Notes: generated by a model not told the origin, from the sequence alone. A DNA stretch of 34,670 nucleotides from a virus (IMGVR_UViG_3300032116_000719:1-34670); one strand, 5' to 3'. Shown: positions 1-34,670, counted from the stretch's first letter. Numbers and translations: made by a program.

Positions 1-97
1 GTTGGGCAGCCGCTTCCGGCCGCAGGCATTGCCGGCAGCTGTCATCCGATCGCAGGCGCACTCAGATGCGCCCCAGGCCCATGCGTGGCATGGACCC

Positions 98-142
98 GTG
101 GTGGTGGTGGTCATCGGTTGTCGAGGTGCTGTGGTGGTGGTG
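98..142. repeat. Two TGG trinucleotide tracts
   Basis: GTG/TGG repeats run from 98 to 111 and again from 130 to 142, about 18 bases apart. The same trinucleotide on the opposite strand (CCA) precedes the start codons at 1452 and 5018. Confidence 0.8.
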
Positions 143-145
143 CCC

Positions 146-157
146 TGCATCCCTGCA
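146..157 (+). promoter_or_regulatory. TGCA-N4-TGCA element (TGCATCCCTGCA)
   Basis: This is a copy of the 12-base element found upstream of most transcription units. Its C-rich strand is plus. The following bases (GTGCTCCCC) closely match those after the copy at 30759-30770, so conservation extends past the 12-mer. A 29-codon GTG frame (158-247) follows but is not convincing as a gene. Confidence 0.55.
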
Positions 158-171
158 GTGCTCCCCCATTG

Positions 172-183
172 TGCAGGGGTGCA
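172..183 (-). promoter_or_regulatory. TGCA-N4-TGCA element (TGCAGGGGTGCA)
   Basis: Second copy, 14 bases from the first and with the C-rich strand on minus. The two elements face each other. A shorter TGCA-CT-TGCA pair follows at 208-217. There is no adjacent gene to assign it to. Confidence 0.45.
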
Positions 184-354
184 CCTGGGGCTGGCGTGGG
201 GCGGAGGTGCACTTGCAACAATTCGTAGCATACTCACCAACTCTTAAGTCTTTCTCACCCTCTCTTCACCCACCTGCGGGCCCGGGCGCACCCTGCCTGC
301 CCCTGTCATCGGATGTCGCATCCACTGTCATCCCCTGCGCCGCAGTGGGTCTGG

Positions 355-376
355 CCCTGGTGGTGCCCTGGTGGTG
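355..376 (+). repeat. Tandem 11-base duplication
   Basis: CCCTGGTGGTG occurs twice in direct tandem (355-365 and 366-376) within the non-coding region. Confidence 0.8.
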
Positions 377-441
377 CGGCAGCGGCTCCCATGGCGTCGA
401 TCGGACAGGGGGCCATGGGGGGCGGCTGCGTTTCTCGCCGG

Positions 442-498
442 TTGGGATACCCACCCAATCGCGGGACCCCAAAACGGTCCCCCTTGGCTTCTCCCAAG
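442..498. other. Cluster of three consecutive stem-loops
   Basis: Three perfect short stems follow each other. TTGGG/CCCAA is at 442-446 and 454-458. GGGACC/GGTCCC is at 463-468 and 476-481 with a CCAAAAC loop. CTTGG/CCAAG is at 483-487 and 494-498 with a CTTCTC loop. They could be an origin, a packaging-site structure or part of an untranslated RNA. No T-tract follows, so they do not look like terminators. Confidence 0.5.
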
Positions 499-648
499 TT
501 GCCCATCGTCCCCCGAGGTGCTACCCACCACCGGAAAAAACCGCGCACCCCAAAGTCCTCTGAGGTTCCCAGTGGTCCCCTTCCACCGAACTGGCGCCCA
601 GGAGGCCCCAGAACCTGCCCCTGGGGCCCCCATGGGTGCATCCATGCC

Positions 649-660
649 TGCAGGGATGCA
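649..660 (-). promoter_or_regulatory. TGCA-N4-TGCA element (TGCAGGGATGCA)
   Basis: Third copy in the left non-coding region, with the C-rich strand on minus. A degenerate half-copy (TGCATCCATGCC) abuts it at 637-648, making a near-tandem pair. No gene starts close by on the minus strand. Confidence 0.45.
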
Positions 661-948
661 GGGAAGGCTTCCTGGGGCGTCTGGGTGCTGCAGGCGTGGG
701 GATGACTTCGTTGGCCGGGTCCATGCTCGGCTTCGCCTGCGCGTGCCCCCTGGATCGGCGCTGCGGCCGGGCGTCGCTTCGCTCCTTCGACCTCGCTGAG
801 TGAGGGGGCGATGATGGGGTGATGGATTCGAGGTGGCGGAACAGCCCCTGGAGGTCATGCCTCCCTCGCATCACGCTCGTTCGACATAAAAGATAATCAG
901 AAGCGTTTCTCGATCGACCGCGCCGCTGCTGGAAGGGTCAGGCCACTG

Positions 949-979
949 GGTTGCAGATTCTTGTGCAACCCTCTAGGGT
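949..979. promoter_or_regulatory. Overlapping operator-like inverted repeats
   Basis: GGTTGCA/TGCAACC is a perfect 7-base inverted repeat with an 8-base spacer (949-955 and 964-970). It runs directly into ACCCT-CT-AGGGT (968-979). Both lie 25-55 bases upstream of the ATG of the winged-helix gene at 1005, which suggests an operator for that or another DNA-binding protein. Confidence 0.5.
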
Positions 980-1004
980 CACTTCTACACTGGTGCAAGG
1001 GTCT

Positions 1005-1430
1005 ATGCTGAAAGGGGCCAAATCGTATAACGAACACGTTGATCGCTTTGTCATGTACTGGCTGGGCAACGACATCGTGGTGGACCTGATCCGGTCGAAG
1101 CGCATCCACTTCGGCGACCTGGGCCTCCTGCTGCTGCTGATCCAGCAGATGGATCCCAACACCGGGCGGGCCAACATCACCCCTGCCGCCCTGGCCGACC
1201 ACATCGGCCGCGACCCGGTGCAGGCCAGGCGGATGATTGCCGTCCTCCTGCGCCACCAGCTGATCGCCCGCTGGAAGGATCCCCAGACCGGCCAGCGGTG
1301 CTTCCTGATCCACCCGTACATCGCCTCCGTGGGCGGCCCGCAACGGCGCGGCTACCTCTGGAAGCAGTTCAGCGAAGCGATCGACGGCCGACACATCCAC
1401 CCGGTTCCGGGTGATCTTGAACTCGCCTGA
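1005..1430 (+). CDS. Winged-helix DNA-binding protein, RepL-like
   Basis: This protein is about 141 aa. A helical N-terminus (YNEHVDRFVMYWLGND) leads into a winged-helix pattern: a helix-rich stretch, then ITPAALADHIGRDPVQARRMIAVLLRHQLIAR as first and recognition helices, then a wing ending in RCFLIHPYIASVG. The layout of a wHTH followed by an 'xxNP/HPxI' strand resembles RepL-type plasmid replication proteins, where it binds DNA at an origin. Here it could initiate replication or act as a transcription regulator. ATG 1005 is preferred over TTG 951 because an AAGGG lies just upstream and because the longer form would place the inverted repeats at 949-979 inside the gene. It is the first gene of the plus-strand operon that ends with the large terminase. 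Confidence 0.7.
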   Translation: MLKGAKSYNEHVDRFVMYWLGNDIVVDLIRSKRIHFGDLGLLLLLIQQMDPNTGRANITPAALADHIGRDPVQARRMIAVLLRHQLIARWKDPQTGQRCFLIHPYIASVGGPQRRGYLWKQFSEAIDGRHIHPVPGDLELA

Positions 1431-1451
1431 CCACCACCACCACCACCACCC

Positions 1452-1757
1452 ATGAAACTCAAGCTGATTCGACGGATCGATGAGAGGACGATGATCCCCG
1501 CCGGCTATGGCGTTGCCTGGTTCGACTGGGTGAGCGGCTGGGTCGTGGTGGCGCCGCTCCCGCTGGTGCCATTCATCTGCTTCGGCCGCTGGCTGTGGGC
1601 CTCGATGCGCACATGCTTCACGAATGTGGCCCGGGACCCTCGGACTGCCTACCTGGATGGGATGGAGGCCGGCATCAGACTGGGGAGGACATACCCCGCG
1701 AAGCCTGGTTGGACCCTGCGGGCTGGCAACCGCTTTCGGACGTTCACCGATCTCTGA
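1452..1757 (+). CDS. Small putative membrane protein
   Basis: This is a 101-aa protein that I do not recognise. A basic N-terminus (MKLKLIRRIDER) precedes a hydrophobic, Trp-rich stretch at about residues 24-50 (WVSGWVVVAPLPLVPFICF). That is one good membrane span or a hairpin of two. The C-terminal half is soluble and basic. The ATG follows 21 bases after the previous stop, and the whole gap is a CCA repeat (1431-1450) with no Shine-Dalgarno. It sits between the winged-helix gene and a secreted-type protein, so a role at the host envelope such as holin or superinfection exclusion is possible. That is position-based guesswork. Confidence 0.6.
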   Translation: MKLKLIRRIDERTMIPAGYGVAWFDWVSGWVVVAPLPLVPFICFGRWLWASMRTCFTNVARDPRTAYLDGMEAGIRLGRTYPAKPGWTLRAGNRFRTFTDL

Positions 1758-1764
1758 CCATCCC

Positions 1765-2040
1765 ATGAAACCCCTCACTGCCCCCTCGATCTTCTTCCTG
1801 CTGATCGGCCCCAGCTGCCACGCGCTCCCCACCGCCGCCCAGACCTGCGGCATCAACGGCGCCACGCCGGGGATGATCGGCGGCTGCCTGACCACCCCCA
1901 GCTACGGCCAGCCCACCTACCGGCTGCAGACCAGCCCGGTGAACCGCGGGGTGATCCTGGTGGAACCCAGTGGGCCCCGATACCTGCAGCCGACCCCCAG
2001 CTACACGGTCCCGCAGATCACTCCGATCTGGAGTCACTGA
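1765..2040 (+). CDS. Small exported protein with signal peptide
   Basis: This is a 91-aa protein. The N-terminus looks like a Sec signal peptide: MK, then a hydrophobic core (APSIFFLLIG), then a small-residue cleavage region near ALPTAAQ at about residues 20-26. The predicted mature part has two cysteines (about residues 28 and 41) that could form a disulfide, and it is rich in Pro, Thr, Ser and Tyr, with little charge. The ATG lies 7 bases after the previous stop. I do not recognise the family. A periplasmic or cell-surface role during infection is inferred only from the signal peptide. Confidence 0.6.
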   Translation: MKPLTAPSIFFLLIGPSCHALPTAAQTCGINGATPGMIGGCLTTPSYGQPTYRLQTSPVNRGVILVEPSGPRYLQPTPSYTVPQITPIWSH

Positions 2041-2043
2041 GCC

Positions 2044-2304
2044 ATGAGCGACAGCTACTGGCGCAAGATCGCCGCGCCGATCATTGCCAAGGTGATCCAA
2101 GAGGTCGGCACCGAGGACGAGCGGGCCCTGAAGCGTGCCCTGCGTGAGGCCTATCCGTTCGGGCAGCGCAGTCTGTGGCCCTACAAGGTCTGGCGCCACG
2201 AGGTTCGCCGGCAGCTGAGCGGCGACAGCCAGATCATCCGCCGGAAGCTCGAGCAGCAGCGGATCGACCTGGAGGCCGCCGGCCAGCTGTCGTTGTTCTG
2301 CTGA
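2044..2304 (+). CDS. Conserved small phage protein
   Basis: This is an 86-aa protein. The pattern IAAPIIAKVIQE followed by ALREAYPFGQRSLWPYKVW is one I associate with a small soluble protein seen in many unrelated tailed phages, with no established function. The remainder is helical and charged (RRKLEQQRIDLEAAGQLSLF). The ATG is 4 bases after the previous stop. Translation in the operon is therefore tightly spaced up to here, and then a 38-base gap carries the TGCA element. Confidence 0.75.
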   Translation: MSDSYWRKIAAPIIAKVIQEVGTEDERALKRALREAYPFGQRSLWPYKVWRHEVRRQLSGDSQIIRRKLEQQRIDLEAAGQLSLFC

Positions 2305-2330
2305 TCTACCGGTAGGCTTGGGCTGAACTC

Positions 2331-2342
2331 TGCACCCGTGCA
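2331..2342 (+). promoter_or_regulatory. TGCA-N4-TGCA element abutting a GTG start
   Basis: TGCACCCGTGCA, inside the larger CTGCACCCGTGCAG, ends at 2342, and the GTG start of the next gene is 2343-2345. The C-rich strand is the sense strand. No Shine-Dalgarno lies between, so the element is a promoter/operator giving a nearly leaderless message, or a small RNA hairpin touching the start codon. Confidence 0.65.
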
Positions 2343-2525
2343 GTGCCCTATCTGACCAACGACGAACGGATCCGCCTGGGGCTGCAGCGATTCGGCAGTG
2401 ATGTGCCGGCCCATGAGATTGCCGCGGCCGAACAGGAATACCGGGAGCGGCAGAGGACCGAAAAACCCGAACCCGAACACGTCCCGGTGAAGCGCAAGCG
2501 GGCCTCGAAGGGGGAGGCCCAGTAA
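2343..2525 (+). CDS. Small hypothetical protein
   Basis: This is a 60-aa charged protein. An N-terminal part (YLTNDERIRLGLQRFG) is followed by a helix (AHEIAAAEQEYRERQR) and a Lys/Arg-rich tail (VPVKRKRASKG). It starts with GTG directly after the TGCA element. It lies in the short run of genes just ahead of the large terminase. I do not recognise it; the basic tail suggests nucleic-acid or protein contact. Confidence 0.6.
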   Translation: MPYLTNDERIRLGLQRFGSDVPAHEIAAAEQEYRERQRTEKPEPEHVPVKRKRASKGEAQ

Positions 2526-2526
2526 G

Positions 2527-2640
2527 GTGGCCTTGGGCCTGAATCTTGCGGCGCGTCTCCACCGCTTGGTGGTGGTCGGGGAGGTGCTGCCTGCTGGCCC
2601 CGGAGCCCTTCTGCCTCACGGTGGGAGGGCTTCGCTGTGA
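2527..2640 (+). CDS. Very small hydrophobic ORF (37 aa)
   Basis: A GTG at 2527, one base after the preceding stop, opens a 37-codon frame. It ends in TGA at 2638-2640 and overlaps the GTG of the next gene by four bases (GTGA). That spacing on both sides is the arrangement of the real genes around it and is the main support. The product is hydrophobic and Gly/Leu/Val-rich (LNLAARLHRLVVVGEVLP) with no recognisable domain. It could instead be a translated leader coupling the next gene. Confidence 0.4.
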   Translation: MALGLNLAARLHRLVVVGEVLPAGPGALLPHGGRASL

Positions 2641-2846
2641 ACTGGACCAAGCTCTTGGCCGACGCTGGGATCCCGGAACCGCCGGGGCGCGAGGAGGCCA
2701 TCGAGGCGGTGCGCCGCAAGCGGGAGGAGCAGGAGGCAGCGAAGGCGGCTGAGGATGCCGCGGCGACCCAGCGGCATCAGGAGCGCCTGGCGGCCCAGGG
2801 GGACACCAAGAAGGCGATCCGCTCGAAGGTGCGGGTGGGTGGATGA
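2637..2846 (+). CDS. Small helical protein preceding the terminase
   Basis: This is a 69-aa protein with GTG start, overlapping the large terminase start by ATGA at 2843-2846. After a short N-terminus (NWTKLLADAGIPEPPGREEA) it is an Arg/Lys/Glu/Ala-rich helix (residues about 20-60) likely to form a coiled coil, and it ends in KVRVGG. Translational coupling to the terminase suggests a packaging-related role, but small terminase is a better match to the minus-strand gene at 4611-4931. Not recognised as a family. Confidence 0.65.
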   Translation: MNWTKLLADAGIPEPPGREEAIEAVRRKREEQEAAKAAEDAAATQRHQERLAAQGDTKKAIRSKVRVGG

Positions 2847-4642
2847 CCACCTGGGAACCCCTCCCCCCTGAGCTGGAGCCGCTGCCGAACTTCGCGGCCT
2901 TCATCCTGCGCGAGATCGGCCTGGTGCCACCGGACGGGGCGCCCACCAAGCAGCAGCTGGGCATCCTGGACTGGATGCAGAACGGCCCGGATCGCCAGAT
3001 CACCATCGGGTTCCGTGGGGTGGCTAAGAGCACCATGGCCGCGATCTACGCCAGCTGGCGGCTGATGCGTGATCCGATCAACGAGAAGATTCTGATCCCT
3101 TCCAACACCCAGGAGAAGGCGGTCGAGATCACGACTCAGATGCTGAACTGGTTCCAGAACATCGAGCTGCTGCAGTGCCTGGCGCCGCGGCCCGATGGCC
3201 GGAGCAGCGCCAAGAACTTCGACGTGGGCCCGGTGATCCCTGGCCGGGATCAGGCGCCATCGGTGCGGGCCTGCGGCATCCTCTCCAGCGCCCTGACCGG
3301 GAAGCGGTGTTCGTGCGCCATCCCGGACGACATCGAGACCCTGAACAACTCCATCACCCCGCTCAAGCAGGAGCGCCTGGCCAATGCGGTGACGGAACTG
3401 GAGCAGATCATCCTGCCGGACGAGGGCCAGCTGCTGCCGCGCCAGATCATGTTCCTGGGGACGCCGCACCTGGAGACCAGCCTGTACCTGGAGCTCAGCC
3501 GGCGGCGGGGCTATGCCGTGCGGTACTGGCCCGCGGAATACCCCGACCCGAAGGTGGCCGAGCAGATCGACTGCTACGACGGCTGCCTCGATCCGCTGAT
3601 CCTGGCAGAGGTCGAAGCGGACCCGTCGCTGGTGGGCGAACCCACGGACCCGGAGCGGTTCGGGTTCGATGAGCTGCTGAAGCGGAAGGCGGGGAACACC
3701 CGCATCAGCTGGCAGCTGAACTACATGCTCAACTGCCGGCTGAGCACCCTGGATCGGTTCCCGATCCGCCTGGGCGATCTGATCGTCATGCCGCTGGACG
3801 GCAAGGCCCTGCCGGAGACCGTCAGCTGGGGCAACGGCACCGACATGCGGCTGCAGGAGCTGGTCTGCACCGGCCTGGGTGCCGATCGATGGTACTACCG
3901 GCCGGCGTTCATCGGCACCTACGTGCCCAAGGCCGAGGCCTGGCGGTGCGTGATGGCGATCGACCCCAGCGGCCGCGGCCGCGATGAGATGGCCTGGGCC
4001 GTGGTGGCTGAGTTGAACGGGAACCAGTTCCTGCTCGAGTCCGGCGGCACCCGGCTGGGCTATTCGGATGAGGCGCTGGAGGCCCTGGCCCAGGTGGCGA
4101 AGCGCTGGGCGGTGACGAACATCGTCACCGAGGCCAACTTCGGCGATGGGATGTTCACCGCGGCGCTGGCGCCGGTGATGGCCCGCGTGTGGCCCTGCAG
4201 CATCGAGGAGGTGCGCCACAGCCAGCAGAAGGAGCGCCGCATCATCGACACGCTGGCCCCGCTGGTCCAGCAGCACCGGCTGGTGGTGGCCAAGGCGGTG
4301 ATCGCCAACGACTACCTGGAGGCCGAGATGGACTCCGACACCGGCCACCAGCGGAGCCTGATGTACCAGCTCAGCCGGATCACGGTGGAGCGCGGCAGCC
4401 TGCCGTTCGATGACCGGATCGATGCGCTGGCGATGGCCGCGGCCTTCTTCGTGGAATCGGTCGCGCAGGATCAGGAGCGGCAGGCCAAGCAGCGCCAGGA
4501 CGAGCTGGATCAGGCAGTGCTGGACAGCTTCTTCTCGGACTGCGGGATGAGCGCCGACGCCATGGCGATGGGCCGGATGCCGGAGGCCCGTGGGAGGACC
4601 GCCGGGGGGATCATGCGGCCGGTGATTCGGGCTCGCGTTTGA
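2843..4642 (+). CDS. Terminase large subunit (T7 gp19-like)
   Basis: This is a 599-aa protein, the ATP-driven DNA-packaging motor and headful/terminal nuclease that docks on the portal. The Walker A motif GFRGVAKST is at about residues 56-64, in the form typical of T7-like terminases. The Walker B motif IPDDIE is at about 160-165 after CSCA, preceded by the SSALTGKR loop. The RNase-H-like nuclease domain begins with AIDPSGRG (Asp about 374), continues through TEANFGDGMF, and ends with DDRIDALAMA near residue 520. Length matches the family (T7 gp19 is 586 aa). It is the last gene of the plus-strand operon. Its 3' end overlaps the 3' end of the convergent small-terminase gene by 32 bases. Confidence 0.95.
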   Translation: MTTWEPLPPELEPLPNFAAFILREIGLVPPDGAPTKQQLGILDWMQNGPDRQITIGFRGVAKSTMAAIYASWRLMRDPINEKILIPSNTQEKAVEITTQMLNWFQNIELLQCLAPRPDGRSSAKNFDVGPVIPGRDQAPSVRACGILSSALTGKRCSCAIPDDIETLNNSITPLKQERLANAVTELEQIILPDEGQLLPRQIMFLGTPHLETSLYLELSRRRGYAVRYWPAEYPDPKVAEQIDCYDGCLDPLILAEVEADPSLVGEPTDPERFGFDELLKRKAGNTRISWQLNYMLNCRLSTLDRFPIRLGDLIVMPLDGKALPETVSWGNGTDMRLQELVCTGLGADRWYYRPAFIGTYVPKAEAWRCVMAIDPSGRGRDEMAWAVVAELNGNQFLLESGGTRLGYSDEALEALAQVAKRWAVTNIVTEANFGDGMFTAALAPVMARVWPCSIEEVRHSQQKERRIIDTLAPLVQQHRLVVAKAVIANDYLEAEMDSDTGHQRSLMYQLSRITVERGSLPFDDRIDALAMAAAFFVESVAQDQERQAKQRQDELDQAVLDSFFSDCGMSADAMAMGRMPEARGRTAGGIMRPVIRARV

Positions 4643-4931
4643 AGGGCAGCACGATGGCCCGCTTCTCCTGCAGGCCCTTGAAGTCGAGCTTGCCCGCCAG
4701 CTTGGCCGCATTGTTGAGGCCGCTGCCCTTCGGCGCCGGCGCGGTGACGCCGTTCTGCTTCAGGACCGCCAGGGCCATGCGCTGAATCGCCTGGCGCTGC
4801 TCCATCGGCCAGGCCACCGGGTTGCCGTCTCCGTCAGCCATCGGCTGCTCCAGCCCCTCAAGGTCATCAAGGATCGAATCGACCACCAGCTTGTGCATGG
4901 TGGCCAGCTTGTCGGTGATGGATTCGGCCAC
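4611..4931 (-). CDS. Putative terminase small subunit (T7 gp18-like)
   Basis: This protein is about 106 aa. T7 gp18-type small terminases are roughly 90-110 aa, with a helix (here ESITDKLATMHKLVVDSILDDLEG), then a helix ending in a turn like AVLKQNGVTAPAP, then a short tail. The sequence fits that plan well. It would recognise phage DNA and stimulate the large subunit. GTG 4931 is chosen because the conserved pattern starts there. ATG 4988 would add 19 Gly/Ser/Pro-rich residues and cannot be excluded. It is the only minus gene between two plus genes, convergent with the large terminase and divergent from the endolysin. Confidence 0.7.
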   Translation of the reverse strand: MAESITDKLATMHKLVVDSILDDLEGLEQPMADGDGNPVAWPMEQRQAIQRMALAVLKQNGVTAPAPKGSGLNNAAKLAGKLDFKGLQEKRAIVLPFKREPESPAA

Positions 4932-4933
4932 GG

Positions 4934-4945
4934 TGCAGCCCTGCA
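4934..4945 (+). promoter_or_regulatory. TGCA-N4-TGCA element (TGCAGCCCTGCA)
   Basis: One of two copies in the divergent 86-base gap between small terminase and endolysin. The C-rich strand is plus, pointing toward the endolysin. It also lies two bases upstream of the small-terminase GTG on the other strand. Confidence 0.55.
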
Positions 4946-4990
4946 GATGTCGCCCCCCATTATCGCTGGGAGCACTGTCTGGAGGCATGA

Positions 4991-5002
4991 TGCACCCATG
5001 CA
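4991..5002 (+). promoter_or_regulatory. TGCA-N4-TGCA element (TGCACCCATGCA)
   Basis: Second copy in the divergent gap, 15 bases ahead of the endolysin ATG, with the C-rich strand on plus. A CCA repeat (5004-5015) fills the space to the start codon in place of a Shine-Dalgarno. Confidence 0.6.
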
Positions 5003-5017
5003 GACCACCACCACCCC

Positions 5018-5608
5018 ATGACCTTCGCTTCTGTCCGTGATGCGGCCCTGGAGGCCGCCAAGGCGGGCCGACTGACCCCCGGGCAGCTGGCATCCCTCAG
5101 CCACTTGGATGAGCGGCTGAAGGGGCACCCCGACATCCTTGAGGAGTTCACCGAGACGTGGCGGGCTTCTGAGCCTCCTGCCGCGGCCCCCTTCACTCCT
5201 GACTCCCCCTTCGGCCACCGGGTCACCCCCCACATCACCTACGGCGAGCTGGCCCTCGGGCAGGAGGCGCGCCGCTTCGATCACTACCACCAGTGCGGCA
5301 CGGCCCTGCAGCTCTGCCAGTTCGCGGAGAAGGCCCGCGCCGCGTTCGGCGGGCGCCCGGTGATCATCACCAGCGCCTACAGGCCCCCGGCGATCAACAG
5401 GGCGGTCGGTGGTGCCAGCCAGTCGGAGCACCTCTACGACGCCCCGGGCGTGGGCGCCATCGACTTCTACATCGAGGGGGTGCCGGTGATCGAACTGCAG
5501 GAGTGGGCCGACAAGGCCTGGCCCTACTCGCTCGGCTACGGCGCCCCCAAGGGCTTCATCCACATCGGCAGACGCCGCGGCGGACCCCGGGTGCGCTGGG
5601 ATTACTGA
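5018..5608 (+). CDS. M15-type peptidase, probable endolysin
   Basis: This is a 196-aa protein with a C-terminal M15 family (D-Ala-D-Ala carboxypeptidase-like) domain that would cut peptidoglycan peptides. The zinc site is visible: SEHLYDAPGVGAIDF gives His about 138 and Asp about 149, and KGFIHIG gives His about 182. A conserved ITSAYRPPAIN precedes them. The N-terminal 70 residues are a helical extension followed by a Pro/Ala linker (EPPAAAPFTPDSPFG), perhaps a wall-binding or targeting part. There is no signal peptide, so release would need a holin. It is a lone plus-strand gene. Its end overlaps the convergent gene 5602-6036 by seven bases. Confidence 0.85.
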   Translation: MTFASVRDAALEAAKAGRLTPGQLASLSHLDERLKGHPDILEEFTETWRASEPPAAAPFTPDSPFGHRVTPHITYGELALGQEARRFDHYHQCGTALQLCQFAEKARAAFGGRPVIITSAYRPPAINRAVGGASQSEHLYDAPGVGAIDFYIEGVPVIELQEWADKAWPYSLGYGAPKGFIHIGRRRGGPRVRWDY

Positions 5609-6036
5609 GGCGGCGCCAGCGAATACAGCGCCGCCAGGTTGAACTGCTCGAGCAGCCCCTGGAGCTCCTCCTGCATCGCCTCTGTGGGGACCAGCTCCTC
5701 CAACAGGATCCAGAGGGCCGCCTGCAGCGCCTCCGGGATCGCCCGGCCGTTCCGCGCCTCGCTGAATTGCGACTCGAAGATGGTCAGGCGGCCGACGATC
5801 GTGGGCGATGTCCCGCTCAGCACCAGCGGCAGGACGCCTTGCTGGTAGGACTGGCTGGCCAGCAGCGCCTGGTAGAACGAGATGTAATTGGGCGATGGGG
5901 GCGTTGGCGGCGGCTCCGGCGCGATGTAGGGCACCCACAGCATCGCCTTGGGATTGTTCACCTCCTCCCATCTGACGACAAGATCGGGATCGATCTCGCG
6001 GATTTCCTCGGTGGCGATGTTGCGAAAGAGGCTCAT
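5602..6036 (-). CDS. Tail-fibre-associated or assembly protein, hypothetical
   Basis: This is a 144-aa protein starting at an ATG that overlaps the previous stop (ATGA). The N-terminus (LFRNIATEEIREIDPDLVVRWEEVNNPKAMLWVPYI) resembles the start of small tail proteins or fibre chaperones that follow fibre genes. A Pro-rich linker (PEPPPTPPSP) and a helical C-terminal half follow. It is the last gene of the fibre cluster. Fibre assembly is a position-based inference. Confidence 0.6.
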   Translation of the reverse strand: MSLFRNIATEEIREIDPDLVVRWEEVNNPKAMLWVPYIAPEPPPTPPSPNYISFYQALLASQSYQQGVLPLVLSGTSPTIVGRLTIFESQFSEARNGRAIPEALQAALWILLEELVPTEAMQEELQGLLEQFNLAALYSLAPPQ

Positions 6037-6665
6037 TGGAATACCCTCGGGTGAACGGCAACGGTGGGGCTGTTTGTGGGAGTAATCGTCAGCCCGCCGC
6101 GTAGGTCCTGGATCGTGCGGATCAGCGGGGCGTAGAACACCAGCGACTGCGGGCGAATCTGATCAGGCGTAAACCCTGCTGCTAGTGATGCCATCTCCTC
6201 ATCAGTGAGGGCATCGGTCCAGATGCCGACTTCTGCCACGCCGGCGCTCAGGAACACCCCAAAGCCGGCAGAGTTGCGCCTGGCGCCGATCGTCAACTGA
6301 GCCAGTCCCGTCAGGCTGTATGCACTGGTCTGTGCCGTCCCGCCTGCGCCGTTGACGAACGCCCGCTTGTTCGCAGTCTGGAACACTCCCCCGGCGTGCT
6401 GCCATGCGCCAGTGGTGAAGCTCCCGCTGTTGGCGCTGGTGGCGACCGTGGCAGCTACGGATTGCGCCCCGATTGTTAGGGCGGCATTGCGCGTCAGAAC
6501 GAGTCGGTCAAAGTTGCCTGACGTTGCCCCCAGGGCCATCAACACTCCGTCCACAGCGCCGGCTACTGCATTGAACCGGCACGCCATCGTGATCGGTATC
6601 GCCGTTGCTGGCGCCGATGCCGTGGTCAGGTACTGGCTGCTGGCGCTGGCAAATTGAAGGGCCAT
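6033..6665 (-). CDS. LamG/concanavalin-like adhesin protein
   Basis: This protein is about 210 aa. It opens with ALQFASASSQYLTTAS and carries GSFTTGAWQHAGGVF, KRAFVNGAGGTA, LTIGARR and GVAEVGIWTDALTDEEMASLAAG. These are the strand signatures of LamG-like jelly-roll domains, which bind carbohydrate. In a phage this suggests a fibre tip or decoration protein. ATG 6665 overlaps the previous stop by one base (TGATG); GTG 6668 is an alternative. G+C is visibly lower than in the packaging and ejection genes, consistent with exchange of host-range modules. Confidence 0.75.
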   Translation of the reverse strand: MALQFASASSQYLTTASAPATAIPITMACRFNAVAGAVDGVLMALGATSGNFDRLVLTRNAALTIGAQSVAATVATSANSGSFTTGAWQHAGGVFQTANKRAFVNGAGGTAQTSAYSLTGLAQLTIGARRNSAGFGVFLSAGVAEVGIWTDALTDEEMASLAAGFTPDQIRPQSLVFYAPLIRTIQDLRGGLTITPTNSPTVAVHPRVFQ

Positions 6666-8074
6666 CACGCCACCTGCCGCACTTCGACAGCCAGCAGCTG
6701 GAAGTCGCCGGCCATTGTGTCGTTCACAGCATCTGCCGCCTTCCGCGCAATCCGCAGTCGGAACAGATCGCCCGCCACCAGTCCATCAATCGTGGTGCAA
6801 GTGATCTCCGTGACCCAGGGCGTGCCGCTGGCCGCGCTTGCCGTGCTGGTTGCTTCTGCGGCCGTGTCGAATGAATCAGCGTCCAGGTCGGTGTTCATGC
6901 GTTCAAACGCTGCCGCCAGGCGGACATTGCCGGTGGTGGCGGTGTCGCCCATGCCCCAGATCCGTGCCCGCAGGCCGCTCGAGGTGTTGGCACCTTCGGG
7001 GATCACACCAATAAAAAAGGTCGTTTCCTCCGTGGTCGGGTCGAACTCAAGGACGGCCGGAACGTTGCGCGTGTCGAGCGTGGCGTTGTTCGTGGCCGGT
7101 GGGTGATTGTCGCGGGCAATAAATAGCGGGAATGTCCTGGTGCCACCAGCCGATGGAATATCGTCCAGGTGTGCAATCGTGCCGGACTTGTTCTGCAGCG
7201 TGTAGCTGCGGTCTTCCGTGTTGCTGGTGCCGTCGAATGTCCGGGTGAAGCCGTTAGCCCCTTTCCACGACAAGGCATTGCTGGCGTTCGAGTAGAGCGC
7301 GAACCCCGTCGCAGGCGTTCCCGGCGCCGCGCCTGCCAGGAAGCTCGCCAGCGTGAGCTGCCCGCTGGTGGGGTCGATCACCACCCCCGCCGCACCAGTG
7401 AACGCACCGGACAGCGCACGGAACTGCACCTGCCCCGTGGTGCCGCCTGGGGTGGGGATGGTGGGCTGGCCGGAGAGGTCGCTGTACGACCCGCTGGATG
7501 CCACCGCTGACAGGCCCAGGGCCGTCCGCTGCGCCGCCTCGTTTGTCGCCAGCAGCAGCGCCTTACCAGCGGTAGAGGCATCGCTGATCTGGGCCGCCGT
7601 GTGGGTGTGCGTCGTTGGCGAGCGGGCATCGCTCAGCCTTGCGTCGTCCCCGGCGGCCACCGTGCCGGCCACCGTGCCGACGTTTTTCAAGGCAGAGTCG
7701 CCCAGGGTCGGCCGGCCGCTCAGGTCTGCATAGGCCCCGCTGGTGGCCACCGGCTGCAGTGCAGCGGCGATCAGCGCCAGGGCGTCGATCGTGGTCTTGT
7801 CCGCTGCGGTGAGCAGCCCCGCCAGGGAGGTGGTCGCCGGGGGAGTGATCGCATCGGCGCCAGTGCTGCTGGCGATGGTGAACCCGGTGGCAGTCCGGTC
7901 GATGATCGAGAGGCCTGTGGGGCTCCCCCCTTCACCGCCGCCGCCGCCAAGGCCGCCGCTTTCCTCGAGCTGCCGCTGGGTGAGGGTGCCGCCCCAGGAA
8001 GAATCCTCGCCCATGCCACCCAGCAGCTGGTTTTGCGTTACGCCACCACCCCAGGAGGTATCTTCCCCAGGCAT
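6665..8074 (-). CDS. Fibre-like structural protein
   Basis: This is a 469-aa protein. The N-terminus has two short repeats (EDTSWGGGVTQNQL and EDSSWGGTLTQRQL) and a glycine-rich linker, probably for attachment. The middle has fibre-shaft motifs twice over: SGAYADLSGRPTL and SGSYSDLSGQPTI, plus DARLSDARSPTTHTHTAAQISDAS. Such runs are typical of trimeric phage side fibres. The last 150 residues form a predicted beta-rich domain (from about RTFPLFIARDN to VEVRQVA), possibly the receptor-binding tip. It follows the small membrane protein gene after a 45-base gap holding a hairpin and TGCA variant. Confidence 0.75.
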   Translation of the reverse strand: MPGEDTSWGGGVTQNQLLGGMGEDSSWGGTLTQRQLEESGGLGGGGGEGGSPTGLSIIDRTATGFTIASSTGADAITPPATTSLAGLLTAADKTTIDALALIAAALQPVATSGAYADLSGRPTLGDSALKNVGTVAGTVAAGDDARLSDARSPTTHTHTAAQISDASTAGKALLLATNEAAQRTALGLSAVASSGSYSDLSGQPTIPTPGGTTGQVQFRALSGAFTGAAGVVIDPTSGQLTLASFLAGAAPGTPATGFALYSNASNALSWKGANGFTRTFDGTSNTEDRSYTLQNKSGTIAHLDDIPSAGGTRTFPLFIARDNHPPATNNATLDTRNVPAVLEFDPTTEETTFFIGVIPEGANTSSGLRARIWGMGDTATTGNVRLAAAFERMNTDLDADSFDTAAEATSTASAASGTPWVTEITCTTIDGLVAGDLFRLRIARKAADAVNDTMAGDFQLLAVEVRQVA

Positions 8075-8091
8075 GGCTCAAGGCAGCGTCT

Positions 8092-8114
8092 CCCCTGAAG
8101 TTTACAGGGGTGCA
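8092..8114 (-). promoter_or_regulatory. Intergenic hairpin with TGCA-element variant
   Basis: CCCCTG-AAGTTTA-CAGGGG (8092-8110) is a perfect 6-bp stem with a 7-base loop. It overlaps TACAGGGGTGCA (8103-8114), a one-mismatch TGCA element with its C-rich side on minus. The ATG of the 469-aa gene is 18 bases downstream. A sister hairpin with compensatory stem change is at 30776-30794. Confidence 0.55.
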
Positions 8115-8119
8115 GAGGT

Positions 8120-8311
8120 CTAGCCACCCCGGCCGGGGTGCTCCAGGTCCCTGATGCGGCTCTCGTGGTCAGACAGCATCTTGCTGATGCTCTCGAGGAC
8201 CGTCGCGGTCCTGGCCTCGTAGCGGCCCAGGGCGAAGCTGATGCGCCAGAGGGCGATGACGCCCGAGCTTCCGAGCCCGATCACGGCCAGGAGGAGTTCA
8301 GGGCCAAGCAT
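8120..8311 (-). CDS. Small membrane protein, XhlA/holin-accessory-like
   Basis: This is a 63-aa protein with one N-terminal membrane span (about residues 5-28, ELLLAVIGLGSSGVIALWRISF). An amphipathic helix follows (YEARTATVLESISKMLSDHESRIRDLE) and would be cytoplasmic or form a coiled coil. The plan of a short span plus coiled-coil tail occurs in holin-accessory and hemolysin XhlA-like proteins, so a lysis role is possible. The C-terminal codons form part of a perfect 16-base palindrome (CACCCCGGCCGGGGTG, 8125-8140). It is flanked on both sides by TGCA-element variants. Confidence 0.65.
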   Translation of the reverse strand: MLGPELLLAVIGLGSSGVIALWRISFALGRYEARTATVLESISKMLSDHESRIRDLEHPGRGG

Positions 8312-8338
8312 CGGACGGGACGGAATGTAAAGGGATTC

Positions 8339-8350
8339 TACGGGGGTGCA
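8339..8350 (-). promoter_or_regulatory. TGCA-element variant (TACGGGGGTGCA)
   Basis: On minus this reads CTCTGCACCCCCGTAGA, matching the copy at 8103-8114 over CTCTGCACCCC and continuing GTA-A. It lies in the 57-base gap between the fibre gene and the small membrane protein, 27 bases ahead of the latter's ATG. Confidence 0.5.
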
Positions 8351-8368
8351 GAGGTGGCGCCATGGGCG

Positions 8369-10321
8369 TCAGTCCACCGTCTGGCCGCTGCTCATCCCCG
8401 TAGAAGAACCTGAGAAGAACGCCGGAGAAGGGGTGCCGAGGTTGGTCAGGGTGTCACCAGCGAACGACCATAGCTCGTTGGTAAATGTGCTGAGCTCACG
8501 GATGTAGAACCTGCCCGGAACACGCCTGACTGGCACCAGCCGATCGCTTTGTGTGGCGTTGCTCGCAGCGAGAGATAGCGTCGTCCCGTTAAACGCAAGA
8601 ACCAGGAGGGGAGATGCAGTGGTGCTGATTACGATCCGGTTCCCTGCGGCGCTCCAGAATCCATTCCTCGCTCCAGAACAGGAGTAAGACGCAACAGCAA
8701 CGTAGGCGCTGCCGGATCTGGCGATAATGTGGGCGACAGTATCTGTGACCAAGAGAACGTAGTTGTCCGTTGGGTCAAACTCAACAGCGCGAAGACTCGA
8801 AAAGGTCGGAGAAAGAGCTGGATAGCTTGTTGCTTCCGTGAAGGTGTCGCCGCTCCTTGCAATCAGCCGATACGGGGGGAAAAGGTTCTCCCACAGGCAG
8901 AGGAAGCTGCCAGACCGTGACCAGCGGATCGCCGTGTTTGAAATACTAGATGTCAGCGGGCCGCTAAGCGTCAGTGACTGAATCTGCGTGTAGTTGTTTT
9001 TCGCTGCGTCAGCCTTGTAGATGTATAAAACGTTGTTCGGTGCCGACGTGAGGACCGCAACGTAGTTCCCATCAGGGCTGACCGCTACCGCTTTTGTGTT
9101 GCCAGTCCCGGCCAGGGCGGGAGAAGCGTTCACAAGAGAAAACGAGCTGCCGCTGCGCTTCCAGATGTAGACATTTCTTCCTGTAGTGTTGTTGCTGGCG
9201 TTGGAGACAATCAGCGCATCTGTTGAAATGCTGGGGCCCATTCCGTTGGCGGTTTGCATCCCCGTCGCGCCGCTAATGGTGATCGCAGTTCCGACTGTCA
9301 GGCCATCGACAAAAGCTGCGCTCAGCTGGTCTCCGGTGCTGTATTTTACGAAAAGCTCCCCAGGTTCCGAAAGCCTTGCCCCAAACCTGATGAACGGGAA
9401 GTAGCTGGCGTCCGGCGCGAAGGGGTTGGTTAGGTTTGCCTGCAGCGGAAAGCCAAAGGTTGTGGTCCCGTCGCCGTTGCCGTAGGTGGTCCCGATTGCG
9501 TTGAAAAGTTGAGCGTATTGCGCCCTCTGCTTGTCCACCCCATTGCAATGCAGCCAGCCGTCAGGCGGGGTGAGCGGGTTCCTTTGCAGCCACACGATCG
9601 TCCCCACCGGCGTGTTCGGGTCATCCACCGCAAGGGTGTTCAGCAGCGCCGACGAAACCCCTCCAACGCTCGTGATGTTCCCAGCGACCACCCCATCGAT
9701 CAGGTTCTTCAGCACCCGCCCCTGGTTGGCGCTGAGTGCCGCGGCTGCGTCGGTGCTGGTCAGGCCATCGACCACCGCGGGCCCGCTGCCGTCCGCCACC
9801 AGCCCATCAACCACGGCATCGATCGCGTCGATCAGCGCCTTCAGCGCCCGGCCCTGGTTGGCGCTGAGGGCCGATGTCTGGCTGGTGCTGATCAGGTTGT
9901 CGATCACCTGAACCAGCGGGGCGCCACCCGACAGAAGGTTCACGGCGCCCTGGGTGATGATCACCCGGTCGATGAACTCCTGCACCACGAACAGAACCTG
10001 CTGGTCCGCGGCGGTGAGCTCGAAGGCCGTGGGCGGGCTGCCGGCCTGCCACTGCGTCACCCGCTGGTCGATCGGGGTGATCCGCACCACCGAGACCGTC
10101 TTCCCCAGGGGCGGGGGGACCACCAGATTGACCGACGTATCGCCGGCCCAGTCGAAGCCCACCCCGGGCGCCAGCTCGGACTCGAACACGGCGGTGTTCG
10201 GATTCCAGTTGAGGTAGACCCGGACGTGCGGCTTGACGATGTACGGGAACGGCACGGCGAACACGTCCGTGGTCCCGTTCCCGTCATAGGTGCGGTAGGA
10301 GTAGGGGATCGGGAGCGTCAC
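8369..10321 (-). CDS. Tail fibre with T7 gp17-type N-terminus, collar domain and beta-propeller-like tip
   Basis: This is a 650-aa protein. Residues 1-135 are the T7 tail-fibre N-terminal domain that anchors to the tail (YRTYDGNGTTDVFAVPFPYI, TPIDQRVTQWQAG, FELTAADQQVLFVVQEFIDR). Residues about 145-215 hold two copies of an ALSANQGRxLKxLID module. A phage tail-collar domain follows at about 235-290 (GTIVWLQRNPLTPPDGWLHC, then GNGDGTTTFGFP). The last 300 residues look like a beta-propeller, with repeats such as VYIWKRSGSSF, VAVSPDGNYVAVLT and EFDPTDNYVLLVT. That region should be the receptor-binding part. GTG start is 9 bases after a TGCA element. The propeller region is clearly lower in G+C than the core genes. 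Confidence 0.9.
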   Translation of the reverse strand: MTLPIPYSYRTYDGNGTTDVFAVPFPYIVKPHVRVYLNWNPNTAVFESELAPGVGFDWAGDTSVNLVVPPPLGKTVSVVRITPIDQRVTQWQAGSPPTAFELTAADQQVLFVVQEFIDRVIITQGAVNLLSGGAPLVQVIDNLISTSQTSALSANQGRALKALIDAIDAVVDGLVADGSGPAVVDGLTSTDAAAALSANQGRVLKNLIDGVVAGNITSVGGVSSALLNTLAVDDPNTPVGTIVWLQRNPLTPPDGWLHCNGVDKQRAQYAQLFNAIGTTYGNGDGTTTFGFPLQANLTNPFAPDASYFPFIRFGARLSEPGELFVKYSTGDQLSAAFVDGLTVGTAITISGATGMQTANGMGPSISTDALIVSNASNNTTGRNVYIWKRSGSSFSLVNASPALAGTGNTKAVAVSPDGNYVAVLTSAPNNVLYIYKADAAKNNYTQIQSLTLSGPLTSSISNTAIRWSRSGSFLCLWENLFPPYRLIARSGDTFTEATSYPALSPTFSSLRAVEFDPTDNYVLLVTDTVAHIIARSGSAYVAVASYSCSGARNGFWSAAGNRIVISTTASPLLVLAFNGTTLSLAASNATQSDRLVPVRRVPGRFYIRELSTFTNELWSFAGDTLTNLGTPSPAFFSGSSTGMSSGQTVD

Positions 10322-10330
10322 GAACTGCGC

Positions 10331-10342
10331 TGCACGGGTGCA
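10331..10342 (-). promoter_or_regulatory. TGCA-N4-TGCA element upstream of the tail fibre
   Basis: TGCACGGGTGCA lies in the 24-base gap between the fibre gene and the preceding membrane-protein gene, nine bases ahead of the fibre GTG. Its C-rich strand is the fibre sense strand. Confidence 0.65.
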
Positions 10343-10345
10343 GCC

Positions 10346-10600
10346 TCATTCTGTCTGCTCGTCCTCCTTGCGGACAGATCGGCGCCGGGCCTGGTTCAGG
10401 GCCGGGTTCGGGGTCCAGAAGCCGCTCTCCCAGCCGGCGCGGCCCGCAGTCCCCAGCCCCGCCAGGGCGCCGCCGGTCAGGTAGCAGCCGTCCACCTTGC
10501 CGCCATGAACCCGGCAGTCCACCAGAAAGATCACCCCGAAGGCGATGGCCAGCCAAGAGGCCCCGCCGATGGCGCGGGCAGTGGCGCGGGGATCCCTCAC
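10346..10600 (-). CDS. Small membrane protein, possible holin
   Basis: This is an 84-aa protein. A basic N-terminus (RDPRATARAIGG) precedes a membrane span (ASWLAIAFGVIFLVDC) at about residues 13-30. A second weaker apolar stretch (LTGGALAGLGTAG) and a charged tail (RRRSVRKEDEQ) follow. Size and layout suit a class II or III holin, but no family signature is visible. The GTG start overlaps the stop of the large upstream gene by GTGA, so the two are co-translated. Confidence 0.6.
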   Translation of the reverse strand: MRDPRATARAIGGASWLAIAFGVIFLVDCRVHGGKVDGCYLTGGALAGLGTAGRAGWESGFWTPNPALNQARRRSVRKEDEQTE

Positions 10601-13600
10601 CTGGCGCCCCCCAGGGCATCCACCAGCGGCTGGAGCTGATCCAGGGCATTCTGGGTGCGGGCCTTGACCGCAGCGGTCTTGGCATCGCTCCAGGCCTTGG
10701 CCTCGGGGCTCTTGCCATCCCTGGCGCGGATCTCCAGCTCGTTCCGGGTCCGTTCGAGGTAGTAGTCCTTGATGGCGCTGATCATCAGCTGGGCCGGCTG
10801 CTGCCGCCGGATCGCCTGGGGCATATCCCGGCGTTCCAGGTCGGAGGTCAGCCGGGCGTCGGCCTCCATCCGCTGGTAGATCGGGTCGTTGAACAGGGAC
10901 CGCAGGGCGTCGGCCACCGCCTTCCCCTTCACGTGCTTCTCCAGGTAGGGGGCCAGGTCGATCGTGATGGTCTCCCCGTCCTTTACCCGCACCCCATTGG
11001 GCAGCACCACCTGATACTCCACGGGCAGCCGGGCGACCACCTGCTTGCCCACCATGGCGTTGGTCGCCAGCAGGCTGCCGCCCTTCGCCGAGCCGTAGAT
11101 GTCGATCGCCTCTCGCTGCAGGGCTGCAGTCATCCCCACCCCGTCGAGGTTGCGGCGGCGGAACTGCACCGGCGGGTCCAGCTGGCCCATGGCCTCCAGC
11201 TCCGCATAGATCGGATCGTTCGGCCAGGCGCCGGGGAAACCGATTGGGATCACCCTGGCGAAGTCAATCCCCGCGATGTGTCCCCGGGGGCTGCCCAGCC
11301 AGTCCTGGTCACGCTTGTTGCCCGCCATGCCGGCTACGAACGGCAGGGCGCTGTAGGCGACATCCCGCAGCCGCTTCTGCACCCCAGCGAGCGGGCCATC
11401 GAGGTCGCCGGCCAGGCCCTGCTGGTACTGCAGGAGGTGGCTGTCCTTGCCGTCCTGGTACTGGTTGGCCAGGTCCATGCCGAAGGACCGCTCGACGGAC
11501 CCCAGGGCGCCAGAGAAAGGCACGTAGAGGCCCTTGGCCATGAAGCCGCCGAACTTCACCAGCGCATCCCAGGAATCCATGTTCCCGTCCCCGAAGGCGC
11601 TGATCAGCTGCTGCAGCTGGGCGACGCCGGTGCCCCGCATGATGTAGCCGGTCAGCACCTGGGCGGCGCCGTTGAAGGCCTCGTTGCCGTCCAGGTCGCT
11701 GGCGCCCGCCTTGGTCAGGGCATCCTTCACGTCCTTCCACAGGAACAGGGTGGAGAGGATCGGGATCCCGCCCAGGTAGGGCATCCCCATGAAGCTGTTG
11801 CGCTTGGCCGGATCGGGGTGGGTGTTGCCGGTGATCAGGCCCGCCTGGTCCACGGCGCCGAACAGGGCCAGCAGGCCCATCGAGATCGTCCAGCGACTGG
11901 CGACCTCGGCCATCTCCTCGCTGCCGGCCCTCCCCTTCATGGCCAGGGCCACCATCTTGATCGGGTCGTAGAAGGGGCTGGTGGCCAGCCTCATGTCGAA
12001 CAGGAGGGCGTTCGCTGGGGCCCGCCAGTAGGGCAGGATCGTGTCGGCCCACCACTCCTTGCGGATCGCCATCACGCTGCGGTCGATGGCCTTGATCGGG
12101 TCCGTCGTGGAGTCCATGAAGCGGGTCATTTCCCCGCCCGGCGTGCCCTGCATCCGGGTCTCGGCGCCGTACTGGAAGGCCCGCACCGATGCAGGGGTGC
12201 CGAAGGTGGGGCTGCCGGCCACCTCCTGCTTCACCATCATGTCCATCACCTCCTGGTCGGTGTACCGGGCCAGGTCGTCGGAGGCATCGGGCATCCCGTC
12301 GAGGCCCAGCTGGCCGTCCATCTCGCCCAGCTTGTGCTGCTTGCGGAAGGCCTTGATGTTCGCCTCGGTGGGCGTCACCTGATAGACGGCCTGCTCGATC
12401 TGGTCCTGCACCCAGGCATCGCGCTTCGCGGGGGTGTCCAGGCCCAGCGTCACCGCCTCGGCCCTGGCCTTCACCTCCAGGTCGCTCATCAGGTGGAACA
12501 GATACTGGAACTTCCCGTGCACCTCATCGAAGGTGCCGAGCATCCGCAGGGCCGGCTGCAGGGGCATGTCGTTCCAGAGCTCCTGCAGCTTCAGCCGGAC
12601 GGCCACGTTCAGCTTGGGCCCGGCCATCGCCACGTTTGCGGCCCAGTTCCGGGTGGCCCACTGCTGCTGTGCAATCCGGTTCGCGTCCGCCCGCACCTCG
12701 GCATTGGAGCTCATCCGCTTGCCGTAGACATCCGGGTTGCCCCCGAAGTGACTCTTGCCCTCGAAATAGGCGTCCTTGAGCAGCTTCTTGAGCCCCTGCC
12801 GCGTCATGTGCAGGGCGTAGCTGTAGGCCCTGGCGGTGATCTTGGCGCTGTCCAGCAGGCCCAGCCGCTTCAGGCTGTTCGTGCCGGCGGGGACCATCGT
12901 GAGCCCGTTCTTCAGGGTCTTCTGCAGGGGCCCGTAGAGCATCATGACCATGTTGGTCATCTCCCCGGACTTGATCTGGGTGACGGTGCCCGACAGCTGC
13001 GAGTCCTTGGCCCAGGCCCGCCCCAGCCGCATGGTGGTGTTGAACCACCCCTTGTCCAACTTGGCCTTGGGGTCCATGCCCTCGATCTCCAGGGTCTCCT
13101 GGATGTCGCGGATGGTCCTGGTGCCGGCGGGCCCCTGGTCCACGGCGTCGATGATCTTGCCGATCACGGAATCGGGGCTCACGTCCTCGGGGGTGAGGCC
13201 CAGGATCTCCTCTGGTTCCCCCTTGGCGGCCGGGGCGGCCCCCGGGGACAGCCGGTCCTCGGGCTTCGACAGCCAGGGGGTGTCCACGAAATCGGGGATC
13301 GCCCCATCGGCCATGTCCTCCTGCAGGCTCCGCAGGGTTTGGGCGGTGCGCCGACGCGCGAAGGCGTAGTGGCGCTCACCCAGCAGGGCCAGCTTGTACC
13401 ACTTGTAGGCCTCCTGTTTCATGACGTCGGGCACCTCGGCGCCGGGCAGCGACTCCATGAAGTCCGCGATCCGGCCGGTGCCATCCATGAACTGCTTCTT
13501 GGTGCGATCGGCGAACAGGCGGATCCGCGCCATCCGCTCCACCATGCCGGCGAACCCTGCGGCGTCGTTGGCCATGCGGGCCTGCACCTCGGGCACCGTC

Positions 13601-14091
13601 ACCCCGAACTCGCTCAGCGCCCTGGCGGTGACCTCGGCCATCCGCTCGCGCCCGTACATCTGGGTGACGAAGGCGAAATCCTTGGGGTCCAGCCTCTCCC
13701 AGGTCAGCCCCAGGGCCCGCGCCAGCATGGCGTAATCCTTGGCGTCCTGGATGTCAACCTCCCGCAGGATCCGGTCGTAGTTCTGGAACTGGCCTTCCGC
13801 CCCCACCGGCCGCCGCTGCTCACCCAGGGCCCGGTCCACGAAATCCTCGAGCTGCTTGCTGTCCAGGGTGTCGGCCAGCTGCTGCACCCCACGGGTCAGA
13901 TCGGCATCGTTCAGGATCCGGGGCTTCCCATCGACCCCCGGCAGGATCACGTCGTTCCCGGCCTCGGAGATGATGAAGCGATCGCCGGCTCGGCGGGCAC
14001 GCTCGGATTCGTTCAGCTGTTGCTGAAGCTCCTGCTTCTGCTTCTGCAGATCCTGCAGTTGCTGGAAGGCGTCGTCGCAAGTGTTGGCCAT
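10597..14091 (-). CDS. Large internal virion (DNA-ejection) protein, T7 gp16-like position
   Basis: This is a 1164-aa protein. The N-terminal 50 residues form a Gln/Leu-rich coiled coil (QQLQDLQKQKQELQQQL). The remainder is a long, mostly helical protein. It includes a region with scattered apolar stretches around WRAPANALLFDMRLATSPFYDPIKMVALAMKG and LLALFGAVDQAGLITG (residues about 690-770), of a type seen near the C-terminus of very large phage ejection proteins. It follows the 1324-aa gene after two bases with a good AAGGAGGG Shine-Dalgarno. In T7, gp14-gp15-gp16 form the channel that carries DNA across the envelope. I assign this as the last and largest member of that set by position, size and composition, not by a catalytic motif. 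Confidence 0.75.
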   Translation of the reverse strand: MANTCDDAFQQLQDLQKQKQELQQQLNESERARRAGDRFIISEAGNDVILPGVDGKPRILNDADLTRGVQQLADTLDSKQLEDFVDRALGEQRRPVGAEGQFQNYDRILREVDIQDAKDYAMLARALGLTWERLDPKDFAFVTQMYGRERMAEVTARALSEFGVTVPEVQARMANDAAGFAGMVERMARIRLFADRTKKQFMDGTGRIADFMESLPGAEVPDVMKQEAYKWYKLALLGERHYAFARRRTAQTLRSLQEDMADGAIPDFVDTPWLSKPEDRLSPGAAPAAKGEPEEILGLTPEDVSPDSVIGKIIDAVDQGPAGTRTIRDIQETLEIEGMDPKAKLDKGWFNTTMRLGRAWAKDSQLSGTVTQIKSGEMTNMVMMLYGPLQKTLKNGLTMVPAGTNSLKRLGLLDSAKITARAYSYALHMTRQGLKKLLKDAYFEGKSHFGGNPDVYGKRMSSNAEVRADANRIAQQQWATRNWAANVAMAGPKLNVAVRLKLQELWNDMPLQPALRMLGTFDEVHGKFQYLFHLMSDLEVKARAEAVTLGLDTPAKRDAWVQDQIEQAVYQVTPTEANIKAFRKQHKLGEMDGQLGLDGMPDASDDLARYTDQEVMDMMVKQEVAGSPTFGTPASVRAFQYGAETRMQGTPGGEMTRFMDSTTDPIKAIDRSVMAIRKEWWADTILPYWRAPANALLFDMRLATSPFYDPIKMVALAMKGRAGSEEMAEVASRWTISMGLLALFGAVDQAGLITGNTHPDPAKRNSFMGMPYLGGIPILSTLFLWKDVKDALTKAGASDLDGNEAFNGAAQVLTGYIMRGTGVAQLQQLISAFGDGNMDSWDALVKFGGFMAKGLYVPFSGALGSVERSFGMDLANQYQDGKDSHLLQYQQGLAGDLDGPLAGVQKRLRDVAYSALPFVAGMAGNKRDQDWLGSPRGHIAGIDFARVIPIGFPGAWPNDPIYAELEAMGQLDPPVQFRRRNLDGVGMTAALQREAIDIYGSAKGGSLLATNAMVGKQVVARLPVEYQVVLPNGVRVKDGETITIDLAPYLEKHVKGKAVADALRSLFNDPIYQRMEADARLTSDLERRDMPQAIRRQQPAQLMISAIKDYYLERTRNELEIRARDGKSPEAKAWSDAKTAAVKARTQNALDQLQPLVDALGGAR

Positions 14092-14093
14092 GA

Positions 14094-17000
14094 TTAGCAG
14101 CCCTCCTTGGCGGCACGTTGGCGGATGGATTCCATCTGTGCATCCAGGGCGGCGATGGATTCGTTAGCCGATCGCAGCATTGACGTGTGATCGGCGGCCT
14201 CGGACTTCCACTGCAGGATCTTCTGCATACGGAAATCGCTGAACACCTCGCTTTCGCTCAGTGTCCTTGCGAGGCCGCCGTCTACAGCACGGTCGTAGAT
14301 TCCTCGGATCGAGTCGAACCCATTGCCCTTGAAAGCATTTGTGACCCTTTCAGTAAAATCAAGGACACGATCGAAGGCCTTGGCGATGACCCTCGCTGCT
14401 GCTCCAAGCGGCGTTGAAGGTTTAACAGGAAGGCCGAAGATAGCCGCGATTGGGTCGGTTCCGGTGAGCTTGGCCCGTGCATACCGCTGGAACGAAACCG
14501 CCTGAGCTTCACTGTAGGCCATCTCTCTGGGGCCGACCGCCAGCAGCGCCTTGGCCCTGGCGAAGGCCCCGTCCATTACCCGCATCTCCTTCTCGGAGAG
14601 GGCCAGGTACTGGATCCGGTGGAAGGCCTCATGGGCGGCCACCTCCACGATCTCCTCGTCGCTCACGGAGGGATAGGCCAGGCGGTTCACCTGGATCAGG
14701 TCTTCCTCGAAGCGGTAGAAGCCGCCCACCTCTGCGACATCGTCCTTTCTGCCGGTGCCTCCCCATGCCGCCGGCCGCTGCCGCGTCTCGCTGAGCTCGC
14801 GGAAGCGGATCTCGGCCTCGGGGCCGGCCACCTGGCGGATGATCCTCCGCGCCAGCACCTCCCGGTCGAAGATGCGCCCAGAGTCGAGCAGGGGGACGCC
14901 GCCGACCGAATCCCAGCCCTCGGGGGCGGCGCTCAGGTCGTCGGCGATCCGCAGCGGCTCGGGGCGGACGGGGGCTACGGGCTCGCCTGCGGCGGCCTCC
15001 GGCTGGGCCCTGGGGGCCTCGGCGTCATCCCACCCATCGATCATCCCCAGCGCCTTCTTCTCCTCGAAGGTGCGCTCGTCGTAGCCGTAGGCCTCCCGCA
15101 GCTGCTGCTCGGCCTCCCACCGGTTGGCGGAATCCTCCAGGGCCTGCTCGCCGGCCAGCCGGATCTCATCCTCCAGCGCCTGGGCCCCGGGGGTGCCGGG
15201 CTCCACCGCCTGGCGGGCATGGATGTCGGCAATGGCATCGTCGGGCCGCACCCGCGGGCCATCGCTCAGCTCGGGGATCGGGGTGGTGGGCGGCCGGGCC
15301 TCGCCGTTCTGGATCGCTCGAGCAGTGATCCGCATCTTGGCGGCCTCCAGCTCGGCGCCCGTGGGCGGGGGTTCCACCGGGGGCCCGGCCTGCTCGGGCG
15401 GGGCGAACAGATCCACCTGGTCGGGGTTTGCCTCGGGGGTGGGCGCCCGGCCCGTGGCGGCATCCATCTCCCGCTGGAGGATCGCCGGCATGTCGTCGGC
15501 CACCTGGCGGGCCACCGCCGCCGGCTGCTCGCCATCGGCGATCTGCTGGGCCGCACGGTTCAGGCGGTCGCCCACCTCGCCTGTCTGGTACTTCAGCCGC
15601 TCGAAGGTCTTCAGGGCCGTGGTGGACTCCTCGGCCACCGCCTTGGAGCCAGCCCGGTCGATCGTGTTGGCGGCCTTGCTCTCCAGCTGCTTGGCGGCCT
15701 TGGCCACCCCACCGAACGCCTTGGCGTCCTTCTTCAGCAGCTCCTCCACCTGGCGCACCAGCCTGACCTTGGCCCTGGCCCCCTCGTCCACCCCGTAGCT
15801 CTCCATGCCCGGGATGCCCCCCTGGCGGGGCTTCACCGCCGGGGAGCTTGCGGTCATGGTGCCCAGCTCCTTCAGCTCCCAGTCGGGGATGCTCGGGTTT
15901 TTCCGCACCTCATCCGCCAGCATCCGCATCCCGCCCTCCGGCAGGCCCGAGTCGCCGATGATCACCGCCTTCCGCAGGCTGATGTCGCCGTTCACCGCGG
16001 AGCCATAGAGGTCGTCGGGCAGCTTGGTGAGCGCCAGGCCATCACGGGCCCAGCTGCGCTCCCCGGTCATCCCTGCGGCCTTCAGCTGCTCGGGGGTGGT
16101 GAGGCCCGATTCCCGCATGAACTTCGCGGCATCGAAGGCATTGCCCTGCCCCTCGGTGATGTTGGCAATGGCGCCGAACGCACGGGCGGCCGATGGCTTG
16201 CTGGCGGTGATCTCGCGCACCGGCACCGATGGGATCCCCAGGCGGCGGGCCAGGGCCAGCCGGTTGTGGCCGTTGACCACGTAGGCCTTCCCATCCGCGG
16301 GGTCGCGCCACACGTCGATCACGCCCTCGGCCCGGGGGTTCCAGAACTCCTCCTCGCTGAGGGATGCGCCGATCTGCTGGCCCTGGGCATCGACCCCTTC
16401 CTTGAACTGGAAGCGGGCCGGGTCCACGGCGATGTCCTCCACCGCCATGCTCTGGGTGCCGGTCAGCCGCTCCGCCAGCGCCGTGCGGCCCTGCCGGGAC
16501 AGCGACCGCAGCGCATCCCTGATGTCGGTGGCCGTGGCGTCCTCCCAGCCGCCCCGCTGGTTGATCAGCTCCTGCGCCAGCTCGGGGGAGGTCTCGGGGT
16601 TGTTCAGGGCCCGCAGCGCCGCCGGGTCCACGGCATCGAGCAGTTGGCTCCAGGGCTCAGCCTCGCCCGCACCCTGCACGTAGAGCTCGCTGATCCGATC
16701 GGTGGGGGCCGCCACCTGGCCGAACCGGATCGGCTCGGGCTGCGGCGTCATCGCCTGTTGCTCCTGGAACCGCTGCACTGGCTCGGTGATCGGGCCATCG
16801 GTGCGATCCAGCTCGCGGATCTGCTCGGGGGCGAGCTCGTCCAGCGTCTTCAGCACGTCGGTGGCCTCGGGCAGCTCCGGGTCGAAGTCATCCCACGGGT
16901 CGATCGCCGGATCCAGGGGGTCCGGCAGGTCCCCCTGCTTGGGCTTGGCGAAGCCCTCCACCGCCGCGGCGTTGTCCGCGTTCACCTGGGCGATCTGGCC

Positions 17001-18068
17001 CTCCACGTCGGCCAGCTGCTGCTGCAGGGGGTCCGCAGGGGTGGACGCCGGCTCCTGACCCAGCCGCTGGCGCATGGCCTGGTCGGCCTCGGCGAAGCCT
17101 GCCGGGGGCTTCTGGGGTGCAGCATCGGCCACAGCAGGGCCCGGCCTGGTGGCGCCATCCCCGGCGTCCTCGATGACCCCCGCCTGCGTCAGCCGGCCCC
17201 GGGCGGCCACCTCGGTCTCCTTCAGTCGTTGGCCCCGCAGTCGGCGCGCCGTGGCTGGCAGCAGCCGGGCAGCAGCGCCGATGGTGGCCCCGACCGCCTG
17301 GCCGCCCACCACGTTCCCCATGAAGGTGGCGCCGGCCGCATCGATCATGTCGGCCTTGCCGATCTTGTCCCCCAGCCCGCCCGGCAGCTTGGTGCCCAGC
17401 GCCTGGTTCACCATGTCCACGAACCCGCCGCCGGTGCTGTCGTCCAGGAACTGGCTCAGGGCCTCGTTCGTGCCGAAACTCAGGCTGCCGCGGACCACCT
17501 TCCCGGCCATGGTGGCTGCCCTCAGCGCACCGATGCCGCCGGTGACCGGGGCCAGGCCCACGTTCAGGAGCAGGGAGCGGTTGAACATGTCCTTGTTCCG
17601 TTCCCCACTCGTCTGCTCGCTCGGGGGCTTGGCCCCCAGCAGTCGGTAGGCGCTGTCCACCCCACGGTCCAGGATCGGCCCAAGCCGCCCGCCGCTGGGG
17701 TCTGCCTGCTTGGCGCCCCGCATCCGCTGGTAGGCCGAATAGCCCATCCGCAGGGCGTTGTCGGCCACGCCCACCGGGCCGGCCAGCATCTGGGGGGCGT
17801 TGACGTTGCCGAAGGCCACCCGCGTCATCGCAGGGTTCACGTTCCCCGCCAGCCGCATCATCGACCGCACGGGATCCCGGCGGGCCTGGCGGAACTCATA
17901 GGTGGCGTCGTTGACCAGCTGCTGAAACGGGTTCAGCCGGCGGCGGCGGGCCGGGGGCCGCGGCTTCGGCTTGGCGTCCTCCTCCGGCACCGAGGGCTGC
18001 AGGTCTGCAGACGAATCCGTGCCAACGATCGTTGGCTTCCCGTTGATGATCTTGATCGTGGCGGGCAT
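14094..18068 (-). CDS. Internal virion protein with ParB-like and zinc metallopeptidase domains
   Basis: This is a 1324-aa protein. A disordered, Pro/Arg-rich N-terminus is followed by Gly/Ala-rich apolar segments (residues about 180-290) that could enter membranes. Residues about 540-660 are a ParB/Srx-like domain (VEDIAVDPARFQFKEG, then AYVVNGHNRLALARRLG with the NGHNR motif near 600). Near residue 1146 is HEAFH, an HExxH zinc site, inside EIVEVAAHEAFHRIQYLAL after a beta-hairpin ending DLIQVNR. Such ParB plus metallopeptidase combinations are known from 'polyvalent' proteins that phages and conjugative elements inject with their DNA. Here the protein sits between the gp15- and gp16-like proteins, so it is probably packaged and ejected. 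ATG is preceded by AGGAGCTGAG. Confidence 0.8.
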   Translation of the reverse strand: MPATIKIINGKPTIVGTDSSADLQPSVPEEDAKPKPRPPARRRRLNPFQQLVNDATYEFRQARRDPVRSMMRLAGNVNPAMTRVAFGNVNAPQMLAGPVGVADNALRMGYSAYQRMRGAKQADPSGGRLGPILDRGVDSAYRLLGAKPPSEQTSGERNKDMFNRSLLLNVGLAPVTGGIGALRAATMAGKVVRGSLSFGTNEALSQFLDDSTGGGFVDMVNQALGTKLPGGLGDKIGKADMIDAAGATFMGNVVGGQAVGATIGAAARLLPATARRLRGQRLKETEVAARGRLTQAGVIEDAGDGATRPGPAVADAAPQKPPAGFAEADQAMRQRLGQEPASTPADPLQQQLADVEGQIAQVNADNAAAVEGFAKPKQGDLPDPLDPAIDPWDDFDPELPEATDVLKTLDELAPEQIRELDRTDGPITEPVQRFQEQQAMTPQPEPIRFGQVAAPTDRISELYVQGAGEAEPWSQLLDAVDPAALRALNNPETSPELAQELINQRGGWEDATATDIRDALRSLSRQGRTALAERLTGTQSMAVEDIAVDPARFQFKEGVDAQGQQIGASLSEEEFWNPRAEGVIDVWRDPADGKAYVVNGHNRLALARRLGIPSVPVREITASKPSAARAFGAIANITEGQGNAFDAAKFMRESGLTTPEQLKAAGMTGERSWARDGLALTKLPDDLYGSAVNGDISLRKAVIIGDSGLPEGGMRMLADEVRKNPSIPDWELKELGTMTASSPAVKPRQGGIPGMESYGVDEGARAKVRLVRQVEELLKKDAKAFGGVAKAAKQLESKAANTIDRAGSKAVAEESTTALKTFERLKYQTGEVGDRLNRAAQQIADGEQPAAVARQVADDMPAILQREMDAATGRAPTPEANPDQVDLFAPPEQAGPPVEPPPTGAELEAAKMRITARAIQNGEARPPTTPIPELSDGPRVRPDDAIADIHARQAVEPGTPGAQALEDEIRLAGEQALEDSANRWEAEQQLREAYGYDERTFEEKKALGMIDGWDDAEAPRAQPEAAAGEPVAPVRPEPLRIADDLSAAPEGWDSVGGVPLLDSGRIFDREVLARRIIRQVAGPEAEIRFRELSETRQRPAAWGGTGRKDDVAEVGGFYRFEEDLIQVNRLAYPSVSDEEIVEVAAHEAFHRIQYLALSEKEMRVMDGAFARAKALLAVGPREMAYSEAQAVSFQRYARAKLTGTDPIAAIFGLPVKPSTPLGAAARVIAKAFDRVLDFTERVTNAFKGNGFDSIRGIYDRAVDGGLARTLSESEVFSDFRMQKILQWKSEAADHTSMLRSANESIAALDAQMESIRQRAAKEGC

Positions 18069-18069
18069 C

Positions 18070-18972
18070 TCAGCTCCTCAGGAATCGCTCGGCCCGGCGG
18101 CGGCGTTCAGGACGCGCCTCCTCTGGGCCACCCCGGAGGGATGTCCAGCGCCTGTTCAGCAGTCGCTCGGCCAGGTCGAAGTTGCCGGCGCCGATTGCTC
18201 GGTAGGCATCGGGATGGGCCTTCTGGATGAACTCCATCACCGCGGCGTACTGCACCCGTGCATTGTTGCTGAGCAGTCGGCGTCTGGCGATCCCGAAGCG
18301 TTGCTCGGCGTCGTCCAGGGTGATGGGAGTGAACTGGAACCTGCCCATCGCCCGGCCGCCGCCCACCGCTTCGGTGTACCCGGGGACGTTGTTCCGCCCG
18401 TCGCTCTCGAGCTGGGAGAGGAAGGTCAGGAACCGCTGCTGGTTGGCACGCTTGCCGCCGCCACCCCGGGGGCTGGAGCCCCCGAAGGTGCCGCCCCGCT
18501 CGAAGGTGTTGCGGAACCGGTCGCGGATCGCCAGGGTGCTGCTGCTCGCCCGGCTGGAATCGGGGTCGAAGAAGTCCAGGCTGATGTGCGCCCCGGTGGT
18601 GGAGCCGGTGCGGCCCTGGGTGCCCAGGAAGGTGCCGGCCGGATAGGTCCGCCCCGGCCGCAGCGATGGGTTCAGCTGGTCGTGGTGGGAGCTCAGCACG
18701 TCCACCCGCTTGCCGGTCACCGGATCGGTGAAGCGGATGATCACGTGGTTGCCGTAGCCCCGGCCTGCCTGCCCCTTCTCCTTGTGGAACTCCTGCCCGT
18801 TCCGGTTCACCTCCAGTACCTGGAAGCTGGTAGGCCAGGTCATGCGGGCCCCGCGGCGGCCCTGCTCGATCACCATGTCGAAGCCCGGCTCGCCGCTGGC
18901 ATCCACCCGGCTGGTGACGATGACCCCAGGCAGAGGGCGATACCCCTCGCCTACCCCACCTGGGACTGCGAA
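18070..18972 (-). CDS. -1 frame extension: LytM-like plus lambda-R-like transglycosylase module
   Basis: These 300 codons have no suitable start of their own at the domain edge. The first GTG (18906) would cut off the first strand of the LytM fold (GVIVTS). They are most simply read as the -1 frameshift continuation of the 801-aa gene, giving about 1095 aa. First is an M23/LytM-like domain (GYGNHVIIRF, VLSSHHDQL, GTFLGTQGRTGSTTGAHISLDF) with a degraded zinc site: HIS replaces HxH and the first His is absent. After a Gly/Arg linker comes a lambda R-type (GH104) lytic transglycosylase: FLSQLESDGRNN with the likely catalytic Glu, AMGRFQF, and WTSLRGG. It would open peptidoglycan during DNA entry, the job of the gp16 N-terminus in T7. 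Confidence 0.75.
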   Translation of the reverse strand, partial: FAVPGGVGEGYRPLPGVIVTSRVDASGEPGFDMVIEQGRRGARMTWPTSFQVLEVNRNGQEFHKEKGQAGRGYGNHVIIRFTDPVTGKRVDVLSSHHDQLNPSLRPGRTYPAGTFLGTQGRTGSTTGAHISLDFFDPDSSRASSSTLAIRDRFRNTFERGGTFGGSSPRGGGGKRANQQRFLTFLSQLESDGRNNVPGYTEAVGGGRAMGRFQFTPITLDDAEQRFGIARRRLLSNNARVQYAAVMEFIQKAHPDAYRAIGAGNFDLAERLLNRRWTSLRGGPEEARPERRRRAERFLRS

Positions 18973-18978
18973 AAAGGG
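18925..18978 (-). promoter_or_regulatory. Probable programmed -1 ribosomal frameshift site
   Basis: The minus strand carries C CCT TTT (18978-18972) with CCT and TTT in the gp15 frame, so both tRNAs re-pair perfectly after a -1 slip. Seven bases later a stem CCCAGG/CCTGGG (18964-18959 with 18930-18925) encloses an inner stem GGCGA/TCGCC (18951-18947 with 18940-18936). The zero-frame TAG (18953-18951) lies within the structure. Confidence 0.75.
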
Positions 18979-21356
18979 AGGGATGGCCGCTGCCCACCTC
19001 CGCTTGCGGCCATGGCGGGCCGGACCCCCAGCAGCAGATCGGCCAGCCAGCTGCCGGCTTTCACGAACGGGCTGGGTGTCATGGCGCGGCTGATCTTTTG
19101 GCCGGCGGCGGCCCCCTTGTTCACCCGATCCAGTAGCAGCTTCCTGGCGGCCGGGTCGATCGCCCCGGGGTAGCCATCGATCTGCCGCAGCAGCCACTTG
19201 GCCGGGGTCATGCCGGCGGCCCTTGCTGCTCGCTGCACGGCTGCGCTGGGGGCCTGGCCACCCAGCACCCGCATCACCTCCCGCATGGCGCTGGGCTTCT
19301 CCAGCACCACGGCGCCGCTCTCGAGCACCTTGGGGTCCACGTTGTCGAGGTTGCCGCTGGTGACCGTTGGCGTCCTGCTCCACTGCCGGCCGGGCGGGGG
19401 CGGGGGTGCGGGCGCCCCGGTGGCCTGGGGCTGCGGGGACTGCACCTTCCCGCCCTCGATCCCCGGGCCGCCGCTCAGGCCGCCGGGGAACAGGAACTGG
19501 CGCAGATCCTGGTCCTTGGTGCCCAGGTACTCGTTGAAGGCCGTGGTGGCGATCGCGGTCAGCTCGGTGTTGCTGAGCCGCCGGCCAGCCTTGGCCGCGG
19601 CCTCGTCCATCCGCGCCTGCATGTGCTTGCGGGCCCCCTCGTTCAGCCGGGCCGCCGCGGTGCGGACATTGGCATCACCGAACGCCATCCACCCCTGGAT
19701 GTCCTTCACCCCCCGCAGCGATGCCTCGGTGATCGTCTTGGGATACTCCCGCCGCAGGGCCGCCGCGATGCCCTGGCTCAGGATCGGGTCGATGATCCCC
19801 CGTTTGCTGTTCTGCGCCTCCTTGCCCTTGCTCGCCGCCAGCCCTGAGAACCGCTTCAGGTAGTCGGCCTGCATGTCGTTGGGCATCCCGGCGAGCCGTG
19901 CCTTCAGCGCCTGCATCGCCTCAGCCGAATCGAACCCGGCGGGGTCCATGGTCTCCAGCACGGCCATGAACTCCTCGATGCCGGTCTGGTCGGTCTGCCG
20001 TTCGGCGATGCTGCCGACCACCCGCCCGAACTTGTCGGTGGCCTCCAGCATCTGGGCATAGCCCAGGCCCCGCTCGCCCCACTTGGCGATCACCTCCTCC
20101 ACGGCGGCCCGCTGCTCGTCGGACGCCTCGGGGTTCTCGGACATCACCAGCGCCAGCTCGTTCTCGAACTGCTTCTGCAGCGACGCCTCCTGCCGGCCCT
20201 GCTTCTCGTAGCGGTCCTTTTCGCCCTCCTCCTGGGCCCGGTAGAAATCGGGGCCGAACATCAGCACCGCCGGCAGCCGCTTGCCGTCCTTGCCCGGCGG
20301 GCCCACCTCCAGCTGGCCGACGATCCCGATCAGCTCCTGCAGCTCGGCCGCCTTCTGCGGGTCCGCCTCGCCGGTCATCCGGCCGTTCAGCATCTCCAGC
20401 AGGTAGTTGATCGTCTTCTTCGTCGTCTCCGTGGTCTCCCCCCGGAGGCCCATCGTGTCCCGGATCCGGTCGATGGCCTGGTTCAGGGCCACCCGCATCC
20501 CCTGGTTGAAACCGGGATCCCCAAGGGCTGCCTGCCGCTGCACCGGCTTGCCGGTGGTGGGGTCGAACTCGGTCCAGGCGATCCCGCCCTGCTCCCGGGC
20601 GTTGTTGTAAATCTGCAGGATCTCCGCGCCCACCGTTGGGGCCACGGTGTCCTTCTGGAACGCCGTGAAGGCGTCGTACTGCTCGCTCGAAACCCGATCC
20701 CACGCCTGGGCGATCTCCGGGTTCACGTAATCCTGGAAGCCGGCGCTGGTCTCGTTCAGCCCGTATTTCTTCAGTAGCCTGCTGGTGGCGTCCACCTTGA
20801 TCTGGGCCAGCCGGGGGTCGTTCGGCGCCCACGTGTTCGCCTCCGGGGTCTGCCGGTAGGCGTCGAGGATGGTCCGCCCGGCCTCCCCTGCCGCCAGCCG
20901 CGCCAGCTGGTTCTCGCGGCCTGCCTGCCGGAACGGGTTCACCCGATCCATCAGCTGGCCGGCGATCGGGTCGGCCGCATCCACCGCCCGGTTCTGGGCC
21001 GCGTACTCGGCGCCCGCCTTCAGCCGCTGCTGGTTGGCCAGCACCTGAGCCCGCACGGCATCGTTGCGGCCCTTCTCGTATTCGCCGCTGGCGTAGAGCT
21101 CCACGCCGGTCAGCGCCACCTTGCTCAGCGCATCGTTGAAGGGCGCCAGGGCGCCGGCCAGCTGCGCCCACTGGTTGAAGCCCTCCACATTCCCGCCGCT
21201 GCCCGCCGCCTGGGCCTGGATCTGGGGCGGCCCGCTGCTCAGTGCCCGCAGCTGGGGCAGGCCGCCTCGCTGGTTGCGGGCCATGGGCCGCAGGAAGGCA
21301 TCGACCCCCTGGGCCGCCGGGACGATGGAACCGCCGGGGAGCTCTCTCATTGTCAT
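18951..21356 (-). CDS. Internal virion protein, T7 gp15-like
   Basis: This is an 801-aa protein in the zero frame. It is long and mainly helical, rich in Ala, Gln, Glu and Arg, with no enzyme motif seen. An early Gly/Gln/Pro segment (PQIQAQAAGSGGNVEGF) leads into helices such as ALAPFNDALSKVALTGVELYASGEYEKGRNDAV. This pattern is common in podovirus internal core proteins that form the periplasmic DNA tunnel. ATG overlaps the stop of the 278-aa gene by ATGA. Six codons before the stop is a slippery C CCT TTT, so a fraction of ribosomes probably extends the protein by 300 residues of peptidoglycan hydrolase. The zero-frame form ends SQSQVG. Confidence 0.85.
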   Translation of the reverse strand: MTMRELPGGSIVPAAQGVDAFLRPMARNQRGGLPQLRALSSGPPQIQAQAAGSGGNVEGFNQWAQLAGALAPFNDALSKVALTGVELYASGEYEKGRNDAVRAQVLANQQRLKAGAEYAAQNRAVDAADPIAGQLMDRVNPFRQAGRENQLARLAAGEAGRTILDAYRQTPEANTWAPNDPRLAQIKVDATSRLLKKYGLNETSAGFQDYVNPEIAQAWDRVSSEQYDAFTAFQKDTVAPTVGAEILQIYNNAREQGGIAWTEFDPTTGKPVQRQAALGDPGFNQGMRVALNQAIDRIRDTMGLRGETTETTKKTINYLLEMLNGRMTGEADPQKAAELQELIGIVGQLEVGPPGKDGKRLPAVLMFGPDFYRAQEEGEKDRYEKQGRQEASLQKQFENELALVMSENPEASDEQRAAVEEVIAKWGERGLGYAQMLEATDKFGRVVGSIAERQTDQTGIEEFMAVLETMDPAGFDSAEAMQALKARLAGMPNDMQADYLKRFSGLAASKGKEAQNSKRGIIDPILSQGIAAALRREYPKTITEASLRGVKDIQGWMAFGDANVRTAAARLNEGARKHMQARMDEAAAKAGRRLSNTELTAIATTAFNEYLGTKDQDLRQFLFPGGLSGGPGIEGGKVQSPQPQATGAPAPPPPPGRQWSRTPTVTSGNLDNVDPKVLESGAVVLEKPSAMREVMRVLGGQAPSAAVQRAARAAGMTPAKWLLRQIDGYPGAIDPAARKLLLDRVNKGAAAGQKISRAMTPSPFVKAGSWLADLLLGVRPAMAASGGGQRPSLPFSQSQVG

Positions 21357-22189
21357 CGTGCGAGGGGGTTGGACTTGCCGCTGCTGGTCATCGAGCGGAC
21401 CTGGCTGTAGGCGCCCATGCCGAACTGGGCGCCCTCAATCAGCGATGTGCCCAGCCGCAGGGCGCCAGCCGTCCCGCTCGGGGGTGCGCCGGTCATCGTC
21501 GGGGGCCCTGGCAGCACCAGCGACGGCAGCGGCACGAATGGCGCCATCGGCTCCAGGTACGGCTGCGCCTCGTAGAAGGCCTGGGAGTTGTAGGCGTTCA
21601 GGTACTGGGCCACGGCGCCCGCCTGCTCCCGCCGGTACTGGCGATTCCGCAGGCCCTCGTTGATCGTGGCAATCGTCTGATAGTCCCCCTCCTGCCGGAG
21701 GAAGTCGTTCATCAGCCGGTCGATGCTGGCGCCCACCTGGGGGTTGGCACGGATCGATGCCCGGTTCTTCAGTGCCGCGATGCTGTACTGCTGCAGGGCC
21801 ACGGCGTCGGCCATCGCCTGCTCGCCCAGGCGCTGCTGGATCGCCTCGGCCGTGGTGACGAACTGGACGCCGGCAGCTTCCCGGGTCTCGCGCACCACGT
21901 CGGCCTGGTCGATCGCACGAACCAGATCGACGTTCCTCTGCGACCGTGCATAGGCCAGTTCCTGGTTGTACTGGACCGTCTGGGCCCAGTAGTTCTGCTG
22001 CTGGTTCGCCCGGTTGATCGATGTCTCGATCGAAGACCGCCAGCCCTGATACCGCTGGTTCGCCTGCTGAAATGCCTGCTCGTTCAGGTACTGCTGGCGC
22101 TCAGCGTTGTTCTGGGCAAAGGCGCCGAAGATGTTCAGCCCCGTCCTGGCGGCGCCGATGCCAATTCCCAGCAGGGCCGGCAGTGCCAT
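21353..22189 (-). CDS. Internal virion protein, T7 gp14-like
   Basis: This is a 278-aa protein. The N-terminus is apolar and Gly/Ala-rich (ALPALLGIGIGAARTGLNIFGAFAQ, about residues 2-26). A long Gln/Asn/Arg/Ala-rich helical body follows (QQNYWAQTVQYNQELAYARSQRN), then a Pro-rich C-terminal third. T7 gp14, the outer-membrane part of the ejectosome, has the same size range, the same apolar start and the same place just before gp15. ATG shares one base with the previous stop (TAATG). Confidence 0.8.
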   Translation of the reverse strand: MALPALLGIGIGAARTGLNIFGAFAQNNAERQQYLNEQAFQQANQRYQGWRSSIETSINRANQQQNYWAQTVQYNQELAYARSQRNVDLVRAIDQADVVRETREAAGVQFVTTAEAIQQRLGEQAMADAVALQQYSIAALKNRASIRANPQVGASIDRLMNDFLRQEGDYQTIATINEGLRNRQYRREQAGAVAQYLNAYNSQAFYEAQPYLEPMAPFVPLPSLVLPGPPTMTGAPPSGTAGALRLGTSLIEGAQFGMGAYSQVRSMTSSGKSNPLAR

Positions 22190-22650
22190 TACATCTTCAG
22201 CCGAAAGTAGTGGAACAGCTGGCAGCTGGGCCCGTGGGGCTCAGGTGGGAACACCTCAAACCCCAAGGACTTCAGCCACCGCACGGATTCTAAGTTCTTT
22301 GCACAGACCCAGTTATGGAGCAGCACCACCCCGCTGCTCTGCATCCTGTCGTGCACCAGTGAATCGATCCATCCCCGGGCGCCGCGGGCCAGCTGCCGCC
22401 GGTGCGAGGGGGTGCCCGTGAGCGCATCGGTGCCCAGCATCCAGATGAAATGCCCGTTCACTCCGGCCAGGCCGCACGGCTGCCCGTCATCCCCCTCGAT
22501 CCCGATCGCCACATCGCTCTCGACAAAGGCGCTGATGCACGCGATCTGTGGGTGCCGGCCCTCGGCCGCCTGCAGCTCAAAGCGGTCGGCCGCCCGCAGG
22601 TTGCGAGCGACGTCCATGGCGCCCTCCTCGGTGGCGGGGACGATCCTCAT
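22189..22650 (-). CDS. GNAT-fold acyltransferase-like protein (T7 gp13-like)
   Basis: This is a 153-aa protein. It starts MRIVPATEEGAMDVARNLR, followed by VAIGIEGDDGQPCGLAGVN (a GNAT beta-hairpin pattern). It ends with VLLHNWVCAKNLESVRWLKSLGFEV, the NxxSxRxxKxxGF acetyltransferase end motif. T7-like phages carry a GNAT-fold protein (gp13 position) between the tail tube and internal core genes, required for virion assembly. No clear acetyl-CoA loop (R/QxxGxG/A) is obvious, so catalysis is doubtful. Start and stop overlap both neighbours (ATGA with tail tube B, TAATG with gp14-like). Confidence 0.8.
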   Translation of the reverse strand: MRIVPATEEGAMDVARNLRAADRFELQAAEGRHPQIACISAFVESDVAIGIEGDDGQPCGLAGVNGHFIWMLGTDALTGTPSHRRQLARGARGWIDSLVHDRMQSSGVVLLHNWVCAKNLESVRWLKSLGFEVFPPEPHGPSCQLFHYFRLKM

Positions 22651-25091
22651 TTGACCTTCCCGGCGAGCAGCCCGACCCACTCGCAGGTGGTGAACTTGCA
22701 GGGACGCGCCGTGGGGTTCCGCAGCGTCACCTTCGCCCGCCGGCCCTCGCTCATGATCGGGATCGAGAAGACCCCCTCGCCGCTGGGCCCCGGGGCGGTG
22801 AAGCGGTAGACCGCTTCGGCCCGGCCCTCCGGGGTCACCGTGGCCTCGAAGTAGCCGGAATCGTGGTAGCGCAGCTTGGCGCTCCTGACCTGGGTGCGGA
22901 CCTCGTTCATCGCCACCTTGCCCCCGCCGATCTCCCGCATCGCCTTGAACCGGGTGAAGGTGTAGAGGAAGTCGTAGACCTCCCCGAAGAACACGCTGGC
23001 GCTGCTCCAGTTGCCGCTCGCTGTGATGGTGGTGTCGCCGCTGGCAGCCGTGGCGATGCGGGCCCCCTCCTCCCATGCGCCGGCACTGCCATAGGCCGAC
23101 CACGCCTGCACCGGGGCCGAAGCCGCATAGGGCAGGGTCCAGGTGGTGGCCTGGGTGGTGGTGTTGTAGATCCCGGGGGCCACCCGCAGGGCCACAGGCG
23201 TCGCCGTGGTGGTGCTCACCCGGCGGTCCAGCAGCAGGGGGAACTCGGGGCTGTCGTCGTCCACCTCTCGGTCGGCCACCCGCATCCGCTCGAGGAATAC
23301 GGCGCCGCCCGGGTACTCCACCAGCAGGTACAGCACCTCCTCGATCACGCTGATCTGCAGGATCCGAGAGGCGCCGGTCAGCTGCCAGTAGCTCCAGCTG
23401 GCCTGCACCCGCTCGCCACCGGCGCCGCTGTTGCGGAAGAAGAACTTGTGGGTGTAGATCCTGTTCGCGTATCCGGCCTTCTGACTGATCGCATACCAAG
23501 CGTTGCCCGTGGCGTTCACCGCCAGGCGGAACACGTCGCCAGGCACATAGGAACCGGTGTTCTCGTTCAGGCTCTGGGCGTCGGCCACCAGCGCCGTGCC
23601 AGCCCCTCGGATGCTGAACTCCCGGAACTGGGTCCACTGTCCGTTTTTCTGGGCGAACACGATGGCGCCGGCTACCTGGATCGGCCGCACGTCCGGGTCG
23701 ATCTCGTACTGGGTGAGGACCGTGATCTGTGCCGTCGCCGGGGTCAGGGCCTGCTCGGAAGATCCCAGCCGGAACTGCAGCTGCTCGGAGAACAGGATCA
23801 GCTCGTCCTGATAGGTGACGGCATACCGCAGGATCGAAACCTGATTGTTGCTGGCGCTCAGATCGATCGGGTCACTGTCGAGAGTAGCGATCGTTGTCTC
23901 AGGGAAGAACTCGAAGAAGTCCTGTGCCCGACTGAGAACCACCGCCTCGTCAGCCAGCAGCCCCAGTCGGTTCCGATATACGAAGATGTCGTTAATTGGC
24001 TTGCCGATGAATGTAGGATCCGGCGCACTTTCGTAATCCCCTGCGGTTCGCTCGCCCCACTTCGGCAGTTCATAGCCGGAATAGGTCGTCCCATTGGCGG
24101 GGCCGAAATAGAACTGGCCGCTGGCCAGGCGCACCAGCACGTGGGGCATGGTGGCCGGGTTGATCTTGTACTCGACCCCCGGAGCCACCGTCTCTTCCCA
24201 GCTGCCCTCCCCGAAGGTGCCGCCCCCGGTGCGGACCTGGAAGTTCACGTAGTAGCCATCGAAGCGGTTGCCGGGATCGCCTACCACTTCCACCTGATAC
24301 CCCTGCGGGGCGATCGTCGGCAGCTGGGTGAAGCTCTGGACGCTGTTGGTGATGGCGGTGATGTCAGCGTTCGCCCTGGCATCGGTGGCCTGCAGGGTGA
24401 TGGCGCTGGCGCTGGTGAAGTGCAGGACCGATCCCACTCGGGTGATCGTCACCCCGGCCACGCCGGCCAGGGCCACCCGGACCTGTTCGGCAATGTCGGC
24501 GGTGCTGATCTGGTAGGTGGTGGTGGTGCCACCGCTGACGATCACCGGCGCCACCTGGGTGGTGACAGTAGCCAGGGTGCCGTTCAGGTTCACCCGGTAG
24601 GTCTGGCCATAGTTCGCAGCCTTCACCCACGCCAGTGCCTCGTGGGTGTTGGGCCGGGCGACTGCCGGCGCCAGGGCCGCGTCCATGGCGGGCGCCACCA
24701 GCCGGTTGCTGATGAATGTGACGTCAGCGATGGAGGTGGCCCTGATCTGTGCGGTCGCATCGGTGACGCTGGCCAGGTAGCCGTAGCCGCCGGGGGCGTT
24801 CACCGTGCGGGGGCTGCCATCCAGGGCGAACACGCTGATGCCGCTGGAGCGGATCACCGCCAGATACCGCTCGTTCCCGTCTCGCAGGATCGTGTGAACG
24901 AAAGCGTCGCCAAAGCTGGAGGTGCTCACTCTGGCCAGCGCCACCGTGGGGTCGCGCTTCCGCAGGCCCTCGCCCAGGCTGCTGACGGCGTTGATCTGCT
25001 CCTCGGCCTGGGTGGGATCCCGCTGGGCATCCGCCTGCTGGGACACCCCCTGGATCAGGTTGGGGATCAGGTAGGTGGTGAGTTCAGGCAC
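22647..25091 (-). CDS. Tail tubular protein B (T7 gp12-like nozzle)
   Basis: This is an 814-aa protein. The N-terminus (ELTTYLIPNLIQGVSQQADAQRDP followed by NAVSSLGEGLRKRDP) is the hallmark of T7 gp12 relatives, where the G(I/V)SQQ and EGLxKR motifs are conserved. Length is near that of T7 gp12 (794 aa). The rest is beta-rich, with YRNRLGLLADEAVVLSRAQDFFEFFPE and LDSDPIDLSASNNQVSILRYAV typical of the family. It builds the tail nozzle below the gp11-like ring. GTG 25091 is chosen because the family signature starts at once; it overlaps the gp11 stop by eight bases. Confidence 0.93.
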   Translation of the reverse strand: MPELTTYLIPNLIQGVSQQADAQRDPTQAEEQINAVSSLGEGLRKRDPTVALARVSTSSFGDAFVHTILRDGNERYLAVIRSSGISVFALDGSPRTVNAPGGYGYLASVTDATAQIRATSIADVTFISNRLVAPAMDAALAPAVARPNTHEALAWVKAANYGQTYRVNLNGTLATVTTQVAPVIVSGGTTTTYQISTADIAEQVRVALAGVAGVTITRVGSVLHFTSASAITLQATDARANADITAITNSVQSFTQLPTIAPQGYQVEVVGDPGNRFDGYYVNFQVRTGGGTFGEGSWEETVAPGVEYKINPATMPHVLVRLASGQFYFGPANGTTYSGYELPKWGERTAGDYESAPDPTFIGKPINDIFVYRNRLGLLADEAVVLSRAQDFFEFFPETTIATLDSDPIDLSASNNQVSILRYAVTYQDELILFSEQLQFRLGSSEQALTPATAQITVLTQYEIDPDVRPIQVAGAIVFAQKNGQWTQFREFSIRGAGTALVADAQSLNENTGSYVPGDVFRLAVNATGNAWYAISQKAGYANRIYTHKFFFRNSGAGGERVQASWSYWQLTGASRILQISVIEEVLYLLVEYPGGAVFLERMRVADREVDDDSPEFPLLLDRRVSTTTATPVALRVAPGIYNTTTQATTWTLPYAASAPVQAWSAYGSAGAWEEGARIATAASGDTTITASGNWSSASVFFGEVYDFLYTFTRFKAMREIGGGKVAMNEVRTQVRSAKLRYHDSGYFEATVTPEGRAEAVYRFTAPGPSGEGVFSIPIMSEGRRAKVTLRNPTARPCKFTTCEWVGLLAGKVK

Positions 25092-25740
25092 GGAGAATCG
25101 AGGTGCGGCGACCGCGGACCACCCCGTGGCCGGGGGTGAAGGTGGGGAACGGGCGCAACCCGTAGCCGGCGGTGAGGATGTTGGGCTGCTGTTGGTCGTT
25201 CTCCACTCGCAGCAGTTCTGCCCAGGCCCTGGTCTCCTGCTCGGCACTGCTCTGGCTCACCGCCTGGCTGGTTAGCACCCGCTCGGAAAATACCCGGGCC
25301 GCCCGGATCGTCACCCACCGGTTGTAGGCCTCGGGGCACTCGTCCCAGCTGAGGAGGAGGATCACGTCCGCCTCCAGGTAGGCCACGTCCAGCTCGTAGG
25401 TGCGCTGCTCCTTGTCGTAGACCCGCAGGCCCCGCAGCTGGAACCGGTGGGCCCACTCGAATCGATCGGTGGTGAAACTCACCACGTTGGCCGGGACCAC
25501 GATCTCGCCGGTGGACACGTCGCGCATGAACCGGAAGCCCTCCTCCCGGTTCCACGTCCATCCCCTGGTCTGCCCTTCCTTGTGCAGCTCCAGGATCACC
25601 CGCTCGGCCATCGCGGCCTCAGCGTTCTGTTCGTCCTCGAGGGTGGCCACCGGCGCCTCGCCGATGGTGCCCAGCAGCACGTTCACCGCCTCCACGAGAG
25701 TCGTCCGCCCCGGGGTCAGGCTCTGGTTCAGCAGACCCAC
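25084..25740 (-). CDS. Tail tubular protein A (T7 gp11-like adaptor)
   Basis: This is a 218-aa protein. LVEAVNVLLGTIGEAPVATLE followed by NAEAAMAERVILELHKEGQTRGWTWNREEG matches the T7 gp11 start closely (AVNDILASIGEPPVSTLE and a QSRGWTFNIEEG motif). It forms the ring joining portal to nozzle. GTG 25740 gives a short extra N-terminus and lies eight bases after a TGCA element. It is the first gene after the capsid terminator, so it probably begins its own transcription unit. Confidence 0.93.
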   Translation of the reverse strand: MGLLNQSLTPGRTTLVEAVNVLLGTIGEAPVATLEDEQNAEAAMAERVILELHKEGQTRGWTWNREEGFRFMRDVSTGEIVVPANVVSFTTDRFEWAHRFQLRGLRVYDKEQRTYELDVAYLEADVILLLSWDECPEAYNRWVTIRAARVFSERVLTSQAVSQSSAEQETRAWAELLRVENDQQQPNILTAGYGLRPFPTFTPGHGVVRGRRTSILRA

Positions 25741-25748
25741 GGGACAGG

Positions 25749-25760
25749 TGCAGGGGTGCA
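25749..25760 (-). promoter_or_regulatory. TGCA-N4-TGCA element upstream of tail genes
   Basis: TGCAGGGGTGCA sits eight bases ahead of the tail tube A GTG and just past the capsid terminator, with its C-rich strand on the sense strand. A GGTACGAT stretch 9-16 bases upstream could serve as a -10 region. This is where re-initiation of transcription would be needed. Confidence 0.65.
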
Positions 25761-25790
25761 GGCCAATCGTACCGGGGGATGGCAGCCATG

Positions 25791-25817
25791 AAAAAGGGGG
25801 CCCTGTTACAGGCCCCC
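25791..25817 (-). terminator. Rho-independent terminator after the capsid gene
   Basis: On minus, GCCCCC pairs with GGGGGC, with one bulged base and a further CTG/CAG pair around a 3-base loop (25796-25817). The stem is followed by TTTTT (25795-25791). It lies 30 bases past the capsid stop, the same place as T-phi in T7. Confidence 0.85.
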
Positions 25818-25847
25818 GATGTCCTCGATGCCTTCCGCTCCCAGAGC

Positions 25848-26855
25848 TTAGGGGATGGAGATGCTGGTAGAACACTCAGGCCGCAGCGACTTCATGCCGA
25901 TGGCCATCTTCGCGGTCATCAGGTGGGCCTGATACATCTTGAAGAAATCGCCATTCGGATCGGTCATCTCAAGAGTAGGCCGCTTGAGGATAAGCATACC
26001 GGCAGCATCTTTGTGCCAGATGAGTGCCCGGCACTTGGTCAGATCCTGCGCGTACTCAGCGTTTCGGTCGCCGGTGACGTTCACGTAGGCGGCCTGGGTG
26101 ACGTGGTTGGATTCGATCACCGGGATGCCCTTAATCCGAAGACGGGGGGAGCCATCGGCGATCGAACCGTTCTCACGGCCCGCGAAGTCGGCGTTGATTG
26201 CACGAGTCGATTCCAGGAGGAAGTCGTACTCATCCGGGGGGACAGCGCACACCAGATTGTTGGTGGGCACCCGCTTCTTCTTCATCGCCACCTTGGCGTT
26301 ACCGATCAGGCTGATCAGCTCGTCACCCTTGGCGGCCTTGGTCGCAGCGGCATAGCCGGCGCTCAGGGTCAGGGAGGTGCCGACGCGATCGTTGTTGATC
26401 GTCTTGGCCAGGGGGGAGACGCTCCGCTTGGAGGCGGCGAAGATCACCCGGGCGGCACGGCGGTCCATGTCCACCGCCAGGGCTTCCCCTGCCTGGTGGG
26501 TGTAGTCCTGCCGCACCGAGAAATAATTCATGGCCTCATCGAGGTCATAAATCTTCTGGGGGCTGACGAGCAGCGCATCCAGGTTGATCTCCTCCTCGGC
26601 GAGATCCGATGGCATGTTCGTGTCCATCTCGGCGATGTTCACGCCGGGGGTGTGGTACGCGGCGACGGCCCTACCGCTCACGGGGAACTTGGCCGAACGG
26701 CCACCGGTGATGGTGCGGGTCTTCAGCTTGTCCTTGAAAACGCAGTTCTCATCGAACGCGGTCAGCATCTCAGCGATGCCAAGACGGAGGAACGCGGCAA
26801 GTGCGTCGCCGGTTCCCCCCAGTTGCCCAGTACGGGCAATGTTGATGGTGGCCAT
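25848..26855 (-). CDS. Major capsid protein (T7 gp10-like)
   Basis: This is a 335-aa protein with the HK97 fold as used in T7-like phages. Recognisable stretches are ALAAFLRLGIAEMLTAFDENCVF, then RTITGGRSAKFPVSGRAVAAYHTPG, then EINLDALLVSPQKIYDLDEAMNYF, then AVPPDEYDFLLES and KGIPVIESNHV. Order and length fit T7 gp10A (345 aa). It follows scaffold, and is followed by a terminator as in T7. No clear gp10B-type frameshift signal is seen. ATG 26855 has no near Shine-Dalgarno in linear sequence; an AGAGGTA lies inside the upstream hairpin. Confidence 0.96.
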   Translation of the reverse strand: MATINIARTGQLGGTGDALAAFLRLGIAEMLTAFDENCVFKDKLKTRTITGGRSAKFPVSGRAVAAYHTPGVNIAEMDTNMPSDLAEEEINLDALLVSPQKIYDLDEAMNYFSVRQDYTHQAGEALAVDMDRRAARVIFAASKRSVSPLAKTINNDRVGTSLTLSAGYAAATKAAKGDELISLIGNAKVAMKKKRVPTNNLVCAVPPDEYDFLLESTRAINADFAGRENGSIADGSPRLRIKGIPVIESNHVTQAAYVNVTGDRNAEYAQDLTKCRALIWHKDAAGMLILKRPTLEMTDPNGDFFKMYQAHLMTAKMAIGMKSLRPECSTSISIP

Positions 26856-26856
26856 T

Positions 26857-26897
26857 GGCCCAGGGTTTGCAGTGAGCCACTGCTACCTCTCTGGGCC
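26857..26897 (-). promoter_or_regulatory. Two-stem hairpin directly upstream of the capsid ATG
   Basis: Outer stem GGCCCAG/CTGGGCC (26857-26863 with 26891-26897) encloses a perfect inner hairpin GCAGTG-AGC-CACTGC (26869-26883). The structure ends one base from the capsid start codon. AGAGGTA (Shine-Dalgarno-like) is in the internal loop at 26884-26890. It could control translation or be an RNase III-type processing site. Confidence 0.6.
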
Positions 26898-26934
26898 TGG
26901 CCGGGTTATCCCCCTCGGGGGGCCCTCCATCCAC

Positions 26935-26946
26935 TGCAGGGTTGCA
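26935..26946 (-). promoter_or_regulatory. TGCA-N4-TGCA element upstream of the capsid gene
   Basis: On minus it reads TTCTGCAACCCTGCAGTG, sharing CTGCA-N4-TGCAGTG with the copies at 2331 and 30759. It sits 80 bases before the capsid ATG in the 117-base scaffold-capsid gap. A TAGTAT lies roughly 20-25 bases upstream. Confidence 0.6.
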
Positions 26947-26972
26947 GAACAGACTCGTGACGAAATACTACG

Positions 26973-27887
26973 TCAGAAGTTGCTCCGCGCCACCGCAGCG
27001 TCTATTTCTTTCCTGTATTTGGGATCGACGGTGTAGAGCTTCTGGCCGCGCTCGTCGGTCTTGGCCATGGCCGCTGTGAGCTCCTCCATGTCCTCGAACA
27101 CCATGGCGCCGCCGGTGAGGTTGGCCTTGCCACCGGCGATCAGCTGGGGTTCCCGGGGTGTGGCCGCGCTGTAGCGGGCGTCGAAGCCCCGCAGCAGGGC
27201 CAGGGCTGCCCCCTTGTTGCCGCTCTCCAGGATGGAGTTGAAGGCGTCGATCTCGGCGGCATCCACGTTTGCCGTGACCCACTCGTTCACCTTGGCCATG
27301 CGCTCAGCGCCGCCGGCCTGCTGCACGATCTCGGCCACCGCCGCCTGATCCAGGGGCTGGCCGGTGGGGGCGGCCGGCGCCGGGCGGAAGGAGTTGATGT
27401 AACCCTCCACCACGGACTCGGGGAACCCGGTGGCCTGGGCCAGCTTGGTGATGTCGCCGGGGTTGACCTCCTGCCCGGCCTGCACCTTCGCGCTGATCTC
27501 GTAGGGGTTCACCTCGGCCGACTCGAAGGCGGCGGTGAGGCTCTCGCCGTAGTCGATGACCGACTTCTCCCGGCTGAACTCGGGGATCTCCACCGCGGCC
27601 GGCGCCTGCTCCTGCTGTTGGGCCCGGTACTGCTGCTCCTGCTGCACCAGCCGGTAGACCTCGGCGGCGCTCTTGCCCCGGTACTTCTCGGGCAGGCCAT
27701 CGTCTTCGGCTGCGGCGGGCGGCTGCCCTTCGACCTCGCCGGCCTTCAGGAACTGGCCCAGGGGGTCGCTGTCGTTGCCCTCCCCCTGGGGCGCCTCGCC
27801 GGCCTGCTCCTTCAGGAACTCCCTGAAGATGTCCTCCTGGCCGGGGGCGACCATGTGCTGGAGCGGGTGATCGGTGGTGGTGGTCAT
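26973..27887 (-). CDS. Scaffolding protein (T7 gp9-like)
   Basis: This is a 304-aa acidic, Gln/Glu/Ala-rich protein. LPEKYRGKSAAEVYRLVQQEQQYRAQQQE is a motif often found in podovirus scaffolds. A helical middle follows, and a C-terminal helix (KLYTVDPKYRKEIDAAVARSNF) of the kind that contacts capsid. It directs head assembly and leaves the mature head. Position between portal and capsid matches T7. ATG overlaps the previous stop by ATGA. The first codons are ACC repeats (MTTTTD). Confidence 0.9.
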   Translation of the reverse strand: MTTTTDHPLQHMVAPGQEDIFREFLKEQAGEAPQGEGNDSDPLGQFLKAGEVEGQPPAAAEDDGLPEKYRGKSAAEVYRLVQQEQQYRAQQQEQAPAAVEIPEFSREKSVIDYGESLTAAFESAEVNPYEISAKVQAGQEVNPGDITKLAQATGFPESVVEGYINSFRPAPAAPTGQPLDQAAVAEIVQQAGGAERMAKVNEWVTANVDAAEIDAFNSILESGNKGAALALLRGFDARYSAATPREPQLIAGGKANLTGGAMVFEDMEELTAAMAKTDERGQKLYTVDPKYRKEIDAAVARSNF

Positions 27888-28153
27888 GGTTGGGGAATCG
27901 CGTTTTCGTTGAGCTTGTGGTCGCCGCACCAGTCGTTGACGAACACGACCGGGTAGCCGCTCGTGGTCGGGGCATGGCGACGGCAGCGGCCCATGTCCAC
28001 GGGTGGCAGGGTGATCCGGTCCCCGTCGATGATTGGCTTGCCGCCTGGATACTTGGGGGCGAACCACATGCAGGTCTTGCAGCGCATCCCCTCGGAGCGG
28101 TGCGCCCAGGGGTCGGACGGGATGGGGGTGGGGTTCATGGGGTTGGGGTTCAT
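27884..28153 (-). CDS. Small cysteine-rich, probable zinc-binding protein
   Basis: This is an 89-aa protein. CKTCMWFAPK, then GRCRRHAP, then DWCGDH give four cysteines and two histidines in a CxxC...C...C arrangement likely to bind a metal. Similar CxxCxWF...DWCGxH proteins occur in phage genomes without a known role. It starts at 28153 with repeats of ATGAACCCC, so the start could also be the second or third Met (MRCKTC). It overlaps portal and scaffold by ATGA at both ends. Confidence 0.75.
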   Translation of the reverse strand: MNPNPMNPTPIPSDPWAHRSEGMRCKTCMWFAPKYPGGKPIIDGDRITLPPVDMGRCRRHAPTTSGYPVVFVNDWCGDHKLNENAIPQP

Positions 28154-29793
28154 GGGGTTGGGGTGGTGGGTTGTTCGGTGTCAGCCGCAGCGGCCATCTG
28201 CTGCATGGCCTGGGCCGCCTGCGCCTGCTTGGCCGGGTCGGCCGCAGGGGCGTTCATGGCGGCGATGGCCGCCTCCCGCTCCTGCTGCTCTCGCGCCATC
28301 TCCTCGGCCCGCTGCTGCTCGGCCTGCAGCTCCTCCTCGGTCTTGATCGCATCGAGGTTGGGCAGGTTGCTGGCGGTCGCCATCTGGGTCACCAGTCGGT
28401 TCACCTTCAGGAACTGCGGCACCGCCTCGGGGCCCAGCAGCTTCACCAGCAGATCCACGAACTGGGCGATCCGCTCGAGGTCGTTGCCGCGGCCCACGGC
28501 GGCCAGACCCACGGACACCACCGGCTTCACCAGCTTCTTGTCCAGCGCCGGCAACTGCCCTTCCCTGGTCAGCAGGGCGATCATCCGCCGCACGTAGGGG
28601 TGCTGGAACTCGGTCACGAGGATCGAGTACAGGCTGCCCAGGGCGTTCTCCAGCTGGAGCGCTTGCAGCCGCACCTCGCTCGCCGTGGTGCGCTCCGAAT
28701 CCCGGAAGTTCTGCAGCATCATGGCCTGGCTCAGCCGGGCGGTGATCCGCTGCTCGGCCTGGGCCGCCACCGCCAGGTCGGCGCTCTTGCCTACCTGGAT
28801 CGGGAACACGTCATCCGGCATCGCGGAGATGGCCGCACCGTTCGCCGCATCGGTGAACTGCTTGGGTGTCACCTGGCTGTTGGGCTTCACCCCGAAGATG
28901 CACCGGGCGCTGATCAGGGCCCCCTCGGCGATGGCCTGGCTCAGCACATCCCCGGTGTGCAGGTCGGCCATGCAGGCGGCCTCCACGAACCCGGGGCTGT
29001 AGTCCTGGCCGTCGAGGTGGTACATCCGCAGGGGGATCCAGGGCGACTCATCGATCGGGCTGTGCCCATCGGTGTCGGGGATCTCCTGCCCGTGGAGTTC
29101 CTGGTGCCACTCCACCCGGCCCTTCTTCCAGTCCCACTCGATCAGGGTGTAGACCTTGGCCAGCCGGTGCTGGCTGCCCAGGCCCGGCCCATCGTCCGGC
29201 GGGCCCACGTGCGCCTCGTGGATCTTCTGGGCCGCATCGGGCAGGCTCTTGACCGCGAGCTGCTCGCAGATCACCGCCAGGCTGGGGCGGCCGGAGGGCT
29301 CCCGCTTCAGCACGTACCGGCCCAGCCCGTACATCCGCAGCCCTTCCTTCGGCCGGTACGCCAGCACGTTGCCGATCACCAGCAGCTGCAGCAGTCCCTC
29401 GTGCAGCACCGGCCGGTCGTTGCTGTGCTCGATCGCCTTCAGAGTCGATCGCTCGATGACGTTCAGGGCCTTGTCGAACTCGGCCCGCTCCTTGGCCACC
29501 TGATCCTTGTCCTCCCGGCCGGCGGTGACCCTGGCCATCTCGATCTCATCGATCGTCAGGCGGAAGAACGGCTCGGTCGGGGGCAGCAGCGCCATCAGGA
29601 GCCGGCTGCCCAGGTTGGTGATGCCCTGTTGGCCCACCCCGTTCCACGGCAGCGACAGATCGGGCGTGGCGTTGGGGGTGGGGTCCTCCTCCGGTGCCAG
29701 GTAGGGGATCGTCAGCGCCGCCGCCTGCTTCCCCCGGCTGATCCAGTAGCCCCGGTCGATCAGCAGGTCGTCGTAGAGCTTCTCTGCTGTCAC
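28150..29793 (-). CDS. Portal (head-tail connector, T7 gp8-like)
   Basis: This is a 547-aa protein. LSLPWNGVGQQGITNLGSRLLMALLPPTEPFFRL is the conserved N-terminal region of T7-like connectors. RPKEGLRMYGLGRYVLKREPSG, ESPWIPLRMYHLDGQDYSPGF and TASEVRLQALQLENALGSLYSILVTEF are further family stretches. The C-terminal tail is Gln/Ala/Pro-rich. It forms the dodecameric ring for packaging and tail joining. GTG 29793 begins one base after the previous stop. Confidence 0.95.
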   Translation of the reverse strand: MTAEKLYDDLLIDRGYWISRGKQAAALTIPYLAPEEDPTPNATPDLSLPWNGVGQQGITNLGSRLLMALLPPTEPFFRLTIDEIEMARVTAGREDKDQVAKERAEFDKALNVIERSTLKAIEHSNDRPVLHEGLLQLLVIGNVLAYRPKEGLRMYGLGRYVLKREPSGRPSLAVICEQLAVKSLPDAAQKIHEAHVGPPDDGPGLGSQHRLAKVYTLIEWDWKKGRVEWHQELHGQEIPDTDGHSPIDESPWIPLRMYHLDGQDYSPGFVEAACMADLHTGDVLSQAIAEGALISARCIFGVKPNSQVTPKQFTDAANGAAISAMPDDVFPIQVGKSADLAVAAQAEQRITARLSQAMMLQNFRDSERTTASEVRLQALQLENALGSLYSILVTEFQHPYVRRMIALLTREGQLPALDKKLVKPVVSVGLAAVGRGNDLERIAQFVDLLVKLLGPEAVPQFLKVNRLVTQMATASNLPNLDAIKTEEELQAEQQRAEEMAREQQEREAAIAAMNAPAADPAKQAQAAQAMQQMAAAADTEQPTTPTP

Positions 29794-29794
29794 C

Positions 29795-30187
29795 TCACAC
29801 CCCCAGGTTCAGGCCAGCGCCTGCTTCGGCCTGGGTGGCGCCGGGGGTGATCTTCAGGCTCTCGCGCTTCTTCCGTTTCGGCGCGGTTCCCGTGGTGGTC
29901 AGCGCAGCCGTGGGCGCCTCGGAGATGGTCGAGGTGGCGTAGGTGGTGGTCTGCCGGTTGGCGGCCTCCGCATCGGCGGCGGCTTTCTCGGCGGCCAGCT
30001 CCTGCTGGCGCTGCAGTGTCATCTGGTTGGTGATGGCCAGCTGCTGCTCCAGCTGTGCAGCCATCGCCTTCTGCTGCTTCTTGGATTCCTTGATGAACTT
30101 GTCGGTCTGCTCCCGCTGTTGCTGGGCCAGCTTGCCGTTGTAGCCGTCCTGGCGCTGGGCCGGGCGCCTCGCTCCTCCTCCACACAT
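29795..30187 (-). CDS. Small virion protein, gp6.7/gp7.3-like (copy 2)
   Basis: This is a 130-aa protein. It begins MCGGG, has a central Gln/Lys/Ala-rich coiled coil (KFIKESKKQQKAMAAQLEQQLAITNQ), and ends RKKRESLKIT...AGAGLNLGV. T7 gp6.7 begins MC, and T7 gp7.3 ends with a basic stretch plus SLxV...GGGINI. Both are small virion proteins ejected at infection. The shared start and end with its upstream neighbour argue for an old tandem duplication. An upstream TGAGGAACGCTATG provides a Shine-Dalgarno. Confidence 0.7.
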   Translation of the reverse strand: MCGGGARRPAQRQDGYNGKLAQQQREQTDKFIKESKKQQKAMAAQLEQQLAITNQMTLQRQQELAAEKAAADAEAANRQTTTYATSTISEAPTAALTTTGTAPKRKKRESLKITPGATQAEAGAGLNLGV

Positions 30188-30195
30188 AGCGTTCC

Positions 30196-30591
30196 TCAGG
30201 TGATGTTAAGTCCGACGCCGGTGGCATCGGGGATGGTGCTGGCGCGGTTGATCCGCAGCAGGGTCTTGCCCTCGGCCTTCCGCTGTCCGGTTCGGCGGTC
30301 GGCCACCTTGGGGGCCGCGGCGGATTTCTCCGGTGGCGGTGGGCCCAGCAGGTTGGCCAGCCGATCGGCATTGGCCCGGCTCTCGTTCGCCCGTGCGGTC
30401 TTCACCTCGGCCAGGTCTTCAAGCACGTAGCCCTGCTTCTGCAGCGCCGTGTTCAGGCGGGTCTGGGCCAGGTTCAGGGCTCCCTCCCGCTGGGCCTCCA
30501 TGGCCCGCAACTGCATGGCGAACTCCTCATTGGCCTGCTTGTAGTTCGGGGAGGTGATCGTGGCGCCCCCGCCGCCCCCGCCGCCGCACAT
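30196..30591 (-). CDS. Small virion protein, gp6.7/gp7.3-like (copy 1)
   Basis: This is a 131-aa protein. It begins MCGGGGGGG, has a helical middle (NEEFAMQLRAMEAQREGALNLAQTRLNTALQ) and a Pro/Lys linker, and ends GKTLLRINR...ATGVGLNIT. The MCGGG start and the G-x-GLN-(I/L) end are shared with the next gene. The central parts are unrelated at sequence level apart from composition. It sits immediately before portal genes, where T7 has gene 7.3. ATG overlaps the stop of the 55-aa gene (TGATG). Confidence 0.7.
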   Translation of the reverse strand: MCGGGGGGGATITSPNYKQANEEFAMQLRAMEAQREGALNLAQTRLNTALQKQGYVLEDLAEVKTARANESRANADRLANLLGPPPPEKSAAAPKVADRRTGQRKAEGKTLLRINRASTIPDATGVGLNIT

Positions 30592-30758
30592 CAGCCGTGC
30601 CCCTTGTTCAGGAGGATCTCCGCTCTCACCAGCCGCACCACTTCGACGTTGCCAGTGAGGCGATCCATCATTCGATGATCGGTGCCCGGGTCAGGACACC
30701 GATCGGGGAAGCGGGCCTCAAGCCAAGCGAGATGTTTGTCGGTCCAGAGCGGAAGCAC
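30591..30758 (-). CDS. Hidden 55-aa gene
   Basis: This gene is 55 codons from GTG 30758. The product begins MLPLWTDKHLAWLEARFPDR and continues CPDPGTDHRMMDRLTGNVEVVRLVRAEILLNKGHG. Composition is protein-like, with helices containing LAWLEARF and VEVVRLVRAEILL. It fills what would otherwise be a 190-base gap, ends by TGATG overlap with the next gene, and starts with GTG directly abutting a TGCA element, exactly as at 2343. Function unknown. A shorter ATG start (30671) would give 26 aa. Confidence 0.65.
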   Translation of the reverse strand: MLPLWTDKHLAWLEARFPDRCPDPGTDHRMMDRLTGNVEVVRLVRAEILLNKGHG

Positions 30759-30770
30759 TGCAGGGATGCA
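30759..30770 (-). promoter_or_regulatory. TGCA-N4-TGCA element at the start of the head operon
   Basis: On minus the sequence is TCTGCATCCCTGCAGTGCT, with the final GTG serving as start codon of the 55-aa gene. It marks the boundary between the DNA-metabolism and head genes. Confidence 0.65.
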
Positions 30771-30775
30771 GATGT

Positions 30776-30794
30776 CCCCCGAAGTCTACGGGGG
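30776..30794 (-). promoter_or_regulatory. Hairpin overlapping the end of the winged-helix gene
   Basis: CCCCCG-AAGTCTA-CGGGGG is a perfect 6-bp stem and 7-base loop. It matches the hairpin at 8092-8110 in loop and stem, with one base pair changed on both sides (T-A to C-G). The loop holds the stop codon of the 161-aa gene. No T-tract follows, so it is probably a processing or stabilising structure more than a terminator. Confidence 0.55.
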
Positions 30795-31271
30795 ATCGCT
30801 ATCCCCTCCCTCCAAGTGCTGGGTGTGGGGGCCGCTCGCCACCTCCCAGCGTCTCCGCAGCACCTTCTGGTGGCCACCGAGGAAGCTGAGCATGGTGCGC
30901 CAGGGGATGCGATGCCGGCGGGCCCAGTCCTTGCACTGATCAAGCGGGAGTCGCTCCAGCAGCCGGCGGCTGCGGTCCCGGAGCACGTAGGCCGGCGCCA
31001 GGTTGGGGTCCAGCCTGTCGTCTGCGGATCGCTTCACCCAATACACCCAGGCGCCTTGGGCGTTGACGTTGGTGGAGGCGCCCACCAGCCCCTTCCGCAT
31101 GAGCCGGTAGATGTTGCGGGTGAGCGTGTCCCTGCAGAGCCCCAGGTCTTCCGCCAGGTCGGCCTGGCTGGGCCACCCGCCGGGGCAGCGCTGCTCCAGC
31201 TGCACCATGGTCAGCAGCATCTCGGCGCGGATGGTCCCCCGGAGGAAGGAGAGGTAGGTGGGGTCGATCAT
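30786..31271 (-). CDS. Winged-helix DNA-binding protein
   Basis: This is a 161-aa protein. Residues about 10-80 form a wHTH: RAEMLLTMVQLEQRCPGGWP, then SQADLAEDLGLCRDTLTRNIYRLMRKGLVG as helices 2-3, then a wing with AWVYWVKR. A second helical part (LDQCKDWARRHRIPWRTMLSFLGGHQKVLRRRWEVA) may contact DNA or a partner. It is the last gene of the early operon and could switch transcription to late genes. ATG overlaps the exonuclease stop (ATGA). The regulatory role is inference. Confidence 0.75.
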   Translation of the reverse strand: MIDPTYLSFLRGTIRAEMLLTMVQLEQRCPGGWPSQADLAEDLGLCRDTLTRNIYRLMRKGLVGASTNVNAQGAWVYWVKRSADDRLDPNLAPAYVLRDRSRRLLERLPLDQCKDWARRHRIPWRTMLSFLGGHQKVLRRRWEVASGPHTQHLEGGDSDPP

Positions 31272-32005
31272 GCCGGCGGCACCCACAGCAGCGGCACCCC
31301 AGCCGCGTGGTCGTACTCACCCGGCCGGAGGATGCGGGCGCACCGGGCCATCTGCAGGGCGAAGGCCTCGGACTTGTCGGCCCTCTTGTAGTAGGCGAGC
31401 ACGGCCCCCCACATGGCCCTGAGGTTGTCGCACACCTCCAGCGTCTTCTGGGCCTTCACCGGGCCGACGCCAGGACAGCCCGGGTATCCGTCCGCCGTGT
31501 CGCCGGTGAGGGTCTGCATCATCCAGTTCCGGTCTGCCATCTCCGGCGTGATCTCCAGCAGTTCCCCGTTCCGCAGCAGCAGCCCCGGCACGGTCTGCAT
31601 GTCCTTGTCGTCGCTGGCGATCACGTCGCCGAAGTCGGCCAGCAGGGCCAGGGCGTCGTCCCCCTCCACCTCCGGCAGGCTGGCGGACTCCCAGCCCATG
31701 CCAGGCCCCGCGTCCCGCACCCAGTCGGCCAGGGCCCGGTAGCCCGCCGGCTTCCGATGCTTCTTCCGGTTGCTCTTGTAGCCCGGGAAGATCCCATAGC
31801 GGAAGCTGGCGGTCCCCCCGAAGACCATCACCGGCTGGTGGTCCGGGGCGAACTCCCGGAGTTCGGAGACGATCCCCTGGAATCCCGCCTTTGCATCGCC
31901 GTGGCGGCAGAGGTAGGTCCACTCGTCAGGGGCCCATTCGGCTTCGTACTCGGCGGCGGCGGCGGCGCGGAATAGGTAGAGCTCGGCATCGATCAGGAGC
32001 TTCAT
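31268..32005 (-). CDS. 5'-3' exonuclease (T7 gp6-like)
   Basis: This is a 245-aa FLAP/exonuclease-family protein. LLIDAELYLFRAAAAAEYEAEW and CRHGDAKAGF are followed by YKSNRKKHRKPAGY (helical clamp region), LPEVEGDDALALL (acidic site at about 112-120), IASDDKDMQTVPG (at about 128-140) and TGDTADGYPGCPGVGPVKA (at about 168-186, the H3TH DNA-binding region). It ends ARILRPGEYD...LLWVP, as T7 gp6 does. It removes RNA primers and degrades host DNA. It overlaps both neighbours by ATGA. Confidence 0.93.
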   Translation of the reverse strand: MKLLIDAELYLFRAAAAAEYEAEWAPDEWTYLCRHGDAKAGFQGIVSELREFAPDHQPVMVFGGTASFRYGIFPGYKSNRKKHRKPAGYRALADWVRDAGPGMGWESASLPEVEGDDALALLADFGDVIASDDKDMQTVPGLLLRNGELLEITPEMADRNWMMQTLTGDTADGYPGCPGVGPVKAQKTLEVCDNLRAMWGAVLAYYKRADKSEAFALQMARCARILRPGEYDHAAGVPLLWVPPA

Positions 32006-32187
32006 TTAATTGTCCTCCAGAAGAAGCGTTTGCCGATGCAGCTTCCCCAGCCAGAAACACCCTCACGCCAGACGTAGTGGAGGGATCCGCTGTAGGTGGC
32101 GTTGTGCATCTCGGTCTTGGCCGTGGAAGCGTTCAGCCACCAAAACGGGCCGATCCGCCCCCCGTCAGAGTTGAAGTCAATGATCAC
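32002..32187 (-). CDS. Small hypothetical protein
   Basis: This is a 61-aa protein from a GTG that overlaps the previous stop by GTGA and ends by ATGA overlap with the exonuclease. It is aromatic-rich (GPFWWLNASTAK, YSGSLHYVWREGVSGWGSCIGKRFFWR), probably a small beta fold. The double overlap is good evidence that it is translated. I do not recognise it. Confidence 0.6.
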   Translation of the reverse strand: MIIDFNSDGGRIGPFWWLNASTAKTEMHNATYSGSLHYVWREGVSGWGSCIGKRFFWRTIK

Positions 32188-32366
32188 GATTGGTTCTCGG
32201 TGGTGGTTTGTTGGTGATACCCAAGGATCAGCAGTGCCTCATCCAGGGCTTCGATGAACCCCGCGATGTGGTCGCCATCGGAGGCGGTGCGGTTGCGCTT
32301 CGGATCCCAGAACTCCTGGGCCTTCTCCTCCCGCAGTTCGAGGATCCGCCAGATTTCAGGGGTCAT
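32184..32366 (-). CDS. Small hypothetical protein
   Basis: This is a 60-aa acidic protein. PEIWRILELREEKAQEFWDPKRNR leads into GDHIAGFIEALDEALLILGYHQQ, a two-helix design. The start at ATG 32366 overlaps the previous gene by 11 bases. An upstream ATG (32393) is less likely. Unknown function, within the overlapping early operon. Confidence 0.6.
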   Translation of the reverse strand: MTPEIWRILELREEKAQEFWDPKRNRTASDGDHIAGFIEALDEALLILGYHQQTTTENQS

Positions 32367-32568
32367 GGCCGCGTCTCCTGCGATAGGCGGCAAGGTCTCG
32401 GAAGTGCCGGTCCTTGAACTGCGGATGGGCCTCCAGGAACCCCAGGCTGGGCAGCACTGGGTTCAGGGAATTGCCCCGGATGATGTCGTTGACCGACCAG
32501 AGGCCATGCAGCAGGCCCTGCTCGAAGGTCCGGCGCAGCTGCTCCTCGCTGTAGAGCTGCTCAGGCAT
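32356..32568 (-). CDS. Small hypothetical protein
   Basis: This is a 70-aa protein. PEQLYSEEQLRRTFEQGLLHGLWS is a helix followed by VNDIIRGNSLNPVLPSLGFLEAHPQFKDRHFRDLAAYRRRR. It overlaps the previous gene by eight bases and the next by 11. Not recognised. Confidence 0.6.
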   Translation of the reverse strand: MPEQLYSEEQLRRTFEQGLLHGLWSVNDIIRGNSLNPVLPSLGFLEAHPQFKDRHFRDLAAYRRRRGHDP

Positions 32569-33064
32569 GGCTGGCCTCCCCTCTCAGGTAGGCCTCCCAC
32601 TGCTCGTCCGTCATCCCCTCCTCCTCCCGCCGGGGTGGCAGCAGGGGGCGGGCCTCGGCCGGGGTGACCAGCCGGTACTCCTCGCCCGGGTGGGGCTTCA
32701 GGGTCTGCGGCTGGCGCGGCAGCAGGGCCAGCTGCTGGGGGCTGGGTTGGAGCCAGGCGGGCAGCGTCGGCTTGAAGCCATAGCTGCGGTTGGCCAGGCC
32801 CCCCTCGGTCCCGTAGAGGACCGTCATCAGCTCGGCCCAGGCCGGGAAGCGCAGGAAGTCCTGGCCTGCCGTCCCCTGGATCCACTGCTCACAGGCCCAC
32901 AGGAACTGCTCCCGGTCCACCTCGGGGAAGGCCCCGCGGAAGCTGGCGTACTTCACCTTGCAGGCCAGCTCCCCCCAGCGATCGGACTCCCGCACCCGCA
33001 CGTGGGCGAACAGCAGTTCGCAGCCGGCCAGGAAGGCCTCGGGGGTCAGAGGGGTTCGTTCCAT
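32561..33064 (-). CDS. Hypothetical helical protein
   Basis: This is a 167-aa protein. The N-terminal 100 residues are helical with many Trp/Phe (EAFLAGCELLFAHVRV, FRGAFPEVDREQFLWACEQWIQG, FPAWAELMTVLYGTE). The rest is a Pro-rich linker region ending EEGMTDEQWEAYLRGEA, a short helix that might dock on a partner. The layout (helical domain, linker, peptide) and the location after a zinc-ribbon protein suggest a replication accessory such as a helicase loader, but no family match is evident. ATG overlaps the previous gene by 19 bases. Confidence 0.65.
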   Translation of the reverse strand: MERTPLTPEAFLAGCELLFAHVRVRESDRWGELACKVKYASFRGAFPEVDREQFLWACEQWIQGTAGQDFLRFPAWAELMTVLYGTEGGLANRSYGFKPTLPAWLQPSPQQLALLPRQPQTLKPHPGEEYRLVTPAEARPLLPPRREEEGMTDEQWEAYLRGEASHA

Positions 33065-33582
33065 CGGTCCAGGGCGGACTGCATACCGGGGCTTTGGGGC
33101 CCCATGCGGGAGGCCGCGGCGGCCATGCGGACAGCGGGCGGATCCAGGAACTTGGGATCCAGCGCCTGCCAGCCCCGCTCGATCCCCTGCTGCACCAGCT
33201 CGGCAGCCCTGGCGGGATCGACGGAATGGAGCTGCTGCACCCGGCGCAGGCTCCCCTCGAACGCCCGCTGGGTCCACACGGCCCGGTTGCCGTGCTTCGA
33301 CCACCGGGCAACCTGCCACCAGTGAGCCAGATCCTTGGCCACCTGATCGGGGAGGCCCCAGAAATCAGAGGGCAACACCAGCTTCCGGTAGCTGGTGCTC
33401 AGGGCCTTGTTCTGCTGGGCGGGCATCTCGGCGTACCCGTCACCGGTGAAGACCACCGCGGTTTCGATGGTGGTGAAGCTCCGGCTGCAGCCCAGACACA
33501 CCCGGTAGCGGCGGCTGGTCCCCTCCTTCCGCTCGGTGCGGTTGATCACGGTGCGGTTGTATCCGCAGTGGGGGCAGTTCAT
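33046..33582 (-). CDS. Zinc-ribbon protein with NrdR-like N-terminus
   Basis: This is a 178-aa protein. Residues 1-40 are a zinc ribbon (CPHCGYNRTVIN, then RRYRVCLGCSRSFTTIE), very like the NrdR N-terminus, but the NrdR ATP-cone does not follow. Instead residues about 55-150 are helical (LVLPSDFWGLPDQVAKDLAHWW, WTQRAFEGSLRRVQQL, AAELVQQGIERGWQAL). The pattern ending in 'I-x-x-GWxxL' recalls the C-terminal part of phage replisome-organiser or helicase-loader proteins. It may therefore be a replication protein, not a regulator. ATG overlaps the previous stop by ATGA. Confidence 0.7.
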   Translation of the reverse strand: MNCPHCGYNRTVINRTERKEGTSRRYRVCLGCSRSFTTIETAVVFTGDGYAEMPAQQNKALSTSYRKLVLPSDFWGLPDQVAKDLAHWWQVARWSKHGNRAVWTQRAFEGSLRRVQQLHSVDPARAAELVQQGIERGWQALDPKFLDPPAVRMAAAASRMGPQSPGMQSALDRWNEPL

Positions 33583-33773
33583 GCGGCGCTCCGCAGCTGG
33601 GCCACCGGGGGCAGGGTGGGCTCCTGGGGGATGGGCGGGAGGCGGTACCAGCCGCCCTGGTACTCGAAGAACTGCCAGACGCTGCCGTCGTCGCAAAGCG
33701 CAGCCACGACTGTCCGCTGCCTGGAGTAAGTATCCATCCCGGCGACTGCGATCTGGATGATCTTGCGCTTCAT
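33579..33773 (-). CDS. Small hypothetical protein
   Basis: This is a 64-aa protein. KRKIIQIAVAGMDTYSRQRTVVAALCDDGSVWQFFEYQGGWYRLPPIPQ is a likely small beta-sheet, similar in style to phage proteins with a 'DGSVW' hairpin. It overlaps both neighbours by four bases (ATGA), which supports translation. Function unknown. Confidence 0.7.
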   Translation of the reverse strand: MKRKIIQIAVAGMDTYSRQRTVVAALCDDGSVWQFFEYQGGWYRLPPIPQEPTLPPVAQLRSAA

Positions 33774-34132
33774 GGCATGGCCTCCTGTTGTTGCAGGGCC
33801 GCAAGCCGGGCCCACTGTTCGATGGTCAGCACGGCCCGCCATCCCCCGCCCCGGAACCTGATGAAGGTGCTGGCGAAGTTGGCCCGTGCGTTCTCGCGTT
33901 GCATGTCGGCCTCGATCGGTTTGATGCGGGCCGCGGCAGCGGTGTCGGCCCAGTTGGCCACCTGGATGGTGTGATCCCGGAGGCCGAAGATGTCGCCGGT
34001 GTCCTGCTTGCGGCCGGCGCCCAGGGCCCGCTCGCAGCAGACGTCGATGCCGTGGGCCAGCAGTGCCTGGCTCAGCAGGCTGGCCAGTTCCCGTTCGGCG
34101 GCATCCCCTTTGCGCTTCTGGGGGTTGGCCAT
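33770..34132 (-). CDS. Resolvase-like PD-(D/E)XK nuclease, altered active site
   Basis: This is a 120-aa protein. NPQKRKGDAAERELASLL, then CCERALGAGRKQDTGDIFG, then a strand TIQVANW and a late FASTFIRFRGGGWRAVLTIEQWARL follow the plan of small phage Holliday-junction-resolvase-like nucleases. Those have E...D...(E/Q)xK. Here Glu (about 14) and Asp (about 47) are present, but the (E/Q)xK strand reads QVA, so the usual lysine is missing. A nearby Lys (RIKPIEAD) might substitute. Placement right after SSB is where T7 has gene 3 endonuclease I, so it may be its analogue. It shares one base with the SSB stop (TGATG). Confidence 0.7.
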   Translation of the reverse strand: MANPQKRKGDAAERELASLLSQALLAHGIDVCCERALGAGRKQDTGDIFGLRDHTIQVANWADTAAAARIKPIEADMQRENARANFASTFIRFRGGGWRAVLTIEQWARLAALQQQEAMP

Positions 34133-34670
34133 CAGAAGGGCAGGCCATCGTCGTCGGGGCCCCGGCCTGCGTTCTGGAACCTCAAGCGCTCGCTGAAGCT
34201 GAGGTTGTTCGCAGCGGGGGCGGGCCGCGGCGCCTCATCCCGGAAGGGCGTCTCGGTGGCAGCCGGCGCGGTGTAGCCCTCCTCCTCGGCGAAGGTGTCT
34301 TCCGCCGTGGCCTTCACGTAGGGCACGAAATGGACGACCTGGATCATGTTCAGCCACAGGCTCATCCCCTTGACGCCCCGCACGGTGGGACTGTCCCAGC
34401 CGTAGGAATCGAATGCGATCTTGCCCTTGCTGCCGTTGCCGATCAGCTGGTCATCGGGCCATGGCTGCCGCTTGGCATCCACGATCACCGGGGGAGGAAG
34501 GGTCTTGCCCTTCTGGGTGGTCTCGTTGCGCTTGAACCGGAAGATGATTCGCCCGGTAGCTGCGCCGTTGGCCTCCAGCTCCTCCTTCCACGGCCATCCG
34601 TTCTTGTCCACCTTGGAGCCGGCGCCGTTCAGAGTCTGAAACTCGGTCTCGAGGAAGGTGACGAACTGCA
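34132..34670 (-). CDS. Single-stranded DNA-binding protein (T7 gp2.5-like), 5' end outside window
   Basis: This gene is partial. The frame stays open to the right edge (the first visible residues include FVTFLETEFQTLNG), so the true start lies beyond 34670. Visible parts include GRIIFRFKRNET, VDAKRQPWPDDQLIGNGSKGKIAFDSYGWD and MSLWLNMIQVVHFVPY, an OB-fold pattern with aromatic residues. The acidic tail PDDDGLPF resembles the SSB/gp2.5 tip that contacts polymerase and helicase. It coats single-stranded DNA during replication. It heads the visible early operon. Confidence 0.85.
   Translation of the reverse strand, partial: QFVTFLETEFQTLNGAGSKVDKNGWPWKEELEANGAATGRIIFRFKRNETTQKGKTLPPPVIVDAKRQPWPDDQLIGNGSKGKIAFDSYGWDSPTVRGVKGMSLWLNMIQVVHFVPYVKATAEDTFAEEEGYTAPAATETPFRDEAPRPAPAANNLSFSERLRFQNAGRGPDDDGLPF

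Follow-up and report, generated by a model that had tools for sequence, protein, structure and literature searches.

Gene P0001 of the uncultured virus record IMGVR_UViG_3300032116_000719 encodes a 1324-aa protein of the ejection module, the gene block whose products enter the host before the phage DNA. On balance, we lean towards regarding it as a polyvalent ejection protein delivered by the virion of a T7-like phage, in which a DNA-tethering ParB module is combined with exchangeable effectors. Packaging and ejection of the protein are likely because its gene occupies a constant place in the ejection block and is coupled to its neighbours, because related modules are fused to portals and to a tape-measure-like protein, and because a form fused to a gp16-position-like part exists in other phages. 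Comparison of the relatives further indicates that N-terminus and ParB module stay the same from phage to phage and that the part following ParB forms a cargo slot, occupied in this phage by a predicted zincin.

The gene and its place in a T7-like ejection block

The window, i.e. the whole stretch of DNA that was analysed, is the entire virus record of 34,670 bases with a G+C content of about 64–71%. The target gene (14094..18068) is an open reading frame with an ATG start located on the minus strand, which the first-pass annotation had not stated. Translation confirmed the 1324-aa product together with the two motifs ascribed to it, NGHNR at aa 599–603 (16260..16274) and HEAFH at aa 1146–1150 (14619..14633). 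Both exceed what chance would produce, as NGHNR is found in 163 of 174 related ParB regions (with NGHHR in 8 and DGHQR in 2) and HExxH with a downstream glutamate is invariant in 25 aligned zincin regions. Relatives of the protein occur in IMG/VR with 85% identity, and distant ones are present in Nohivirus S31C1 and in the Prochlorococcus P-SCSP1 phages.

T7-like structural genes in the window comprise the portal (PF12236), capsid (Gp10A-like), terminase, nozzle, gp14 and tail fibre. Read in the direction of the genes, all of which lie on the minus strand, the gp12 tail nozzle (22647..25247; PF25675, E 8e-216) is followed by a gp13-like internal virion protein (22189..22653; PHROG 308, E 1.9e-25), a gp14-like internal virion protein (21353..22189; PF24072, E 8e-7), an 801-aa ejection protein at the gp15 position (18951..21356), an ORF with an M23 peptidase and a lysozyme-like part, the latter named by eye (18070..18876, with a likely ATG start at 18876), the target, the 1164-aa protein P0002 at the gp16 position directly after it (10597..14091) and, further on, a tail fibre with a T7-type N-terminus (8369..10321; PF03906, E 4e-13). 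The nozzle, gp13-like, gp14, fibre, portal and capsid neighbours thus bear out the ejection-module context that had been proposed. The suggested location between gp15- and gp16-like genes holds by position in the T7-like block, but not by homology: profile comparison with T7 gp15 and gp16 detected no homology, nor was any detected between P0002 and T7 gp16, and we use these names by position only. The place between the gp15- and gp16-position genes is fixed in about 50 loci with the same gene order among the IMG/VR relatives.

Sequence signals couple the target to both neighbours. Its ribosome-binding site GAGGAG is embedded in the end of the upstream M23/lysozyme-like ORF, and its own final codons, AAG GAG GGC TGC and the stop (encoding KEGC), contain the Shine-Dalgarno sequence AAGGAGG of the next gene (14102..14108, minus strand). 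Across the split orthologues, the EGC/GGC terminus is conserved together with a following gene that starts right at the stop, and P0002 is probably translationally coupled to the target. We also considered the conserved C-terminal EGC peptide as a packaging signal and rejected this, the embedded Shine-Dalgarno sequence being a sufficient explanation.

Within the protein, a conserved N-terminal region (aa 1–540; 16449..18068) is recovered by profile matches in about 50 loci. It contains two Gly/Ala-rich hydrophobic stretches at aa ~166–184 and ~253–271, and distant relatives likewise show hydropathy peaks in their N-terminal parts. The ParB N-domain with a helix-turn-helix (HTH) covers aa ~541–745 (15834..16448) and is followed by a helical extension (aa ~746–872; 15453..15833), seen as helices in the AF2 model and conserved jointly with ParB in alignments. 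Comparison of relatives delimits the variable cargo region to aa ~873–1324 (14094..15452). P0001 itself matches no Pfam family, and its sole PHROG match of weight is to PHROG 21, 'portal protein', over aa 538–844. We rejected this name for the target: the portals of that family bear the same ParB module at their C-terminus and the match is confined to this ParB end, so that the name is explained by the inclusion of portal-ParB fusions in PHROG 21.

A predicted ParB module shared with proteins of the DNA exit path

The first-pass annotation had assigned the NGHNR region to a ParB/Srx-type domain. The ParB part of this assignment is upheld by the fold. An AF2 model, calculated like that of the zincin from alignments without the outside-record rows L003 and L004, reached a pLDDT of 81 and was compared with the PDB by Foldseek; the best match had an E value of 4.9e-6, and all 23 of the 23 matches of the N-domain plus HTH at E<=0.001 were to ParB, Noc or KorB. 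The TM-scores are modest overall, reaching 0.64 at best when normalised to the target, which probably reflects a different arrangement of the two subdomains. The domain is closer to chromosomal ParB, Noc and KorB than to sulfiredoxin, the best sulfiredoxin match having an E value of 0.087, and a sulfiredoxin/Osa-like single domain was rejected as ParB, Noc and KorB fit far better. On the level of sequence, the region matches PDB entries weakly (E 0.04–0.26), with all listed proteins being ParB, and a profile from which the most distant rows were left out (A6) found no ParB in the PDB. Hence, the sequence link is weak and it is the fold match that carries the ParB claim. PHROG 6218, 'ParB-like partition protein', is matched by 2 of 43 relatives. 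A DdrB-type ParB domain (PF18763) was rejected as well, since none of the 43 relatives matched it and profile comparison gave a probability of 3–10%; P1 DdrB itself, used as control, matched PF18763 at 2e-39.

The module shares with ParB, Noc and KorB the predicted N-domain plus HTH fold, the final arginine of the GERR motif and the asparagine of ENxQR, and 69 aligned copies show no variation at residues N73-G-H-N-R77 and N110 (fragment numbering). In contrast to these proteins, GHNR is aligned at the place of GERR, a long helical extension is attached and no partition context was seen. Moreover, the canonical CTPase glutamate of ENxQR is absent from all 172 relatives scored, in which the conserved asparagine is preceded by Q, T, A, S or some other residue. 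Nuclease or CTPase activity of the module should therefore not be assumed, nor is clamping of DNA by the ParB mechanism assured. The region is under coding constraint, with dN/dS values of about 0.05–0.5 indicating purifying selection.

When the ParB region was searched against IMG/VR, at least 322 related places were obtained, 80 of which were fetched. Among isolates, only 21 of 50,697 phage records carry this ParB, namely 17 P-SCSP1-type Prochlorococcus phages, Nohivirus S31C1, Dunaliella virus SI2 (two records) and Ruegeria phage 45A6. The same module is also present in a relative from a contig of 42.5 kb that had been binned together with a Sphingomonadaceae genome. When 174 ParB ORFs were sorted by context, 51 belonged to T7-like ejection blocks, 26 were P-SCSP1-type fused proteins, 42 were encoded in head operons, close to genes for portal, MuF or protease, 8 were portal-ParB fusions and 9 were other ORFs of more than 2000 aa, the rest being unclassified. 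The nine long ORFs include a tape-measure-like protein with an M23-type stretch (L081) and a DarB-like polyvalent protein (L005). Since the same ParB is found on portals and in a tape-measure-like protein, the module appears to be tied to the path by which DNA leaves the virion, and its constancy on exit-path proteins suggests DNA binding.

Exchange of a predicted zincin and other cargo behind ParB

The zincin domain (aa ~1063–1246; 14331..14882, minus strand) was modelled by AF2 with a pLDDT of 83 and displays the element order strand-strand-strand-HExxH helix-E helix. Both histidines and the glutamate of HEAFH are invariant, as is E1187 (14508..14510), the predicted third zinc ligand, in the 25 aligned copies. 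The invariant HExxH...E signature and the order of elements agree with the earlier proposal of a zincin-like domain around HEAFH. PDB matches are not significant, the best being at E 0.14, but metallopeptidases dominate the top 20 in Foldseek. The best match among viral structures (3.7e-12) is to its own homologue in S31C1, which is named polyvalent in UniProt. A zincin profile built without P-SCSP1 rows still detects the P-SCSP1-type proteins at about 1e-25, which supports a single shared zincin family. The domain evolves under purifying selection (dN/dS about 0.13–0.14 for L022 compared to L015 and L019).

Of the 42 relatives whose 3′ end is complete, 27 carry the zincin and 15 lack it, and its distribution on the ParB tree requires 11 changes, with at least 7 gains or losses forced by well-supported branches. 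The closest relatives, L006 and L007 (85% identical), are without it. L015 and L018 differ in its presence although their ParB regions are 98.8% identical, and the same applies to L032 and L034 (ParB 97.6% identical). L022 carries a zincin, whereas L024, with a ParB 94.9% identical, has a PARP-like module in its stead (E 1.7e-4, below Pfam's cut-off). The zincins of L060 and L085 are only 22.7% identical despite ParB regions of 99.1% identity; conversely, L015 and L019 share zincins of 98.4% identity next to ParB regions that are only 76.5% identical. That the zincin is so often gained, lost or swapped supports its reading as an effector cargo. Further putative ART-like stretches were noted by eye, each from a motif only, in L015, L027, L034 and L013. 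The repeat PVRPEP in the linker was considered as a cleavage site and rejected: it occurs at most once behind ParB and on either side of the zincin, and is therefore not a consistent junction.

In P-SCSP1-type phages, N-terminus, ParB, zincin and a C-terminal part are joined in one protein of about 2,400–2,590 aa, the C-terminal part of which weakly matches the gp16-position family of P0002 (E 8e-5, probability 61%). These proteins bear on an unlikely but substantial alternative, according to which the zincin would serve in maturation, cleaving the polypeptide of which it is part, or the ejection proteins next to it, either before ejection or in the course of it. In the single chain, the zincin lies between the target-like and the gp16-position-like parts, and every P-SCSP1-type ORF covering the region retains it, so that a processing role fits the fused lineage as well; autoprocessing has, moreover, been argued for the MPTase domains of polyvalent proteins and for phage P1 DdrB (PMC5512222). 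However, the fused forms constitute one clade, hence the agreement among them is not independent, and the split lineage loses, swaps or replaces the zincin in otherwise near-identical proteins. In 15 records of zincin-less relatives searched, some being fragments, no zincin was found elsewhere in the record. Zincin swapping between near-identical flanks fits an effector cargo better than a maturation enzyme.

The turnover of the slot is also relevant to the idea that the protein is purely mechanical: ParB would bind the packaged DNA, either in the ejection channel or where the portal sits, and the zincin would do no more than clear envelope proteins for the channel, without any part in host takeover or counter-defence. 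The recurrence of the ParB module on portal and tape-measure-like proteins agrees with this, as do the peptidoglycan hydrolases carried by gp15-position proteins or their neighbour, but a needed mechanical part would not be expected to disappear, as the zincin does, or to give way to ART-like modules in its slot, and we rate this idea as rather improbable. It is very improbable, finally, that the target is produced late, remains inside the cell and has its function when infection ends. While proteomic evidence of packaging was not found for this phage or a relative, the conserved position within the ejection block, the coupling to both neighbours and the fusions to a gp16-position-like part in P-SCSP1-type phages and to portals in other phages all speak against a protein that is left behind.

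A candidate delivery protein and its known counterparts

For the reading as a virion-delivered polyvalent protein, we envisage that the target is made and packaged with the gp14-, gp15- and gp16-position proteins and would leave the head alongside them at infection. The N-terminal part with its two hydrophobic stretches may serve as a constant assembly or translocation part. ParB N-domain and HTH would bind DNA as a constant module and so hold the protein on it, the most likely target being the incoming end of the phage's own genome. The C-terminal slot would hold the cargo, here a zincin, most likely a protease that is injected and cleaves some host protein, and in relatives other zincins, ART-like modules or none.

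Polyvalent proteins were described by Iyer et al. 2017, with P1 DdrB, DarB-type proteins and the N4 vRNAP as examples (PMC5512222). The make-up proposed in the first-pass annotation is recovered here: the target is a large late-gene protein in which unrelated domains, a ParB-superfamily fold and a predicted zincin MPTase with its signature and model, are joined in one polypeptide encoded in a T7-like structural block. By these testable features, it would belong with the polyvalent proteins, for which portal and MuF fusions of other effector domains are known. It differs from the published members in its ParB, which is of another family (N-domain plus HTH; PF18763 in 0/43 relatives), in its constant place in the T7-like ejection block and in its fast-changing cargo region, where the exchange is directly visible. 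NTP-regulated DNases or nucleotide sensing have been suggested for the ParB domains of polyvalent proteins (PMC5512222).

With the T7 internal core proteins gp14, gp15 and gp16, the target shares gene order and place, and its neighbour at 21353–22189 matches the gp14 family. Homology of the target itself to any of the three was not detected, and hhalign of its ParB, N-terminal and ParB-plus-cargo profiles to T7 gp15 and gp16 gave probabilities below 1%; at the corresponding place, the T7 annotation shows neither a ParB nor a zincin gene. Gene 21 of P-SCSP1 is similar to the target in having ParB and zincin in the same order and in the same place between gp12/gp14 and the fibre, but its product, of about 2,570 aa, also includes the gp16-position-like part as a fusion. 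The authors of the P-SCSP1-type isolates were unable to annotate this gene (PMC9860041), and an internal virion protein was guessed from gene size and position only (phage P-SCSP1u cryo-EM, PMC10575957; isolates, PMC9860041).

A wider reading, which we put forward tentatively as it may well not hold, is that this ParB family (N-domain plus HTH) could be a general DNA tether of the phage DNA-exit machinery, comprising portals, tape measures and T7-like ejection proteins, and that in T7-like phages it would be the fixed part of a delivery protein that is injected and carries enzymes (zincins, ADP-ribosyltransferases and others) exchanged by recombination. In any case, a single ParB family connects ejection proteins with portals and with a tape-measure-like protein, and a hypothetical protein becomes a testable delivery system. 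The natural near-isogenic pairs with the zincin present, absent, swapped or replaced can separate effector from processing roles, and gene 21 of the cultured P-SCSP1 phages gains an annotation that can be tested in P-SCSP1u, for which a cryo-EM structure is available. If the general-tether reading is true, the cargo slot could be a source in which to look for effectors of the very earliest phase of infection.

ParB domain in a fused relative and on other carriers

The unannotated gene 21 protein of the cultured phage P-SCSP1a (2571 aa; 6636-14351 of locus L003) is a fused relative of the 1324-aa ejection-block protein and contains both its ParB and its zincin domain. The same type of ParB domain makes up the final ~300 positions of PHROG 21, a family that bears the name 'portal protein' because portal proteins with a C-terminal ParB fusion exist, as seen at the related loci L066, L071, L072, L074, L080, L083 and L087. 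At a further locus, L081, it occupies residues 476-801 of a tape-measure-like protein of 3979 aa (8612-20548), close to the end of which lies an M23-type stretch.

Modules of the variable cargo region

Behind the ParB domain, the cargo regions of L013, L015, L024, L027 and L034 contain several dissimilar ART-like stretches of the HG[AT]...GxGLY type, which occupy two or three locations within this slot. A further unknown module is common to L017 and L070, differing in its position in the slot.

Structural genes and the hydrolase reading frame

The structural genes of the window lie on the strand opposite to the T7-type large terminase gene (2843-4642, + strand). The end of the gp15-position ORF is overlapped in a different frame by an M23/lysozyme-like ORF (18070-18990, - strand). 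Gp15-hydrolase fusions are found in the relatives L026, L038, L045 and L069, and in gp15 of L006 and L007 an M23 part is followed by a domain that, judged by eye, resembles the RlpA type. In the window, the two ORFs may be parts of one split gene or be linked by a programmed frameshift, or their separation may stem from an error in the assembly.
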